DNA of 64,000 nt, from assembly GCF_010500245.1 (NCBI RefSeq), contig NZ_JAAGOX010000054.1, forward strand, positions 1 to 64,000, read 5' to 3'. A program made the position numbers and the translations under genes. Positions 1 through 64,000 of this stretch are shown here, one piece after another. Below the pieces are notes generated by a model that saw nothing but the letters and a program-made list of their open reading frames with translations, did not search any database and was not told where the DNA came from. Each line of letters begins with the position of its first letter. Positions within the stretch are counted from its first letter, which is position 1. The DNA is from Ruegeria sp. PrR005. GTDB lineage: Bacteria; Pseudomonadota; Alphaproteobacteria; Rhodobacterales; Rhodobacteraceae.

Positions 1-35
1 TGGAACCATCGTCCAGATGGACCAGAGGCCACTAA

Positions 36-416
36 TGCACTAACAATCAAACCGGACCAGTCAGATCAGGCCACCCAGTTTTGGAGATCATCGGACCTCT
101 CGATCCACCGTTAACATTACTCGTCGCACCAGACGATCGTGCTTTGACGATTTCCGCCCGCCTCACCGGATCGCGCAGCAGGCTCGGCAGTCGCGACGTG
201 CAGGATCCACGAGTACAGGCCTTGGCGAAAATCAACGGGATCCGAGTCATAGATACATCTCGCGTAACATCACCAGACGCGACGATGCATAGCCGGTTTG
301 TGGGATTGGTCACGGTGTTCCCCAGAATGCGTGGCGAAAGAGATCCCGTATTGGTCCAGGCCGGAGCTTTCGTTCTCGAGCCTTTAGCTGCCGTACTGAG
401 TCCTGCGCATCCATGA
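36..416 (+). pseudogene. C-terminal fragment of an alpha/beta hydrolase, DUF900-like
   Basis: The frame is open from just after a stop at 33-35 to a TGA at 414-416. From about position 81 the translation reads like the last third of a DUF900-type alpha/beta hydrolase: a hydrophobic strand, then APDDRAL, a GSRDVQDPRVQALA stretch, a VIDTSRV strand and a helix with HSRFVGL. There is no nucleophile elbow and no N-terminal half. The fragment has no good start codon or ribosome binding site and lies beside other broken genes. I read it as a remnant, not a functional gene. The family assignment rests on remembered family pattern only and is tentative. Confidence 0.4.
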
Positions 417-548
417 TGAGAGTGTCCACCTACCTCAATCAAGCGATGGCGCGAAGCTGCCGATACCGGCAATGCTGCGGCTTTCGCGCCATCCGAGGGA
501 AGGACGGTTGCCAATCACTCGCCTTGGAAGCGCAGTTGGTGAGCAGGC

Positions 549-578
549 TGTTGATTTCCGCTGTGAAGTGACCCGGTA
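549..578 (+). repeat. Left terminal inverted repeat of the IS21-type element
   Basis: This 30-bp end starts with TG and matches the reverse complement of 1190-1219 with two mismatches (T/A at offset 16, C/T at offset 24). TG...CA ends are typical of IS21. Confidence 0.8.
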
Positions 579-619
579 TTTTCAACGAGATTTGGCCCAC
601 CCTCCGTAGGCGTCTTTGT

Positions 620-982
620 TCATGACCTGGTCAATGCAGCGGTCTCCCTTCTTGTCTTCTTTGCGGCCTCGGAACTGGCCTTGAAGCGGTAGATGTCGTT
701 GCCGGTTTCCAAGATGTGGCAGCGGTGAGTGAGCCGGTCCAAGAGCGCGGTTGTCATCTTTGCATCCATTACCCGGCAGGCGATTTGCATGGCAAATCTG
801 CCGAGAGGGGCCGAAGACCTGGGACATTCGGAGAAGCTGAGATTGGTGGTGATTATCACGCTGGTGCGCTTGTAAAGTTTGCTCAGGAGGTGAAACAGCA
901 ACGCTCCGCCTGATGAACTGAACGGTAGATAGCCGAGTTCGTCGAGGATGACCAAGTCAACCTTGGTGAGCATCTCGGCCAT
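620..982 (-). pseudogene. IstB ATPase, C-terminal half, disrupted
   Basis: The frame begins at [20 protein letters not shown], which is the Walker B region of the IS21 helper ATPase, and continues through [21 protein letters not shown] to [15 protein letters not shown]. The Walker A half is absent. After NLSFSE one base is missing and about 43 bases, including a palindrome (774-803), are inserted before [12 protein letters not shown]. The expected VFG-DAKMTT junction is therefore broken, although the insertion plus the deletion restore the frame. The gene is not expected to make a working helper protein. Confidence 0.8.
774..803. repeat. 30-bp imperfect palindrome inserted in istB remnant
   Basis: CGGCAG and GATTTGC arms on the left pair with GCAAATC and CTGCCG on the right, around ATG. 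It lies inside the roughly 43 bases that interrupt the istB coding sequence at the VFG-DAKMTT joint. It could be a small mobile palindromic unit or a rearrangement scar. Confidence 0.55.
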
Positions 983-984
983 TC

Positions 985-1166
985 TGCTGGGCTTCGCGCA
1001 GATATTTTCTGATGGTGTTGAAAGACGGGCCCGGGTGCCAGGAAATCTCGCGGACTGGCATTTTGTCACGCAATGCCCTGCGTCGGATAACATTCAAAAA
1101 TCCCATGTCGATCACTCCATATCTCCCCGACCAAACCCGTCGGGGCAGCGTGTTCACATGGGTCAA
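985..1166 (-). pseudogene. IstA transposase, N-terminal helix-turn-helix fragment
   Basis: From about 1106 downwards the translation contains a [14 protein letters not shown]...NTIRKYLRE segment, the N-terminal DNA-binding helix-turn-helix (HTH) typical of IS21 IstA. It stops a few residues later, at the deletion joint with istB. The DDE catalytic core is missing completely. The residues between MPVREIS and NTIRKYL are somewhat atypical, consistent with decay. Confidence 0.6.
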
Positions 1167-1189
1167 TTCTCAGTGGAAAATTATGAGGC

Positions 1190-1219
1190 TACCGGATCAC
1201 TTCTCAGCGGAAATCAACA
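1190..1219 (-). repeat. Right terminal inverted repeat of the IS21-type element
   Basis: Partner of 549-578, with 28 of 30 bases identical in inverted orientation. It lies about 110 bp upstream of the likely istA start, as expected for this family. Confidence 0.8.
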
Positions 1220-1299
1220 GGCATGGCTGATAGTCCGGCGGATGTCGCGGGACGAGACAGGATTGGCGATGATGCCGACTTTGGTCATGAGGGCGATCT

Positions 1300-1647
1300 C
1301 CTTTGACCATGACGTAGATCGCGCAAAAGGTCGGCGTCAACAAAAGCACGATCAGCCTCGCCCTGTCCAACTTTAGAGTTCGCCGCGACTCCGGCGTTTT
1401 TCCTGCCGAGCACTTTCTGGCCCACCCCCTCAGCGAAGCGGCCCCGGACCGGACCCGTGACCAGGTCATGCAGCGGCGACAGCTGCTCATCAAATCCGGG
1501 GATCCCCGATTTCCCTTGTCGGACCAGGCGCTGGCCCAGCAGCTTGGCCAGACGAGATTGTCCATCTCGCGAAGAACGGTCGCCAAGTATCGGCAGCTTC
1601 TAGAGATCCCCGGCGCCTATGATCGCAAAAGGAAAGGTGCGCTGTAG
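1300..1647 (+). pseudogene. RNA polymerase sigma-54 factor (RpoN), C-terminal remnant
   Basis: One frame carries PLTMT, then (after an in-frame TAG at 1315-1317) GVNKSTISLALSNF, the core-binding/HTH part of sigma-54. It runs on to GVFPAEHFLAHPLSE, DPRFPLSDQALAQQLG and the diagnostic RpoN box as SRRTVAKYRQ, ending at TAG 1645-1647. A further upstream stop at 1288-1290 and the missing N-terminal two thirds show that the gene is broken. A good RpoN box makes the family call firm. The remnant lies 80 bp from the IS21 derivative, so insertion or deletion there may have destroyed the gene. The cell presumably has another rpoN. Confidence 0.8.
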
Positions 1648-1941
1648 TCCCGGGGCGCGCTCATACGCGTTGTTTCTATTGCGTTACGTTTGCCGTCCGC
1701 CCTGGATACCGTGTGCCTCCGCCGAATGCCCCGGCAGTCATGGCCTCGCATCATCCGGCAAGGACGATGGCCGTTCCTGCGCCCTCTCGCAAACAGCCCT
1801 GGCCACTGCACATGCTCCGATGACCCACGGTCCACCTGTGCTATCCTTGTGCCCAGAATGCGAATGGCAGATCGCCCGGAGCGTTGGGCGGCCCGGCACA
1901 TCCGCCCCTGCTGACTGCAAGACACAGACGAAAGGTCTCTC

Positions 1942-2616
1942 ATGTACCGCCTTGCCCTGATCGCCCTTCTTACCTGCCTTGCCGGGCCGCTATCAGCCCA
2001 AACCGCGCCTTCTGCGACCGAGGTGGCGGCTTATGACGGCTTGTTCCGCGCCGCACACAGGGGCGATGTTGCCGAGGTCAGGCGGTTGATCGCGGCTGGC
2101 GCCGATGTCGGCGCCCGTGACGGCAGAGGCCGGACACCGGCGCATGTGGCGGCGTTTGCGTCCCAAGACGACGCCCTCCGCGCCCTGGCCGAAGCGGGGG
2201 CGGACATGAACGCGCTGGAATATCAGGCCTATGATGTCGTGACCATCGCGGCGGTCGCGGATGACCCCAAGCTGATGTCGCTTGCGATAAGGCTTGGCAA
2301 TGATCCGGGGCTGACGACCAGCCCCTATGACGGCACGGCCCTGATCGCGGCCGCGCATCTGGGCCATGTCGAGGTGGTGCAACACCTGATCGCGGCGGGT
2401 GCGCCGCTTGACCATGTCAACAACCTGCACTGGACCGCCGTGATCGAAGCGGTGATCCTGGGCGATGGTGGCCCCGATCACCAGGCCGTGCTCGACGCGC
2501 TCTTGTCCGCTGGCGCCGACCGCACTCTGGCCGATCGCGAAGGGGTCACACCGCTGGAACATGCCCGTGCACGCGGCTTCGCCGAGATGGTCGAGCGTCT
2601 GCAACAGGAAGACTGA
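1942..2616 (+). CDS. Secreted ankyrin-repeat protein
   Basis: This is a 224-residue protein with a classical signal peptide (MYRLALIALLTCLAGPLSAQ), so it is probably periplasmic. The mature part carries about five ankyrin repeats. Recognisable units are FRAAHRGDVAEVRRLIAAGADV, TPAHVAAFAS..LRALAEAGADM, TALIAAAHLGHVEVVQHLIAAGAPL and VLDALLSAGAD..TPLEHARARG. The ATG is preceded by AAGG. Ankyrin arrays mediate protein-protein contacts, and periplasmic forms are common in Rhodobacteraceae with unknown partners. No neighbour suggests one. It stands alone on the plus strand and converges with the GMC gene. Confidence 0.85.
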   Translation: MYRLALIALLTCLAGPLSAQTAPSATEVAAYDGLFRAAHRGDVAEVRRLIAAGADVGARDGRGRTPAHVAAFASQDDALRALAEAGADMNALEYQAYDVVTIAAVADDPKLMSLAIRLGNDPGLTTSPYDGTALIAAAHLGHVEVVQHLIAAGAPLDHVNNLHWTAVIEAVILGDGGPDHQAVLDALLSAGADRTLADREGVTPLEHARARGFAEMVERLQQED

Positions 2617-2635
2617 GCGCACCCCGGCCCGATCA

Positions 2636-2656
2636 GGCAGGGGTCATCCCCCTGCC
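2636..2656. terminator. Hairpin between convergent ankyrin and GMC genes
   Basis: GGCAGGGG-TCAT-CCCC(C)TGCC forms a strong stem-loop that overlaps the stop codon of the minus-strand GMC gene. There is no T-run on either side, so its termination role is uncertain. Confidence 0.4.
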
Positions 2657-4269
2657 CCGCAATCCTCCAGGATCATGTCGGCGCCCTTTTCGCCCACCAT
2701 GATCGCCGGGGCGTTGGTATTGCCCGAGGTCAGCGTGGGAAAGATCGAGGCATCGACCACCCGCAGCCCGGCGATGCCATGCACCCGCAGCCGCGCATCC
2801 ACCACGTCGCGCGCCGCATCCGGCCCCATCCGGCAGGTGCTGACCGGGTGGAATACGGTTCCGGCCCGGTTGCGGCAATCGGCGATCAGTTCCTCATCCG
2901 AGCGGACATCCGGGCCGGGCAGCATCTCGGCCTCGATCAGGCGGGCCAGCGCCGGGGCTGCGGCCAGCCGCCGCAACAGATGCGCGCCTTCCAGCAACTC
3001 CTGCCTGTCGAACTCGGTCGACAGGTAATTGGGATGAATCGCCGGATGCTCGGCCGGATCACCCGAGCGGATCTCCAGATGCCCCCGGCTGGTGGGCCGG
3101 GTCGGCTGCGCGCTGAGCAGGAAACCGGGGAACGGGTCGGGGTCCATCAGCGGCCGCTTGCCCGGCGGCGCCTTGGTATAGCTGACCGGAGAGAAGAAAA
3201 GTTGCATGTTCGGGCGATCAAGACCGGGACGCGAGCGTACAAACCCGCCCGCCTGGTTGACGCCCAGCGACAGCGGCCCGCGCCGGGTCAGAACATAGCG
3301 TAGCCCGTGCCACAGCTTGCCATACCACGGGTGCAACTGGGTATTCAGCGTCGGCACGCGCGAGCGGTAGAGATGGTCGATACACAGATGGTCCTGCAAG
3401 TTCCGCCCCACCCCGTCCAGCGCATGCACGACCTCGACCCCCTTGTCCCGCAACAGGCGGGCGGGACCGACGCCCGACAGTTGCAACAATTGTGGCGAGT
3501 TGATCGCGCCCCCGGACAGGATCACCTCGCGCCGGGCCCGCACGGTCTTGACCTGCCCGTTCCGGCGATACGCCACCCCCACCGCTCGCTTGCCCTCGAA
3601 CAGCACCCGTTCGGCCAGCGCCCCCGTCTCGACGCGCAGGTTCGCGCGCCGCAGAACGGGACGCAGATAGGCCCGTGCCGCCGACATCCGCATGCCCCCC
3701 TTGGCGGTGTTCTGATAGGTGCCCACCCCCTCTTGCGTGGCCCCGTTGAAATCGCGGTTGTGCGGAAACTGAAGCTCCCCGCCCGCCGCGATGAAATCCC
3801 GGCAGAGCGGGTGCAGATCACGGTCCATGCTCGCCACATGCAGCGGGCCATTGTCGCCGCGAAAGGCATCGCCGCCCCGGTCATTGGTCTCGGAGCGGCG
3901 GAAATAGGGCAGCACATCCGCCCAGCTCCAGCCGGGATTGCCCATCGCCTGCCAGCCGTCGAAATCCTGCGCCTGCCCCCGGATATAGACCATCGCGTTG
4001 ATCGAGCTTGACCCGCCCAGCACCTTGCCGCGCGGCCAATAGCTGACCCGCCCGTTCAGCGCCGGATCGGGTTCCGTGTGGTACATCCAGTTGACGCTGG
4101 GCCGGTAAAAGGTCTTGCCATAGCCGATCGGCATCCAGATCCAGAAGTTCAGATCGCTGCCTCCCGCCTCCAACAGCAGCACCGTGAACCGGCCATTGGC
4201 GCTCAGCCGGTTGGCCAGCACGCAACCCGCCGATCCAGCGCCCACGATGATGAAATCATAGTCCGACAT
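2644..4269 (-). CDS. GMC-family FAD-dependent alcohol/choline-type dehydrogenase
   Basis: This 541-residue protein has the GMC architecture. The N-terminal Rossmann motif is DFIIVGAGSAGCVLANRL (about 4-21), followed by PRGKVLGGSSSINAMVYIRG. The active-site pair sits in FHPVSTCRMG (His about 474) and SGNTNAP (second Asn about 519). These enzymes oxidise primary alcohols to aldehydes with FAD. It resembles choline dehydrogenase/AlkJ-type members but the substrate cannot be read from sequence. It lies 7 bp downstream of an FAD amine-oxidase-like gene at the end of the minus-strand transporter operon, which suggests oxidation of an imported amino-alcohol or amine breakdown product. Confidence 0.85.
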   Translation of the reverse strand: MSDYDFIIVGAGSAGCVLANRLSANGRFTVLLLEAGGSDLNFWIWMPIGYGKTFYRPSVNWMYHTEPDPALNGRVSYWPRGKVLGGSSSINAMVYIRGQAQDFDGWQAMGNPGWSWADVLPYFRRSETNDRGGDAFRGDNGPLHVASMDRDLHPLCRDFIAAGGELQFPHNRDFNGATQEGVGTYQNTAKGGMRMSAARAYLRPVLRRANLRVETGALAERVLFEGKRAVGVAYRRNGQVKTVRARREVILSGGAINSPQLLQLSGVGPARLLRDKGVEVVHALDGVGRNLQDHLCIDHLYRSRVPTLNTQLHPWYGKLWHGLRYVLTRRGPLSLGVNQAGGFVRSRPGLDRPNMQLFFSPVSYTKAPPGKRPLMDPDPFPGFLLSAQPTRPTSRGHLEIRSGDPAEHPAIHPNYLSTEFDRQELLEGAHLLRRLAAAPALARLIEAEMLPGPDVRSDEELIADCRNRAGTVFHPVSTCRMGPDAARDVVDARLRVHGIAGLRVVDASIFPTLTSGNTNAPAIMVGEKGADMILEDCGAGG

Positions 4270-4276
4270 GTTGCCC

Positions 4277-5569
4277 CTACCGGTTTAACCTGTCCAACAG
4301 GCGATAGGCCCCGATGGTCAGCGCCACGCCTGCGCTTCTGAGTGAATGAAACGGAATGGGCCGCACCGGCGTGACCGGGAAATCCAGCGCATCCTCGGGC
4401 ACGCCCAGCGCCCAATCCGCCAGAATGGTGCCCATTACCGTGGCATTGGCCACGCCCCGGCCGTTGAAGCCCAGCCCCGCCATCACGTTCGGGCTCAGCC
4501 GGTGCAACCCGGGCAGGCTGTCGACCGTCATCGCCACATCACCGCCCCAGGCATGCACCCAATCCGCCGCGCGCAACTGGGGAAACAGCGCCTCCGCCGC
4601 CTGCCTCAGTTCCTGTTGCCTGCGCCGGGTGCCCGCCTCGCCCCGCGCGCCGCGCCCGCCCATGACAAACCGCCCGTCCGCCGTCTTGCGGTAGTACTGG
4701 ATCAGCCGCCGCGTATCGGTCGGCGCGTGATCCTCGGGCAGGATCCCCCGGATCACATTGTCCGACAGCGGCGCCGTGGCGACCTGCACCGAGGTTACCG
4801 GCACCACCGAGCAGCCCAGCGCGCCACCAAAGGGGCCGGTATAGGCATTGGTGCAGACCAGCGCGCGCCGCGTCTTTACCTGGCCTTGCGCGGTGCGCAC
4901 CGTCACCCCGGTTCCCTCGTCCTCGAACCCGATGGCCCGGCTATGACCATGGAGATCCGCGCCAGCGTGGATCGCCGCCTGCGCCAGTCCCAGCGCATAG
5001 TTCAAAGGGTGGATATTGCCGCCGCGCCGGTCGATCACCGCGCCCAGATAAGCCTCGGCCCCGACCAGCCGCGCAGTTTCAGCCGCGTCCAGGTCCTCAT
5101 AATTGGCACCATGCGCCCGCCACTGGCGCGCGATCTCGCGCAGCATGGCCAGCCCGCGCGTGTTGGTCGCCGTGCGCAGAAACCCGACAGGGCGCGCATC
5201 GCAGTCGATCCCGTGCCGCGCGATCAGGTCGAAGACCAGCCGCCCGCCATCGCCCCAGCGTGCCACCATCCGCCGCCCCAGATCCGCGCCGAACCGGGCG
5301 ACGAGGTCGTCCGGGTCGGGTTTCAGCGCCGGGTTGACCTGACCGCCATTGCGCCCCGATGCGCCCCAGCCCGGCGTCTCGGCCTCCAGCAGCACAACCT
5401 GCTGCCCCGCCTCGGCCAGATGCAACGCCGCCGACAGCCCGGTAAAGCCTCCGCCGACGATTACCACATCCGCCTCGGTCGCACCCGCCAACGGCGGGCA
5501 GTCCGGAGCGGTATGCGCGGTCGCGGTCCATAGACTGTCGGCCAGCGCCGCGCGTTCGTTTTCGATCAT
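4277..5569 (-). CDS. FAD-dependent oxidoreductase, DAO family
   Basis: A 430-residue D-amino-acid-oxidase-fold flavoprotein with the dinucleotide motif ADVVIVGGGFTGLSAALHLAEAG near residue 33 and an ASGRNGGQVNP stretch typical of gamma-glutamylputrescine oxidase (PuuB/OrdL)-like enzymes. The C-terminal GLGFNGRGVANATVMG is the second FAD-contact motif. The start chosen is MIENERAAL (AGGA upstream). An in-frame extension to 5599 exists but is less likely. Such enzymes oxidise secondary or primary amines to imine plus peroxide. It is the first of a pair with the GMC gene after the permease genes. Confidence 0.8.
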   Translation of the reverse strand: MIENERAALADSLWTATAHTAPDCPPLAGATEADVVIVGGGFTGLSAALHLAEAGQQVVLLEAETPGWGASGRNGGQVNPALKPDPDDLVARFGADLGRRMVARWGDGGRLVFDLIARHGIDCDARPVGFLRTATNTRGLAMLREIARQWRAHGANYEDLDAAETARLVGAEAYLGAVIDRRGGNIHPLNYALGLAQAAIHAGADLHGHSRAIGFEDEGTGVTVRTAQGQVKTRRALVCTNAYTGPFGGALGCSVVPVTSVQVATAPLSDNVIRGILPEDHAPTDTRRLIQYYRKTADGRFVMGGRGARGEAGTRRRQQELRQAAEALFPQLRAADWVHAWGGDVAMTVDSLPGLHRLSPNVMAGLGFNGRGVANATVMGTILADWALGVPEDALDFPVTPVRPIPFHSLRSAGVALTIGAYRLLDRLNR

Positions 5570-5669
5570 TGCGTCATCCTGCACGAAGAGTGGCCACATC
5601 CATCACCGGACGTCGACTCGACGGCCGATGACCGACAGACCTTGCCACGAACCATCACCAACTGACCCA

Positions 5670-6497
5670 TCATTTCGATTTCGTCTTCTGCTGTCCAAAC
5701 ACCTGCGCCAGCACCATCATCCCCGTCGTCACCAGGATCATGATGGTCGAGATCGAGGCAATGGTCGGGTCGATCTGGTCGCGCAGCGCGTTGAACATGT
5801 TGCGCGTCAGGGTCGGGTTGTCGCCGCCCGAGACGAACATCGCCACCACCACCTCGTCAAACGAGGTGAGAAAGGACAAGAGCGCGCTCGTCACCACGGC
5901 AAAGCGGATCTGCGGCAATGTCACGGTCAGAAACGCCTTCCACCGCGGCGCGCCCAGGCTGCGGGCCGCCTCTTCCTGGCTCATGTCGAAGCTTTTCAGC
6001 GCCGAGCCGGTGACAATCACCACCAGCGGCAGTGCCAGCACCGTATGTGCCAGCACCAGCCCGGTTATCGTATAGAGGATCTGAAGCTGCACATAGGCGT
6101 AGAAGGCCCCGATCGCGACCAGCACCACCGGCACCATCATCGGCGTGATCATCAGCACGAAAGCCGCGCGGACAAACCGGATTTTCGAGCAATGCAGGCC
6201 ATAAGCCGCCAGCACGCCAATCGGTGTCGCCACCAGCATCGTCAGGAACGCCGCCTTGAACGAGGTGCGCGTTGCCAGCATCCACTCGGGCGAGCCGAAG
6301 TAATGGTCATACCAGCGCGTTGACCAGGTTTCGGGCGGAAACTCCAGATACTGGCTGTCCGAGAATGACATCGGCACGACGATCAACGTGGGTGTCACCA
6401 GCAGCACCATGGTGATCACCGCAATGACGTAGAGCCACAGGCGCTGGCCATGGGTGATCTGGGTCTCGGTCGCGGGGCTTTGGAACCAGCGCAGCAT
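5670..6497 (-). CDS. ABC transporter permease, PotC-like
   Basis: A 275-residue inner-membrane permease with about six hydrophobic segments and the cytoplasmic EAA loop EEAARSLGAPRWKAFLTVTLP that docks the ATPase. Sequence and gene order match the PotC subunit of spermidine/putrescine-type importers. Its ATG overlaps the stop of the preceding permease as TGATG (one base), so the two are translationally coupled. The substrate is probably a polyamine or other small cationic amine, inferred from family only. Confidence 0.88.
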   Translation of the reverse strand: MLRWFQSPATETQITHGQRLWLYVIAVITMVLLVTPTLIVVPMSFSDSQYLEFPPETWSTRWYDHYFGSPEWMLATRTSFKAAFLTMLVATPIGVLAAYGLHCSKIRFVRAAFVLMITPMMVPVVLVAIGAFYAYVQLQILYTITGLVLAHTVLALPLVVIVTGSALKSFDMSQEEAARSLGAPRWKAFLTVTLPQIRFAVVTSALLSFLTSFDEVVVAMFVSGGDNPTLTRNMFNALRDQIDPTIASISTIMILVTTGMMVLAQVFGQQKTKSK

Positions 6498-7381
6498 CAG
6501 TGCCCTCCCCCGGTCATCTTCTCAAGGTTCAAAAAGCGCGAGGCAATCCACAGGATCACCATGGTCGAGACCAGCAGAACCACGCCCAGCGCGCTTGCCG
6601 CCCCCCAGTTCACGAACAGCTCGATATTGGACACGATCTTCATCGACACCATGATCACCTTGCCGCCGCCCAGCACCGCCGGGGTAACAAAGAAGCCAAG
6701 GCAGAGGATGAACACCATCAACGACCCGGCAAAAAGACCCGGCAGGGTCAGCGGAAAGAACACCGTCCAGAAGGCCCGGCGCGGGCTGGCGCCCAGGTTC
6801 GCGGCCGCCTTCATCAGGTCGCGGTCAATCGCCTTCATCGCGCCATAGACCGGCAGGATCAGAAACGGCAGCATGATATGCACCATGCCGATCAGCGTGC
6901 CGGTCATGTTGTGCACCATCTTGATCGGCTCGTCCCACAGCCCCAGCGAGATCGCCCATTCATTCACCAGCCCGCGCTTTTGCAACAGCACCAGCCAGGC
7001 ATAGGTGCGCACCAGAAGCGAGGTCCAGAACGGCAACAGCACCGTGATCAGGCACAGGTTGGCGATCCGGTTGGGCAGGCCCGCGATGAAATAGGCCAGC
7101 GGATAGCCGATCAGGATGCACAGGCCCGTGGTCAGGAAACTAACCTCGAACGTGGTCTGAAAGATGCGGGCATAGGATTTCCGCTTCAGCATCCGCTCGT
7201 AGTTTTCCAGCGAGAACGTGCCGTCCGCCCCGATGAACGAGACATAGAACAGCCAGCCCACCGGAATGACCAGAATGACAAGGATCAGCAGGATCGCGGG
7301 CGAGCCGAGACCAAAAAGCTTCATCCGCTCCAGCCACTCGTCCCGCCTCAACCCCGCCTCGTTGGTGCGTACCGCCTCCAT
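6497..7381 (-). CDS. ABC transporter permease, PotB-like
   Basis: A 294-residue permease with about six membrane segments and an EAA-type loop (MKAAANLGASPRRAFWTVFFPLTLPG). It is the partner of the PotC-like subunit. It starts one base after the ATPase stop codon and ends overlapping the next permease, so the ATPase and both permeases form one tight unit. The N-terminal about 25 residues are cytosolic and charged, as usual for PotB. Confidence 0.88.
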   Translation of the reverse strand: MEAVRTNEAGLRRDEWLERMKLFGLGSPAILLILVILVIPVGWLFYVSFIGADGTFSLENYERMLKRKSYARIFQTTFEVSFLTTGLCILIGYPLAYFIAGLPNRIANLCLITVLLPFWTSLLVRTYAWLVLLQKRGLVNEWAISLGLWDEPIKMVHNMTGTLIGMVHIMLPFLILPVYGAMKAIDRDLMKAAANLGASPRRAFWTVFFPLTLPGLFAGSLMVFILCLGFFVTPAVLGGGKVIMVSMKIVSNIELFVNWGAASALGVVLLVSTMVILWIASRFLNLEKMTGGGH

Positions 7382-7382
7382 C

Positions 7383-8486
7383 CTAGGCCTCGCTTCCGTC
7401 GATCAGCACCGTATCTTCGGGTGCCAGGCACAGGGTCAGCGCCTCGCCCACCGCTGGCAGGGCGGTGACATTGGCGCCCCGCATGGCGCCGCGCAGCACG
7501 ATCTGCGCCCCATTGGCCAGCGCCGCATGCAGCAGGAAACTGTCGCCCTGATAGACCACCTCGGTCGCGGTGGCGGCAAAGTTGTTGACCCCCTCGCGCG
7601 GCCCCTCGCGCGACAGCACCACCCGTTCCGGGCGGATCATCAACAGCAGGCTGGCCGCCTCGGGCGGCGGGCTGTCATGCAACAGCGGCGTTCCGTCGAA
7701 CAGGATAGCCGCCCCGTTGCGCGTCACCGGCAAAAAGGTGGATTCCCCGATGAAATCCGCCACGAAGCGGTTGGCGGGCCGCTCGTACAGGTCGCGCGGC
7801 GTGGCCAGCTGCATGATCCGCCCATGGTTCACCACCGCGATCCGGTCGGACATGGTCAGCGCCTCGCGCTGGTCATGGGTGACATAGACCGTGGTCATGC
7901 CCAGTTTCTCATGCAGGTGCCGCAATTCGATCTGCATCTGGTCGCGCAGCTTCTTGTCCAGCGCCGACAGCGGCTCGTCCATCAACAGGATGCGCGGCTC
8001 GAACACGATGGCGCGGGCCACGGCGACACGCTGGCGCTGGCCGCCCGATAGCTGGTCGATCCGCCGCTCGCCAAACCCGCCCAGCTGCACGGTATCCAGC
8101 GCCGCCTCGACGCGGGCGGCGATCTCGGATTTGGGCACCTTGCGCAGCTTCAGCGGGTACCCCACATTGCCCGCCACCGTCATATGTGGGAACAGCGCAT
8201 AGCTCTGAAAGGTCATGCCCACATCGCGCAGATGCGGCGGCGTGCGGATCACCTCGCGCTCGCCGAATTTCAGACTGCCGCAATCGGGCCGGGTGAACCC
8301 CGCCAGCACCATCAACAGCGTCGTCTTGCCCGACCCCGACGGGCCCAAAAGCGTCAGGAACTCGCCACTCTGCACCTCAAGCGACACGTCGTTCAGCGCA
8401 TGTACCGGACCATAGGTCTTGGTCACGTTCCGGACCGAGATCGGCAGGGCTTCGTTGGTTCTGGAGGTCAAGACAAACCCTCGCAT
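7383..8486 (-). CDS. ABC transporter ATPase, PotA-like
   Basis: A 367-residue nucleotide-binding subunit. It has Walker A GPSGSGKTT (about 47-55), Q-loop FQSYALFPHMTV, signature LSGGQRQRVAVARA, Walker B RILLMDEPLSALD and the switch histidine in TVYVTHDQ. A C-terminal TOBE-like regulatory domain follows, as in PotA/FbpC ATPases. ATG 8486 is preferred over the in-frame TTG 18 bp upstream. It powers the polyamine-type importer made by the neighbouring permease and binding-protein genes. Confidence 0.9.
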   Translation of the reverse strand: MRGFVLTSRTNEALPISVRNVTKTYGPVHALNDVSLEVQSGEFLTLLGPSGSGKTTLLMVLAGFTRPDCGSLKFGEREVIRTPPHLRDVGMTFQSYALFPHMTVAGNVGYPLKLRKVPKSEIAARVEAALDTVQLGGFGERRIDQLSGGQRQRVAVARAIVFEPRILLMDEPLSALDKKLRDQMQIELRHLHEKLGMTTVYVTHDQREALTMSDRIAVVNHGRIMQLATPRDLYERPANRFVADFIGESTFLPVTRNGAAILFDGTPLLHDSPPPEAASLLLMIRPERVVLSREGPREGVNNFAATATEVVYQGDSFLLHAALANGAQIVLRGAMRGANVTALPAVGEALTLCLAPEDTVLIDGSEA

Positions 8487-8504
8487 TCTTCGTTCGAGAA
8501 ACAA

Positions 8505-8524
8505 GCGGGCGCCGCAGCGCCCGC
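8505..8524 (-). terminator. GC hairpin between binding-protein and ATPase genes
   Basis: On the minus strand, GCGGGCG-CTGCGG-CGCCCGC is followed by TTGTTTCTC in the 61-bp gap after the solute-binding-protein gene. Such intercistronic hairpins usually partly terminate, or protect the upstream mRNA, so the binding protein is made in excess. Confidence 0.6.
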
Positions 8525-8547
8525 CCTTGAATGGCAGGAAACCCGCC

Positions 8548-9588
8548 TCACTCGGTCAGCATTTCCTGATACATCTCGGCCGCGATGGTCTCCCACTTGG
8601 CATACCAGTCCAGCGAGACCGGCAGCTGCATCGCCGCGTTATCCGGCGACGAGGGCAAGCCGGCCGCCACATCGGCGGTGATCTCACCGGTCTCATAGGC
8701 CGCCTTGTTGGTCGGCCCATAGGTGATGTATTTCGGCAGATCGTCCTGATACTCGGGTTTCGAGATCTCGTTCAGGAACATCATCGCCGTATCGCGGTTC
8801 GGCGCGCCCTTGGGCACCGCGAAACAGTCGTAGTCGAGCAGCGCCTGGTTGAAGCTATAGGCGACCTTGGCGCCGTCCTTGGCGGCATTGTCGAACCGGC
8901 CGTTCCAACCGGTGGTCATGTCGACCTCGCCATCCTTCATCAACTGCGCATGCTGTGCGCCCGAGGTCCAGAAGACCGAGATATGCGGCTTCAGCTCGCG
9001 GATCTTGTCGATCGCGCGTTCGATCCCCTCTTCGCTGTCGAGCACGCTATAGACATCGCCGGGCGCGACGCCATCGGCCATCAGCGCCCCTTCCAGCGCG
9101 CCCGCCACCTTGCCGCGATAGGCGCGTGTGCCGGGGAACTTCTCGACATCCCAGAAATCGGCCCAGCTCTGCGGTCCGTTCTCGCCATAGGTGTTGGTGT
9201 TCCAGGCATAGACGGTCGAGAACACATCGCCGCCGATGCAGTAATCGGTGTAAAGACCGGGATAGAAGGTCGAGACGTCGATCACGTTATAGTCGAGCTT
9301 CTCCAGCAGCCCCTCGGCCGCAGCCCGCGCCGCAGAACCCGAACCGCTGGCGACGATATCCAGCGTCACCTGCCCCGAGCTGACCTGAAGCCGCACATCG
9401 GACATGCCGCCATAGGTCTCCTGCTTGACCTCGATGCCTGTATTGGCGGCGGCGGGTTCAAACAGCGCCTTGCTCTGCGCCTCCTGATACGAGCCGCCCC
9501 AGGACGCGATGGTCACGCTCTTACCCTGCGCAAAGGCACCCGTCGCCATGACAGCGGCCGTGATCGTCAGAATTGTTCTCGTTTTCAT
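8548..9588 (-). CDS. Periplasmic solute-binding protein, PotD-like (polyamine type)
   Basis: A 346-residue extracytoplasmic binding protein. The start is ATG 9588, behind a strong GGGAGGAAGC ribosome site, and gives a clear signal peptide ending at AFAQ. The mature start (GKSVTIASWGGSYQEAQSKALFEPAAANTGIEVKQET) is typical of the PotD/PotF and related spermidine/putrescine ABC family. It heads the transporter operon. About 190 bp without a gene separates it from the upstream oxidoreductase. That gap may carry a promoter of its own, although I recognise none with confidence. Confidence 0.88.
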   Translation of the reverse strand: MKTRTILTITAAVMATGAFAQGKSVTIASWGGSYQEAQSKALFEPAAANTGIEVKQETYGGMSDVRLQVSSGQVTLDIVASGSGSAARAAAEGLLEKLDYNVIDVSTFYPGLYTDYCIGGDVFSTVYAWNTNTYGENGPQSWADFWDVEKFPGTRAYRGKVAGALEGALMADGVAPGDVYSVLDSEEGIERAIDKIRELKPHISVFWTSGAQHAQLMKDGEVDMTTGWNGRFDNAAKDGAKVAYSFNQALLDYDCFAVPKGAPNRDTAMMFLNEISKPEYQDDLPKYITYGPTNKAAYETGEITADVAAGLPSSPDNAAMQLPVSLDWYAKWETIAAEMYQEMLTE

Positions 9589-9782
9589 TGGCTTCCTCCC
9601 TTTGGTGTTTTCCGGGTCCTGCCCTTGTCTCCGGCAGGCAGCGGGCAATTCGCCCAAGTCATCTTTCCCCTACCGCGATGGTGCGGGCACCACTGCGGCA
9701 AGTGATCCTCGAATCCCAAACATTGGTTTCGATCCGTTAATACCGGGGCCAGCGCGGCACAGGCGCCGCCCTGCCCGGCGCG

Positions 9783-11090
9783 TCAGGTCATCTGCAAAGC
9801 CTTTCGAAACTGTCGTTGATCCTTCCAGCGATACCAGGCCACCGCCGCAGGCAGGAACCAGGGCTTGCCGCGATAGAAGGGCCGGGTGGGAAAGGGCAGA
9901 CCGTCGAAACCGGTTTGTCCCTCGGCCAGGCCCAGCACCTTTTGCCCCGCGCGCATGCCCAGATAGGGCGCCATCGACACGCCCGATCCGCAATAGCCCA
10001 TGGCGTAATGAATACCGTCCTGCACCCCGGTATGGGCCAACTCGTCGAAACTGTAGGCGACCGTGCCGCTCCAGGCATGGCTCAGCGCCACACCCTCAAG
10101 CTGGGGAAAGATGCGGCACATGTCCTGCCTGAGCCGGGTCGCCCCGGCCAGCGCCGTGGTTTCCGAGGCCGAGACGCGTCCTCCGAACAGAACCCGCCGC
10201 CGGTCGGGCGAGGCGCGATAATAATAGACCACCTTGCAGGTGTCGCTGGCGATCCGGTCGCCGGGGAACAGTTCGTCAATGGTCGCCTCGGGCAGCTCCT
10301 CGGTGGCGATGATATAGCTGCCGATCGGGATCACCCGGCGCTGCAACCAGGGCGTCAATGCGGTGGTATAGCCATTGGTGGCCACGATCACGTCCCGCGC
10401 CTCGACCACGCCCTTGGCGGTCTCGACCCGGAACTCCGACCCGTTGCGCGATATCCCCTGCACCCGGCACTGGCCCACAACCTGCGCCCCGGCCCCGAGG
10501 GCCAGACGCAGCAATTCGCGGTGAAACTTGCCCGGATGCAGCGAGCAATGGGCCGAAAACACGACACCGCCGAAATAGGCATCCGTCCCCAACTGGCGGC
10601 GCTGCTCGGCGCGCGGCACGGCAAAGCTCTCGATCCCTTCCTGCTGGCGCAGCGTCTCGGCATCGCGCGCCAACTCCTCGTAATGGCCCGGCGTATGCGC
10701 CGCATGAAACCGCCCGACCCGGCGGAAATCGCAATCAAGCCCTTCGCGGGAAACAAACTCGCCGATCCAGCGCAGCGCGTTGGCGCCCTCGGCCCGGATG
10801 CCGCGCGCCCGCTCAAACCCGAACTTCGCGGTCAGTTTCTCCAGCGAGGGTTTCACACTGGTGCTGATCTGGCCGCCATTGCGGCTGCTGCATCCGTAAC
10901 CCGGATCCTCGGCATCGACGACCAGCGTCGAGCGACCGCCGCGCGCCGTGGTCAGCGCCGCGCTCAGCCCGGTATAGCCCGCCCCGACAATCAGCACATC
11001 GACCCTGGCCAATGGCCGCTCCTGCAAGGTCGGCATCGGGCCGACCTGATCGTGCCAGAATGGCGTCTGCCTGATGCTCGAAAGTGGCAT
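9783..11090 (-). CDS. FAD-dependent oxidoreductase, PuuB/OrdL-like
   Basis: A 435-residue DAO-fold flavoprotein with VDVLIVGAGYTGLSAALTTARGG (about 28-50) and CSSRNGGQISTSVKPS, plus the C-terminal GYCGSGVSMAPYLGM motif. This pattern is shared with gamma-glutamylputrescine oxidoreductase and related amine oxidases. The start MPLSSIRQTPFWHDQ was chosen because the upstream 30 in-frame residues are not protein-like. It is the first gene of the minus-strand run that continues into the PotDABC-like transporter, and it has a MocR-type site about 90 bp upstream. It probably oxidises the imported amine. Confidence 0.8.
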   Translation of the reverse strand: MPLSSIRQTPFWHDQVGPMPTLQERPLARVDVLIVGAGYTGLSAALTTARGGRSTLVVDAEDPGYGCSSRNGGQISTSVKPSLEKLTAKFGFERARGIRAEGANALRWIGEFVSREGLDCDFRRVGRFHAAHTPGHYEELARDAETLRQQEGIESFAVPRAEQRRQLGTDAYFGGVVFSAHCSLHPGKFHRELLRLALGAGAQVVGQCRVQGISRNGSEFRVETAKGVVEARDVIVATNGYTTALTPWLQRRVIPIGSYIIATEELPEATIDELFPGDRIASDTCKVVYYYRASPDRRRVLFGGRVSASETTALAGATRLRQDMCRIFPQLEGVALSHAWSGTVAYSFDELAHTGVQDGIHYAMGYCGSGVSMAPYLGMRAGQKVLGLAEGQTGFDGLPFPTRPFYRGKPWFLPAAVAWYRWKDQRQFRKALQMT

Positions 11091-11180
11091 TTGCTCGACC
11101 GCGATGCTCCCTTCAGCCGCGGCAGGACATGCCCCACCCGCTGGCCTCGATGGAAACGCTAGGCCAGTATTGGCACACAA

Positions 11181-11214
11181 TTCATATCCAATATCACAAA
11201 AACGTCATACCAAT
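11181..11214 (-). promoter_or_regulatory. Candidate MocR operator, copy A
   Basis: Read on the minus strand it is ATTGGTATGACG, 12 bases, then TGGATATGAA. The opposite strand shows two direct half-sites, TCATA(T)CCAAT and TCATACCAAT, spaced about two helical turns. It lies just after the mocR stop codon and 91 bp upstream of the FAD oxidoreductase start. A second copy with identical spacing lies at 12706-12739. Confidence 0.65.
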
Positions 11215-11215
11215 C

Positions 11216-12691
11216 CTAACGCAGGGCCGGCAGCTCACGGAGGATGCCCATGCCACGCGCGATATCCTCGGGCGCAGCACAGCCAAAGCCAAAGACCAGA
11301 CCGGATTGCGAAACTGGCGACAGACAATAGCGCCCCAGCGGCGCCAGGGTCACCCCCTGCTCGGCCGCCTGCGCAACCACCTCCGCCTCGTCCACGCTCC
11401 GTTCCAGAAATGCGGGCGTGTGAAACCCGCTGGTCGTCTCTTGCAGGCGGATGCTCTCGGGCAGGCCGCGCGCCGCCTCCAGCAAGGCCTCATAACGCGC
11501 CTTGTAAAGCTGCCGCATCAGCCGGATATGCGTGGCGAAATGCCCCTCGTCCATGAACTCGGCCACGATCGCCTGTGTCGCGGTCGACGGCCCGCTGGCC
11601 CAGGTATTGAACATGCCATCAAAGGCCGCGACCATCCGCTCGGGCACCAGCACGAACCCCAGCCGCAGCGACGGGAACAGCGATTTCGAGAAGGTGCCGA
11701 CATACAGAACCCGCCCATTGGCGTCGATACTGTGCAGCGCCGGGCGCGGCGCGTTGCCAAAGTAGAACTCGCCGTCGTAATCATCCTCGATGATCAGCGC
11801 CTGGGCCTGTTCGGCGGCCTGCAACAGCTCCAGCCGCCGGGGCAGCGACATGACATGGCCCAGCGGCTGCTGGTGCGAGGGCGTGACAAAGGCCAGCCGG
11901 AAATGCGGCGCCTTGGCCAGCCCGTCAGACACCACCATGCCCTGCGCATCCACCTCCACCGGCACCAGCTCGGCGCCCTCGGATAACAGCGCATTGCGCG
12001 CACCCGAGGCGCCGGGATTCTCCATCCAGACCCGGTCGCCCGGATTGAGCAGCAACCGCCCGATCAGCGAAAACGCATGTTGCGCGCCCGAGGTGATGAA
12101 CACCTGCTCGGGGTCGCAACGAATGCCCTTGAGCGCGCTCAGATGGGCGGCAATCGCCCGGCGCAGCGCGGCCAGCCCCTTGGGCTGGCCATAGCCCATG
12201 ACGTCGCCGCGCCCGCCGCGCAGGTGCCGCGCCGACAGCCGCGCCCAATGCGCCATCGGAAAGGCATCGAGCGCCGGCAGCGCGGTGACAAAGGCCCGCG
12301 GCTTGTGCGGCAGCCAGGCCCGCCGTGCATAGGCGGGTTCGGCATGGCTGATGACATAAGACAGCCTGGGCTTACGACCGGCACTGACCGCCCCCTGGCT
12401 GGGGGCGGTTACGCTCTGGTCCTCCAGCGTCTCGCTGACATAGGTCCCGGCCCCGATGCGCGACACCAGCATGCCTTCGGCCACCAGCCGGTCGATGGCG
12501 TCGATCACCGTGGTGCGCGACACACCCACCTCCTTGGCCAGCGTCCGCGTCGCCGGCAGCCGCTCACCCGCGCGCAGCGCGCCGGACAGGATCATGTCGC
12601 GCAGCGCCATGTAGAGCTGAACGCTGACACTGCGCCTGAGTGTCCGGTCCAGCCGGATCGAGGACAACAAGGCGCCTGCGGCATGTTTCAC
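11216..12691 (-). CDS. MocR-family transcriptional regulator (GntR HTH + aminotransferase-like domain)
   Basis: A 491-residue regulator. A winged-helix GntR domain (about 20-90; LPATRTLAKEVGVSRTTVIDAIDRLVAEGML) is linked to a fold-type-I aminotransferase-like domain. The PLP-binding lysine is in VGTFSKSLFPSLRLGF (Lys336), with the usual SGAQHAFSLI and DDYDGEFYF stretches. Members sense amines or amino acids through PLP. The GTG start is fixed by an ideal AAGGAGG six bases upstream. It lies between the oxidoreductase/transporter operon and a divergent enolase gene. Two copies of a bipartite motif, one before each, probably mark its targets. Confidence 0.9.
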   Translation of the reverse strand: MKHAAGALLSSIRLDRTLRRSVSVQLYMALRDMILSGALRAGERLPATRTLAKEVGVSRTTVIDAIDRLVAEGMLVSRIGAGTYVSETLEDQSVTAPSQGAVSAGRKPRLSYVISHAEPAYARRAWLPHKPRAFVTALPALDAFPMAHWARLSARHLRGGRGDVMGYGQPKGLAALRRAIAAHLSALKGIRCDPEQVFITSGAQHAFSLIGRLLLNPGDRVWMENPGASGARNALLSEGAELVPVEVDAQGMVVSDGLAKAPHFRLAFVTPSHQQPLGHVMSLPRRLELLQAAEQAQALIIEDDYDGEFYFGNAPRPALHSIDANGRVLYVGTFSKSLFPSLRLGFVLVPERMVAAFDGMFNTWASGPSTATQAIVAEFMDEGHFATHIRLMRQLYKARYEALLEAARGLPESIRLQETTSGFHTPAFLERSVDEAEVVAQAAEQGVTLAPLGRYCLSPVSQSGLVFGFGCAAPEDIARGMGILRELPALR

Positions 12692-12705
12692 GGGCGGCCT
12701 CCTTA

Positions 12706-12739
12706 ATTGGTCTGGCGAAAATGTCGAAATGGATATACC
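12706..12739 (+). promoter_or_regulatory. Candidate MocR operator, copy B
   Basis: ATTGGTCTGGCG, 12 bases, then TGGATATACC. It matches copy A at 10 of 12 and 8 of 10 bases with exactly the same 12-base spacer. It sits in the mocR/enolase divergent region, 72 bp before the enolase ATG and next to the mocR ribosome site, so it could control both directions. Confidence 0.65.
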
Positions 12740-12810
12740 TGCCAGCCCGATTTTTCTCCAGCCTTTTTACAACCCCCGTCCGCCCCGGTCGGCCAAACCC
12801 GGAAAATCAC

Positions 12811-13914
12811 ATGAAGCTTGCCAAACTCGAAACCTTCTCCACCCCATATGTCTGCTTCGTCCGGGCCACCGCCGAGGACGGCGCGCAGGGCTGGGGGCAG
12901 GTCGCCCCCTACTACGCCGACATCACCGCGCAGGTGCTGCACCGGCAGGTCGCACCCTACGCGCTTGGGATGGACTGCACCGACATTGACGCCATGCTCG
13001 ACATCGTGCGCGACCGCGAGCACAAGTTCCCCGGCTCCTACCTGCGCCGGGCGATGGGCGGGGTCGACACAGCGCTCTGGGACATGAACGGGCGGCGCGC
13101 GGGCAAACCGGTCTGCGAACTGATCGGCGGCACGCCCGGACCGGTGCGCGCCTATGGCTCGTCAATGAAGCGCGACATCACGCCGGTGGACGAGGCCGCG
13201 CGGCTTGCGCGCATCCGCGATGAGCAGGGTTTTGACGCCTTCAAGTTCCGCATCGGCGCCGAGGTCGGCCGCGACCAGGACGAATGGCCCGGCCGCACCG
13301 AAGAGATCGTGCCGACCATGCGCCGCGCCATGGGCGACGATGTGGCGCTGCTCGTCGATGCCAATTCCTGCTACTCCCCCGCCCGCGCCATCGAGGTCGG
13401 GCGGATGCTGGAACAGCACGGCATCTCGCATTACGAGGAACCCTGCCCCTATTGGGAGTTCGAGCAGACGCGTGAAGTGACCGAGACGCTCGACATCGAC
13501 GTCACCGGCGGCGAGCAGGACTGCATGATGGAACGCTGGCAGACGATGATCCGCGACCGCGTGGTCGACGTACTCCAGCCCGACATCTGCTACATCGGCG
13601 GCATTGCGCGCACCCTGCGCGTGGCCCGCATGGCCGAGGCTTCCGGGATGCCGATTACGCCGCACGCGGCCAACCTGTCGATGGTGACGCTTTTCACCAT
13701 GCACCTCTTGCGCGCGATCCCCAATGCCGGGAAATACTTGGAGTTTTCGATCGAGGGGCTGGATTACTATCCCTGGCAACAGGGGCTGTTCCTGACCGAT
13801 CCCTATGTCATCACCGATGGGCAGGCCACGGTGACAGATACCCCCGGCTGGGGGGTCGAGGTCAACCCCGACTGGCTGGCCCGCTCTGCCTATCAGGTCA
13901 GCGAAATGCCCTGA
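12811..13914 (+). CDS. Mandelate racemase/muconate lactonizing enzyme family protein
   Basis: A 367-residue enolase-superfamily enzyme with an N-terminal capping domain and a C-terminal barrel. Catalytic positions visible are Lys145-x-Arg147 (KFR) on strand 2, metal ligands Asp183 (VDAN), Glu209 (HYEEP) and Glu235 (GGEQ), and an Asp258/His285 dyad (DICYIGG, PHAAN). This is the mandelate racemase subgroup, which abstracts a proton alpha to a carboxylate and gives racemisation, epimerisation or dehydration. The substrate cannot be assigned. It is divergent from mocR and probably co-regulated with the minus-strand uptake and oxidation genes. Confidence 0.85.
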   Translation: MKLAKLETFSTPYVCFVRATAEDGAQGWGQVAPYYADITAQVLHRQVAPYALGMDCTDIDAMLDIVRDREHKFPGSYLRRAMGGVDTALWDMNGRRAGKPVCELIGGTPGPVRAYGSSMKRDITPVDEAARLARIRDEQGFDAFKFRIGAEVGRDQDEWPGRTEEIVPTMRRAMGDDVALLVDANSCYSPARAIEVGRMLEQHGISHYEEPCPYWEFEQTREVTETLDIDVTGGEQDCMMERWQTMIRDRVVDVLQPDICYIGGIARTLRVARMAEASGMPITPHAANLSMVTLFTMHLLRAIPNAGKYLEFSIEGLDYYPWQQGLFLTDPYVITDGQATVTDTPGWGVEVNPDWLARSAYQVSEMP

Positions 13915-13920
13915 CCGCGG

Positions 13921-15351
13921 TCACCAGATCTGCCCGAACCCCGCCGGACGGTCGGGCGCCGGGTGCGGCCCCGCGCCCGTCAGTTGTGCCGCCAGCCCCG
14001 CCGCCAGATCGCGCACCAGCGCCAGCGCGGCGCTCAGTTCGCTATTGGCAAAGCTCTCAAGAACCCGCATGGCCTCTGCCGCGCAACCGCCCTGCACAGC
14101 CAGTTCCGCCACCTTCAGATGCGCCGCGACCAACGCGTCCAGACGCACCTCGCGGCGGGCAAAGGCGCCGTGCACCGGCGCCAGCGCCCCCTCACCTGTC
14201 AACTGCATCAGGTACATCAACCGCTTGCAGTCCTGGAACGCCCCGACCGTGGTCTCATGCCGCTGCGGCACCAGCGACACCGTGTCCCTGCCGCCGCTTA
14301 CCGCCTTGCGCAGGTCCATGAACCGATGCGACTCGCCCGTGGTCAGATAGCGGTGCGGCCCGTATTCCGCCGGGATACTTTCCTGCCCCAGGAACACCGG
14401 CGAAAACGGCGCCGACAGCGCGCCGCAGGCGGCGTGCCACATAGGCACCAGCCCGGGGTTTGCTGCACGCACCAGCGGCACCACCTGCCCGTATCCCGCC
14501 GTGTCGCCGGTCAATCTCTCGGTGCGAATGGCCCAGATCATATCCTCCAGCCCGATCTTCTCGGGCCGGGTGGCGCGTGCCTGCATCTCCGCCTCGATCC
14601 AGCGGATGCCCTCCCAACGCCCCTTGCCGTCGCCATAGATCGCGTTCGCATCAAACGGCCCCTGATCATACCACCCCTGCTCGCGCGCAAAGCTGACGAA
14701 ATTCGGCGGGTAAAGGAAATCGGGGTGATCCGGCTCATCCACCGGCACCTCCAACACATAACCCGGGCGCGAGGCGCGTATGCTGTCGGGACCCAGCCGC
14801 TCGGCCACCCACAGCCCCTGCCCGCCCGCGAACTGGATCATCACCCAGGCCTCGTCGGCATCGGCAAAGAGATGCGAGTTGCCGCCATAGCTGGCCTCGC
14901 CATGCTCGGCGATCAGCGCCGCACAGAGTTCCACCGCTCCACGCGCGCTGGTGGCGCGCTCCAGTACCGCGCGCGCCAGATCGCTATAGGTGAACCCGCG
15001 CTGGTCCCGGGGCGTCATCTCGCGCAGTTCGGCCCGCGAGGTCGACCAGACATCGCGCACCGCAACGCCCGCTGCGTTCACCCCGCCATTGGTGATCGGC
15101 GCCGGAACGCCCAGGTAGTAAGAATAGCTCACCCGCATATGGCGCAGCGTATGCGCCACCTGCGGCACCGCGATGCGCTGCCCCGGCATGTCGGCGCCCG
15201 GCCCGACGCCCACCTCGATGGTCGCGCCCTCGGGGTGATCGGCGGCGGGCACTATCTCCAGCCAGTGCGACGATGGTTCATCGCCGTAGCCTGCCAGCCA
15301 GGCATGCCCCGTCCGGCTGTGGTTCCGTCCCACATAGATTGCATAGCTCAC
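13921..15351 (-). CDS. C69-type Ntn hydrolase (dipeptidase/amidase family)
   Basis: A 476-residue protein recognisable as peptidase family C69/U34 by GVNAAGVAVRDVWSTSRAEL, LERATSARGAVELCAALIAEHGEASYGG and DEAWVMIQFAGGQGLWVAERL. The GTG start at 15351 shares GTGA with the amidohydrolase stop, so the two are translationally coupled. With this start the second residue is Ser (fMet-Ser-Tyr-Ala). Met removal would expose an N-terminal serine where classical C69 members have cysteine. The likely role is hydrolysis of a peptide or amide bond in a compound imported by the Dpp-like transporter. The exact substrate is unknown. Confidence 0.75.
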   Translation of the reverse strand: MSYAIYVGRNHSRTGHAWLAGYGDEPSSHWLEIVPAADHPEGATIEVGVGPGADMPGQRIAVPQVAHTLRHMRVSYSYYLGVPAPITNGGVNAAGVAVRDVWSTSRAELREMTPRDQRGFTYSDLARAVLERATSARGAVELCAALIAEHGEASYGGNSHLFADADEAWVMIQFAGGQGLWVAERLGPDSIRASRPGYVLEVPVDEPDHPDFLYPPNFVSFAREQGWYDQGPFDANAIYGDGKGRWEGIRWIEAEMQARATRPEKIGLEDMIWAIRTERLTGDTAGYGQVVPLVRAANPGLVPMWHAACGALSAPFSPVFLGQESIPAEYGPHRYLTTGESHRFMDLRKAVSGGRDTVSLVPQRHETTVGAFQDCKRLMYLMQLTGEGALAPVHGAFARREVRLDALVAAHLKVAELAVQGGCAAEAMRVLESFANSELSAALALVRDLAAGLAAQLTGAGPHPAPDRPAGFGQIW

Positions 15352-16958
15352 GCCGGTTCTCCAACCTTTGGCCGTTGGGACAGATACACCCGCTCCCCCC
15401 GCCGCCATGTTTCGCTGACCCCGATCGCACCAATGGTTTCGGGCCGTACCAACGGGTTATCGTCCAGAATGACCAGATCCGCCAGCTTGCCCACCTCGAT
15501 CGAGCCGCGCTCGTGCTCGCGGAACACCTGCCAGGCGGCGTCGATCGTGTGGGCCCGCAGCGCGGTCATCACATCCACCCGCTGTTCCGGCCCCAGCACC
15601 CGGCCCGACCGGGTGCGCCGATTGACCGTCGTCTCGACCAGCCGCAAGGGCCGCGTCGGCGTCACCGAAGCGTCGTTATGGATGGTGAACCGCACCTTTT
15701 CGGCCTTGGCCCACCCGGTGGGAGAGATATGCACCGCCCGCGCGGGCCCCAGGATCTCGTCATGATGCTGGTCGCCCCAGACCTCGACATGCGCCGGAAA
15801 GAAGCTCACCGTCACGCCCAGCGCGGCACAGCGCGCCATCTGGTCGCGCCGCATCACCTGCCCGTGGATGATCGTGTGCCGGTGATCGGCGCGCGGATGC
15901 TCGGCCAGCGCCGCCGCCACCGCATCCAGGAACATGTCCGAGGCCGCATCGCCATTGCAATGGGTATGGATCTGGAACCCCAGCCGGTGCAGTCTGCACA
16001 CCTCGGCCATCAGGGTATCGCGGTCGATATAGGCCAGCCCGTACTCGTCGCTGCCCAGATACGGCTCGGTCAGAAGCGCGGTGCGCATCAGGAAAGACCC
16101 ATCCGCCAACAGCTTGCGCGGTCCCAGCGCAATCGCCCCGTTGCCTGGCCACTGCGCGCCCAGCCCTTCACGCGAAAACGCGGGCTCGATCTCGGCCACC
16201 GGCAGCAGGATCAGGTCAATCCCCGGATCGCCGCCCGCAGCCACACCGGCAAAAAGCTCCAAGAGCGGTAAAGCAGTCCAGGCATTCTGCGCCAGTGTCA
16301 CCCCCTGCGCCAGGTACTCCGCCCGCGCCGCCGCGAAACAGCGCGCAAAGGCATCCGCATCCAACAGGAAATGCGTATCCCCCATCTCGCCCATCGCCGA
16401 CAGGCCCTCGATCCCGCCGGTCAGCCGACCGGACCCGTCGCGCAGGTACCGCCCGCCCTCGGGGTCGGGTGTGCCCTCCCCGATTCCCTGCCGCGCCAGC
16501 GCCGCCGAATTGGCCACCCCGCAATGGCCCGAGGCATGGATGACCCAGATCGGGTGGTCGCGCGACACCGTGTCGAGCTCGTCGCGCGTCGGCAACCGCC
16601 GCTCGGCCAGCCGGCGTTCGTCCAGCGCCGCGCCCATCACCCAGTCGCCCACCGGTGTCCGCGCCACCCGGGCCGCGAGCCGGTGAAACACCTCCGCCAG
16701 ATCGACGCTTTCGGACAGATCGGCCCGCAACAGGCGCACCATCGCCGAATCCGGGAAATGCCCGTGCGGATCGATGAACGCCGGCAGCAACGTGCGCCCG
16801 GCCAGATCGTGTTGCACCGCCTCGGGCAGGCTGCGGCGCAGCGCCTCCAGCGACCCGGTGGCAACGATCCGGTCGCCCCGGATCGCCACCGCTTCGAGCC
16901 GGGTATCGCTGGCATCCATGCTCAGGATCGGGCCACCGGCAAAGATCACCCCGGTCAT
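15348..16958 (-). CDS. Amidohydrolase, YtcJ-like (amidohydrolase 3 family)
   Basis: A 536-residue metal-dependent amidohydrolase. The metal-binding HGH is in TLLPAFIDPHGHFPDS. Later ligand regions are IHTHCNGDAASDMFLDAV and HRHTIIHGQVM, and the C-terminal beta-sandwich motif is GSIEVGKLADLVILDDNPL. The family removes or opens amide bonds, often in N-acyl or formyl compounds. ATG 16958 overlaps the preceding ATPase stop as ATGA, and its own stop overlaps the C69 gene as GTGA, so it is embedded in one coupled operon. It is probably cytosolic, since no signal peptide is seen. Confidence 0.88.
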   Translation of the reverse strand: MTGVIFAGGPILSMDASDTRLEAVAIRGDRIVATGSLEALRRSLPEAVQHDLAGRTLLPAFIDPHGHFPDSAMVRLLRADLSESVDLAEVFHRLAARVARTPVGDWVMGAALDERRLAERRLPTRDELDTVSRDHPIWVIHASGHCGVANSAALARQGIGEGTPDPEGGRYLRDGSGRLTGGIEGLSAMGEMGDTHFLLDADAFARCFAAARAEYLAQGVTLAQNAWTALPLLELFAGVAAGGDPGIDLILLPVAEIEPAFSREGLGAQWPGNGAIALGPRKLLADGSFLMRTALLTEPYLGSDEYGLAYIDRDTLMAEVCRLHRLGFQIHTHCNGDAASDMFLDAVAAALAEHPRADHRHTIIHGQVMRRDQMARCAALGVTVSFFPAHVEVWGDQHHDEILGPARAVHISPTGWAKAEKVRFTIHNDASVTPTRPLRLVETTVNRRTRSGRVLGPEQRVDVMTALRAHTIDAAWQVFREHERGSIEVGKLADLVILDDNPLVRPETIGAIGVSETWRRGERVYLSQRPKVGEPA

Positions 16959-17938
16959 GACGCGGCCGCCGCTGTGTCCCAGCCCGCCGGGAAATGGCAC
17001 CGATGCGCCCCGCCCTTCGCCGCCTGCCAGCGCGGCACCTCGGTCGCGCAGCGCGGCTGTGCAAACGGGCAACGGGTGTGAAACTCGCAGCCCTTCGGCC
17101 GCCGCAGGATGCTCGGCGGCTCGCCCTGCAACTCGACCCGCATCAGCTGCGCGTCGGGGTCGGGTTCCGGGTTCGCCGCCAACAGCGCCAGCGTATAGGG
17201 GTGCTGCGGGGCCGCGAACACCGCCTCGGTCTCGCCCTCCTCGACCAGCTTGCCCAGGTACATGATCCCCACCCGGTCGGTGATATGGCGCACCACGTTC
17301 AGGTTGTGGGTGATGATCATGATCGCCAGCCCCAGCTCGTCCTGCAACCGCGCCAGCAGGTTCAGCATCTCGCCCTGGATTGACACATCGAGCCCCGCCG
17401 TCGGCTCATCGGCAATGAGCAGCCGGGGGCTCAGCGCCAGCGCCCGCGCCACGCCCACCCGTCGCGCCTGCCCGCCCGAGATCTGATAGGGATAGCGCGC
17501 CGCGAATTCCGGCGGCAGGCCGACCATGGCCAGCAATCGCCGTGCCTCCGCATCCAGATCGCGCTCGCGCATCCCCTGGATGCGGAACGGTTCGGTGATC
17601 AGAGACTTGACCGACAATCGCGGCGACAGCGAGCCGATCGGATCCTGAAACATCATCACGATCTCGCGCCGCAGCGGCCGGAACGCGCCCTCGACCAGCC
17701 CGCGCAACTCCTGCCCGCGATAGAGGATCGAGCCTTCGCTGGCATGGTGCAGCCCCGCCACCGCGCGCGCCAGCGTGGTCTTACCCGAGCCGCTCTCACC
17801 AACGATGCCATAGGTCTTGCCCTCCTCGACATCCAGGCTGACGCCCGACACAGCATCGACGCTCCCGGCCGAGGAGAACACGCCGCCCCGGACCCGGAAC
17901 CGCACCACGACATCGCGGATCTCTAGCAGCGCGCTCAT
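16955..17938 (-). CDS. Oligopeptide/dipeptide ABC transporter ATPase, DppF-like
   Basis: A 327-residue nucleotide-binding protein with Walker A GESGSGKTT, Q-loop MFQDPIGSLSPRLSV, signature ISGGQARRVGVARA (an Ala where Gln is more usual in the signature), Walker B LLIADEPTAGLD and ITHN. The C-terminal OppD/F cysteine motif is GCEFHTRCPFAQPRC, which in relatives binds an Fe-S cluster. The start MSALLEIRD overlaps the preceding stop as ATGA. The 69 residues upstream in frame are not protein-like. It pairs with the DppD-like ATPase. Confidence 0.9.
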   Translation of the reverse strand: MSALLEIRDVVVRFRVRGGVFSSAGSVDAVSGVSLDVEEGKTYGIVGESGSGKTTLARAVAGLHHASEGSILYRGQELRGLVEGAFRPLRREIVMMFQDPIGSLSPRLSVKSLITEPFRIQGMRERDLDAEARRLLAMVGLPPEFAARYPYQISGGQARRVGVARALALSPRLLIADEPTAGLDVSIQGEMLNLLARLQDELGLAIMIITHNLNVVRHITDRVGIMYLGKLVEEGETEAVFAAPQHPYTLALLAANPEPDPDAQLMRVELQGEPPSILRRPKGCEFHTRCPFAQPRCATEVPRWQAAKGGAHRCHFPAGWDTAAAAS

Positions 17939-18909
17939 GCGGTTTCCCTTTCCGTGATCAGGTGACAGGCGGCGCGTTGGCCGTCTCCGGCCAGGGCCAT
18001 CGCAGGGCGCGCGGCACAGGCCGCATGGCGCCTCTCGCAGCGGTCGGCAAAGATGCAGCCGCCCGGCAGGTTGACTAGATCGGGGATGTTGCCGGGAATG
18101 GTCGGCAAAACCCGGGTCTTGACCTTGATATGGCCCGGATCGCACTCCAGCAGCGCCCGCGTATAGGGATGCGCCGGGGCATGGAACACATCGCGCACCG
18201 ATCCGGTCTCCACCACCTCGCCCGCGTACATCACCACCACCTCGTCACAAAGCTCGGCAATCACCCCCAGATGGTGCGAGATGAACAGCACGCCGCATCC
18301 GATCTCGTCCTGCAATTCTCGCAGCCGCTTGATGATCTCCACCTCCAGCGTCGCATCCAGTGCCGTGGTCGGCTCATCCGCGATCAATAGCGCCGGTTTC
18401 GCCATCAGCGCCATGGCAATGGCGATCCGCTGGCGCATCCCGCCCGAAAACTCGAACGGATACTGGTTCAGCCGCGCCTCAGGGTCTGGAATGCCCACCA
18501 GCGCCAGCATCCGTTCGGCGCGCTGCCGCTTCTCCGCCCGGCTCAGCCGCTCGCGGTACTGGATGTCCATCATCTGCCGCCCCACGGTCAGTACAGGGTT
18601 GTGGGTCTGCATCGGGTCCTGAAACACCATCGAGATCTGCGTCCCCCGCAGCGCGCGCATCTGCGCCTCGGTCTCGGCCAGCAGGTCACGTCCCTGAAAC
18701 CGCACCTCGCCCGCGCCGACCCGCGCATTGGGCGCCATCAGCCGGATGATCGCCGAGATCAGCGTGGACTTGCCACAGCCCGACTCCCCCACGATCCCCA
18801 CGATCTTGCCCTCGGGCACCATCATCGACACGTCGCGCAAGGCCCGCAACTCGCCGCGCGGCGTGCTGTATCCAACCGACAGGCCACGAATGTCCAGAAC
18901 CGCCATCAC
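17935..18909 (-). CDS. Oligopeptide/dipeptide ABC transporter ATPase, DppD-like
   Basis: A 324-residue ATPase with Walker A GESGCGKST, FQDPMQTHNPVLTV, signature FSGGMRQRIAIAMA and Walker B LLIADEPTTALD. The C-terminal GGCIFADRCERRHAAC motif is characteristic of OppD/DppD. The start is a tandem GTGATG: GTG 18909 gives a 4-bp overlap with the permease stop, and ATG 18906 a 1-bp overlap. Either way it is coupled to the upstream permease. Confidence 0.9.
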   Translation of the reverse strand: MMAVLDIRGLSVGYSTPRGELRALRDVSMMVPEGKIVGIVGESGCGKSTLISAIIRLMAPNARVGAGEVRFQGRDLLAETEAQMRALRGTQISMVFQDPMQTHNPVLTVGRQMMDIQYRERLSRAEKRQRAERMLALVGIPDPEARLNQYPFEFSGGMRQRIAIAMALMAKPALLIADEPTTALDATLEVEIIKRLRELQDEIGCGVLFISHHLGVIAELCDEVVVMYAGEVVETGSVRDVFHAPAHPYTRALLECDPGHIKVKTRVLPTIPGNIPDLVNLPGGCIFADRCERRHAACAARPAMALAGDGQRAACHLITERETA

Positions 18910-19784
18910 TTGCCCCCCTTGCCGCGCAGTTTCGGATCGACCACATCCCGCAGCGCCTCGCCCAGAAAGGTGAAGCCGACCGTGGTCAGAATAAGCGGGA
19001 TGCCCCCCGCGATGATCAGCCAGGGCGTGTTGCGGATCAGGTTGTAGCCATCGTTCAAGAGCGATCCCCAGGACGGAGTCGGCGGCTTCACCCCCATGCC
19101 GAGAAAGGACAGCCCCGCCTCCAGCCCCACCACCGTGGGGATATCCATCGCCGCCAGCACCGCCAGCGGCCCCAGTACGTTGGGCAGCAGATGCACAGCC
19201 ATGATCCGGGGCGTCGAGGCGCCCAGCGATTTCTCGGCAGTGATGAATTCGGCCTCTTTCAGCGACTGGGTCAGGGTGCGCACCACGCGCCCATAGGTCG
19301 GGATCGAGGTCACCATGATCACCAGGATCACCGTGTTCAGGCTGGGCCCGACCAGCGCCACCACCGCCAGCGCGAACATCACGGTGGGAAACGACCGGAT
19401 GGTGTCGAACAAGAGCACGATCAGATTGTCCAGCCAGCGCGGCCCATAGCCCGCGATCATCCCCAGCAGCAGGCCGAAGAATATCGCCCCGCCGATGGTC
19501 GGCAGCGCCACCTGCAAGGCCACGCGCCCGCCCCAGATCACCCGGGAAAACGTGTCGCGCCCCAGCTGGTCGGTGCCCATCAGATGCGCTGCACTCGGCC
19601 CCTGCAACCGGTCCGGCACATTGAGCGCAATCGGGTCATAAGGCGCAATCCAGGGCGCCAGCACCGCCGAGGCCAGGATCGCCAGCACGATGATCAGCCC
19701 GGCCAGCCCCAGCGGATCGCGCACCAGATGATACAGGATCTCTCCCAACTCGGACCGGGGTTTGGGCAAGCTTGCGTCGGTCAT
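18906..19784 (-). CDS. Dipeptide-type ABC transporter permease, DppC-like
   Basis: A 292-residue permease. It has the N-terminal OppC segment (LVRDPLGLAGLIIVLAILAS, then APYDP and LMGTDQLGRDTFSRVIWGGR) and about six membrane segments. The EAA region lies in EKSLGASTPRIMAVHLLPN, and the motif GLSFLGMGVKPPTPSWGSLL closes it. ATG 19784 is preceded by GAGGGA and lies 10 bp after the DppB-like stop. Confidence 0.9.
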   Translation of the reverse strand: MTDASLPKPRSELGEILYHLVRDPLGLAGLIIVLAILASAVLAPWIAPYDPIALNVPDRLQGPSAAHLMGTDQLGRDTFSRVIWGGRVALQVALPTIGGAIFFGLLLGMIAGYGPRWLDNLIVLLFDTIRSFPTVMFALAVVALVGPSLNTVILVIMVTSIPTYGRVVRTLTQSLKEAEFITAEKSLGASTPRIMAVHLLPNVLGPLAVLAAMDIPTVVGLEAGLSFLGMGVKPPTPSWGSLLNDGYNLIRNTPWLIIAGGIPLILTTVGFTFLGEALRDVVDPKLRGKGGK

Positions 19785-19794
19785 GTCCGGTCCC

Positions 19795-20739
19795 TCATTT
19801 CCCGGCCCGGATCCGCGGATCCAGAATTGCGTTGACGATGTCGGCCAGCGTGGTCGAGGCGACAAAGATCAGGGTGGAAAACAGAACCGATCCCATCACC
19901 ACCGGGTAGTTGCGCGTGGTGATGCTGTCGATCACCAGCTTGCCCAGCCCGGGGCGCGAGAACACAATCTCGGTGAACACCGCCGCCGACAGCAAAAACC
20001 CCATGCCGACCCCGATCACCGTGACCGTGGGCAGGATGGCCAGCCGCAGCGCATAGCCAAAGACGATCTGCCGCTCGGGCAGGCCAAAGGCGCGCGCGGT
20101 GCGGATATGCCCCTCGCCCATCACTTCCAGCATCGAGGCCCGGACAAGCCGCGCGATATAGCCGACCCAGCTAAGCCCGATGGCAAGGCTCGGCAGCACC
20201 AGATGATGCAGCTGGTCGCCCCAGTTCCCCGCATCCCCCGCCCCGATGGCCGGAAACCATTGCAGCTTCACCGCAAAGATCAGCAGCGAGTAGAGCGACA
20301 CCACAAAGGCGGGCACCGCGATCACCGAGACCGACAGGATCCCGGTCAGCCGGTCGCCCAGCGAATTCCGATGGATGGCCGAGTAACAGCCCAGCGCGAT
20401 CCCCAACACCGCCGACCAGGTGATCGAAACCAGGATCAAGACCAGCGTATAGGGCACCTGCCCCAGCACGATTTCGCTCACCGGCCGGTTGGAAAACACA
20501 TCCATCCCCAGATCGCCGCGCAGCATATTGGCAAAGAACAGCCCGATCTGCACGACCAACGGCTGATCGAGCCCCATCCGCGCCTCAAGTGCCGCGCGCA
20601 TTTCAGGCGTGGCGCGCGGTCCCAGCATGGTGGACACCGGATCGCCCGGGATCATGTGAACGATCAGGAACAGCGAGGACACGGCCAGAACCGTAATCAC
20701 CGCCGCCAGACCGATCCGTTTTAAGATGAAGGACAGCAT
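19795..20739 (-). CDS. Dipeptide-type ABC transporter permease, DppB-like
   Basis: A 314-residue permease starting MLSFILKRIGLAAVITVLAVSS, with the IPGDPV motif, the LGxDVFSNRPVSEIV periplasmic loop and the EAA loop region RTARAFGLPERQIVFGYALR. About six membrane segments are visible. It forms the channel with the DppC-like subunit. A 75-bp gap with a strong hairpin separates it from the binding-protein gene upstream. Confidence 0.9.
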   Translation of the reverse strand: MLSFILKRIGLAAVITVLAVSSLFLIVHMIPGDPVSTMLGPRATPEMRAALEARMGLDQPLVVQIGLFFANMLRGDLGMDVFSNRPVSEIVLGQVPYTLVLILVSITWSAVLGIALGCYSAIHRNSLGDRLTGILSVSVIAVPAFVVSLYSLLIFAVKLQWFPAIGAGDAGNWGDQLHHLVLPSLAIGLSWVGYIARLVRASMLEVMGEGHIRTARAFGLPERQIVFGYALRLAILPTVTVIGVGMGFLLSAAVFTEIVFSRPGLGKLVIDSITTRNYPVVMGSVLFSTLIFVASTTLADIVNAILDPRIRAGK

Positions 20740-20767
20740 GGGGTACCCCGTCTTTCAGGGAAAAGAA

Positions 20768-20794
20768 GGGGGCACAGCTCTGACCTGCGCCCCC
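20768..20794 (-). terminator. Intercistronic terminator-like hairpin after the binding-protein gene
   Basis: On the minus strand, GGGGGC-G-CAG pairs with CTG-T-GCCCCC around a 7-base loop, followed directly by TTCTTTT. It probably acts as a leaky terminator or mRNA stabiliser that lets the binding protein exceed the membrane subunits. Confidence 0.7.
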
Positions 20795-20814
20795 AAAGGC
20801 CTCAGGGAGAGATC

Positions 20815-22383
20815 TCAGGCCTTGCCGAAATAGCGATAGAGCGGCAGCCCATCGGGCCGCAGCGCCGGGCTGACACTGTCGCGATAGATCACCGGCGTCG
20901 CCTCGTGGGTCAGGAACTTGTAGGCGCCGCTTTCCTCCATCAGGTCCTGGGCCCGGGCATACATCGCCGCGCGCGCGGCCGGGTCGCCCTCGGACTGCGC
21001 CGCCAGATGCAGCTTGTCGAATTCTTCCGACCGGAACCGCTCCCAGTTCCACACGCCCGCCTGCTCGGTGATGAACCACGAGGTCGCGTAATAGGGGTCG
21101 GGCGTCATCGAATAGCGGTTCAGCACCAGTTCCAGATCCTCGTTCGAACCCAGTTCCCAGAAGGTCGCGCCCTCGTGCAGGCGGATTTCCAGCGTGACGC
21201 CGATGGCCGCCAGATTGGCCTGGATGATCTGAGCCGCCGTCACGTTGGCCGATTTGTTCAGAACGTCGATGGCCAGCGACACCCCGGCCTCACCGGACTC
21301 GGCCATCAGCGCCTGCGCCTTCTCCAGATCCGCCGCCACACCGGTCAGCGGCGCGGCGCGATGCCCGGCCAGACCGGGCGCGATGATCCCTGTCGAGGGT
21401 TCCGCCGCCCCGAAATAGGCCGCCGCCATGATCGTCGGCACGTCGATCGCATGCTGGATCGCCTGACGCAGCTTCAGGTTGCCCAGCTTGGGGTTATCGA
21501 GGTTCATCCCGACCCAGACATAGTAGAGCGACGGGAACTCCTCCAGCGTCGCCCCCGCGATCGGGTTCGATTTCAGCCGCTCGACACTGTCCAGGCTGAC
21601 GCGGGTAAAGTCGATCTCGCCCGCCTCGAACGCGATCTCGGCGGCCTTCTCATCGTCGATGTGATAGATCTGGATCTCGTCAAACGCGGCTGGGTCGCCC
21701 TTCCAGTCGGGGTTGCGGCGCAGGGTGGTCTTTTGCTTCGGCTCCCAGCCCGCATGCAGATAGGGACCCGAGGTCGCCACCGGCTGCGTGTCGATCTTGC
21801 CGCCGACGCTGTCAAACGCCGCCTTCGACACGATATTGCCCGCGATATAGGGCAGCGTGATCGACCACAGCGGCTGGAACGCGTTCTTCAGCACGATGGT
21901 GCCAGTCCGCTCGCCCGTCACCTCGATATGGCTGAGCGGCCCCCAGTCGGGCTTGTTGGTCGATTCCAGCGCGTCGTCGATGATCCGCTCGAACGAGAAC
22001 TTGACGTCCTCGGCGGTCATCGCGCCAAACCCATTGGTGAACCCGATATCGTCGCGCAGGGCAAAGTTGATATGGGTGTCGTCCGCCTGTTCGATCATCG
22101 CGGCGGCATCCAGTTGCCAGCCCCATTCGCGACCCGGCTTGTACTGGATCAGCTTGTTATAGATCGCGGCGTGGATTTCCTCGTCCACCACGCCCTGGCT
22201 GAAGGCCGGATCCATCGAACGGATATCGGCATAGGTTCGGGTTCTGAGCGTCCCGCCCGCCGCCTGCGCCCGACGCGCGGGCAACAGCCCTGCCGCTGCC
22301 AGGCCACCCAGCGCGCTTGCGCCCTTCAGAAAGGACCGGCGGGGCAAACCCACACGTGTCCAGGAAATATTGGCTCCGTTCAT
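20815..22383 (-). CDS. Periplasmic solute-binding protein, DppA/OppA family
   Basis: A 522-residue family-5 extracellular solute-binding protein. The N-terminus carries a twin-arginine signal (PRRSFLKGASALGGLAAAGLLP, then ARRAQAAG), so it is probably exported folded by Tat. Family signatures include YADIRSMDPAFSQGVVDEEIHAAIYNKLIQYKPG and the late LRQAIQHAIDVPTIM. The start MNGANISW has GGGAG upstream. It is the first gene of the Dpp-like operon (binding protein, DppB, DppC, DppD, DppF, amidohydrolase, C69 hydrolase). This suggests uptake of a peptide-like or acylated compound for cytosolic hydrolysis. Confidence 0.9.
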   Translation of the reverse strand: MNGANISWTRVGLPRRSFLKGASALGGLAAAGLLPARRAQAAGGTLRTRTYADIRSMDPAFSQGVVDEEIHAAIYNKLIQYKPGREWGWQLDAAAMIEQADDTHINFALRDDIGFTNGFGAMTAEDVKFSFERIIDDALESTNKPDWGPLSHIEVTGERTGTIVLKNAFQPLWSITLPYIAGNIVSKAAFDSVGGKIDTQPVATSGPYLHAGWEPKQKTTLRRNPDWKGDPAAFDEIQIYHIDDEKAAEIAFEAGEIDFTRVSLDSVERLKSNPIAGATLEEFPSLYYVWVGMNLDNPKLGNLKLRQAIQHAIDVPTIMAAAYFGAAEPSTGIIAPGLAGHRAAPLTGVAADLEKAQALMAESGEAGVSLAIDVLNKSANVTAAQIIQANLAAIGVTLEIRLHEGATFWELGSNEDLELVLNRYSMTPDPYYATSWFITEQAGVWNWERFRSEEFDKLHLAAQSEGDPAARAAMYARAQDLMEESGAYKFLTHEATPVIYRDSVSPALRPDGLPLYRYFGKA

Positions 22384-22519
22384 TTCTCGTCTCCCTGTCA
22401 AGAAATCGCGCCGGACAGGCGCCCCAATTGACAGAAAGCAAAGGCCATGCCGGCCGCCCGTGCAATTGAGCGGACTGGCGCGACATGAAGCTAATTTAAG
22501 CTATCCAAACTCAATAAAG

Positions 22520-22534
22520 CGCCATAATCTGGCG
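22520..22534. promoter_or_regulatory. Candidate operator palindrome CGCCA-N5-TGGCG
   Basis: A perfect 5-5-5 inverted repeat in the divergent region between the binding-protein gene and the XRE-type regulator gene, centred 34 bp before the regulator ATG. A second TGGCG half-site lies at 22476-22480. It is a plausible autoregulatory and operon control site. Confidence 0.5.
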
Positions 22535-22560
22535 AAATCTTCCTGTTGGAGACTCCCTTT

Positions 22561-23340
22561 ATGGACACGGGCGACTTTGCTTCGAATCTCAAACTCTTGT
22601 GTTCGACCCAGGCTTCGGTCTCGGCGCTCTGCCGCCAGATCGGCGTGAACCGGCAACAGTTCAACAAATACCTCAGCGGCGCGGCGCACCCCTCGCCCGC
22701 AAACATGCGCAAGATCGCGGTCCATTTCGGCGTCCGCCCCGCCGAGTTCCTGTTGCCCGCAACCGAGTTCGAAGCCCACCCCTCGGTCGCGGGCAAACTG
22801 GCCGGAGTGCGGCACCTGCAACCGGGCCGGCCCAGTTTCGAATCCGCCTTTCGCGGCCAGACCCTGGCACTACGCCGCTACCTCGGGTTCTATCTCAGCT
22901 ACTTCCTGACCGAGAGCTGGGACAACTCCATCATCTGTGCGCTGGTCCGGCTGGACGAGTTCGACGGCATGGTCCGCAGCCGGTCGCTGGAACGGTCGGT
23001 CGACCCCGAGGACGGCACCATCTACCTGTCGAAATACGATGGCCGGGCCGCGATCCTCGGCAACCGGATCTTTGTGATGGAGTACCAGACGCTGGCACGC
23101 GACGCGCTGGTCGAAACGGTTCTCTACCCGGTCGGGCGCGGCCAATTGCAATATCTGCGCGGCACCACCTTTGGCATCACCAGCCGCCAGCGCACCCCCT
23201 TCACCTCGCCGGTCGTCTGGCGTTACCTCAGCGAGACGCCGCCACTGATGGAGGCGATGCGCAAGGTCGGCCGCTACGACATCAACTCGCCAAAGCTGGA
23301 CCAGCGCGCCAGGTCCATCCTGATGGGCAGCCGGGCCTAG
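22561..23340 (+). CDS. XRE-family (lambda repressor-like HTH) transcriptional regulator
   Basis: A 259-residue protein. The N-terminal helix-turn-helix (about 5-65) reads FASNLKLLCSTQASVSALCRQIGVNRQQFNKYLSGAAHPSP and then NMRKIAVHFGVRPAEFLLP. The remaining 190 residues form an alpha/beta ligand- or partner-binding domain I do not recognise, rich in aromatic and charged residues. ATG 22561 has TTGGAGA eight bases upstream, and a TTG 15 bp earlier is unlikely. It is divergent from the Dpp-like operon and is its probable regulator. Confidence 0.8.
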   Translation: MDTGDFASNLKLLCSTQASVSALCRQIGVNRQQFNKYLSGAAHPSPANMRKIAVHFGVRPAEFLLPATEFEAHPSVAGKLAGVRHLQPGRPSFESAFRGQTLALRRYLGFYLSYFLTESWDNSIICALVRLDEFDGMVRSRSLERSVDPEDGTIYLSKYDGRAAILGNRIFVMEYQTLARDALVETVLYPVGRGQLQYLRGTTFGITSRQRTPFTSPVVWRYLSETPPLMEAMRKVGRYDINSPKLDQRARSILMGSRA

Positions 23341-23381
23341 CCACAGGCAGCGCGGGCCTCGGAAACGGGTCGGAATACCCT

Positions 23382-23428
23382 GTACAAAACGGTCAATCGC
23401 CCCTTTCGGGGCGGTACAAAACGGTCAA
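23382..23428. repeat. 15-bp direct repeat flanking a GC hairpin
   Basis: GTACAAAACGGTCAA occurs at 23382-23396 and 23414-23428. Between them CGCCCC-TTTC-GGGGCG forms a hairpin (23398-23413). The unit lies between the convergent XRE gene and ribD, so the hairpin may terminate either transcript. The duplication itself is unexplained. Confidence 0.6.
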
Positions 23429-23444
23429 AACAAAGGACAAACCG

Positions 23445-24539
23445 TCAGGCGCGGCCCCAGCGGTGCAGAACGTCACCGCCGACGTTTTCCGTCTCGATCA
23501 GCCGGAACCGGGGCGCATCCGCCAGGCGTTCCAACCCCATGGCGCCAACCGCAGGCACCCCCTCGGCGCCGATTGCCACCCCGGCGGTGAACCCGATCAG
23601 CTCATCCACCAGATCCTCCGCCAGAAGCGACGCGGCCAGCGCCGATCCGCCCTCGCAGAACACCCGCGTCAAACCGCGCGCACCCAATTGCTGGACAAGG
23701 TCCAACCCATTGATTTGCATACCGGAAACCGCACAGGGGATCAGCTCGGCGCCGGTGCTTTCCCAGGCTTTGGCGCGGTCGGGATCGACCCCCGGACCAT
23801 GGCACAGCCAGACCGGTACCTGTCGCGCGGTGCGGGCAAGCTGGCTCATCAACGGCAGGTCCAGATAGCGCGATACGACGATCCGCACCGGCTGCCGCGC
23901 GATACCCAGGTCGCGTACCGTCAGCGAGGGATCATCCGCCCGCGCGGTTCCCGCGCCCACCATAACCGCGTCGTGCCGCGCCCGCATAGCATGCACGAGC
24001 TTTCGCGCATAAGACCCTGTTATCCATTTACTTTCTCCGGTCGCAGTGGCGCTGCGCCCATCGAAACTCGACGCCATTTTCAGGGTGATCCAGGGCCGTC
24101 CCTGTTCGGTTTTCATAAAGAACCCGGCCAGATCCCGCGCCGCCGCATCGGCCAGAACGCCAGTCGTGACCTCGATACCGGCCTCGCGCAACAGCGCAAA
24201 CCCCTTGCCAGCAACCCGCGGGTCGCTGTCCTCGATGGCCGAGACCACCCGCGCCACCCCCGCCGCGATCAGCGCCTCGGCACAAGGCGGCGTCTTGCCA
24301 TGATGGGCGCACGGCTCCAGCGTCACATAAGCGACAGCCCCTCGCGCCGCCGCCCCGGCCTGTGCCAGCGCAACGGTCTCTGCATGCGGTCTGCCGCCTT
24401 GTTGGGTCCAGCCGCGCCCCACGATCCGGCCTTCGGATACAATCACACAGCCCACCGCCGGGTTCGGCCAGCAGGCGCCTTGCTCTCGCCTGCCAAGGGA
24501 CAGGGCGAGAGCCATGTAACGTTCGTCAGATCCCGTCAC
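23445..24539 (-). CDS. ribD: Bifunctional riboflavin biosynthesis deaminase/reductase
   Basis: A 364-residue protein of normal RibD length. The N-terminal zinc deaminase has His52-Ala-Glu54 (PHAETVALA) and [11 protein letters not shown] (Cys77, Cys86). The C-terminal half is the NADPH-dependent pyrimidine reductase ([39 protein letters not shown]). It makes 5-amino-6-ribitylamino-uracil phosphate, steps 2 and 3 of riboflavin synthesis. The GTG start overlaps the nrdR stop as GTGA, so the pair is translationally coupled. NrdR-RibD pairing is common in alphaproteobacteria. Confidence 0.95.
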
Positions 24540-25006
24540 TCTTCGGTTGGCGGGCTGGGGGGACGCAGTTCGTGAACGAATTCCTCGAAATCATCTGCGG
24601 CCTGGAAGTTCTTGTAAACACTCGCAAAACGGACATAGGCAACAGTATCGATCCGAGCCAGCGCCTCCATCACGATCTCGCCGATCTTCTTCGACGGGAT
24701 GTCGGTTTCGCCCATGCTCTCCAGCCGCCGCACAATACCCGAGATCATTTGGTCAATCCGCTCGGGGTCGATCGGGCGCTTCTGCATCGAGATGCGGATC
24801 GAGCGTTCCAGCTTGTCGCGGTCGAAATCCTCGCGCTTGCCACTGGTCTTGATCACCACCAGATCACGCAGCTGAACCCGCTCGTAGGTGGTGAACCGTC
24901 CGCCGCACGCCGGACAGAACCGCCGCCTGCGAATGGAAACGTGATCTTCTGCCGGACGCGAGTCCTTGACCTGTGTATCGATATTTCCGCAAAACGGGCA
25001 GCGCAT
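24536..25006 (-). CDS. nrdR: Transcriptional repressor NrdR
   Basis: A 156-residue protein of normal NrdR length. It has an N-terminal zinc ribbon (Cys3, Cys6, Cys31, Cys34; [13 protein letters not shown] and [14 protein letters not shown]) followed by an ATP-cone domain ([20 protein letters not shown]). It represses ribonucleotide reductase genes in response to ATP/dATP. ATG 25006 follows a GAGGAG site. An in-frame extension to 25057 is not family-like. I find no clear NrdR box upstream. Confidence 0.95.
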
Positions 25007-25039
25007 CCGCCGTCTCCTCGTTCCTTGTTCCGCCTCCAC

Positions 25040-25057
25040 GTGAGCGCTTCGGCTCAC
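25040..25057. other. Stem-loop in the nrdR 5' region
   Basis: GTGAGC-GCTTCG-GCTCAC forms a perfect 6-bp stem about 34 bp before the nrdR ATG. There is no T-run. Its function is unknown. Confidence 0.35.
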
Positions 25058-25176
25058 TTATCCACAACTATAGGGCCAATGCTAGGATTTGGGTAGCACT
25101 GATTTTCGAACGCTAGATGCGGGTCGAACAACAATATCTAGCTTTTGCTTGGCGCGGATAGCCGCAAGCCGGGCGT

Positions 25177-25587
25177 TCAGCCGAAATGCGCCGCGACCTT
25201 GCGATGATGCGGCGCGCGACGGTGTTCGACCAGATAGATACCCTGCCATGTACCCAGCATCGGCACCCCGGCTTGCACCGGAATACTTAATGAAACCTGC
25301 ATGATAGCGGCCTTGATATGGGCCGGCATATCGTCAGGCCCTTCATAAGTGTGACGCAGATAGGACATGGACGGGTGATCGGAGGACGGCACCAGCCTGT
25401 CGAAAAAGGCGGTCAGATCGGTCTGTACCTCGGGGTCGGCGTTCTCCTGGATCAACAAAGAGCAGGAAGTATGCCGCACCATCAGCGTCAGCAGCCCGTC
25501 GCCCCGCCCGGCCAGCCAGCGCTTCACCTCTCGGGTGAACTCATAAAGACACGGTCCCCGGGTCGATATGGAGAACTCGGTCAGCAT
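25177..25587 (-). CDS. YjbQ-family protein (UPF0047, secondary thiamine-phosphate synthase type)
   Basis: A 136-residue single-domain protein with the family hallmarks VRHTSCSLLIQENADPEVQTDL, the HTYEGPDDMPAHIKAAI stretch and LGTWQGIYLVEHRRAPHHRKV. Members have weak thiamine-phosphate synthase activity and a conserved His/Asp metal-like site. The physiological role is unsettled. It begins 18 bp after the preceding secreted-protein gene on the same strand, so the two are probably co-transcribed. Confidence 0.9.
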   Translation of the reverse strand: MLTEFSISTRGPCLYEFTREVKRWLAGRGDGLLTLMVRHTSCSLLIQENADPEVQTDLTAFFDRLVPSSDHPSMSYLRHTYEGPDDMPAHIKAAIMQVSLSIPVQAGVPMLGTWQGIYLVEHRRAPHHRKVAAHFG

Positions 25588-25605
25588 TGGGTTCTGCTCA
25601 AAGCG

Positions 25606-26019
25606 TCAGGGCCGCACGGGGCCGAACTCGCAATAGCTGTTGCCCTGGTTGACGGTCATGTTGTCGCCAACCTTGAGCCCGGTGCGGATGGTGGTCAGCT
25701 CGTTTTCCAGCGGCGTCACGCCCACCGCCTCGGGCGTCAACGAGAATTGTACAGCCGTCTTGCGCCCGGTGGTAACACTCGGCCCCCGCCCCCGCACCAG
25801 ATAAATCCGGTCGTTCCAGCCAGCGCCCAGCTCGCGCCGGGCGTATTCCGAGGCCGCACACCAGAAATCTCCGACCCGCTGCTTGCCGCGCGGGATCACC
25901 TCGAACACAGCGTCATTGACCGGCAGCACCCGATCCCCCATCCGCGTGGTCAGGGCATCCGCCTGTGTCGAAAGGCCAGTCAGGGTGAGAGCAGTCAGAA
26001 AAAAGGCGTGGCGGAGCAT
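25606..26019 (-). CDS. Conserved hypothetical secreted protein
   Basis: A 137-residue protein with a signal peptide (MLRHAFFLTALTLTGLSTQADA). The mature part holds two cysteines, in DFWCAASEYARR and SYCEFGP, which could form a disulfide in the periplasm. I do not recognise the family beyond a small periplasmic protein seen in roseobacters. It lies immediately upstream of the YjbQ-family gene and downstream of the rpoD terminator in reading direction. Confidence 0.7.
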   Translation of the reverse strand: MLRHAFFLTALTLTGLSTQADALTTRMGDRVLPVNDAVFEVIPRGKQRVGDFWCAASEYARRELGAGWNDRIYLVRGRGPSVTTGRKTAVQFSLTPEAVGVTPLENELTTIRTGLKVGDNMTVNQGNSYCEFGPVRP

Positions 26020-26156
26020 CTGGGAAATCCTTGTCTTATCAAAGGGAATTTAGTGCGCCCAAGCGGCGATCAACAGAGCATTTCACGGATTTCTGACCAC
26101 GTTGGCGGTTCGTCGCTCAGCCCGGAGCCATTCGGAGGACAATCCCGCGCCAAGAA

Positions 26157-26182
26157 AAAAGACGCCCCGAAGGGCGTCTTTT
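26157..26182. terminator. Rho-independent terminator after rpoD
   Basis: GACGCCC-CGAA-GGGCGTC is flanked by an A-run and TTTT. It directly follows the rpoD stop on the minus strand. The symmetric T-runs make it potentially bidirectional. Confidence 0.85.
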
Positions 26183-26184
26183 GT

Positions 26185-28170
<1,986 letters not shown>

Positions 28171-28270
28171 TCAGTGCTCCTGCAGGGATGGGCGATTCGT
28201 TAAGCCGAATCATTAGTGCTCAGAATTGATTCGGCCACCCGTTTACCTGTTTTATTTTGCCAGTTCCTTA

Positions 28271-28294
28271 GGAAAACGCCTTATCGGCGTTTCC
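28271..28294 (-). terminator. Hairpin overlapping the dnaG stop codon
   Basis: GGAAA(A)CGCC and GGCGTTTCC pair around TTATC, which contains the TAA stop of dnaG on the minus strand. No strong T-run follows, so it may stabilise or attenuate the dnaG-rpoD message. Confidence 0.4.
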
Positions 28295-30230
28295 GGTCAA
28301 AGTTGATACCCGCCATGATGGCGGCAAAGGCCTCGCGTTCGTCGCGTTTGATTCGGGCCCCGTTGTCAGCCACTTCGAAGATCGCCTTGTCCTCGTTCTG
28401 GCTGCGGCTGGCGCGGTTGCGCTCTTCTGCGGCCCGGCCCACACGGTATGTCAGCGCCTCGTCATCGGTCTCGGCAATATCCTCGCGCGCTTCGTCGACT
28501 TCAGCTTCGTGCCCCCGGAGCGCCTTGATTTTCGCGAATTCCTCGGCCAGCGTCATCCGGGCCTTTTCGGCATCGCCAGGTTTGTGCACACAGGGTATGA
28601 CTGCGACATGGCGTAGGTTCAGGAGGTTTTCAAGGGCCTGCCCCCCCAAACTCCGCTCAATATGATCCTGGAGGTTGTCAGGATCGTCGACGGCGTGACG
28701 CAACACCACCTGCCGCAGCATTGCGTGATCGGGGTCGTGGCACTCCATATCTTCCAACTGATGCTCGAACTGCACCACGACCTGCGGGTTGAGGATGGCG
28801 ATTGCCAGGATGGCCGCCTCGCGCAGCTGGATTTCCGCATTCTGGGTCGAGGCGAGAAACGAGCTGCGGGCGCTGGGGCTGGCGGGAGCGTTTTCGTTTC
28901 GCTTTTGGCCACGGGCTTGCCAGCCCGTGGCACGCGACGTTCGCTGCGGCCGGAACAACTGCCAGCGCAGGTCCTTGATCTCCTGCCCGTAATGCGCCCG
29001 GATCGAAGGGTCACGGATCAACTTGATCTTTTCGCGCAGGCTTTTGTCCAGAGCGGCCTTGCGCTCGGGGCTATCGAATACCCTGCCTTCGGTCTCGCGC
29101 TGCCACAGAAGCTGCACCATGGGCCGGGCCTGATCCAGGACGCTTTGCATGGCTGCCGGTCCATCGGCGCGGATCACGTCGTCGGGGTCTTTACCCTCGG
29201 GTATTATCGCAAAGCGCAGCGATTTTCCGGCCTCCAGCAGCGGCAAGGCGAGGTCGATGACCCGCATCGCCGCGCGCAGGCCAGCAGTATCGCCGTCAAG
29301 CGCGACGATCGGCTCGTCGGCGATGCGCCACAGCATATGCAGCTGCTCCTCGGTCACCGCCGTGCCCAGAGGCGCCACCGCCGCGCCAAAACCCGCCTCG
29401 GAAAGCGCGATCACATCCATGTAACCCTCGGCCACGACAAGCGGCTGCCCCTGCCCCGCGGCCGTACGGGCGGGACCATGGTTGAACAGGCTGCGGCCCT
29501 TGTCGAAGAGCAGCGTTTCGGGCGAGTTCAGGTATTTGGCATTGTCCTTGGGGTCCATCGCCCGGCCGCCAAAGGCAATGCAGCGCCCGCGCGCGTCGCG
29601 GATCGGGAACATGATCCGGTTTCGGAACGTGTCATAGGGTTTGCCGCCCTTGGTCGAGGGTTTAGCCAAGCCTGCACCGATGATCAGGTCCTCTGCCACG
29701 CCCTTGCCACGCAGGTGATCCCACAACCCCTGCCAGCCGTCAGGGGCATACCCGATCTCCCACCGCTCCAGCGCCTGCGCGCCAAGGCCCCGCCGAGCCA
29801 GATAGTCGCGCGCCGCGCCGCCGCCGCCCGCATTGAGGTTCAAACGGAAGAACTGCGCCGCCTGCTCCATCACCTCGGCCAGTTGGCTGCGGTGGTCCTG
29901 CTTCTCCTGCGCCTTGGGATCCCGAGCGGGCATCGGCATGCCCGCCTCGCGGGCCAGGATCTCGACCGCCTCCATGAAACCGACATTCTCGGTCTCCTGA
30001 ACGAACTTCAGCGCGTCGCCCTTGGCGTGGCAGCCAAAGCAGTAATAGAACCCCTTGCGGTCATCCACATGGAACGAGGCAGTCTTTTCATGGTGGAACG
30101 GGCATGGCGCCCACATGTCGCCCTTGCCCTGGTTCGACTTGCGCATGTCCCACATGACCTTGCGCCCGACAACCTGGGTCAGGCTCAGGCGGCTGCGTAG
30201 CTCATCCAGAAATCCGGGGGGTAGTGACAT
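28281..30230 (-). CDS. dnaG: DNA primase
   Basis: A 649-residue replication primase. It has the N-terminal CHC2 zinc domain (Cys43, His46, Cys64, Cys67; APCPFHHEKTASFHVDDRKGFYYCFGCH). The Toprim catalytic core includes VVAEGYMDVIALS and ALDGDTAGLRAAMR. The C-terminal third is the helicase-interacting region. ATG 30230 (MSLPPGFLDELRSRL) matches family N-termini although no good ribosome site is seen. A 19-residue in-frame extension exists but is unlikely. It lies 110 bp upstream of rpoD. Confidence 0.97.
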   Translation of the reverse strand: MSLPPGFLDELRSRLSLTQVVGRKVMWDMRKSNQGKGDMWAPCPFHHEKTASFHVDDRKGFYYCFGCHAKGDALKFVQETENVGFMEAVEILAREAGMPMPARDPKAQEKQDHRSQLAEVMEQAAQFFRLNLNAGGGGAARDYLARRGLGAQALERWEIGYAPDGWQGLWDHLRGKGVAEDLIIGAGLAKPSTKGGKPYDTFRNRIMFPIRDARGRCIAFGGRAMDPKDNAKYLNSPETLLFDKGRSLFNHGPARTAAGQGQPLVVAEGYMDVIALSEAGFGAAVAPLGTAVTEEQLHMLWRIADEPIVALDGDTAGLRAAMRVIDLALPLLEAGKSLRFAIIPEGKDPDDVIRADGPAAMQSVLDQARPMVQLLWQRETEGRVFDSPERKAALDKSLREKIKLIRDPSIRAHYGQEIKDLRWQLFRPQRTSRATGWQARGQKRNENAPASPSARSSFLASTQNAEIQLREAAILAIAILNPQVVVQFEHQLEDMECHDPDHAMLRQVVLRHAVDDPDNLQDHIERSLGGQALENLLNLRHVAVIPCVHKPGDAEKARMTLAEEFAKIKALRGHEAEVDEAREDIAETDDEALTYRVGRAAEERNRASRSQNEDKAIFEVADNGARIKRDEREAFAAIMAGINFDRKRR

Positions 30231-30312
30231 GGGGGTAGGATGGCAGAAACAGAGCGGCGCGCCAAGCGGGCGGCGCGCCTTATCCACAGCGAAGAGCGTT
30301 ATTGGCGCGGGC

Positions 30313-30609
30313 CTACTGCTTGAGACAGAGTTCCAGCCAGGCCGCCGATAGGTCCTTGTTACGAATATCGCCCATCTTTTGCTGATAGACCCAGGGCGCG
30401 ATCAGCGGGATCGCGTTGTTGTAGCTCGCGGGCCAGGTCGGGTTGGTCGCAGCCACGGCAGCGGGCACATCCCGTTCCTTGACCCGGTCAAGCCGCGCCT
30501 GCTGGATCGACGCCACCACGTCGGCCTGGTACTGGCAGCTCTGCTGCTTGGTCTCGGCCGCCGCCAGCGGCGAGGCTGCGAGAGCGGCAACAAGGGCATA
30601 GCGATACAT
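30313..30609 (-). CDS. Small secreted hypothetical protein
   Basis: A 98-residue protein with a signal peptide (MYRYALVAALAASPLAAAETK) and two cysteines in the mature part (QQSCQYQ and LELCLKQ), so it is probably a disulfide-bonded periplasmic protein. CGGGAG lies eight bases before the ATG. Short secreted proteins of this layout are frequent in Rhodobacteraceae. I cannot assign a function. It sits between soxG and dnaG on the same strand. Confidence 0.75.
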   Translation of the reverse strand: MYRYALVAALAASPLAAAETKQQSCQYQADVVASIQQARLDRVKERDVPAAVAATNPTWPASYNNAIPLIAPWVYQQKMGDIRNKDLSAAWLELCLKQ

Positions 30610-30644
30610 CGGTGATCTCCCGGATTCGAATTGGTCGACCGAGT

Positions 30645-31190
30645 TTAACCCCGTGCCGCGACCGCTTCCATGGCCGATTTGAGATCATGCACCAGCGTTT
30701 CGGCCATTGAGCGGAAAACCATCAGCCAATAGGCATCTTCGCCGACCCGCGTGACCGAGCCCGACATATGCCCGATCTTGCTGCGCGCGGTGGCGCCCAC
30801 CGGGAAGGACACCAGCCGGAGATCGACCGGAACGAGACGGGCCAAAACATCCTCGCCCCCCTCCCCTTCGAGGCGCACCACCGCCCAGGCATCGGACTGA
30901 TCGACCAAGGCCGCGTTCTGGCTCAATCCTTCGTCCGGGACCGCCCCGACCAGCATGGCGCTGGAATGACCGAACCATATCGCCCGGACGTCACCCGATA
31001 CCCCAGCGCTGTTCGGTGCTGGATAGCCTAGCCCATACCCAGCCTGCATCGCCTTGTTCAAGGCATCGGCCCGGCCCTTGCGCGGCGACAGCATCGTCAT
31101 CGTGCCCGCATCCACCTCGATCGCGGTGACCCGACCAACTGTCAGTGGCAACAGCCCCGCACAGGGCGATTTCGCAACCAAATTATCCAC
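30645..31190 (-). CDS. soxG: Sarcosine oxidase gamma subunit
   Basis: A 181-residue gamma subunit of heterotetrameric sarcosine oxidase, structural support for the alpha/beta/delta assembly. GTG 31190 was chosen because GGAGGG lies eight bases upstream and it overlaps the soxA stop by only 8 bp. An ATG at 31214 would overlap by 32 bp. Recognisable stretches are DVRAIWFGHSSAMLVG, VRLEGEGGEDVLARLVPVDLR and GHMSGSVTRVGEDAYWLMVFRSMAETLVHDL. It is last in the B-D-A-G order. Confidence 0.9.
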   Translation of the reverse strand: MDNLVAKSPCAGLLPLTVGRVTAIEVDAGTMTMLSPRKGRADALNKAMQAGYGLGYPAPNSAGVSGDVRAIWFGHSSAMLVGAVPDEGLSQNAALVDQSDAWAVVRLEGEGGEDVLARLVPVDLRLVSFPVGATARSKIGHMSGSVTRVGEDAYWLMVFRSMAETLVHDLKSAMEAVAARG

Positions 31191-34116
31191 GCATCCGCCC
31201 TCCGTCTGCGTCAAAGAAGACCGGGTTCACAACTTCGCAAAGGGTCGTCACCCCTCGCAACCCGTCGACCATCTTGACGATCTCGCCATACCGCGCCGGG
31301 CCGTCAGCCAGGAATGCGAGCCCGATCATGTGGCCCAGCGTCGGCGAATGGCAGACCGAGGTTATGTAGCCCTGATCGTTGGTCCGTTTCGGCTCTGCTT
31401 CTTCGCGGTAGATATGCGCGCCTGCCAGCAAGCGCCCGTCGCGTCCAACCGGCTTCAACCCGACCAGACGCTCGCGCCCCGACTCTTCCAGCCCCGGACG
31501 CTGCGACATGGTCTTGCCGATGCAGTCCTTCTTGGCCGAGACCATGCCGCCCATGCCGATGTCATAGGCGGTGGTGCGTCCGTGGATTTCGGAATGGGTG
31601 ATGAACCCTTTCTCGATCCGCAGGACGTTGAGTGCCTCCATGCCGTAGGGGCCGCCGCCCAGCGCCTCGGCCCGTTTGACCAGGATATCGAACAGGCTGG
31701 CGCCATAGCGCGCAGGCACCGCGATCTCATAGCCCTGCTCGCCCGAGAACGAGATCCGGAACAGCCGCCCCGCAACCCCCAGAACCGAGACCGCGCCGCA
31801 GGACATGAACGGCCACTCCGTGGGATCAAGCGGCGTATCCAGCACCCCGTCCAGAACCTCACGCGCCTTGGGACCGGCCACCGCGAACTGCGCCCATTGC
31901 TCGGTCACCGAGGTCAGTGACACATCCCATTCCGGGCGGAGACCTTGAGTGACGAACTCCAGATGCTTCATCACCTCGCCCGCCGCAGCGGTGGTCGTGG
32001 TCATGACAAAGTGATCCTCGCCCAGCCTTGCGGTGGTGCCGTCATCCATTACATGGCCGTCTTCGCGCAGCATCAGACCATAGCGGACCCGCCCCACCTT
32101 CAGCGTCGAGAACATGTTGGTATAGGCAAAATCCAAGAGTTTCGCCGCATCCGCCCCCTGGATGTCGACCTTACCGAGTGTCGAGACATCGGCCACCCCC
32201 ACCGCGTTACGCACATAGCCCACCTCGCGGTCGCAGCTTTGCCGCCAGTCGGTTTCGCCGGGCTTGGGAAAATAGCTGGGGCGATACCACAGCCCCGCCT
32301 CGATCATCGGTGCGCCCCGCGCCACCGTTGCCTTGTGGGAGGTGGTGAAGCGTTGCGGCTGGAATCCCTTGCCCTCGGCCCCAGCGCCCAGCGCCGCGAT
32401 GGCAATCGGGCTATAGGGCGGGCGAAAGGTGGTCGTTCCGGTCTCGGGAATACCCCGCCCGGTGGCATCGGCCAGAACGGCCAGCGCGGCCACGTTCGAG
32501 TTCTTGCCCTGGTCGGTCGCCATGCCTTGCGTGGTGTAGCGCTTCATATGCTCGACCGAGCGGAAGTTCTCGACCGCCGCCTGCTTGACGTCCTTGACCG
32601 TGACATCGTTCTGGAAATCGAGCCAGGCCCGCCCCTTGCCCGGCACCGCCCAGAGCGGCTCCAGAGCGTAAGGCGTATCCTCGGCATCCGGCGTCGCGAC
32701 CTCCGGCACCTTCATGCCCAGGTCTTCCAGCGCCGCGGCGGCCATGGCGATGCCTTCGCGCAGACAGGCCGCGGTCGAAAACGCGCCGTTGCAGGCCCCC
32801 GCCGCGCGCAGGCCCGGAATGGCCCCCGGTACCGGAACAAAAGACGCGATATCGCGCCTCCATTCCGGCCGCCCGTTCATGTGGCAGGTCAGGTGCACAC
32901 TGGGATTCCAGCCGCCCGACATCGCCAGGCAATCGGTCTGAATGCGTTCTTCGCCACTGGCGCGGCGCACGGTAATCGCCTCCAGCCCCCGGCCGCCCAT
33001 GCTGCCACAGACCTGACCGCCCCGGATCATGTGTACGCCATCAACCTCGGGCGCATCGTGGCGGCTGTCGATCAGCGCCGCCACATGCACGCCTGCGGCC
33101 ATCAGGTCGCGCGCGGTGCGATGGGCATCGTCATTGTTGCCGAATACGGTGACGGCCTTGCCCGGCGCCACGCCCCAGCGGTTGAGATAGGCGCGCACAG
33201 CGCCTGCGGTCATGATCCCCGGACGATCGTTGTCGCGAAAGGCTACGGGTCGCTCCAGAGCGCCTGCCGCCAGCACACTGCGCCTGGCCACGATCCGCCA
33301 GTAGCATTCCAGCGGCGCGCCCGCGCCCCGGTCGGCGCGGTGGTGCGACACCCGCTCCAGCGCGGCATAAGTGCCATGGTCATAGGCGCCCGCCACGGTG
33401 GTCCGGGTCATCAGGCGCACATTGTCCATCGCGCGCAGTTCGGCCAGAACCTCCTCGGCCCAGATGTGGCCCGGCTTGCCATCGACCTCGTAGGTCTCGG
33501 CCAAGAGACGCCCACCCATCCGCGCGTCCTCGTCGGCCAGGATCACATCCGCGCCCGCCCGACCCGCGACCAGCGCCGCCATCAGCCCCGCAGGCCCCGC
33601 CCCGATCACCAGCAGGTCGCAAAAGGCAAAGGCGCGCTCGTAGCGGTCGACATTGTCCTGCCCCGACAGCGCCCCCAGGCCAGCGGCCTTGCGGATCATC
33701 GGCTCGTAAAGCTTCTCCCAGAAGGCGCGCGGCCACATGAAGGTCTTGTAGTAGAACCCGGCGCCAAAGAAGGGCGCCGCCAGGTTGTTGACCGACAAGA
33801 GGTCGAATTCGAGCGACGGCCAGCGATTCTGGCTACGTGCCTCCAACCCGTCGTAGAGCTCCTGCACGGTGGCCCGCACGTTGGGATCCTGCCGCCCGCC
33901 CGACCCGATGGTCACCAGCGCGTTCGGCTCCTCGCTGCCCGCGGTCAGGATGCCGCGCGGCCGGTGATACTTGAACGACCGCGCCACCAGTCGCACGTCA
34001 TTGGCCAGCAGCGCCGAGGCCAGCGTATCGCCCTCGAACCCCGAATAGCGCACCCCGTCGAAAGTGAAAGACACCCGGTGATCGCGCGCGATCAGCCCCT
34101 TGCCCTCGATCCTCAT
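31183..34116 (-). CDS. soxA: Sarcosine oxidase alpha subunit
   Basis: A 977-residue subunit, full length for the family. Order of domains: an N-terminal ferredoxin-like segment, a nucleotide-binding domain with DLLVIGAGPAGLMAALVAGRAGADVILADED (about 170-200), a middle NAD-type region (FRDNDRPGIMTAGAVRAYLNRWG) and a C-terminal GcvT-like folate domain (MSFSGEQGYEIAVPARYG-like stretch near the end). With SoxB, D and G it oxidises sarcosine to glycine, giving peroxide and 5,10-methylene-THF. ATG overlaps the soxD stop as ATGA. Confidence 0.97.
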   Translation of the reverse strand: MRIEGKGLIARDHRVSFTFDGVRYSGFEGDTLASALLANDVRLVARSFKYHRPRGILTAGSEEPNALVTIGSGGRQDPNVRATVQELYDGLEARSQNRWPSLEFDLLSVNNLAAPFFGAGFYYKTFMWPRAFWEKLYEPMIRKAAGLGALSGQDNVDRYERAFAFCDLLVIGAGPAGLMAALVAGRAGADVILADEDARMGGRLLAETYEVDGKPGHIWAEEVLAELRAMDNVRLMTRTTVAGAYDHGTYAALERVSHHRADRGAGAPLECYWRIVARRSVLAAGALERPVAFRDNDRPGIMTAGAVRAYLNRWGVAPGKAVTVFGNNDDAHRTARDLMAAGVHVAALIDSRHDAPEVDGVHMIRGGQVCGSMGGRGLEAITVRRASGEERIQTDCLAMSGGWNPSVHLTCHMNGRPEWRRDIASFVPVPGAIPGLRAAGACNGAFSTAACLREGIAMAAAALEDLGMKVPEVATPDAEDTPYALEPLWAVPGKGRAWLDFQNDVTVKDVKQAAVENFRSVEHMKRYTTQGMATDQGKNSNVAALAVLADATGRGIPETGTTTFRPPYSPIAIAALGAGAEGKGFQPQRFTTSHKATVARGAPMIEAGLWYRPSYFPKPGETDWRQSCDREVGYVRNAVGVADVSTLGKVDIQGADAAKLLDFAYTNMFSTLKVGRVRYGLMLREDGHVMDDGTTARLGEDHFVMTTTTAAAGEVMKHLEFVTQGLRPEWDVSLTSVTEQWAQFAVAGPKAREVLDGVLDTPLDPTEWPFMSCGAVSVLGVAGRLFRISFSGEQGYEIAVPARYGASLFDILVKRAEALGGGPYGMEALNVLRIEKGFITHSEIHGRTTAYDIGMGGMVSAKKDCIGKTMSQRPGLEESGRERLVGLKPVGRDGRLLAGAHIYREEAEPKRTNDQGYITSVCHSPTLGHMIGLAFLADGPARYGEIVKMVDGLRGVTTLCEVVNPVFFDADGGRMRG

Positions 34117-34376
34117 GCCCGCGCCTCCGATGCTGGTTCGGTGCCCAGCACCTTATGCGTCAGCGTGCTGCGTGTGACCACGACCCAGGCGCCGCAGCCG
34201 CCCTCGTGATACCAGAGGTCGCGGGTCACCCCGGCCGGGTTCTCTCGCAGGTGCACGTAGTCGTCCCAGGCAGCCTCGCCCGCATCCGCCGCCGGTCGAT
34301 CCAGCGCCAGCGCGTGGCCCTTGTAATAGAATTCGCGGTGATCCCGCTCGCCGCAATGCGGACAGGTGATCCTCAT
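34113..34376 (-). CDS. soxD: Sarcosine oxidase delta subunit
   Basis: An 87-residue zinc-binding subunit with the expected ligands Cys5, Cys8 (ITCPHCGERDHREF), His57 and Cys61 (LWYHEGGCGAWVVV). It is needed for heterotetramer assembly. Its stop overlaps the soxA start by 4 bp, and it is 54 bp after soxB. Confidence 0.97.
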   Translation of the reverse strand: MRITCPHCGERDHREFYYKGHALALDRPAADAGEAAWDDYVHLRENPAGVTRDLWYHEGGCGAWVVVTRSTLTHKVLGTEPASEARA

Positions 34377-34430
34377 GACCGCGCCCTCATCTTCATTTCG
34401 CCAGAAATACTCATGCCAACCCCTCCACTC

Positions 34431-35684
34431 TCAGTGCAGGTTGTGTTGAGAGCCCTTGCCCTCTTCGTCGATGATGCTGCGCCCGGTACGGAACCGGTCC
34501 AGCCGGTGCCGGGTCGAGGCCGGATGATAGTTCCCGGTCGCGATCAGATGCGCGAACACGCTGCCCGAGCCCGGGACCGCCTTGAACCCGCCGTAGTTCC
34601 AGCCGCAGTTCACATAAAGCCCGTCGATATGCGTCTTGTCGATGATGGGCGAGCCGTCGGGGGACATGTCCATGATCCCGCCCCAGCTGCGCAGCACCTT
34701 AGCCTTGCCAATCATCGGCATCAGCGCCATGCCCGCCTCCATCACATGCTCGACCGTCGGCAGGTTGCCGCGCGCCGCGTAAGAGGCATAGAAATCCAGG
34801 TCGCCACCAAAGACCAGCCCGCCCTTGTCGGATTGGCTAATATAGAAATGACCCATGCCAAAGGTGATCACGTTGTCGATCACCGGCTTCAGCCCCTCGG
34901 TGACAAAGGCCTGGAGGATATGGCTTTCGATCGGCAGGCGCATGCCTGCCATCGCCGCCACCTGGCTGGACCGGCCAGCCGCCACCATCGCCACCTTCTT
35001 GGCGCGGATCGGGCCGCGCACGGTCTGCACGCCCTTGACCTGGCCGTTCTCGATATCGATGCCGGTGACCTCGCAGTTCTGGATCAGGTCCACGCCGCGC
35101 TGGTCGGCCCCTCGGGCATAGCCCCAGGCGACCGCGTCATGCCGGGCGGTGCCGCCGCGCGGGTGATAGAGGCCGCCGTACAAGGGAAACCGAAGGTCGT
35201 CGAAGTTGAGGTAGGGCACCATCTTGCGCAGATCTTCGCGCCCCAAGAGGATCGCGTCGTCGCCCTGGCTGATCATCATGTTGCCACGCCGGGCCGCCGC
35301 ATCGCGTTGCCCATCCGAGTGGAACAGGTTGATGATGCCGCGCTGCGAATGCATCACGTTGTAGTTAAGGTCCTCTTCCAGCCCCTCCCACAGTTTCAGG
35401 GAATGCGAATAGAACTCGGAATTGCCTTGCAGGAAGTAGTTGGCGCGCACGATGGTCGTGTTCCGGCCAATGTTGCCGCCGCCGATATAGCCGCGTTCGA
35501 GTACCGCGATGTTCTTCAACCCATGGTCGCGCGCCAGGTAATAGGCGGTGCTCAACCCGTGGCCGCCGCCGCCGATGATCACGATGTCATATTCGGGTTT
35601 CGGTTCGGGGTCCCGCCAATGTGGCCGCCATCCCTTGTTGCCGGTCAATCCTTCCTTCAACACGCGCAGGCCCGAAAAACGCAT
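34431..35684 (-). CDS. soxB: Sarcosine oxidase beta subunit
   Basis: A 417-residue flavoprotein subunit. The N-terminal MRFSGLRVLKEGLTGNKGWRPHWRDPEPKPEYDIVIIGGGGHGLSTAYYLA contains the FAD Rossmann motif, and the MHSQRGIINLFHSDGQRD and C-terminal CGWNYGGFKAVPGSG regions are typical of the catalytic subunit. It carries the sarcosine-oxidising site. A GGGGAGACAGGG site precedes the ATG. It is first in the operon, and a large palindrome lies about 145 bp upstream. Confidence 0.97.
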   Translation of the reverse strand: MRFSGLRVLKEGLTGNKGWRPHWRDPEPKPEYDIVIIGGGGHGLSTAYYLARDHGLKNIAVLERGYIGGGNIGRNTTIVRANYFLQGNSEFYSHSLKLWEGLEEDLNYNVMHSQRGIINLFHSDGQRDAAARRGNMMISQGDDAILLGREDLRKMVPYLNFDDLRFPLYGGLYHPRGGTARHDAVAWGYARGADQRGVDLIQNCEVTGIDIENGQVKGVQTVRGPIRAKKVAMVAAGRSSQVAAMAGMRLPIESHILQAFVTEGLKPVIDNVITFGMGHFYISQSDKGGLVFGGDLDFYASYAARGNLPTVEHVMEAGMALMPMIGKAKVLRSWGGIMDMSPDGSPIIDKTHIDGLYVNCGWNYGGFKAVPGSGSVFAHLIATGNYHPASTRHRLDRFRTGRSIIDEEGKGSQHNLH

Positions 35685-35828
35685 CCCTGTCTCCCCTTTC
35701 CGGGCACCTGCCCGCTGCTTTAACGACTATCATCCAACCCGCCATTCAGTTGGCCGTAATCGACAACGAATGTCCCATGCGCGACTATTGGTGTCGCTCT
35801 TGCGACGGGCGCACATTTACTGTTCTTT

Positions 35829-35850
35829 CAACAGGGGTCATACCCTGTTG
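35829..35850. promoter_or_regulatory. Perfect palindrome upstream of the sox operon
   Basis: CAACAGGG-N6-CCCTGTTG, an 8-6-8 perfect inverted repeat, with a third CAACAGG at 35858-35864. It lies in the 245-bp gap between an outer-membrane-protein gene and soxB, both on the minus strand. No T-run follows, so an operator for soxBDAG is more likely than a terminator. Confidence 0.5.
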
Positions 35851-35929
35851 TGCGCGCAACAGGCACAAAGAAATCAGGGTCCAGCCGCCGATTTTCCGAG
35901 GGAGTGGCGCGCGTTACGCAGCCTGGTCA

Positions 35930-36829
35930 TCAGAACCGTATTCTGAAGGCGAAACCTGCGACCGGCGCGGCGCCATAGCTTTGCCGGCTGATCTCTGCTC
36001 CGGCCGCATTCTCGAGCACCAGTTGCCCGTCCAGCTCGGCTCCCGCAAACACCGTCAAGCGGGTGCCGGGGTTTGGTGCGTATTCCAGCGAAAGCACGAC
36101 CGGTATGCTGGTTTCCTCACCCATGCCGCCCGGTGCAGGGCCGGTGCCATCAAGTCGAAACCGCACGCTTTCCGATCGGACGCCCAGCGAAAGCTTGATC
36201 TCGTCGGACAGCGCGTAGCTCAGCGACAGCCCCGGCCCTTGTGTTGCGCCAAGCCCGGTGCCTGTGCTCAAGGACCAGCGGTCGTCGATCTGCCAGTCGA
36301 CCAGCAATGCCGGGAACACCTGCGTATCACTGTCCCCCAGTTCCGAAAAAGCGCCGAACGCGGGACCGATCCGCAATCGGTCGTTCACCTGCCAGGCCAG
36401 CCCGGCGAACACACCCCATGTGCGCCCGTCTGACGCACTGGCCCCAGCTTCGTAGTTCCATCGCACCTGTGGCGAAAGGAACAGGCTGGCACGCTCCCCG
36501 ACCGGAAACCGCAACGGCGCGGACACCCGGATGTCACGGATGTCGCCCCAAGGGCGCGCGGCAACGCCACCCGAGAAATCGTAATCCACCTGACCATAGC
36601 TGACCAGAACCCCGGCCGAAGCGCCATTCTCCGCCCTGTACAAGGCTCCAGCCCTCAAGAAACTGCGTGTCGCCGAGACCTCTCCGCCGCCAGAAAGATC
36701 AGCCGCGCCCTGATACATAACGAGGCCATCCACCACCGGCGTCCAGCCCGGTCGGGGCTGCGCCTGAGCGGCCCCCGCCGTGACGACGATCACGCCGGTA
36801 ATGGAAAACGCTCGAAGAAATCCTGACAT
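35930..36829 (-). CDS. Outer-membrane beta-barrel protein, DUF6268-like
   Basis: A 299-residue protein with a signal peptide (MSGFLRAFSITGVIVVTAGAAQAQ), an alternating hydrophobic pattern with many Gly/aromatic residues and a C-terminal phenylalanine (FRIRF) as in outer-membrane barrels. The body (APLRFPVGERASLFLSPQVRWNYEAG, LSYALSDEIKLSLGVRSESVRFRLDG) resembles the DUF6268 barrel family. The start was taken at the signal peptide. The 36 in-frame upstream residues are not protein-like. Function unknown. It follows the glutamate dehydrogenase terminator. Confidence 0.75.
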   Translation of the reverse strand: MSGFLRAFSITGVIVVTAGAAQAQPRPGWTPVVDGLVMYQGAADLSGGGEVSATRSFLRAGALYRAENGASAGVLVSYGQVDYDFSGGVAARPWGDIRDIRVSAPLRFPVGERASLFLSPQVRWNYEAGASASDGRTWGVFAGLAWQVNDRLRIGPAFGAFSELGDSDTQVFPALLVDWQIDDRWSLSTGTGLGATQGPGLSLSYALSDEIKLSLGVRSESVRFRLDGTGPAPGGMGEETSIPVVLSLEYAPNPGTRLTVFAGAELDGQLVLENAAGAEISRQSYGAAPVAGFAFRIRF

Positions 36830-36908
36830 GGCTCGCCCTTTCAACACTGTTTCGTCAAGAATAGTGCCGCGTTCGGACCCGCCCACTGCTACTTGTCCCA
36901 AAAACAGG

Positions 36909-36934
36909 AAAGGGCGCGCCGAAGCGCGCCCTTC
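36909..36934. terminator. Rho-independent terminator after the glutamate dehydrogenase gene
   Basis: AGGGCGCGC-CGAA-GCGCGCCCT, a 9-bp GC stem. On the minus strand it is followed by TTCCTGTTTTTG, just after the dehydrogenase stop. Confidence 0.8.
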
Positions 36935-36951
36935 CATCGCTCATGTCACGA

Positions 36952-38382
36952 TCAAAGCCCCTTGGCGCGATAGCTCTTGGCGACCCGGTCAATGGACACC
37001 AGATAGGCCGCCGTCCGCAGATCCACCGCATCCGCGCGTTCGTGCCAGATCGAGGCCATCGACTGGTATGCCGCCCGCATCGTGTCATCCAGACCCGAGC
37101 GCACCAGCTCCAGCTCGTCCGCCCCGCGGAGGTAGTTCTGCTTGAACCCCGGGCTCAGCGTCCAGCCCAGCTCCTTGTCAGCCGACAGCCGCTCCAGTTC
37201 GTCCACCAGCATCTGCGTGCGTGTCTCTTCGGCCCGGCGCTGCATGCGGCCGAACCGGATATGGCTGAGGTTCTTGACCCATTCGAAGTAGGACACGGTC
37301 ACACCACCGGCATTTGCATACATGTCGGGAATGATCACGATTCCCTTGTCGCGCAGCACTTCGTCGGCGCCAGAGGTGATCGGGCCGTTGGCCGCCTCGA
37401 TGATCAACGGCGCCTTGATCTTCTTGGCGTTGCCAAGATGGATCACGCCCTCCATCGCGGCCGGGATCAGGATGTCACAGGGTTCCTCCAGCACCTTAGT
37501 GCCGTCAGCGACATAGGTACCATCCGGATAGCCGGTGACGCCGCCATGCTTGGCGATCCAGTTGCGTACGGCGTCGACATCCAGCCCGTCCTTGCTGACC
37601 AGGGCACCGTCGCGTTCGATGATGCCGGTGATCAGCGCGCCGTCCTCTTCGCTCAGGAACTTGGCGGCGTGGTAACCCACGTTGCCCAGGCCCTGGACGA
37701 TAACCCGCTTGCCGTCGAGCTTGCCGGTCAGACCCGACTTGGCGACACCCTGGCTGTCGCGGAAGAACTCGCGCAGCGCATATTGCACGCCGCGTCCCGT
37801 CGCCTCGACCCGGCCGGCGATACCACCGGCATTCAGCGGCTTGCCGGTGACACAGGCGCGCGCGTTGATGTCGGTGGTGTTCATCCGCGCATACTGGTCG
37901 GCGATCCAGGCCATCTCGCGTTCGCCGGTGCCCATGTCGGGCGCGGGCACGTTCTGGGACGGGTTGATCAGGTCGCGCTTGGCCAGCTCATAGGCGAAAC
38001 GGCGGGTGATCTGCTCCAGCTCGTGTTCCTCGTACTGGCGCGGGTCGATGCACAGCCCACCTTTTGAGCCGCCGAACGGGGCCTCGACCAGCGCGCATTT
38101 ATAGGTCATCAGCGCCGCCAGCGCCTCGACCTCGTCCTGGTTCACGGACATGGCATAGCGGATACCGCCCTTGACCGGTTCCATATGTTCGGAATGCACG
38201 GACCGATAACCGACAAAGGTCTGAATCTGGCCTCTGAGCCGGACGCCGAAGCGCACCGTATAGGTGGCGTTGCATACGCGGATCTTCTCTTCCAGCCCCG
38301 GTGGCAGATCCATCAGGGCGGCTGCCCTGTTGAACATCATGTCCACACTTTCGCGGAAACTGGGCTCATTCTTGCGGGCCAT
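36952..38382 (-). CDS. Glu/Leu/Phe/Val dehydrogenase (glutamate dehydrogenase)
   Basis: A 476-residue dehydrogenase. The catalytic region is EPVKGGIRYAMSVNQDEVEALAALMTYKCALVEAPFGGSKGGL, with the active-site lysines in PVKGG, TYKCA and GGSKGG. The nucleotide-binding motif is VIVQGLGNVGYHAAKFL. It interconverts glutamate and 2-oxoglutarate plus ammonium. The preference for NAD or NADP cannot be read reliably. ATG 38382 follows a perfect GGAGGT. The longer in-frame start at 38577 lacks support. It is monocistronic, with its own terminator. Confidence 0.93.
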   Translation of the reverse strand: MARKNEPSFRESVDMMFNRAAALMDLPPGLEEKIRVCNATYTVRFGVRLRGQIQTFVGYRSVHSEHMEPVKGGIRYAMSVNQDEVEALAALMTYKCALVEAPFGGSKGGLCIDPRQYEEHELEQITRRFAYELAKRDLINPSQNVPAPDMGTGEREMAWIADQYARMNTTDINARACVTGKPLNAGGIAGRVEATGRGVQYALREFFRDSQGVAKSGLTGKLDGKRVIVQGLGNVGYHAAKFLSEEDGALITGIIERDGALVSKDGLDVDAVRNWIAKHGGVTGYPDGTYVADGTKVLEEPCDILIPAAMEGVIHLGNAKKIKAPLIIEAANGPITSGADEVLRDKGIVIIPDMYANAGGVTVSYFEWVKNLSHIRFGRMQRRAEETRTQMLVDELERLSADKELGWTLSPGFKQNYLRGADELELVRSGLDDTMRAAYQSMASIWHERADAVDLRTAAYLVSIDRVAKSYRAKGL

Positions 38383-38569
38383 TAACAAAAAACCTCCATG
38401 ACCTTGCTTGACTCGGATTATGACACCTTGTCGCAGGCCCCTTATGACGCAACGTTCGCAAACTGCCAATTTTTTAATCGCCCGGAGGCGCCGGAAATGG
38501 ACCAAACGATGATTCTCTGCGGATTGTAGGAACTCCGGAAACAAACTGGATCGAAACCCGCAAATGTCC

Positions 38570-38585
38570 CTAACCAATGGTTAAC
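38570..38585 (+). promoter_or_regulatory. CtrA-like box upstream of the Tad-type cluster
   Basis: CTAA-N7-TTAAC matches the CtrA consensus TTAA-N7-TTAAC with one mismatch, and the opposite strand reads the half-site TTAACCAT. It lies 107 bp before the VWA/TadG-like ATG, in the 309-bp region divergent from glutamate dehydrogenase. I see no other feature in that region. Confidence 0.5.
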
Positions 38586-38691
38586 GTTCACTGTTTGGCG
38601 CTGATTGCGCCCCAATCCTGCCATCTTTGCGGTGCACTACTGCCCATTGAACTTTGATCTCCGGCTGGGGTTCTGCCGGAAAGGTAGGTGT

Positions 38692-40368
38692 ATGATGATC
38701 ATGCCGACTGGCTGTCGCGCTGCCGTGACACGTAACGTTCTGAGCCGCGCGAAACGCGGGTGCAGCACCTTCGCAAAAGCCGAAGATGGCGCGATGACCA
38801 TTCTCGCGCTTTTCCTCTTTCTTGCGATGGTTGGGGCCACGGGCATCGGCGTCGATCTTATGCGTTTCGAACAAAAGCGCGCCGCTCTTCAATACACGCT
38901 CGATCGAGCAGTTCTGGCCGCCGCCGACCTTGATCAGACGGTTCCGCCGGAAACCGTCGTCCGCTCCTATCTGGAGAAGGCGGGCCTTCTGGAATACCTG
39001 TCCAGCGTGGTTGTCGACGAGGGGCTGGGCTATCGCAAGGTGTCGGCCACCGCGACGGCGGAACTTCCGACCCATTTCATGAAACTTTCGGGCTATGACA
39101 GCCTGACCATCCCGGCGGCCAGCACCGCCGAGGAAAGCATCGGCAATGTCGAGATTTCGCTTGTACTCGATGTCTCCAGTTCGATGAGATATGACAGTCG
39201 CCTGTACAACCTGAAAATCGCAGCCAAGGAATTCGTAAGCCACATGCTGTCGGCGACCGAAGACGGCGCGGTTTCGATCTCGATCATCCCCTATGCCACC
39301 CAGGTCAATGCGGGCGAGGATCTGTTTCAATTCTACAATGTAAGTGATGAACACGAGTACTCATACTGCGTGAACTTCAACGACGACGAATTCAGCCAGC
39401 CGGGACTGTCACGCACGACGCCGCTGGAACGGACCATGCATTTCGACCCGTTCACCTATTCCAAGGATCCGATCCAGGCCCCGGTTTGCCCGATACGGGC
39501 CAGCACAGCGATCCTGCCGTTCTCGGCCGACCAAACAGTTCTGAACAACTATATCGACGGCCTGACCCCGCTCGGCAACACCTCGATCGACATCGGTGCG
39601 AAATGGGGCATTGTCTTGCTTGATCCCGGCACACAGAGCGTCATCAGCGGGCTGATCGACCAGGGAAAGGTGGATGCATCCTTCACCGGTCGCCCGTCCG
39701 CCTATGACTCGGGCGATGTGCTGAAGGTCCTGATCGTGATGTCGGACGGTCAAAACACCGACCAGTATATGCTGAACCCATCCCTGCGTACCGGCATGTC
39801 GAACGTCTGGTACAACGAAGCCGAAGATGCGATCAGCGGAACACCCGACACCAACCTGAAAAACGCCTTCAGTGTTTATCACGACAACAGTGGGTCAAAC
39901 TACTACTGGCCGGACAAGGACAAATGGTCAGACCATCCCTATGGCAACGGAACCAGCCCGGTTTGTAGTATCGACTCCAGCGGAGCGGAAACCTGCGCCG
40001 ACAAGGACGAACCCGGCACCGCTGTGCGGCTGTCCTATGCAGAACTCTTCAACAAGGTGTCTCTGGCTTATAATGCCCGTTACAACTACGAATTTTCCAG
40101 CAGCGCCTGGGCGAACTGGTACACCTCTGCGTTTACCAAGAAAGAGGCCTCGGCCAAAGACCAGCGCACCAAGCATGTCTGCGACGCGGCCAAGGACGAG
40201 GGTGTGATCGTCTACTCCGTCGGCTTCGAGGCGCCGTCCGACGGCCGCCGCGTCCTCAAGGACTGTGCGAGCTCGGACAGCCATTACTACGACGCCACCG
40301 GACTGGAAATCAGTGACGCCTTCACCTCGATCGCATCGTCGATCCGTAAACTGAGGCTGACCCAATGA
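38692..40368 (+). CDS. TadG-like pilus-assembly protein with VWA domain
   Basis: A 558-residue membrane-anchored protein. The N-terminal segment EDGAMTILALFLFLAMVGATGIGVDLMRFE (31-60) is the TadE/TadG-type hydrophobic helix. A von Willebrand factor A domain follows, with the MIDAS motif Asp160-Val-Ser-Ser-Ser164 (LVLDVSSSMRYDS) and a later VLIVMSDGQNTDQYM. The middle is rich in Tyr, Asp and Ser. ATG 38692 has AGGTAGG upstream, and other ATGs follow in frame at 38695 and 38701. The stop overlaps the next TadE-like gene as ATGA. It is probably a surface or Tad-pilus accessory protein, and no cpaE/F/tadABC genes are nearby. Confidence 0.88.
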   Translation: MMIMPTGCRAAVTRNVLSRAKRGCSTFAKAEDGAMTILALFLFLAMVGATGIGVDLMRFEQKRAALQYTLDRAVLAAADLDQTVPPETVVRSYLEKAGLLEYLSSVVVDEGLGYRKVSATATAELPTHFMKLSGYDSLTIPAASTAEESIGNVEISLVLDVSSSMRYDSRLYNLKIAAKEFVSHMLSATEDGAVSISIIPYATQVNAGEDLFQFYNVSDEHEYSYCVNFNDDEFSQPGLSRTTPLERTMHFDPFTYSKDPIQAPVCPIRASTAILPFSADQTVLNNYIDGLTPLGNTSIDIGAKWGIVLLDPGTQSVISGLIDQGKVDASFTGRPSAYDSGDVLKVLIVMSDGQNTDQYMLNPSLRTGMSNVWYNEAEDAISGTPDTNLKNAFSVYHDNSGSNYYWPDKDKWSDHPYGNGTSPVCSIDSSGAETCADKDEPGTAVRLSYAELFNKVSLAYNARYNYEFSSSAWANWYTSAFTKKEASAKDQRTKHVCDAAKDEGVIVYSVGFEAPSDGRRVLKDCASSDSHYYDATGLEISDAFTSIASSIRKLRLTQ

Positions 40369-40898
40369 CACGCAAGCTGGCCAAATTTCTACGCCGGTTC
40401 CGCAAGAGCGAGGACGGCAACGCCACGGTCGAATTCGTCATCGTCTTTCCGGCCATCGTCGGCGTGATGCTGGCCGCGGTCGAACTGACCTTCATGACGC
40501 TCAACCATGCCATGCTGGAACGCGCGGTCGATATTGTGGTGCGCGACCTGCGCCTGAACACCGGCAGCAATCCGGCGCATGACGTGCTGAAAGAGAGGAT
40601 CTGCGACAAGGCCGTGTTCATCCGCAATTGCAGCACCAATCTCAAGCTGGAGATGGTCCGTCAGGATCCTTACGCCGGTATCACCTTGCCGGCCGTACCG
40701 GACTGTACCGACCTGTCCGAAGAAGTCCGGCCCGTGCGGCAGTTCGAGAACGGTCAGGCCAATGAGCTGATGGTTCTGCGCGCCTGCGCGAAGATCAATC
40801 CAATCTTTCCTTCGTCAACATTGGGGGCAACCCTGGCAAACGACGAAGGCCAGTACGCCCTGACCGCCATGTCCGTCTTCGTGCAGGAGCCCTCGTAG
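40365..40898 (+). CDS. TadE-like pseudopilin family protein
   Basis: A 177-residue protein with a TadE-type N-terminus, RRFRKSEDGNATVEFVIVFPAIVGVMLAAVELTFMTL. The charged leader is followed by Glu five residues into the hydrophobic helix, resembling a prepilin-peptidase-processed pseudopilin. The rest is extracytoplasmic with five or more cysteines, so disulfides are likely. It is translationally coupled to the VWA gene by a 4-bp overlap. Confidence 0.88.
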   Translation: MTRKLAKFLRRFRKSEDGNATVEFVIVFPAIVGVMLAAVELTFMTLNHAMLERAVDIVVRDLRLNTGSNPAHDVLKERICDKAVFIRNCSTNLKLEMVRQDPYAGITLPAVPDCTDLSEEVRPVRQFENGQANELMVLRACAKINPIFPSSTLGATLANDEGQYALTAMSVFVQEPS

Positions 40899-40902
40899 AG
40901 CC

Positions 40903-41454
40903 ATGTTGATAAATCGCATCAAGAAAAGGCTGGCGCAGTTCCGGTCGAACGAAGAAGGGTCCATTGCCGTCGAAGCGCTGTTGACAGTGCCGATCCTGTT
41001 CTGGACGTTGATGATGGGCTACACGTATTTCGATGGTTATCGCGAAGCGGCCTCGAACGTGAAAGCCGCCTATACGATCGGCGACCTGATCTCGCGCGAG
41101 ACGCGGACGATCGACGACAACTACATCGACTCGATGGTCCAGCTTTACGCCCGCATGGTCGGCACACCCAACAATCTGCAAATGCGGATCTCGCTGCTGC
41201 GCTATGACAAGAAGCGCGACAGGCACCGGGTGCGCTGGTCCGCCAACCGCGGCTTTCCCACCAGCCTGAGCAATGCAAACGTGGCCGAAGTCAGCCCGAA
41301 ACTGCCACCCATGTCGGATCAGGACACTCTGATCCTTGTCGAGACCCGGAACACCTATCATGCACCTTTCAAGGTCGGTCTGGACGATACGGTGATGGAA
41401 AGCTTCATCTTTACGCGGCCGCGTTTCACCAACGAGATCGCCGGCAGCGTCTGA
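40903..41454 (+). CDS. Second TadE/TadF-like pseudopilin protein
   Basis: A 183-residue protein with a hydrophobic N-terminal helix after a charged leader: FRSNEEGSIAVEALLTVPILFWTLMMGYTYFDGYR, again EG(S/N)-x-x-VE as in TadE/F. It begins 4 bp after the preceding stop and ends the three-gene unit. The C-terminal part (VETRNTYHAPFKVGLDDTVMESFIFTRPR) resembles TadE-like proteins of roseobacters, where such triplets are widespread. It is convergent with the next gene, 3 bp away. Confidence 0.85.
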   Translation: MLINRIKKRLAQFRSNEEGSIAVEALLTVPILFWTLMMGYTYFDGYREAASNVKAAYTIGDLISRETRTIDDNYIDSMVQLYARMVGTPNNLQMRISLLRYDKKRDRHRVRWSANRGFPTSLSNANVAEVSPKLPPMSDQDTLILVETRNTYHAPFKVGLDDTVMESFIFTRPRFTNEIAGSV

Positions 41455-41457
41455 CGC

Positions 41458-41943
41458 TCAGCGCAACAGGGTTCCATCGCGTTCCGCCATCATGGCCGAG
41501 ATCATCTCGGCCATGAATTTCGTCTGGGACCCGGGCGTGACCCCACCGACGCCGATGCGGCGGCCGAGCCGCCACCAAAGACCGGGGCGCCAGGTGCGCG
41601 CGGCGGGTGTCCGCGTACGGATCAGAAACCCGTTGGACGGCTTGAAGGCAAACGCTCCGCGCTCGATCTGTTCGATATCCTCGATCCGGGCGATCACTTC
41701 GCCACTGCCGGTGCGCAATTCGCTGTCGGTCAGTTCAACCCGCCCCGCCGTCGCGGCATACATGCTTTGCGCCATCCAAAGCGAGGCCGCGCCCAGCGCG
41801 ATCAGGAACACCTGCCACATCAGCGGCGGCGGCGTCATCAGCGCCACGTAGATCAGCAGTCCCCCCAGCGCGACAAGCATCACCAGGGCCAGCCACCGCC
41901 GCGGCGCCGAAGCCTCTACAACCGCCAGTACGTCGTCCTGCAT
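41458..41943 (-). CDS. Hypothetical membrane protein with PH-like C-terminus
   Basis: A 161-residue protein. Two adjacent membrane helices (WLALVMLVALGGLLIYVALM and MWQVFLIALGAASLWMAQSMY) are followed by a compact C-terminal domain (VELTDSELRTGSGEVIARIEDIEQIERGAFAFKPSNGFLIRTRTP). That part looks like a membrane-bound PH-like (YdbT/DUF-type) domain. The start MQDDVLAVVEA has AAGGA upstream. It diverges from the reductive-dehalogenase-like gene. Function unknown. Confidence 0.75.
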   Translation of the reverse strand: MQDDVLAVVEASAPRRWLALVMLVALGGLLIYVALMTPPPLMWQVFLIALGAASLWMAQSMYAATAGRVELTDSELRTGSGEVIARIEDIEQIERGAFAFKPSNGFLIRTRTPAARTWRPGLWWRLGRRIGVGGVTPGSQTKFMAEMISAMMAERDGTLLR

Positions 41944-42040
41944 GTTCCGATCCTTTTCTGTTCTGCCTCCCATATCCGATCGCAGGCGGCCGGAACAGAC
42001 CCATTGCCCTACCCACAAACCCCGAGTTAGCGTGCCGGTC

Positions 42041-43216
42041 ATGAGTTATCCAGCCAACCGCCCCGACCCTAGACGGCCAGAAGACGCCGCCGCCGGCATC
42101 GATGTGACCGAAGATTTCGAGCGCTTCTCGCAGCGCAATGACGTGTTCACCCGTGCCATGTGGGACGACCGGGTTAAATCTAGACAGACACAGGCCTTTT
42201 TCGCGTCCTACCGGATGGAGGCGACCCCGCGCCGCGGCGACGGGTTCTCTCAGCGCGATTTCGCGCTGCGCAACGCATCCTGGCTGATCTCGGACGTGAT
42301 GACCAACCGGCACGCGGCAGACGGCCGGCGCGAAGGGTTCCAGGCCCCGATCAGCAATGACACGCCGGTTGCGCCGCAACAGATCGACATCGACGACCCT
42401 GCCCGCATGAGCACCGAGATCAAGCGTATCGCGCGGTTCTTCGGCGCCGACCTGTGCGGCATCACCGGGATGGACGAGCGCTGGCTCTATACCGCGCGGG
42501 TCGATGTGCGCGACATGACCGAGGCGCCGCTGGGCCTGCCCGAGGGCATGACCTCGGTGATCGTTCTGGGCCACGAGATGGAGGCCGACCTTGTCGCCAC
42601 CTACCCTTCGGCCCTGGCCGGGGCGGCGACGGGGCGCGAATACAGCCACGAGGCGGCGGTGGTGATGCAACTGGCCGCCTATGTCCGCAACCTGGGCTAC
42701 GAGGCGACGGCCTCGATGAACGATACCGGGCTTGTCATTCCTTATGCCATCCAGGCCGGATTGGGCGAATATGCCCGCAACCAGATGGTGATCACGCCAC
42801 AATTCGGCCCGCGGCTGCGGTTTTCCAAGATCTTCACCAACCTGCCACTGGCCCATGACGTTGCCCGCCCTCTGGGCGTGCGCGCCTTTTGCGACATCTG
42901 CACCAGATGCGCCGATGCCTGCCCGGTCAAGGCCCTGCCCTATGGCCCGCCCTCGACCGAGACCGCCAATGTCTCGGCTATACGGGGTGTGCGCAAATGG
43001 ACCTCGGACGCCGAGAAATGCTTCTCGTTCTGGGCGAAACTATCGTCGGACTGCGCCATCTGCATGCGCGTCTGCCCCTTCAACCGCGACTATTCCAAAC
43101 GCCGGCACCGGCTGTGGTTGAAACTGGCGCTGTCGCCTCTGCGCAAATTGGCCTTGCGGTTCGCCAGGACGCACGGGGCGCGAACAAAACCGGCGGATTG
43201 GTGGGCAAACGGCTAG
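42041..43216 (+). CDS. Reductive-dehalogenase-family corrinoid/Fe-S protein (RdhA/QueG-like)
   Basis: A 391-residue protein ending in two 4Fe-4S motifs: Cys284, 287, 290, 294 (CDICTRCADACP) and Cys327, 338, 341, 345 (EKCFSFW..DCAICMRVCPF). Upstream, GEYARNQMVITPQFGPRLRFSKIFTNLPL and VRKWTSDAEKCFSFWAKL match reductive dehalogenases better than QueG. It has no Tat signal, no membrane anchor partner and no fused reductase domain, unlike the respiratory and the BhbA-type enzymes, so it is a short cytosolic form. A corrinoid cofactor is expected from family knowledge. The start MSYPANRPDP has only a weak ribosome site. Its stop codon is shared base for base with the convergent GMC gene. Confidence 0.8.
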   Translation: MSYPANRPDPRRPEDAAAGIDVTEDFERFSQRNDVFTRAMWDDRVKSRQTQAFFASYRMEATPRRGDGFSQRDFALRNASWLISDVMTNRHAADGRREGFQAPISNDTPVAPQQIDIDDPARMSTEIKRIARFFGADLCGITGMDERWLYTARVDVRDMTEAPLGLPEGMTSVIVLGHEMEADLVATYPSALAGAATGREYSHEAAVVMQLAAYVRNLGYEATASMNDTGLVIPYAIQAGLGEYARNQMVITPQFGPRLRFSKIFTNLPLAHDVARPLGVRAFCDICTRCADACPVKALPYGPPSTETANVSAIRGVRKWTSDAEKCFSFWAKLSSDCAICMRVCPFNRDYSKRRHRLWLKLALSPLRKLALRFARTHGARTKPADWWANG

Positions 43217-44634
43217 ACAACCTTCCCAAGGTGATCGGCGAGACGCAGCGCGAATTGAACAATCGCCAAGGTCGGGTTGTTGTAACCTGCCGTGGTGTAC
43301 AGGGATGATCCTGCCACATAAAGGTTCTCGGCACCAAACACCTTGCAGTTGCCGTCAACCACCCCGTAACGCGGAGTGGACGACATGCGCGTTCCACCCA
43401 TGTGGTGATACCCGGCCAGAACATCGTCGTCAGGGTATTCGTCCCCCTGATAGACCCAATCGCGCAACTGGAGCCGGCCCAGGTTCTCCCTCAGCATGAA
43501 GGCGTTGAACTGCTGGGTCGAGGCCAGCATGGTTTCTCGGTCAATCCGTGCCTTGCGCCAATGCAGTTCCGACTGCGGAACTCCGAAACGGTCTACGGCG
43601 CGGTCAGACAGCGCCACCCTGTTTTCACGATTTGGCGCCTGTTCCCAGGCGGCGTGAAACCGATAGGAACAAATCAGCTTCTTGCCCGCCAGATCCGCCG
43701 CCCAGGCCCCAATTCCCGGGGCCACACACAGCAAATCCTTGATCAACCTCTTCGTCGTGCTGTCACCTTGTTCTTCGACAACAACACCGCAACCCAAGAT
43801 GCCCAGGGACTTCTGCATTTTTTCGGTCAGCGCAAAATACAGATTGGCTTGGTCCCAGGACTTGATCAGCGCCTCGCCGATTGTGAAATGGGGGTGTTCC
43901 ATCCAGTATCGGCCGATTGGCAGATCGCGGTCGAAAAAGCGGGCGCCATGTCGGCGTTCCATCCACAAGAGCTGCCGGGAATTGTCTATCCCGCCCATGG
44001 CGAACACCACGGCACTGGCGCGGAGTTCAAGCTCCTGATCGGCATAGTTCCTGAATTTTACAGATCGCACCCGCCTGTCCGCGCCGATCAGGTCGGTGAA
44101 ATTGCAGTTCAGGAATAGTTCGATGTTCTTCGATCTTTCGATCTCGTCCTGGAACTTCTCCCCGAACCGGACCGGGGGTGAATATTTGAAATCCACCTGG
44201 CGCAAGCCAAGCTCTTCGTCCACCAGCCGGTCCTGATAGTCGGAACTGATCTCAACGATATCGCAGGCCTCGGGCAGATAGGGCAGAATGTCGTCATGCG
44301 TGATGGGCCACCGAAAGTCGTCACCCAGATATCCCCGGTTGAAATCTACCGGTTCAAATGATCGGCAGTACCCGCCCCAATGATTGGTTGAACCGCCGAA
44401 ATACCGCAACCGCGCAATGTCCAGATCAAAGTAAGGATCACCGAATGTATGCCCGGCATAGATTTCTTGCGACTCGTCCTCGTAATCCAGCCCGCCGCCT
44501 TCGCACAACGCCACGCGCTTGCCCGCGCGCCCCAAACGCAGGGCCAGAGCTATTCCGGCCGCCCCCGCACCGAGAATGCAGACGTCATACTGCCGCTCCG
44601 ACACAATCGGACTTTTGGCAAAATCGAACAACAT
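43213..44634 (-). CDS. GMC-family oxidoreductase (long-clade, membrane/periplasm-type)
   Basis: A 473-residue FAD oxidoreductase with YDVCILGAGAAGIALALRLGRAGKRVALCEGGG (about 17-49) and RYFGGSTNHWGGYCR. The C-terminal active-site region is GYHHMGGTRMSSTPRYGVVD...YVAGSSLYTTAGYNNPTLAIVQFALRLADHL. This pattern fits the GMC branch of gluconate/sorbitol-type and cholesterol-like dehydrogenases, more than choline dehydrogenase. ATG 44634 has GAGGA upstream and overlaps the stop of a 41-codon ORF as TGATG. Substrate unknown. Confidence 0.85.
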   Translation of the reverse strand: MLFDFAKSPIVSERQYDVCILGAGAAGIALALRLGRAGKRVALCEGGGLDYEDESQEIYAGHTFGDPYFDLDIARLRYFGGSTNHWGGYCRSFEPVDFNRGYLGDDFRWPITHDDILPYLPEACDIVEISSDYQDRLVDEELGLRQVDFKYSPPVRFGEKFQDEIERSKNIELFLNCNFTDLIGADRRVRSVKFRNYADQELELRASAVVFAMGGIDNSRQLLWMERRHGARFFDRDLPIGRYWMEHPHFTIGEALIKSWDQANLYFALTEKMQKSLGILGCGVVVEEQGDSTTKRLIKDLLCVAPGIGAWAADLAGKKLICSYRFHAAWEQAPNRENRVALSDRAVDRFGVPQSELHWRKARIDRETMLASTQQFNAFMLRENLGRLQLRDWVYQGDEYPDDDVLAGYHHMGGTRMSSTPRYGVVDGNCKVFGAENLYVAGSSLYTTAGYNNPTLAIVQFALRLADHLGKVV

Positions 44635-44759
44635 CAGACATCCTCGTCCTTGAGGAGCCAACCGTTCTTGATCCGTTGCGGAAAATAGCGCCGGAACAGC
44701 GGGACATGGCCCAGCGAAAGCGCCAGAAAGCCCGCGATGGAAAAAAAGCGTCGGTTCAT
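44634..44759 (-). CDS. 41-residue small protein coupled to the GMC oxidoreductase
   Basis: The ORF starts MNRRFFSIAGFLALSLGHVP and ends in a charged tail (KNGWLLKDEDV). An excellent AAGGAG lies seven bases before the ATG, and its TGA overlaps the GMC ATG (TGATG). The N-terminus, RR-F-F followed by a hydrophobic stretch, could be a Tat-like signal or a membrane anchor. It may be a small partner that brings the GMC enzyme to the membrane or across it, or a leader peptide that couples translation. I know no family for it. The ribosome site and overlap make it likely to be real. Confidence 0.7.
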   Translation of the reverse strand: MNRRFFSIAGFLALSLGHVPLFRRYFPQRIKNGWLLKDEDV

Positions 44760-44802
44760 CAATCGTTCTCCTTAACCACCTCAATCAATAACAGATCATC
44801 GC

Positions 44803-44859
44803 AAAACAGGCATGTCCTGACCCTCTTTCGGGGCAGAAACAGAGACAATGGCCTGTTTT
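44803..44859. repeat. Spaced inverted repeat AAAACAGGC...GCCTGTTTT
   Basis: Two perfect 9-base arms at 44803-44811 and 44851-44859 enclose 39 bases in the divergent region between the small ORF/GMC operon and the pirin gene. The loop contains CCC-TCTTTC-GGGG. It could be an operator pair or an RNA structure. No other gene is visible in 44760-45010. Confidence 0.4.
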
Positions 44860-45010
44860 GATCCAAATTGTAACATTATCCGCGAGGGCGACCCCGAGCG
44901 TCAAACCGACTTTGTTCATTCTTGCACAGGGTCCGTGTCGTTTCACCGGTTTGTTCGGAGGCAACCGCGTCCTATGTTTGCTGAAACATCAACCTGACAG
45001 GGGTTTGACC

Positions 45011-45922
45011 ATGTCCATCCGACCGATCCTCGAAACCCGCCGCGCCACGCCAGCACTCGAAGGCGCGGGCGTCAAGTTGCACCGGGCGTTCGGGTTCCAG
45101 GACCCCACGGAACTCGACCCGTTCCTGCTGTTTGACGATTTCCGCAATGAGTACCCACAGGACTATCTGCGCGGTTTCCCATGGCACCCGCATCGCGGCA
45201 TCGAGACCATCACCTATGTGCTGTCGGGCACCGTCGATCACGGCGACTCGCTGGGCAATACCGGCACCTTGGGTGCCGGCGACGTGCAATGGATGACGGC
45301 CGGGTCAGGTATCCTGCATCAGGAAATGCCCAAGGGGAACGCGCAGGGCCAGATGCACGGCTTCCAGCTCTGGGGTAACCTGCCGGCAGCACAGAAGATG
45401 ACCGCACCCCGCTATCAGGACGTGCGCGGCACCGAGATCCCCGAGATCATCGACGACGACGGCACCCGGGTGAAAGTCATCGTGGGCTCATTCTGGGGCA
45501 AGACCGGCCCGGTGGATGGGATCGCCGCCGATCCGCAATACCTCGACATCTTCGTTCCGGCGGGGGTCCGAAAGACGTTCCAGATCGACACCTACCGCCG
45601 CGCCTTTGCCTATGTGTTCGAGGGGGCGGCCGCCTTTGCTGATGCCTCGACCCCCACGGGCGTGTTGTTGGAAAAGGAGGTCGCGGGGCAAGAGGTCAAC
45701 ATTCGTGACCTGTCCGGCAACCGCACCCTGATCCGGTTCGGAACGGGTGACGAGGTGACGGTACAGGCCGGGCCAGACGGGGTGCGCTTTCTGCTGATCT
45801 CGGGTGCACCGATCGCCGAACCCGTCGCCTGGCACGGGCCGATCGTGATGAACACTCAAGAAGAGCTGATGCAGGCGATGCGCGACCTGCGCAATGGAAC
45901 GTTCATCCGCCCCGCACACTGA
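45011..45922 (+). CDS. Pirin family protein
   Basis: A 303-residue bicupin. The N-terminal metal site is His59, His61 (FPWHPHRGIETITYVLSG), His103 and Glu105 (GSGILHQEMP), as in iron-binding pirins. Some bacterial pirins have quercetinase activity or modulate central metabolism. A conserved C-terminal cupin follows (RRAFAYVFEGAAAF, LIRFGTGDEVTVQAG). ATG 45011 follows AGGGG. The longer frame from 44858 is not supported. It is convergent with a TetR regulator. Confidence 0.92.
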   Translation: MSIRPILETRRATPALEGAGVKLHRAFGFQDPTELDPFLLFDDFRNEYPQDYLRGFPWHPHRGIETITYVLSGTVDHGDSLGNTGTLGAGDVQWMTAGSGILHQEMPKGNAQGQMHGFQLWGNLPAAQKMTAPRYQDVRGTEIPEIIDDDGTRVKVIVGSFWGKTGPVDGIAADPQYLDIFVPAGVRKTFQIDTYRRAFAYVFEGAAAFADASTPTGVLLEKEVAGQEVNIRDLSGNRTLIRFGTGDEVTVQAGPDGVRFLLISGAPIAEPVAWHGPIVMNTQEELMQAMRDLRNGTFIRPAH

Positions 45923-45946
45923 GACCCACGCCGCGTGACCTGACGG

Positions 45947-46531
45947 TTACGCGGCAACCGCCTTGCGCACCATGTCCCAGTAGATGCCCTCAACCTGATC
46001 CAACGACAGGCGCCCGCCCGCGCGGTACCAGGTATTGACCCCGTTCAGCATCGCAATCACTGCCAAGGTTGCGATCTTTGTATCTGGCACCTCGAAAAGC
46101 CTCTCGGACACCCCTGCCCGCAGAATCGCTTCCAGATCATCCTCGTACCGCTTGCGCAGCGCCTCAATGGTGGCGAAATTCTCGGGCGTCAGGTTGCGCA
46201 GTTCCATATAGGCGATGAATACCTCGTCGGGCCGATCCAGATGGAACCGGATGTGAAAGCCGACGAAATCGCGCAACCGGGTCATCGCATCACCACTTGC
46301 CCGATCCACCCGGGCACCCAGCAATTCATCCATGTGACGATGCATCAGACCGAAAAGCAGGCTCTGCTTGTCCGGCGTGTAATTATAGAGCGCACCCGCC
46401 TGCACCCCCACCTCCCCGGCGATCTGGCGCATCGAGACGGCGGCAAACCCGTGCCGCGCAAACAGCCTGAGCGCCGCGTCCTGGATGCGCGGGCCGGTGA
46501 TATCGGAATGAGAGCCTTGGGTACGTGCCAT
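45947..46531 (-). CDS. TetR-family transcriptional regulator
   Basis: A 194-residue regulator. The N-terminal helix-turn-helix is RIQDAALRLFARHGFAAVSMRQIAGEVGVQAGALYNYTPDKQSLLFGL (about 15-62). The C-terminal ligand domain (FHIRFHLDRPDEVFIAYMELRNLTPENFATIEALRKRYEDDL) resembles TetR proteins that control acyl-CoA or branched-chain degradation, though no such genes are adjacent. A perfect 22-bp palindrome just upstream is the probable autoregulatory operator. Confidence 0.9.
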   Translation of the reverse strand: MARTQGSHSDITGPRIQDAALRLFARHGFAAVSMRQIAGEVGVQAGALYNYTPDKQSLLFGLMHRHMDELLGARVDRASGDAMTRLRDFVGFHIRFHLDRPDEVFIAYMELRNLTPENFATIEALRKRYEDDLEAILRAGVSERLFEVPDTKIATLAVIAMLNGVNTWYRAGGRLSLDQVEGIYWDMVRKAVAA

Positions 46532-46541
46532 GATGCCACGC

Positions 46542-46563
46542 TATCTGAACATATGTTCAGATA
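46542..46563. promoter_or_regulatory. 22-bp perfect palindrome, probable TetR operator
   Basis: TATCTGAACAT is followed immediately by its exact reverse complement. It starts 11 bp before the tetR ATG and 71 bp before the divergent lipoprotein gene, so it could control both. Confidence 0.75.
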
Positions 46564-46633
46564 AAAGCCCCACTTGCGCCAACTCCCTGAAAGCGCGACA
46601 AGGGCTTAGAAAACAGCAACTCCCGCCGACCGT

Positions 46634-46918
46634 ATGCTCCGCCTCTGCCTCATCTCGCTCTTTCTGATCACGGCCTGCACCCAGGTTCCGGAGCTGGATG
46701 AGCGTATCGGACCGGAGTTGCAGGGAAAACCCTTTCCCAAGCTGGTTCCCCTAGAGCAAACGCTGGGCCCGCCCGCCGACCCCGAGGATGAAGCGAAGAA
46801 GCTGGCCGCAAACCTCGACGGCCGGCGCGCCGCGCTGGAGGCAAAGGCGCAGCGTCTGCGGCAAGCCGTGCACGACGAGGGCGAAGACACGGATGTGAAC
46901 GAAACCATCACCGAATAG
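46634..46918 (+). CDS. Small predicted lipoprotein
   Basis: A 94-residue protein with a lipoprotein signal peptide: MLRLCLISLFLITACTQ, with the lipobox cysteine at about residue 15. The mature part is short, Pro/Glu-rich and ends in a charged helix (EDEAKKLAANLDGRRAALEAKAQRLRQAV) that could form a coiled coil. Function unknown. It sits 103 bp upstream of hom on the same strand. Confidence 0.75.
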   Translation: MLRLCLISLFLITACTQVPELDERIGPELQGKPFPKLVPLEQTLGPPADPEDEAKKLAANLDGRRAALEAKAQRLRQAVHDEGEDTDVNETITE

Positions 46919-47021
46919 CGGTGCCACACGTTGCACGGACCCGCCGATCCGGCTAAGGCACGCAATCAGGGTGGCGGCCGGACACGGGCCGCGCCGAGGA
47001 TGAGCAGAAAGGACTGACAAG

Positions 47022-48308
47022 ATGAAACCGGCATTGCGGCTCGGAATTGCGGGATTGGGAACCGTGGGCGTCGGCGTCGTTCGCATCATCCGTCGGCATG
47101 CCGACCTGCTGGAGGCTCGCACCGGCCGCCGTATCGAGATCGTGGCCGTATCGGCCCGCGATGCGGCAAAGGACCGGGGTGTGAACCTGAAATCCTATGC
47201 CTGGGAAACCGATCCGGTGGCGCTGGCCCGCCGGGATGACATCGACGTCTATGTCGAACTGATGGGCGGCGAGAATGGGGCCGCCAAGGCCTCGATCGAG
47301 GCCGCGCTGGAAACCGGCAAGGATGTTGTGACCGCCAACAAGGCGCTGCTGGCCATCCACGGACAGGCCCTGGCCGAACAGGCCGAGGCCGCCGGTCGCG
47401 TGATCCGGTTCGAGGCCGCCGTCGCCGGCGGCATCCCGGTGATCAAGTCGCTGACCGAGGGGTTGGCCGGAAACCAGATCACCCGCGTGATGGGGGTGAT
47501 GAACGGCACCTGCAACTATATCCTGACCCGCATGGAATCGCAGCGCAAAGGCTATAACGCGCTGTTCGAGGAATGCGCCCAGCTGGGATATCTGGAGGCC
47601 GACCCGAACCTTGATGTGGGCGGCATAGACGCGGCGCACAAACTGGCGCTGCTGGCCTCCATCGCCTTTGGCACCCGGCCGCATTTCGAAGGAATCGACA
47701 TCGAGGGCATCCAGCGGATCAACCTCGAAGACATCACCTATGCCGCCGACATGGGATATCGCATCAAGCTGCTGGGCGTGGCCCAGCGCACCGGCCGTGG
47801 GCTGGAACAGCGCATGCGCCCCTGTCTGGTCCCGGCGGATTCGCCCTTGGGCCAGCTCGAAGGCGGCACCAACATGGTGGTGATCGAGGGCGACGCCGTG
47901 GAACAGGTGGTTCTGCGCGGCCCCGGCGCCGGAGAAGGACCGACCGCCAGCGCTGTGCTGGGCGACATCTGCGATATCGCGCGCGGTTTCCGCCTGCCGG
48001 TCTTTGGCCAACCAGCGACCACGCTGGCAGATGCCAACAGCGCCCAGTCGAACTCGCCCGCGCCCTACTATCTGCGTCTCTTGCTGCCCGACCGCCCGGG
48101 CGCGCTGGCCAAGGTCGCGGCCGCACTGGGCGACGCGGGCGTCAGCATCAACCGGATGCGCCAGACCCATCACGAAAGCGCCGAGGCGCCGGTGGTGATC
48201 GTCACTCACAAGACCCAACGCGCTGCAATCGACGCTTCCATCGAAGCCATGGTCAACAGCGGCGTTCTGGCCGCCGAACCGGTCGCCCTGCGGATCGAGG
48301 CGGTCTGA
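47022..48308 (+). CDS. hom: Homoserine dehydrogenase
   Basis: A 428-residue monofunctional enzyme. It has the N-terminal NAD(P) motif GIAGLGTVGVGVVRII, catalytic KDVVTANKALLA, VMNGTCNYILTRM and LGYLEADPNLDVGGIDAAHKLALLASI, and a C-terminal ACT domain (YYLRLLLPDRPGALAKVAAALGDAGVSI) for threonine feedback. It reduces aspartate semialdehyde to homoserine for Thr and Met synthesis. AAAGGA precedes the ATG. It is followed after 90 bp by glpX, an arrangement common in this family of bacteria. Confidence 0.97.
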   Translation: MKPALRLGIAGLGTVGVGVVRIIRRHADLLEARTGRRIEIVAVSARDAAKDRGVNLKSYAWETDPVALARRDDIDVYVELMGGENGAAKASIEAALETGKDVVTANKALLAIHGQALAEQAEAAGRVIRFEAAVAGGIPVIKSLTEGLAGNQITRVMGVMNGTCNYILTRMESQRKGYNALFEECAQLGYLEADPNLDVGGIDAAHKLALLASIAFGTRPHFEGIDIEGIQRINLEDITYAADMGYRIKLLGVAQRTGRGLEQRMRPCLVPADSPLGQLEGGTNMVVIEGDAVEQVVLRGPGAGEGPTASAVLGDICDIARGFRLPVFGQPATTLADANSAQSNSPAPYYLRLLLPDRPGALAKVAAALGDAGVSINRMRQTHHESAEAPVVIVTHKTQRAAIDASIEAMVNSGVLAAEPVALRIEAV

Positions 48309-48398
48309 TCCGCCCGCACATCGTTTTCGCAAACATGCTTGTGGACCCCCGCCGCCCTGCGGTAGAGGGTCAATAAGCCCATCTGCAAGGAATTATTC

Positions 48399-49361
48399 AT
48401 GTCCTCCAAGCCCGAATTTCATGACCGCATGCTTTCCCTGGGCCTCGCCCGCGTGGCCGAGCAGGCGGCGCTGGCCTCGGCCTCTCTGATCGGTCGCGGC
48501 GACGAGAAGGCCGCTGACCAGGCCGCCGTGAACGCCATGCGCGAACAGTTGAACCTGCTGGATATCGCCGGTGTGGTGGTGATCGGCGAAGGCGAGCGCG
48601 ACGAGGCGCCGATGCTCTACATCGGCGAGGAAGTGGGAACCGGCAACGGTCCGGGCGTCGATATCGCGCTTGACCCGCTGGAAGGCACCACGCTGACCGC
48701 CAAGGACATGCCCAACGCGCTGACCGTGATCGCCATGGGCCCGCGCGGCTCGATGCTGCATGCGCCCGACGTCTATATGGAAAAACTGGCCATCGGCCCG
48801 GGCTATGCGGACGGCGTGGTCTCGCTCGACATGTCGCCACGTGAACGCGTTGAGGCGCTGGCCAAGGCCAAGGGCTGCAAGCCGTCGGACATCACCGTCT
48901 GTATCCTGGAGCGTCCGCGCCACGAGGCGATGATTGCCGAAGTGCGCCAGACGGGTGCCTCGATCCGGCTGATCACCGATGGCGACGTGGCCGGTGTGAT
49001 GCATTGCGCCGAGGCCGAGACCACCGGCATCGACATGTACATGGGCTCGGGCGGCGCGCCCGAGGGGGTTCTGGCGGCGGCGGCGCTGAAATGCATGGGT
49101 GGCCAGATCTTTGGCCGGCTCCTGTTCCGCAACGATGACGAGCGCGGCCGCGCCGCCAAGGCAGGCATAACCGATCTGGACCGCGTCTATACCCGCGACG
49201 AGATGGTGACGCAGGACGTGATCTTTGCTGCCACCGGTGTGACCGGCGGATCGCTCTTGCCGCGCATCAAGCGCGAACCGGGCTGGGTGGAAACCACCAC
49301 CCTGCTGATGCGGTCCAAGACCGGCTCGGTACGGCGGATGAGCTATCGTACCCCGGTCTGA
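48399..49361 (+). CDS. glpX: Class II fructose-1,6-bisphosphatase
   Basis: A 320-residue GlpX-type phosphatase with GEGERDEAPMLYIGEEVGTGNGPGVDIALDPLEGTTL, the metal-binding and substrate-phosphate region. VITDGDVAG-like (RLITDGDVAGVM), GSGGAPEGVLAAAALKCMGGQ and the C-terminal ATGVTGGSLLPRIKR follow. It hydrolyses fructose-1,6-bisphosphate in gluconeogenesis, as expected in an organism living on amino and organic acids. AAGGAATT precedes the ATG. Confidence 0.97.
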   Translation: MSSKPEFHDRMLSLGLARVAEQAALASASLIGRGDEKAADQAAVNAMREQLNLLDIAGVVVIGEGERDEAPMLYIGEEVGTGNGPGVDIALDPLEGTTLTAKDMPNALTVIAMGPRGSMLHAPDVYMEKLAIGPGYADGVVSLDMSPRERVEALAKAKGCKPSDITVCILERPRHEAMIAEVRQTGASIRLITDGDVAGVMHCAEAETTGIDMYMGSGGAPEGVLAAAALKCMGGQIFGRLLFRNDDERGRAAKAGITDLDRVYTRDEMVTQDVIFAATGVTGGSLLPRIKREPGWVETTTLLMRSKTGSVRRMSYRTPV

Positions 49362-49469
49362 GCCTTTGGCAGGGGATGCGGCTGGCGCCGCAGCCTCCGG
49401 CGGGAGTATTTGGGGCGAAATGAAGGGCCGGATCCGCGCAGGGTCCGGCCTTTGCGCATGAGGTGACGG

Positions 49470-51209
49470 GTGGCATATCTGGGAGTGGACAGTTCGCTGA
49501 GTGGTCGCCGCTGGGTCGGTCCGGATATCGAGACCGAACGCGCGGCCGAGATGATGCGGCAACAGAGCGACCTGCCACAGGCGGTCTGCCAGGTGCTGGC
49601 GCGGCGCGGCGTGCCGCTGATGGAGGCGCGCGGCTTTCTCGACCCCAAGCTGAAGGAATTGCTGCCTGATCCCCGGGGCATGAAGGATATGGAGATCGCG
49701 GCCGCGCGGTTCCTGGAGGCCGTACGCAAGCGGCAACGGATCGCGGTCTTCGCCGACTATGATGTCGATGGCGGCAGTTCCGCGGCGCTGTTGATCCGGT
49801 GGTTGCGCGAGATGGGGCTGATGGCGACGCTCTATGTGCCCGACCGGATCGACGAGGGCTATGGCCCCAACGTGCCTGCGATGCGCGATCTGGCGGCCAA
49901 CCACGACCTGATCGTCTGTGTCGATTGCGGCACGCTGAGCCACGAGCCGATCGCCGCTGCGCGCGGCGCCGATGTCATCGTGCTGGACCACCATCTGGGG
50001 GCTGAGACGCTGCCCGACTGCGTCGCGGTGGTGAACCCCAACCGACAGGATGAAAGCGGCGATCTGGGCTATCTCTGCGCCGCGGGCGTGGTGTTTCTGA
50101 TGCTGGTCGAGGCCGGGCGGCAAATGCGCGAAGCCGGAGCCGCAGGACCCAACTTGATGGACATGCTCGACCTGGTGGCACTGGCGACGGTGGCCGATGT
50201 CGCGCCCCTAATCGGGGCCAACCGGGCGCTTGTGCGTCAGGGGCTGAAGGTCATGGCGCAACGGCGGCATCCTGGATTGGTGGCCCTTGCCGACGTCGCC
50301 CGGATGGACACCGCCCCAAACACCTATCACCTCGGGTTTCTTTTGGGCCCCCGGGTAAATGCCGGTGGCCGGATCGGACAGGCCGACCTGGGCGCGCGCC
50401 TGCTGAGCACCGATAGCCCGTCCGAGGCCCAGGCGCTGGCCGAACGGCTGGACCAGTTGAACTCGGAACGCCGCGAGATCGAAGAAGCCGTACGCGCCGC
50501 CGCGCTGGACCAGGCCGAGACGCGCGGGCTCGATGGGCCGCTGGCCTGGGCCGCTGGCGAGGGCTGGCATCCGGGTGTGGTGGGTATCGTTGCCTCGCGC
50601 CTCAAGGAGGCCGCCAACCGCCCCGCCATCGTGATCGGCTTCGACGGCGACGAAGGCAAAGGCTCGGGCCGCTCGGTCTCGGGCGTCGATCTGGGCGCCG
50701 CGATCCAGCGATTGGCGTCAGAGAGCCTGCTGGTCAAGGGCGGCGGCCACAGGATGGCGGCAGGCCTGACGGTGATGCGCGACAAGCTGGAGGCGGCCAT
50801 GACGCGCCTGTCAGACCTGCTGGCGAAACAGGGCGCGGGCCAGGGCGGACCGGCGGATCTGAAACTGGACGGCACCCTGATGCCTGGTGCGGCGACCGTC
50901 GATCTGTTGGAACAGATCGAGCAGGCAGGTCCCTTTGGGGCCGGCGCCCCTGCCCCGCGCTATGCCCTGCCCGACCTCCAGATCCGCTTTGCCAAACGAG
51001 TCGGCGCCTCGCATCTGAAACTGTCATTGGCCGACGGCATGGGGGGCGGGCTGGACGCGATTCTGTTCGGCGCCTTCGATGGCCCGCTCGGACCCCGGCT
51101 GGAAAACCACGGCGGCGCGCGCTTTCATTTCGCCGGGCGACTCGAGGTCAATTCCTGGGGCGGAAGGCAGAGCGTGCAACTGCGGATCGAGGACGCGGCA
51201 GAGGCTTGA
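49470..51209 (+). CDS. recJ: Single-stranded-DNA-specific exonuclease RecJ
   Basis: A 579-residue DHH-family 5'-3' exonuclease with motif I DYDVDG (Asp96, 98, 100), motif III LDHHLG (His174, 175), the DHHA1 motif GKGSGRSVSGVDLGAAIQRLASESLLVKGGGHRMAAGLTV and a C-terminal OB-like domain. It acts in recombination and mismatch repair. The start is GTG 49470 (MAYLGVDSSLSGRRW), behind AGGTGAC. The region 49362-49469 contains only the glpX/recJ spacer. Confidence 0.96.
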   Translation: MAYLGVDSSLSGRRWVGPDIETERAAEMMRQQSDLPQAVCQVLARRGVPLMEARGFLDPKLKELLPDPRGMKDMEIAAARFLEAVRKRQRIAVFADYDVDGGSSAALLIRWLREMGLMATLYVPDRIDEGYGPNVPAMRDLAANHDLIVCVDCGTLSHEPIAAARGADVIVLDHHLGAETLPDCVAVVNPNRQDESGDLGYLCAAGVVFLMLVEAGRQMREAGAAGPNLMDMLDLVALATVADVAPLIGANRALVRQGLKVMAQRRHPGLVALADVARMDTAPNTYHLGFLLGPRVNAGGRIGQADLGARLLSTDSPSEAQALAERLDQLNSERREIEEAVRAAALDQAETRGLDGPLAWAAGEGWHPGVVGIVASRLKEAANRPAIVIGFDGDEGKGSGRSVSGVDLGAAIQRLASESLLVKGGGHRMAAGLTVMRDKLEAAMTRLSDLLAKQGAGQGGPADLKLDGTLMPGAATVDLLEQIEQAGPFGAGAPAPRYALPDLQIRFAKRVGASHLKLSLADGMGGGLDAILFGAFDGPLGPRLENHGGARFHFAGRLEVNSWGGRQSVQLRIEDAAEA

Positions 51210-51320
51210 GGCCTTGAAAACAAGAGGTTTTCCACCCTCTGCAAAAAAGTTCTCCAATGCGTGTTTTTCCGCTTGCGAGGGTCAGTGGGACACCGTAAAA
51301 GGCCCTCCACAAGCCAGCGT

Positions 51321-51395
51321 GGCCCGTTCGTCTATCGGTTAGGACGCCAGGTTTTCAACCTGGAAAGAGGGGTTCGATTCCCCTACGGGCTGCCA
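51321..51395 (+). tRNA. tRNA-Glu (TTC), copy 1
   Basis: 75 nt with encoded CCA. Acceptor GGCCCGT/ACGGGCT (G1-U72 wobble), D-loop TCTATCGGTTAGGA, anticodon loop TTTTCAA giving TTC, and T-loop GTTCGATTC. Confidence 0.97.
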
Positions 51396-51540
51396 CATCT
51401 CCCCTGCATCGCGACCTTACCGGACCCAAGAAGGGTCAACCAGGGTTTTGATTCAAAACGTTTTCGTTGCAGAGAAAAATCTTCTTCCCCCACTTGCGCC
51501 CGCGCACGACTCTCCGTAAAAGCCGCTTCACGCCAAGCAC

Positions 51541-51615
51541 GGCCCGTTCGTCTATCGGTTAGGACGCCAGGTTTTCAACCTGGAAAGAGGGGTTCGATTC
51601 CCCTACGGGCTGCCA
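51541..51615 (+). tRNA. tRNA-Glu (TTC), copy 2
   Basis: Identical over all 75 nt to the copy at 51321-51395, 220 bp downstream. The 35 bp upstream are also partly similar (CCGTAAAAG...C-CAC), indicating a duplication of gene and leader. Confidence 0.97.
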
Positions 51616-51820
51616 TCTTTCCCGCGGCAATCCTTACCAAATCTTTGTCCAAGTTCGCAGGCCGATCCGACGCTCGATTTGAATCGGGGATGTTTCCCAC
51701 CCCCGGGAAAGCCTGCAATGATCCTGGCTTCCTCAGCGCATTGCCGAAAATGCATCATGCCAAACAGACGACCAGGGAGCCGGCTTTGCCAGCACACGTG
51801 TCGACGAACTATCAGGAGAA

Positions 51821-51897
51821 TGGTACCGCCTCCCTGGCTTGAACAGGGGACCTCTGGATCCACAATCCAGCGCTCTAACCAACTGAGCTAAGGCGGC
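51821..51897 (-). tRNA. tRNA-His (GTG)
   Basis: 77 nt with encoded CCA. Acceptor GCCGCCT/AGGCGGT, D-loop AGCTCAGTTGGTTAGAGC, anticodon loop TTGTGGA giving GTG, and T-loop GTTCAAGCC. The discriminator is A73 and there is no encoded G at -1 (T is present). This is the atypical alphaproteobacterial form of tRNA-His. Confidence 0.97.
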
Positions 51898-51943
51898 ACC
51901 GTGAAGGGCGATGTACCCAACCGGGTTTCAGATTGCAAGAGGG

Positions 51944-52426
51944 TCAGAGGGTAATTTTCCAGGTTTGCTCGACCAGGTCGACACCAAAGGATCGCACCGG
52001 TTTGCTGTCGGTCAGATGCCACCCGGCCGAAGCGTAAAGCGCACAGGCCGCGCGGTGGCTTTCGTGGGTCCAGAGCTGCATGTCGCGGTAACCGGTATCC
52101 CGGGCAAACCCCATGCAGGCCTCCAGCAACCGCCGCCCCAGCCCCTTGCCGCGCGCCTCGGGCACCAGCAGGAACAGGCGCAGTTTTGCGGTGGTCTCGT
52201 CCAGCCGGACGCAGAAGATACTGCCCAGCCGTTGACCGGCCTCCTCGGCGATCCAGCCCCGTTCGCAGGTCGGATCATGATCCGCGACAAAGGCCTCCAG
52301 GATCTCGGCCACCAGCGGCGCGAAACTGTCGTCGAACCCCTCTGCCTCGGCATAGAGGGTGCCGTGCCGTTCAACCAGCCAAGGGGCATCATCGGCCCGA
52401 AACGGGCGCAGGGTTACACTGTCCAT
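51944..52426 (-). CDS. GNAT-family N-acetyltransferase
   Basis: A 160-residue single GNAT domain. It has the N-terminal VTLRPFRADDAPWLVERHG, the acetyl-CoA motif LFLLVPEARGKGLGRRLLEACMGFARDTGY (V/A-x-x-x-x-RGKG-x-G) and the late LWTHESHRAACALYASAGWHL. It resembles the GNAT domain often fused to MarR regulators but stands alone here. The substrate is unknown. The start MDSVTLRPF was preferred over a 26-residue extension. Confidence 0.88.
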   Translation of the reverse strand: MDSVTLRPFRADDAPWLVERHGTLYAEAEGFDDSFAPLVAEILEAFVADHDPTCERGWIAEEAGQRLGSIFCVRLDETTAKLRLFLLVPEARGKGLGRRLLEACMGFARDTGYRDMQLWTHESHRAACALYASAGWHLTDSKPVRSFGVDLVEQTWKITL

Positions 52427-52504
52427 ACACCATCTAACCTTGCAACCGACTTGATTCTCAACCCGCACCGGTCTAGTCGAGCCAGAGCATTCCCGGAGGC
52501 ACAC

Positions 52505-52696
52505 ATGGGCATCAACACCGAACGCGACATCGAGGCGAATCTCCAGATCGGCCCAACCGACGCCGGTATGGTGCGCCTCTTCATCGAGGCAACCGGAATC
52601 GAGATCCCGATGGATTTCGACCCCGAAGAAGCCGAAGAAATCGCCGACGAGATCCGTGCGGCGGCCCAGGCTGCCCGGAACATGGGCAAGCGCTGA
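52505..52696 (+). CDS. Small conserved protein, DUF6324-like
   Basis: A 63-residue soluble acidic protein (MGINTERDIEANLQIGPTD, then EATGIEIPMDFDPEEAEEIADEIRAAA). ATG 52505 follows CGGAGG. Short proteins with this sequence are conserved in Rhodobacteraceae without known function. The longer in-frame opening from 51911 runs through a divergent gene and is spurious. It is convergent with mmcB, 9 bp away. Confidence 0.8.
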   Translation: MGINTERDIEANLQIGPTDAGMVRLFIEATGIEIPMDFDPEEAEEIADEIRAAAQAARNMGKR

Positions 52697-52705
52697 GGCG
52701 AAAGA

Positions 52706-53158
52706 TCAATCGAAAGCGAAGATCCCGTGCCCTTCGGGATCGCGCAGCGCCGACAGTCGGCGCGCCGCATGGGTGGCGAATTTCTGGATCAGCACCTTGC
52801 GCCGGGCCGGCGCAACCTTCTGTTCGGGCGCCATGCGCAGGATCTCGGCATCATAGGCATCCGCGATGATCAGCCCCGTATCCGCGGGCAGCAGTTCGGT
52901 GGGAAACTCGGCGTCGACCGCCCAGAAATACCGGTCGCACCAATCCAGATACCCCTGCCACTTGGCATCCGTGCGGAAATCGGCGCGGCTGGACTTGCAC
53001 TCGATCACCCAGATCTCGCCCTTCGGTCCCAACCCCATGACATCGACACGCAGGCCGCGCGCCGGGACAAATTCCTCGATCGAAACGAAGCCATGCGCAT
53101 TCAAATGCCGCGCCACGCCACGCGCCAGTTTCTGTCCGGGTTGCAGATCGAATACCAT
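52706..53158 (-). CDS. mmcB: MmcB family DNA repair protein
   Basis: A 150-residue protein with a PD-(D/E)XK-like nuclease pattern: RVDVMGLGPKGEIWVIECKSSRADFRTDAKWQGYLDWCDRYFWAVD, with Asp, Glu and Lys of the catalytic triad in VDVMG and IECKSS. In Caulobacter MmcB belongs to the DNA-damage response and mutasome-associated genes. ATG 53158 (MVFDLQPGQKLARGV) matches the family start. The remaining N-terminal 27 residues in the longer frame are unlikely. Confidence 0.88.
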   Translation of the reverse strand: MVFDLQPGQKLARGVARHLNAHGFVSIEEFVPARGLRVDVMGLGPKGEIWVIECKSSRADFRTDAKWQGYLDWCDRYFWAVDAEFPTELLPADTGLIIADAYDAEILRMAPEQKVAPARRKVLIQKFATHAARRLSALRDPEGHGIFAFD

Positions 53159-53488
53159 GCCCCGAACCGTGAACAATAAGTGAACAAAAATCAAGTCCCG
53201 ATACCCGTGCCGGAGGTCAGGCTCAAGATGACCTATCATCGAAACAAGGAGGCCAGTTTACCTAAGCGACCGGACGTATTGTTTCCGGGGTGGCGCTTAA
53301 ATCATTGGGAATCGCACCCGTGCATACAGCCCCGACTCCTTCTGTCACTCCTGAAAAGCGAGGTTGAAAGCCTGCGGTTTGATCGTGTTCCAAAGCGTTG
53401 AATGAAAACTCGAACCGGGTTTCCATTCCGCCCGACGCAATCCTTGGGTTTCGCGCAACAATTATCCTCTCGATTTTCAGGTAAAAAT
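53159..53488. other. Intergenic region without recognised gene
   Basis: Between mmcB and the RTX remnant. It has lower G+C than its neighbours, and short frames here have no family-like sequence or good ribosome sites. I see no clear RNA gene. It may hold the promoter of the RTX gene. Confidence 0.5.
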
Positions 53489-54137
53489 ATGACTGTGTTC
53501 AACGGCACCCCGGGCGATGACAGGATCAGTGTGGCAGAATCCGCCACTCGTTCCGAAAACTACGTTGTCTATGGTTTTGGGGCACAGACACTCTGAACGG
53601 CGGTGACGGTAACTACTTGATCTTCGGCGGAACAGGGGCGGACGATCTGCGCGATCTGATCTTCGCGGGGTGTGGTGATGATTCCGTCGACGCAGTCGTC
53701 GGGAATGACCTCGTCTACGGGCACGAGGGCAATGATACGATTGCGGGCTGCCTTGGCGCCGACGATTTGCGGGGCCGGGGTGGAAACGACGTCCTCACCG
53801 GCTCCGCCTTCTACGACCTTATGTTCGGCGTCGCCGTTACGGACAAGTTCCTTCACATAGGTATCGCAGGGCATGGCTCCGGCTGGGTGCAGGATACACT
53901 TCGGCCGATGGCGTCGTGCTGCTCTTCGGCAATGCCTCGGCCAGCCGCGACCAGTTCCAGGTCGATTTAGCTCATACCCGGAACGCCGAGGGCGAACGCG
54001 CCGGTGACAAAGATGTGCAAGAGGCGTTTGTGATCTATCGCCCGACAGGACAAATCATGTGGGCCTTGGTGGATGGCGAGGAGCAATCCAGCATCAACCC
54101 CCAGATCGGAGCCGGGATAGTGGACCATTTGATCTGA
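53489..54137 (+). pseudogene. RTX (haemolysin-type calcium-binding repeat) protein, frameshifted
   Basis: Starts [15 protein letters not shown]. The frame then needs a one-base shift near 53578 to continue as [23 protein letters not shown] and [29 protein letters not shown], which are RTX nonapeptide repeats (GGxGxDxLx). Another shift near 53900 leads to [30 protein letters not shown] and a natural C-terminus at 54137. At least two frameshifts within 650 bp and a much reduced repeat block indicate decay of a type-I-secreted calcium-binding protein. Programmed frameshifting is not suggested by any slippery site I can see. Confidence 0.75.
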
Positions 54138-54251
54138 TGGCATCGGCTGGCAGACAAAAGCCACCTCGTGGAATAGCCGTGGAAAACGCCCCTTGCCCGC
54201 CGCAGCACGCAAAAATCCCGTCCTGATTCAAGGGGGGTGCGGCCATTTATC

Positions 54252-54265
54252 TTGATCCAGATCAA
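54252..54265. promoter_or_regulatory. Fnr box upstream of ctaD
   Basis: TTGATCCAGATCAA is a perfect TTGAT-N4-ATCAA Fnr/FnrL consensus. It lies 102 bp upstream of the ctaD ATG with no gene between, so oxygen-responsive control of the aa3 oxidase is likely. Confidence 0.7.
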
Positions 54266-54367
54266 ACTCCGCCATTGATGCGGCACGGCTCACATTCTAA
54301 AACCAGCGGGAATCCGTGTAGCCCGGAGTTGTCCGGCTGCGCGTAAAATCTGCAAGGAGGCACCTAA

Positions 54368-56026
54368 ATGGCAGACGCAGCCATTCATGGTCACGGGCAT
54401 GAGGACAACCGCGGTTTCTTTACCCGCTGGTTCATGTCGACCAACCACAAGGACATCGGGATCCTGTACCTGGTCTTTTCGGCCATCGCCGGTCTGATCT
54501 CGGTCCTGATGACCGTCTATATGCGGCTCGAGCTGATGCATCCGGGCGTGCAGTACATGTGCATGGAAGGCTTCATGGCCGACCCCTGCACCCCCAACGG
54601 GCACCTCTGGAACGTGATGATCACCTATCACGGCGTCCTGATGATGTTCTTCGTGGTGATCCCGGCGCTGTTCGGCGGCTTTGGCAACTTCTTCATGCCG
54701 TTGCAGATCGGTGCGCCGGATATGGCCTTCCCGCGCATGAACAACCTCAGCTTCTGGCTCTATGTCGCCGGGACCTCGCTGGGCGTCGCCTCGCTGCTGT
54801 CACCGGGCGGTAACGATCAGCTGGGCTCGGGCGTGGGCTGGGTTCTCTACCCGCCGCTCAGCACCACCGAGGGCGGCATGTCGATGGATCTGGCGATCTT
54901 TGCCGTGCACCTGTCGGGCGCCTCCTCGATCCTGGGTGCGATCAACATGATCACCACCTTCCTGAACATGCGCGCCCCGGGCATGACTCTGTTCAAGGTG
55001 CCGCTGTTCTCGTGGTCGATCTTTGTCACCTCGTGGCTGATCCTGCTGTCGCTGCCGGTTCTGGCCGGCGCAATCACCATGCTGCTGATGGACCGCAACT
55101 TCGGCTTCACCTTCTTTGATCCGGCAGGCGGCGGCGACCCGATCCTGTACCAGCACATCCTGTGGTTCTTTGGCCACCCGGAAGTGTACATCGTGATCCT
55201 GCCCGGCTTTGGCATCATCTCTCACGTGATCGCTACCTTCTCGCGCAAGCCGGTGTTCGGCTATCTGCCGATGGTCTGGGCGATCATCGCGATCGGCGCA
55301 CTGGGCTTTGTCGTGTGGGCACACCACATGTACACGGTCGGCATGTCGCTGAACCAGCAGGCCTATTTCATGCTGGCCACGATGGTCATCGCGGTGCCAA
55401 CAGGTGTGAAGGTGTTCAGCTGGATCGCCACCATGTGGGGCGGTTCGATCGAGTTCAAGACGCCGATGCTCTTCGCCTTCGGCTTCCTGTTCCTGTTCAC
55501 CGTCGGTGGTGTGACCGGCGTAGTGCTGAGCCAGGCTTCGCTGGACCGTGCCTATCACGACACCTATTACGTGGTTGCGCACTTCCACTACGTGATGAGC
55601 CTGGGTGCCGTATTCGCGATCTTTGCCGGGATGTATTTCTACTTCGGCAAGATGTCGGGCCGCCAGTACCCCGAGTTCTGGGGCAAGGTGCACTTCTGGA
55701 TGTTCTTCATCGGCGCCAACCTGACCTTCTTCCCCCAGCACTTCCTGGGCCGTCAGGGCATGCCGCGTCGTTACATCGACTATCCCGAGGCCTTCGCCTA
55801 CTGGAACTACATCTCGTCCTGGGGTGCATTCATCTCGTTCGCCTCGTTCCTGCTGTTCTTCGGTATCGTTTTCTACACGCTGACCCGTGGCGCCCGCGTC
55901 ACCCAGAACAACTACTGGAACGAATACGCCGACACACTGGAATGGACCCTGCCCTGCCCGCCGCCCGAACATACGTTCGAGACGCTGCCCAAGCAGGAAG
56001 ACTGGGACAAGAGCCACGCGCACTGA
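54368..56026 (+). CDS. ctaD: Cytochrome c oxidase subunit I (aa3 type)
   Basis: A 552-residue haem-copper oxidase subunit with twelve membrane helices. Haem a ligands are His88 ([11 protein letters not shown]) and His407, the haem a3 ligand is His405 ([12 protein letters not shown]), and CuB ligands are His270, His319 and His320, with the crosslinked Tyr274 ([20 protein letters not shown]). The K-channel lysine is in PTGVKVFSW. It reduces oxygen to water and pumps protons in the inner membrane. AGGAGG precedes the ATG. It is monocistronic with a terminator, and subunits II and III are not in this window. Confidence 0.98.
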
Positions 56027-56049
56027 GCGGCCGGCTGACAAGAACAAGG

Positions 56050-56078
56050 AAAACCCCGCCTCGGCGGGGTTTTCTTTT
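56050..56078 (+). terminator. Rho-independent terminator after ctaD
   Basis: AAAACCCCGCC-TC-GGCGGGGTTTT followed by CTTTT, 24 bp after the stop. Confidence 0.9.
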
Positions 56079-56438
56079 GCCTCGTCGCCGACGGCCCGGC
56101 ACCCTTTCGGCGACTCGATCCGTCATCTCATGCTCCGCCCACGAAGGCATGCCTATGGTGACGACTTGCAGGTGATCGGCAACGGACCCGTCGACCATTA
56201 TCAGGCTAACTTCATCCTGCGTGCGGTTCTTCCCGGCTGATGGCACCGGAAACCACCGGGCTGGAGGAGCCGGCCGAGGAGGATCTGGTACAATCCTGGC
56301 CGTGTCTTACGACCGAGTCAGCCTGCTGCCCAACAGCCTATGCGCCCGGATGGAGGCATTTGACCTGCGTCAGTATCACGAGGTCGAGAGGCTTGGCTGA
56401 GCACTGGACGCCATCCGCGCACGTGATAGATTTTGCCC
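56079..56438. other. Intergenic region between ctaD and the DUF2244 gene
   Basis: About 360 bp. Short frames exist on both strands but none has a recognisable family, good ribosome site or signal peptide. It may include degenerate coding DNA (56130-56240 and 56280-56400 read protein-like for short stretches). Nothing firm can be assigned. Confidence 0.45.
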
Positions 56439-56918
56439 ATGCCCTATGACTGGAAGCAGCGTGCAGACAGCGCGCAGGAACTGCATCTTTGGCCGCATAA
56501 TTCGCTGCCTCCGCGCGGGGCGGCCGCGTTCATCCTGACACTCTTCGCCTTTGGCTCGATGCCCCTGATCGCCGTACTCGGGTCCAAGCTCTTGTGGGGG
56601 TTGCTGCCGTTTCTGTTGATCTCGGTCGCGGGAGTGTGGTTGGCGATCGAGATGAACTATCGCCAGCGCCGCGTTCTGGAGGTGCTGACGCTCGATCCCG
56701 AGCGGGCGCATCTGGTGCGGCACAACCCGCGTGGCCCGGCGCAGGAATGGGACTGCAACCGGTACTGGGCGCGCGCCACGATGCACCCACAGGGTGGTCC
56801 GGTGCCGCATTACGTGACCCTCCAGGGCGCCGGGCGCGAAGTCGAGATCGGCGCCTTCCTGTCCGAGGACGAGCGGATCGCGCTCTACGACGATCTGCAA
56901 CGGGCACTGGCACAGTGA
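56439..56918 (+). CDS. DUF2244 domain-containing membrane protein
   Basis: A 159-residue inner-membrane protein with two adjacent helices (AAFILTLFAFGSMPLIAVLGSKLLWGLLPFLLISVAGVWLAIEM). A C-terminal cytosolic domain ending ..HYVTLQGAGREVEIGAFLSEDERIALYDDLQRALA is the DUF2244 signature. Genes of this family often lie near cytochrome oxidase genes, as here, but no function is established. ATG 56439 (MPYDWKQRADSAQELHLWPHNSLPP) is preferred over a TTG two codons earlier. Confidence 0.88.
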   Translation: MPYDWKQRADSAQELHLWPHNSLPPRGAAAFILTLFAFGSMPLIAVLGSKLLWGLLPFLLISVAGVWLAIEMNYRQRRVLEVLTLDPERAHLVRHNPRGPAQEWDCNRYWARATMHPQGGPVPHYVTLQGAGREVEIGAFLSEDERIALYDDLQRALAQ

Positions 56919-56953
56919 TTGACAGGGTCCCCCCGGACCGCTACTCAGCCCTC

Positions 56954-57048
56954 ATGCAACAGACACGCGCCCTCATCAGCACCGTCTATTATCCGCCGCT
57001 TCCATAACGGCGGCTGCAATTCCTGTTCAACCGCCGCGATCCGGCGGT
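56954..57048 (+). promoter_or_regulatory. Leader ORF and alternating hairpins before prephenate dehydrogenase
   Basis: A 17-codon ORF (MQQTRALISTVYYPPLP, 56954-57007) carries two adjacent Tyr codons followed by CCGCCG (56993-56998). This segment can pair with CGGCGG (57008-57013). That one can instead pair with CCGCCG (57031-57036), which can pair with CGGCGG (57042-57047; 7 bp including the flanking A/T). The 1:2, 2:3, 3:4 geometry with Tyr codons over segment 1 resembles an amino-acid attenuator. Against it, there is no U-run after the last stem and no clear ribosome site for the ORF. Confidence 0.5.
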
Positions 57049-57108
57049 CCGAACATTCCACAGCCCAGACCCCATGACCCGGCATCGCGGCCCCCTTCGG
57101 AGCCTACC

Positions 57109-57861
57109 ATGTCCTGTCACCTCACCTTCTCCTCAATCGGCCTTCTGGGCTTTGGTGCCTTTGGGCGGCTGATCGCCGCCCACCTTGCCCCGCATCTGCC
57201 CTGCCTGGTTCATGATCCTGCTCTGCCGCAAGGGGCCACCCTGCCCTCTGGCGTAACCGCCACCAGCTTCGCGGGAGCTGCCAGTTGCGATCTGGTGATC
57301 CTGGCGATGCCGGTCACCGAAATGGCGGCGGCCTGCCGTGCCATCGCACCCCATCTGCGACCCGGCACTGTGGTGGTCGACGTAGGCTCGGTCAAGCTGG
57401 CCACGGCCGCCATCATGCAGGCGCATCTGCCCGCACATGTGGGACTGGTGGGCACCCATCCGCTGTTCGGCCCGCAGAGCGCGCGAGACGGCATCGTGGG
57501 CCGCAAGATCGCCATCTGCCCGATCCGGGGCAAGGCCCACCTGCCGGTGGCGGCCTTTCTGCGCGCGCGTCTGGGGCTGCAAGTGATCGTCACCACACCC
57601 GAGGCGCATGACCGCGAGGCAGCGACGGTTCAGGGGCTGACGCATCTCATCGCGCAGGCACTGGCCCGAATGGGCCCCTTGCCCAGCCGTATGACCACGG
57701 CCAGTTTCGATCTGCTGATGCAGGCCACCGAGATGGTCCGCAACGATCCGCCCGGCGTGCTGGCCGCGATCGAATGCGCCAATCCCTTTGCGGCACCGGT
57801 ACGGGCGGAATTTCAGGCCCTGATCGCGGGGCTGGACCGCTCCTATGCCGGGCCCGATTGA
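57109..57861 (+). CDS. Prephenate/arogenate dehydrogenase family protein
   Basis: A 250-residue TyrA-type enzyme. It has the N-terminal dinucleotide motif IGLLGFGAFGRLIAAHLAPHL, VDVGSVKLATAAIMQAHLPAHVGLVGTHPLFGPQSARDG with the catalytic His in GTHPLFGP, and a helical dimerisation half (TVQGLTHLIAQALARMG). It converts prephenate or arogenate to hydroxyphenylpyruvate or tyrosine. It is short for the family, lacking an ACT domain, which is normal for many proteobacterial members. The upstream leader with tandem Tyr codons fits tyrosine-responsive control. Confidence 0.9.
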   Translation: MSCHLTFSSIGLLGFGAFGRLIAAHLAPHLPCLVHDPALPQGATLPSGVTATSFAGAASCDLVILAMPVTEMAAACRAIAPHLRPGTVVVDVGSVKLATAAIMQAHLPAHVGLVGTHPLFGPQSARDGIVGRKIAICPIRGKAHLPVAAFLRARLGLQVIVTTPEAHDREAATVQGLTHLIAQALARMGPLPSRMTTASFDLLMQATEMVRNDPPGVLAAIECANPFAAPVRAEFQALIAGLDRSYAGPD

Positions 57862-57863
57862 AA

Positions 57864-57885
57864 AAGGCCCGCGCAAGCGGGCCTT
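57864..57885. terminator. Bidirectional terminator between prephenate dehydrogenase and YqeY genes
   Basis: AAGGCCCGC-GCAA-GCGGGCCTT flanked by an A-run on one side and CAACTCTT on the other. The genes converge here. Confidence 0.8.
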
Positions 57886-57907
57886 CAACTCTTACCTAAT
57901 TGCCGGA

Positions 57908-58387
57908 TCAGCAGTTGCCGCTGGCGCAGAGCTGGTCCTTGACCATCGGGCCCACCTTGCCAAAATCCATTTGGCCGGTATAGCGCGACTTCAATTCGCC
58001 CATCACCTTGCCCATGTCGCGGATCGACCCCGCACCCGTGGCGGTGATCGCTTCGCGCACCGCTTTTTCGACCTCGCTCTCGTCCAGCTGCTTGGGCAGG
58101 AACTCCTCGATCACCGAGATTTCCTCGCGCTCGCGCTCAGCGAGGTCAAGCCGGCCGCCTTCTTCGTAGGCGCGGGCGCTTTCCTGACGCTGTTTGGTCA
58201 TCTTGCCAAGGATCGCCAGCACTTCGGCATCGCCGCAGCAGGCCCCATCCTCGGCACCGGCACCGCGCACGGCGATATCGCGGTCCTTGATCGCTGCATT
58301 GATCAGGCGCAGCGTCGAAAGGCGGGCGGCTTCTTTGTCCTTCATCGCCTGTTTCAACGCCGCATTCACCCGGGTGCGCATGTCCAT
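57908..58387 (-). CDS. GatB/YqeY domain-containing protein
   Basis: A 159-residue YqeY protein: MRTRVNAALKQAMKDKEAARLSTLRLINAAIKDRDI, the helical core ILGKMTKQRQESARAYEEGGRLDLAEREREEISVIEEFLPKQL, and the tail domain related to GatB (MGKVMGELKSRYTGQMDFGKV). It is related to the tRNA-recognition tail of the amidotransferase GatB. The function of the free domain is not settled. It is divergent from carA. Confidence 0.93.
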   Translation of the reverse strand: MDMRTRVNAALKQAMKDKEAARLSTLRLINAAIKDRDIAVRGAGAEDGACCGDAEVLAILGKMTKQRQESARAYEEGGRLDLAEREREEISVIEEFLPKQLDESEVEKAVREAITATGAGSIRDMGKVMGELKSRYTGQMDFGKVGPMVKDQLCASGNC

Positions 58388-58513
58388 ATGCTGTTCCCAT
58401 CCCCATGAGATTGCTCAAGTTCCGCAACATAACGAAAGAAAAAGCCCGGCACAACAGGGGGGGGCACATGTTAAGTTATTGAAAAGTAACGATAGCCTAA
58501 AATTTGATCGGGC

Positions 58514-58542
58514 TTGACCCTACCCCGCAACCCCCTTAGGTA
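58514..58542 (+). promoter_or_regulatory. Predicted sigma-70 promoter of carA
   Basis: TTGACC, a 17-base spacer, then TAGGTA, ending 33 bp before the carA ATG. Predicted from pattern only. Confidence 0.4.
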
Positions 58543-58575
58543 TGCGACCGTTTACCCAGACAGGAGAGTCGCGTC

Positions 58576-59742
58576 ATGGCCCAGAACGCCACGTCCAAGC
58601 CCACCGCATGCCTGGCGCTCGCCGATGGGACGATATTCTACGGCACAGGCTTTGGCGCCACCGGTCAGACCGTGGCCGAGCTGTGTTTCAACACCGCGAT
58701 GACGGGATATCAGGAGATCATGACAGACCCCTCTTATGCGGGTCAGATCGTGACATTCACCTTCCCCCATATCGGCAATGTGGGCGTCACCCCCGAGGAT
58801 GACGAGACCGCCGATCCGGTCGCTGCCGGCATGGTGGTGAAATGGGATCCGACGCAGCCATCGAACTGGCGCGCGGCGGAAGAGCTGAAAGGCTGGCTGG
58901 CCCGGCGCGGCCGGATCGCCATCGGCGGCATCGACACCCGCCGCCTGACCCGCGCCATCCGCCAACAGGGCGCGCCACATGTAGCGCTGGCGCATGACCC
59001 CGAGGGCAAGTTCGACATCGCGGCGCTGGTCGCCGCCGCACGGGCCTGGCCGGGCCTCGAAGGCATGGATCTGGCCAAGGACGTAACCTGTGCGCAAAGC
59101 TATCGCTGGGACGAGATGCGCTGGGCCTGGCCCCAGGGCTATGCCCGGCAAGAGACCCCTAAACACAAGGTGGTGGCGCTGGATTTCGGCGCCAAGCGCA
59201 ACATCCTGCGCTGCCTGGCCTCGACCGGGTGCGACGTGACCGTTCTGCCCGCCACCGCCACCGCTGCCGAGGTGCTGGCCCATGCACCCGACGGGGTGTT
59301 CCTGTCCAACGGTCCGGGCGACCCGGCGGCAACCGGCACCTATGCGGTGCCGATGATCCGCGAGATTCTGGACACCACGGACCTGCCGGTATTTGGCATC
59401 TGCCTGGGCCACCAGATGCTGGCGCTTGCACTGGGCGGCCGCACGGTCAAGATGAACCACGGCCATCATGGCGCCAACCACCCGGTCAAGGATCTGGAAA
59501 CCGGCAAGGTCGAGATCACCTCGATGAACCACGGCTTTGCTGTGGATGCCCAGACCCTGCCCAAGGGTGTTGTGGAAACCCATCGCTCGCTCTTCGACGG
59601 ATCGAACTGTGGCATCCGGATGACCGACCGGCCAGTGTTCTCTGTGCAATACCACCCCGAGGCGAGCCCCGGCCCGCAGGACAGTTTCTATCTGTTCGAG
59701 CGGTTCTCCGAAGCGATGGACACACGCAAGGCGACCGTCTGA
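58576..59742 (+). CDS. carA: Carbamoyl-phosphate synthase small subunit
   Basis: A 388-residue glutamine amidotransferase subunit. The N-terminal CarA domain has [33 protein letters not shown]. The class-I GATase domain has the triad Cys276 (FGICLGHQ), His360 and Glu362 ([11 protein letters not shown]). It supplies ammonia for carbamoyl phosphate in arginine and pyrimidine synthesis. AGGAG lies 12 bp before the ATG. carB is not in the window. Confidence 0.97.
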
Positions 59743-59778
59743 TCAAAACAGTGACGATTTAGACCGTTTGGATTGATC

Positions 59779-59795
59779 TTAACGGTGCATTAACC
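59779..59795 (+). promoter_or_regulatory. CtrA box upstream of the glycosyltransferase
   Basis: TTAA-CGGTGCA-TTAACC is a perfect TTAA-N7-TTAAC CtrA consensus. It lies about 50 bp upstream of the glycosyltransferase ATG and after the carA stop. Confidence 0.65.
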
Positions 59796-59805
59796 TGAAT
59801 TGCGC

Positions 59806-59836
59806 AACCCTGACATTCGCGTTGGATGTCAGGGTT
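59806..59836 (+). terminator. 11-bp hairpin covering the glycosyltransferase ribosome site
   Basis: AACCCTGACAT and ATGTCAGGGTT pair perfectly around a 9-base loop, followed by TTGC. It can terminate carA transcripts. Its 3' arm also contains AGGG, the only Shine-Dalgarno candidate of the next gene, nine bases before that ATG. Confidence 0.6.
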
Positions 59837-59843
59837 TTGCATT

Positions 59844-61733
59844 ATGAGCGAGCTTCAATTCAGGCTGAGTGCTCCGGTCGCGGCATGGCCCGTCTACGCC
59901 GGGCATCTGCCGTTGGGCCGCTATCTGGTGCGCAGCGGTGTCATCACGCAGGAACAGCTGCTCGCGGCGCTGCAATTGCAGCTGCGCCTGAACGCCCCGA
60001 TCGGCGAGATTCTTGTGGCCGAAGGCTGGGCCGAACCGACCGATATCCTGCGTGCCCTGGCCCTGCAAAACGGGGTGCAATGGGCGGATCTGGCGCTGGA
60101 ACCGCCGCGTGCCGATCTGTGCGGATTGAAGCCCCACACGTTCTGGCTCCGACATGGTGTGATCCCCTGGATGCGCCTGGGTCCGATGGTCATCGTTGCC
60201 ACATCGCGCCCCGATCGGTTCGACGAGGTGCGCGCCGACATGGCCGGGACCGGCCTTCTCTTGATGCCGGCGCTGGCCAGCCGCGACCAGATCGAGGCGG
60301 CGCTGGCACGATGTTACTCGGCGACACTGGCACGGCTGGCGGAATCCCGGGTCGATGGGATCTACAGTTGCCGCGATTGGCGGCTTGTTGCCCGGCTGCC
60401 CGCGCTTCTGGCCCTTGCATTGCTGGTGGTGGTGCCCTTCTGTCTGGCGCCATTGTACGGATTCGCGCTTCTTTTCCTTGCCGCGGCTCTGTCGCTGCTC
60501 CTGTTCACCGGGTTGAAAGCGGCGGCGCTGGTCGCGCATCTGTTGAACCAGGCTCATCTCACCGCGCCGAGCCGGGCAGAGCCCGCGGGGACTGTTCAGG
60601 GGCTGCGGCTTCCCAAGATCTCGGTCCTGGTGCCTCTTTACAAGGAGCGCGAGATCGCCGGCGCTCTGGTTGCACGGTTAAGCCGGTTGACCTATCCTAA
60701 GGCGCTGCTGGACGTGATCCTGGTGCTGGAAGAAAAAGACCGGGTGACGCGTGACACGCTGGCAAACTGCGTTCTGCCGCACTGGATGCGGGTGATTGAG
60801 GTGCCCGGCCATTCCGGCCTGACCACCAAACCGCGGGCGATGAACTATGCGCTGGATTTCTGCCGGGGCGAAATCATCGGTGTCTGGGATGCCGAGGACG
60901 CGCCCGTGCCCGATCAGCTGGAACATGTCGCCGAACGTTTTGCCCGCGCGCCCCGCGACGTGGTCTGCCTGCAAGGGATACTGGACTATTACAACCCGCG
61001 CAGCAGCTGGCGCGCGCGCTGTTTCACCATCGAATACGCCAGCTGGTTCCGCATCATCCTGCCCGGAATCGCCCGGCTGGGGCTGGTGGTGCCGCTGGGG
61101 GGCACCACCCTGTTCTTTCGCCGTGCGGCGCTTGAACAACTGGGCGGGTGGGACGCACATAACGTGACCGAGGACGCCGATCTGGGGGTTCGGCTCTGCC
61201 GCGCGGGTTACCGCACCGAACTGATCGACACGGTGACCTATGAAGAGGCGAATTTCCGTACCTGGCCCTGGGTCAAGCAGCGCTCGCGCTGGCTCAAGGG
61301 CTTCATGGTGACTTATCTGGTGCATATGCGGTCGCCCCGACGGCTGTGGGCCGATCTGGGCCCGGCGCGCTTTCTGGGCGTACAGGCGTTCTTTCTGGGG
61401 ACCTTGGGGCAATTCCTGCTGGCGCCGGTCCTGTGGTCTTTCTGGTTCCTGCTTCTGGGCCTGCCGCACCCGCTGACGCAGATGCTCTCACCCATGATCC
61501 TGGTTGCCTGCATCTCGGTGTTTGCGGCGACCGAGATGCTGGCGCTGGTTGCAGGGCTGATTGCCGTATCCGGACGGGAACGGCGCTTTCTGCTGCCCTG
61601 GGTGGTGAGCATGCCGCTCTATTTTCCGCTGGGCGTGGTCGCGGCCTACAAGGCCCTCTACGAGATGATCGTGAAACCGTTCTTCTGGGACAAGACGCAG
61701 CACGGCCAGGCGGGCGAAGAGCCCTGCGGTTGA
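59844..61733 (+). CDS. Processive glycosyltransferase family 2 with N-terminal MshEN-type domain
   Basis: A 629-residue membrane enzyme. Residues about 25-165 resemble the T2SSE/MshE N-terminal domain (LGRYLVRSGVITQEQLLAALQLQLRLNAPIGEILVAEGWA, then ALQNGVQWADL). Two membrane helices (about 185-230) are followed by the GT2 core with KISVLVPLYKERE, DAED (349-352), TED (442-444) and QRSRW (479-483), the D-D-D-QxxRW set of processive synthases. Further C-terminal helices follow. It probably polymerises and exports a surface polysaccharide. MshEN domains in relatives bind cyclic-di-GMP, so allosteric control is possible. The start MSELQFRL is at 59844. Confidence 0.85.
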   Translation: MSELQFRLSAPVAAWPVYAGHLPLGRYLVRSGVITQEQLLAALQLQLRLNAPIGEILVAEGWAEPTDILRALALQNGVQWADLALEPPRADLCGLKPHTFWLRHGVIPWMRLGPMVIVATSRPDRFDEVRADMAGTGLLLMPALASRDQIEAALARCYSATLARLAESRVDGIYSCRDWRLVARLPALLALALLVVVPFCLAPLYGFALLFLAAALSLLLFTGLKAAALVAHLLNQAHLTAPSRAEPAGTVQGLRLPKISVLVPLYKEREIAGALVARLSRLTYPKALLDVILVLEEKDRVTRDTLANCVLPHWMRVIEVPGHSGLTTKPRAMNYALDFCRGEIIGVWDAEDAPVPDQLEHVAERFARAPRDVVCLQGILDYYNPRSSWRARCFTIEYASWFRIILPGIARLGLVVPLGGTTLFFRRAALEQLGGWDAHNVTEDADLGVRLCRAGYRTELIDTVTYEEANFRTWPWVKQRSRWLKGFMVTYLVHMRSPRRLWADLGPARFLGVQAFFLGTLGQFLLAPVLWSFWFLLLGLPHPLTQMLSPMILVACISVFAATEMLALVAGLIAVSGRERRFLLPWVVSMPLYFPLGVVAAYKALYEMIVKPFFWDKTQHGQAGEEPCG

Positions 61734-61762
61734 CATCGCGGCCGCATCCAAACCGGAGCGCC

Positions 61763-61785
61763 ACAAGGTTTTGAAAAAACCTTGT
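61763..61785. terminator. First of two tandem 10-3-10 hairpins
   Basis: ACAAGGTTTT-GAA-AAAACCTTGT, 30 bp after the glycosyltransferase stop. It may terminate either convergent transcript (T-rich on both strands). Confidence 0.55.
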
Positions 61786-61787
61786 CC

Positions 61788-61810
61788 ACAGGATTTCGGG
61801 GAAATCCTGT
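61788..61810. terminator. Second of two tandem 10-3-10 hairpins
   Basis: ACAGGATTTC-GGG-GAAATCCTGT, two bases after the first hairpin and of the same dimensions. No T-run. Located between convergent genes. Confidence 0.5.
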
Positions 61811-61823
61811 CGCTCGCTCCGCC

Positions 61824-62474
61824 TCAGCGTCGTTCGCGACGACCGGCGTCCAGCTTGAGCCGGGTCATGAATGCAATCGAGATATGATCCTTGAGCGCCT
61901 GCGCCGCGCCTTCCTCATCGCGGGCCGCGATGGCCTCGACGATGCCCTTGTGCTCGCCCTGCGCGATCTGGCCTCGCCCCTCTGCCGCCAGCGAAGTGGT
62001 CGCCATCAGCGCCATCGTCCGGTGTACGAGGTCGAGTTGCTGCACCAGATAGCGGTTGTGCGAAGCGAGGTGAATCTGCTCGTGAAAGCGGCGGTTGGCG
62101 CGGCTCAGCGCCTGCGGGTTGCCCACCAGCTTGTCATCGGCCTCGACCATTTCGCGCAACACCGCGATCTCCTCGGCGGTGGCGTGTCGCGCGGCCAGCC
62201 GCGCGGCCAGCCCCTCCAGCTCGCGCCGCACTTGATACAGCTCGGCCATCTGGTTGTGATCCAGCGAGGCCACGATCATCGACCGCCCGTCGCGTTCCAG
62301 CAGCGACTGGGTCTCGAGCCGTTGCAGAGCCTCGCGGATCGGGGTTCGCGACACCCCAAAGCGTTCAGCCAGCTCGCTTTCCACCAGCCGGTCACCTGGC
62401 TTGTAGACTCCGCTGTCGATGGCTTCGAGGATCAGGTGATAGGCGTCTTTCTGCGCCGGGCGGCTCTGGCTCAT
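61824..62474 (-). CDS. GntR-family transcriptional regulator, FCD subfamily
   Basis: A 216-residue regulator. The winged helix reads DAYHLILEAIDSGVYKPGDRLVESELAERFGVSRTPIREALQRLETQSLLERDG. The all-helical FCD ligand domain has the metal-binding residues in ELYQVRRELEGLAARLAA, RRFHEQIHLASHN and the late KDHISIAF. Such FadR/FCD proteins sense small carboxylates. The start MSQSRPAQKD (GGGAG upstream) is preferred over an ATG 24 bp earlier. Its target is not evident from neighbours. Confidence 0.88.
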   Translation of the reverse strand: MSQSRPAQKDAYHLILEAIDSGVYKPGDRLVESELAERFGVSRTPIREALQRLETQSLLERDGRSMIVASLDHNQMAELYQVRRELEGLAARLAARHATAEEIAVLREMVEADDKLVGNPQALSRANRRFHEQIHLASHNRYLVQQLDLVHRTMALMATTSLAAEGRGQIAQGEHKGIVEAIAARDEEGAAQALKDHISIAFMTRLKLDAGRRERR

Positions 62475-62574
62475 CTGTTTCTTGTCTCCCTGTTCCATCC
62501 TGTCTAGCCGCCGCCTGCCCTACGGATCAAGTGCGGGCGTTGAAATGAGGGCGGATCTGGCCTAAGTCCAAGCC

Positions 62575-63219
62575 ATGGTGCGCGATGCTTTCTCTCATGT
62601 GACGACCTGGGTGTTCGATCTCGACAACACCCTCTATCCGCCCGCTATGCGGCTCTTCGACCAGATCGAAGTGCGGATGACCGCCTATGTGATGGAGGCG
62701 CTCGGTGTCACCCGGGCCGAGGCCGATCGACTGCGCGCGCAGTACTGGCGGCAATACGGCACAACGCTCGCCGGGTTGATGCGCGAACACGGGCTCGACC
62801 CCGATCCCTATCTGGTGGCGGTGCATGAGGTGGACATGAGCCACATGACCCCAGACACCGCGCTGGCCAGCCACATCCGCGCCCTGCCCGGCCGCCGCAT
62901 CGTCTATACCAACGGCTCGGCCCCCTATGCCGAACGGGTGCTGGCCGCGCGCGGGCTGACCGGCCTATTCGATGCCATTTATGGCGTGGAACACGCGGGC
63001 TACCGACCCAAACCAGAGCGCGCTGCATTCGAAGAGGTGTTCACTCGCGACGGGGTGATCCCCGAGCGCGCCGCCATGTTCGAAGACGACCCCCGCAACC
63101 TGACCGCCCCGCACGAGATGGGGATGCGCACGGTGCATGTGGCCCCTGATCCGCATCCGGCCGACCACATCCACCACCATACCGACGATCTGACCGGCTT
63201 TCTCTCCCGGCTGACCTGA
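62575..63219 (+). CDS. HAD hydrolase, pyrimidine 5'-nucleotidase type
   Basis: A 214-residue HAD phosphatase with motif I WVFDLDNTLYPP (Asp15 nucleophile, Asp17), motif II VYTNGSAPYAERVLAARGL, a Lys in GYRPKPERAAFEEV and motif III AAMFEDDPRNLTAPHEMGM. The DLDNTLYP start and cap match pyrimidine 5'-nucleotidases (SDT1-like) common in alphaproteobacteria. It is convergent with the next gene, 6 bp away. Confidence 0.92.
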   Translation: MVRDAFSHVTTWVFDLDNTLYPPAMRLFDQIEVRMTAYVMEALGVTRAEADRLRAQYWRQYGTTLAGLMREHGLDPDPYLVAVHEVDMSHMTPDTALASHIRALPGRRIVYTNGSAPYAERVLAARGLTGLFDAIYGVEHAGYRPKPERAAFEEVFTRDGVIPERAAMFEDDPRNLTAPHEMGMRTVHVAPDPHPADHIHHHTDDLTGFLSRLT

Positions 63220-63225
63220 CGGCGC

Positions 63226-64000
63226 TCAGTGCCCGTCGCCCAGCACGGGCAGGAAGCCGCCGCTGTCGGGGTCGCGTTGCATCTCGTAATAGAACCAGCG
63301 CCGGTGCGCGGGCGCCTTTTCCTTACGAAAAGCGATCACCGCGTCGCGCCCGTCGGTACGCAGGTTGATGGCGCCATAGACGCCGACATTGCGGCGGAAC
63401 ACCTCGTCCAGCAGCTTGCGCTTGGCCGCACGCATCTCGGCCAGCGCCGCCGCATCCGCCCCTGTACCTTTGGCCAGTTCCACCTCGATCCGTGCGTTCA
63501 GCCGGTCAAGCGCCGGGCGCAGGTCATCGCGCTCGCGCTCGCGGGTCGAGCGCAGGAGTTCAGTGGACAGGATCAACGGCCGCGCCCCGGCGCCGGTCTT
63601 ACCTAACAGCCCCAGAAGGTCGGGGCGCGGATGCACGTGCCCCTCCTCATCGCCCGAGGACACAACATAGGCTGCCGGATGGGCGGCGAACAGAAACTCT
63701 TCGGTCACATCGGACGAGCCATGATGGCAGGTCTTCATCAGATCGACGCCGAACCGCTCGGCGGCAGCCGTGATCGCATCGGGCCTGGCGATCGCCTCCA
63801 GTTCGGTCTCGGTCGCCGCCAGCGGCGCCGAGACCGGCACATCGCCATAATGCTGCATCAGAAAGCACTCGGCCGAGGTGTTCAGATCGCCGCCGAACAG
63901 CACCCGGAACCCGTTGAAATCCAGCCGCAACAACACCGAATGGCCGTTCTTGGTCTTGCCCTCATCCATCGTTCGCGAGGTCGGCCTGTCGCCAAAGGCG
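63226..64000 (-). CDS. Metallo-beta-lactamase-fold hydrolase, C-terminal part (runs off the window)
   Basis: The frame stays open from its stop at 63226 to the window edge, so the N-terminal part lies beyond 64000. Visible features are SVLLRLDFNGFRVLFGGDLNTSAE and LMKTCHHGSSDVTEEFLFAAHPAAYVVSSGDEEGHVHPRPDLL. These are the later metal-ligand regions of ComEC-like metallo-beta-lactamases. A charged helical C-terminal tail follows. An internal ATG at 63969 is not the real start. The reaction cannot be named from this part. Confidence 0.8.
   Translation of the reverse strand, partial: AFGDRPTSRTMDEGKTKNGHSVLLRLDFNGFRVLFGGDLNTSAECFLMQHYGDVPVSAPLAATETELEAIARPDAITAAAERFGVDLMKTCHHGSSDVTEEFLFAAHPAAYVVSSGDEEGHVHPRPDLLGLLGKTGAGARPLILSTELLRSTRERERDDLRPALDRLNARIEVELAKGTGADAAALAEMRAAKRKLLDEVFRRNVGVYGAINLRTDGRDAVIAFRKEKAPAHRRWFYYEMQRDPDSGGFLPVLGDGH

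Follow-up and report, generated by a model that had tools for sequence, protein, structure and literature searches.

A conserved three-box operator predicted to join a MocR-type regulator, an enolase-superfamily gene and an importer operon in Ruegeria and related bacteria

In the stretch of DNA analyzed here (the window, 64,000 nucleotides of Ruegeria sp. PrR005), a gene encoding a predicted MocR-type regulator lies between a divergent enolase-superfamily gene and an operon for an FAD-dependent oxidoreductase and an ABC importer (Table 1). Similar short sequences at either end of mocR raise the question of whether regulator, enzyme, and importer belong to one regulon. An earlier note on this DNA had described these sequences as twin MocR operators of the form ATTGGT(A/C)TG(A/G)CG-N12-TGGATAT(A/G), found twice only and at the expected places, and this count was borne out both in the window and in the 5.07-Mb genome. 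Exact matches of the bipartite motif lie at 11183-11214 (-) and 12706-12737 (+); at up to 3 mismatches, the window holds 2 matches against 0.01 expected, and none of 100 shuffled sequences reached 2. In the whole genome (5,069,803 bp), the bipartite motif recovered the two sites and one 3-mismatch match (none with a reversed-pattern control), and the three-box pattern defined below matched at these two sites only when up to 3 mismatches were allowed. A relaxed pattern, used to look for a wider regulon in the same genome, gave the same two sites and one poor match only. Operator 1 follows the mocR stop codon immediately and is oriented toward the FAD oxidoreductase/importer operon. Operator 2 is situated between mocR and the enolase gene; 15 bp separate it from the start codon of mocR, and 73 bp separate its box 2 from the enolase gene start.

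Table 1. Positions of the operators, promoter elements, and genes discussed (in the window unless a compared locus, with an L number, is named)
Feature	Position	Strand	Remarks
Operator 1	11169..11214	-	0 mismatches to three-box pattern
Operator 1, box 1	11206-11214	-	ATTGGTATG
Operator 1, box 2	11184-11192	-	ATTGGATAT
Operator 1, box 3, inverted	11169-11177	-	TGTGCCAAT
Operator 2	12706..12751	+	1 mismatch to three-box pattern; conserved in orthologous mocR/enolase intergenic regions
Operator 2, box 1	12706-12714	+	ATTGGTCTG
Operator 2, box 2	12728-12736	+	AATGGATAT
Operator 2, box 3, inverted, degenerate	12743-12751	+	CAGCCCGAT
-10-like TAGCGT	11156..11161	-	7 bp after operator 1 box 3; putative function
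Degenerate -10-like CAGCCT, enolase gene	12759..12764	+	same spacing from box 3; weak, putative
mocR, predicted regulator (GntR-type winged helix plus aminotransferase-like domain)	11216..12691	-	PF00392, PF00155, NCBIfam MocR/PdxR models
Enolase-superfamily enzyme (mandelate racemase/muconate lactonizing type)	12811..13914	+	PF13378, PF02746
FAD-dependent (DAO-type) oxidoreductase, first operon gene	9783..11090	-	PF01266; start could be further downstream
ABC substrate-binding protein	8548..9588	-	nearest solved relative MotA 5L9G, 4.6e-86
ABC importer ATPase and two permeases, polyamine type	5670..8504	-	NCBIfam potA subfamily above cut-off; PotB/PotC-like permeases
Second DAO-type FAD oxidoreductase	4277-5599	-	profile matches
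GMC/choline-dehydrogenase-like oxidoreductase	2644-4269	-	profile matches
Second enolase gene	L134 4699-5910	-	behind operator
Second enolase gene	L170 3160-4359	+	behind operator
Second enolase gene	L172 about 3021-4220	-	behind operator
Second enolase gene	L173 4780-5979	-	behind operator

For comparison, 80 loci with close relatives of the enolase (68-97% identical) were fetched, and the genes of the window were mapped onto each. An alignment of 73 sites from enolase loci revealed a three-box operator, ATTGGTCTG-N13-AATGGATAT-N6-CAGWCCAAT, with the consensus boxes ATTGGTMTG (box 1), AWTGGATAT (box 2), and CAGWCCAAT (box 3, inverted). The TGG cores of the direct boxes 1 and 2 are 22 bp apart, i.e., two helical turns; the spacer between these boxes is 13 bp, occasionally longer or shorter by 1 bp, that between boxes 2 and 3 is 6 bp, and box 3 amounts to box 1 in reverse complement. 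The boxes are kept across genera and the spacers are not: spacer positions carry 0.0-0.9 bits of information, most positions of boxes 1 and 2 carry 1.4-2 bits. Many Hoeflea-type loci have a mocR/enolase copy whose box 2 reads TTGGACCTTA, forming a near-perfect palindrome with box 3. Thus, the box cores of the bipartite motif are conserved, whereas the "R-CG" tail of its half-site 1 and its spacing of exactly 12 bases are not. The direct pair of half-sites two turns apart likewise stands, but the layout is not a twin one, given the third, inverted box, which the originally reported span (11181-12739) was too short to include at either operator.

Conservation at orthologous loci had been set beforehand as the test of the motif. 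We found the site at both positions in nearly every locus with mocR next to this enolase gene, and it is absent where the enolase gene has no mocR beside it. The three-box site occurs, at up to 5 mismatches of 23, in 51 of 53 mocR/enolase intergenic regions, in which the reversed pattern had at least 8. Just past mocR, 43 of 50 loci have the site at up to 3 mismatches (41 of them at 0-1; reversed control, at least 6), and in a further three the site is present with its spacing altered by 1 bp. As for the four remaining loci, the site is displaced to the transporter operon in one (L063), and in three the MocR is only about 50% identical and there is no downstream site. An intact adjacent mocR match was missing from 27 loci, of which 25 had nothing better than 8 mismatches; the two exceptions are loci in which mocR is cut by the contig end (L008) or was matched in fragments only (L075). 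A scan of 298 genomes of the family at up to 1 mismatch returned 15 matches (control, 0), all at these loci except for one unlinked site. In Ruegeria pomeroyi DSS-3, both operators are present on the megaplasmid, in the region of SPO_RS21750-21760 (locus SPO_RS21750-21790), where SPO_RS21755 encodes MocR.

Some of these records have peculiarities of their own. In L075 (titled Marinicella sp. W31), mocR at 8409-9960 was matched in several pieces, being either disrupted or misassembled, and the operators are intact. L063 belongs to a metagenome-assembled genome titled Mesoflavibacter, but the locus is of alphaproteobacterial type, and the title is suspect. In five loci without mocR (L056, L068, L072, L074, and L083), the GMC gene immediately precedes the enolase gene in the same orientation; thus, these two genes stay linked without the regulator.

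The operator also accompanies genes elsewhere. The unlinked site in the 298-genome scan lies in front of a second gene of the enolase superfamily, distinct from the first and encoding about 400 amino acids, and an orthologue of this gene with an upstream operator was found in three other unlinked cases (L170, L172, and L173). In Roseibium aggregatum, this second enolase gene adjoins mocR, which explains the third operator site of that locus. The family is rare (its proteins start about MQVIDxxELY): a wider search of 395 genomes added only two copies, with the operator at 2 and 4 mismatches, both in genomes with a MocR orthologue about 50% identical. Altogether, 7 of 7 copies found have the operator upstream, all 7 genomes encode a MocR orthologue, and the gene is almost always unlinked; it was not found in the genome of the window. 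In two genomes (L171 and L174), the GMC (choline-dehydrogenase-like) gene forms a unit of its own, each with its own operator. In many loci, the importer past mocR is a different, nonorthologous one with the same operator in front; in L016, L029, L038, L063, and similar loci, the replacement is a PotD-like system. These comparisons support the assignment of the enolase gene, the transporter operon, and, where present, the second enolase-type gene to one regulon. The view in the earlier note that the motif ties the enolase to the transporter functionally therefore holds as coregulation, within one regulon whose operator moves with its genes; a shared pathway and substrate we only infer.

How the operators might act can be approached from the promoters. 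At the transporter-side sites, a TANNNT sequence, plausibly the -10 element, follows box 3 at 7 bp (T, 100%; A, 93%; T, 95%), and the unlinked sites have the same 7-bp spacing. No -35 hexamer accompanies it: TTG was present in 0 of 43 sites at a spacing of 16-18 from TANNNT, and similarity to a -35 element was no better than in shuffled sequence. Because a -35 hexamer is lacking at normal spacing, the promoter looks activator dependent, box 2 covering the -35 region and box 3 falling within the spacer.

We therefore propose, with a probability of roughly 85%, that the sites are operators of the adjacent MocR, which is predicted to activate the catabolic units and repress its own gene; what the sequence comparison shows is the architecture of the sites, their conservation, their specificity to the regulon, and their linkage to mocR. 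The MocR proteins described in the literature recognize repeats, direct or mixed, at a distance of two or three turns; they often activate a divergent target while repressing themselves, and in PdxR the binding of pyridoxal phosphate (PLP) brings about a shift from direct to inverted repeats (PMC5320631). In the scheme proposed here, (i) MocR would bind the operator as a head-to-tail dimer and, by analogy with these proteins, (ii) the bound pair would be the direct or the inverted boxes, depending on the effector/PLP state, (iii) MocR would switch on both the oxidoreductase-transporter operon and the enolase gene, whose promoters lack a -35 element, and (iv) it would repress its own gene via operator 2. 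Operator 2, the mocR/enolase site, lies just before the start codon of mocR; this position suggests autorepression, and mocR itself is probably among the targets of the site. The inducer would be an amine-type substrate of the encoded uptake and oxidation pathway. Counting against the MocR explanation are the 4-mismatch site at the second enolase gene in one genome with a MocR about 50% identical, the three such loci that lack a downstream site, and the degenerate box 3 and -10 sequence of operator 2 in the window.

Alternatively, the same MocR could bind the same operator and repress every unit until an inducer releases it, the mode of action proposed for EnuR. This is unlikely but must be taken seriously. 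Box 3 lies between the -10 and -35 positions and box 2 covers the -35 position, a usual placement for a repressor, and EnuR of R. pomeroyi is a repressor with operators that overlap the promoter (PMC8739950). Conversely, the missing -35 hexamer leaves nothing for unaided polymerase, and most of the characterized MocR proteins listed in PMC5320631 activate their targets and repress themselves. The choice between activator and repressor, which the sequence does not decide, is the weakest step of the explanation; we favor an activator over an EnuR-like repressor by about 2:1.

MocR has an N-terminal GntR winged-helix domain (PF00392, 8.7e-19, residues 24-85) and a C-terminal class I aminotransferase-like domain (PF00155, 3.4e-27), with PdxR/GabR relatives in the PDB (4N0B and 4MGR), and, as regards the predicted binding of PLP through the conserved lysine, its sequence has the typical GTFSKSLFPSLRLGF segment. 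MocR/GabR operators consist of two to four TGG/TGT boxes at helical-turn spacing, and three such boxes, one of them inverted, are found here. The protein scores below the cut-offs of the NCBIfam rhizopine MocR model NF052281 (444.7 versus 650 bits) and of the EnuR/EhuR model (161.7 versus 480 bits), and the operator consensus found here differs from the ATTGT-n6-ACAAT operator of the latter. It scores above that of the PdxR model NF052282 (396 versus 320 bits). The name PdxR was nevertheless rejected and a PdxR function is not supported, as no B6-linked site was found and the genome's operators are the two of this locus only. Automatic NCBIfam naming would call the 11216-12691 protein PdxR, with nothing tying it to vitamin B6 synthesis. 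The genome encodes four further MocR-type proteins (27-38% identical), so that another regulator, for example one of these, might bind the sites. This is very improbable: no such site was found at the loci of the four paralogues, and across genomes the site follows this MocR and is missing from enolase loci that lack it.

It is harder still to credit that the motif is a sigma-factor promoter (-35 TTGGTC, 17 bp, -10 TGGATA) rather than an operator. The spacing of boxes 1 and 2 is ideal for -35 and -10 elements, but TGGATA resembles a -10 element poorly, and downstream of it there are two further elements, the inverted box 3 and the conserved TANNNT. A sigma-factor promoter would also be neither confined to one regulon nor dependent on the presence of mocR. 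Chance or recent-ancestry likeness of two AT-rich intergenic stretches in a GC-rich genome, conceivable as long as two sequences without a background were all that the earlier reader had, is refuted by the near-zero expectation in the window, the alignment (boxes conserved across genera, spacers not), the 298-genome scan, the locus counts, and the unlinked sites, where the same element precedes nonhomologous genes.

The proposed fit to known MocR binding modes is likewise upheld, with the third, inverted box as a refinement: the layout matches that of published MocR proteins (PMC5320631). As given in the main text of a survey of 761 MocR regulons, two direct boxes plus one inverted box is the most frequent motif structure (245 regulons), and the surveyed motif and the operator here share box order, a conserved TGG core, and helical-turn spacing. 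PdxR of Bacillus clausii and Corynebacterium glutamicum likewise uses mixed direct and inverted boxes, with the divergent target activated, the regulator gene repressed, and the choice of boxes changed by PLP (PMC5320631). PdxR targets vitamin B6 synthesis, whereas here the targets comprise an importer, flavoenzymes, and an enzyme of the enolase type, with no other operator in the genome. GabR of Bacillus subtilis has the same fold and domain order as MocR, and its divergon with autorepression and activation resembles the locus here; however, its sites are direct repeats, in contrast to direct plus inverted boxes, and the target genes differ (PMC5320631). EnuR, the ectoine regulator of R. pomeroyi, is a MocR/GabR protein from the same genus with an importer/catabolic cluster, but it acts as a repressor, and the consensus of its operators, ATTGTnnnnnnACAAT, forms an inverted repeat (PMC8739950), whereas TGG boxes with a direct pair occur here. 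The main text of the survey names no enolase/mandelate-racemase target, and its supplement or RegPrecise may list such a group; a literature search for a MocR regulon with mandelate racemase/enolase targets, including the DSS-3 locus, found nothing among the papers covered. The regulon may thus add a fresh case to the established MocR switch layout, with a motif that may already be listed in RegPrecise.

From position 11090 down to 2644, the operon encodes the FAD oxidoreductase (SPO_RS21760 in DSS-3), the ABC importer, the second FAD oxidoreductase, and the GMC oxidoreductase. The binding protein resembles MotA (PDB 5L9G), an opine-binding protein. A MotA-like binding protein, amine-oxidase-type flavoenzymes, and a dehydratase/racemase-type enolase together suggest an amine-linked hydroxy or sugar acid as the substrate, as a lead rather than a result. 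More tentatively, and at somewhat less than even odds, we envisage a MocR regulon not described before, devoted to some amine-containing compound that resembles a hydroxy or sugar acid. A single regulator would control FAD amine oxidases, a GMC dehydrogenase, importers that can replace one another, and two different enzymes of the enolase superfamily, the gene for one of which is often unlinked. The promoters would be composite and lack a -35 element, and the three-box operator, at a fixed distance from the -10 element, would switch between direct and inverted repeats.

For an enolase family whose PDB relatives (3T8Q [5e-197], 3U4F, 3TCS, and 3T9P) carry generic names only, the regulon provides a functional context, and it connects this family with an importer, three oxidoreductases, and a second family of enolases. 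Because the enolase shares a regulon with the importer, the search for its substrate is narrowed to compounds imported by this system. The prediction is directly testable in R. pomeroyi DSS-3, a strain that has served for EnuR work and carries both operators, and the fixed operator-to-minus-10 geometry without a -35 element offers a clean test case for transcription activation by MocR proteins.

Beyond the enolase gene, the window contains a convergent C69-peptidase-like gene, an amidohydrolase gene, and a dipeptide-type ABC importer (13921-20739); this block is common to L004, absent at the same place in DSS-3 and L005, and possibly a separate insertion. In DSS-3 (L180, 13186-17483), another MocR-type gene (SPO_RS21735), together with aldehyde dehydrogenase and epoxide hydrolase genes, adjoins the enolase gene.
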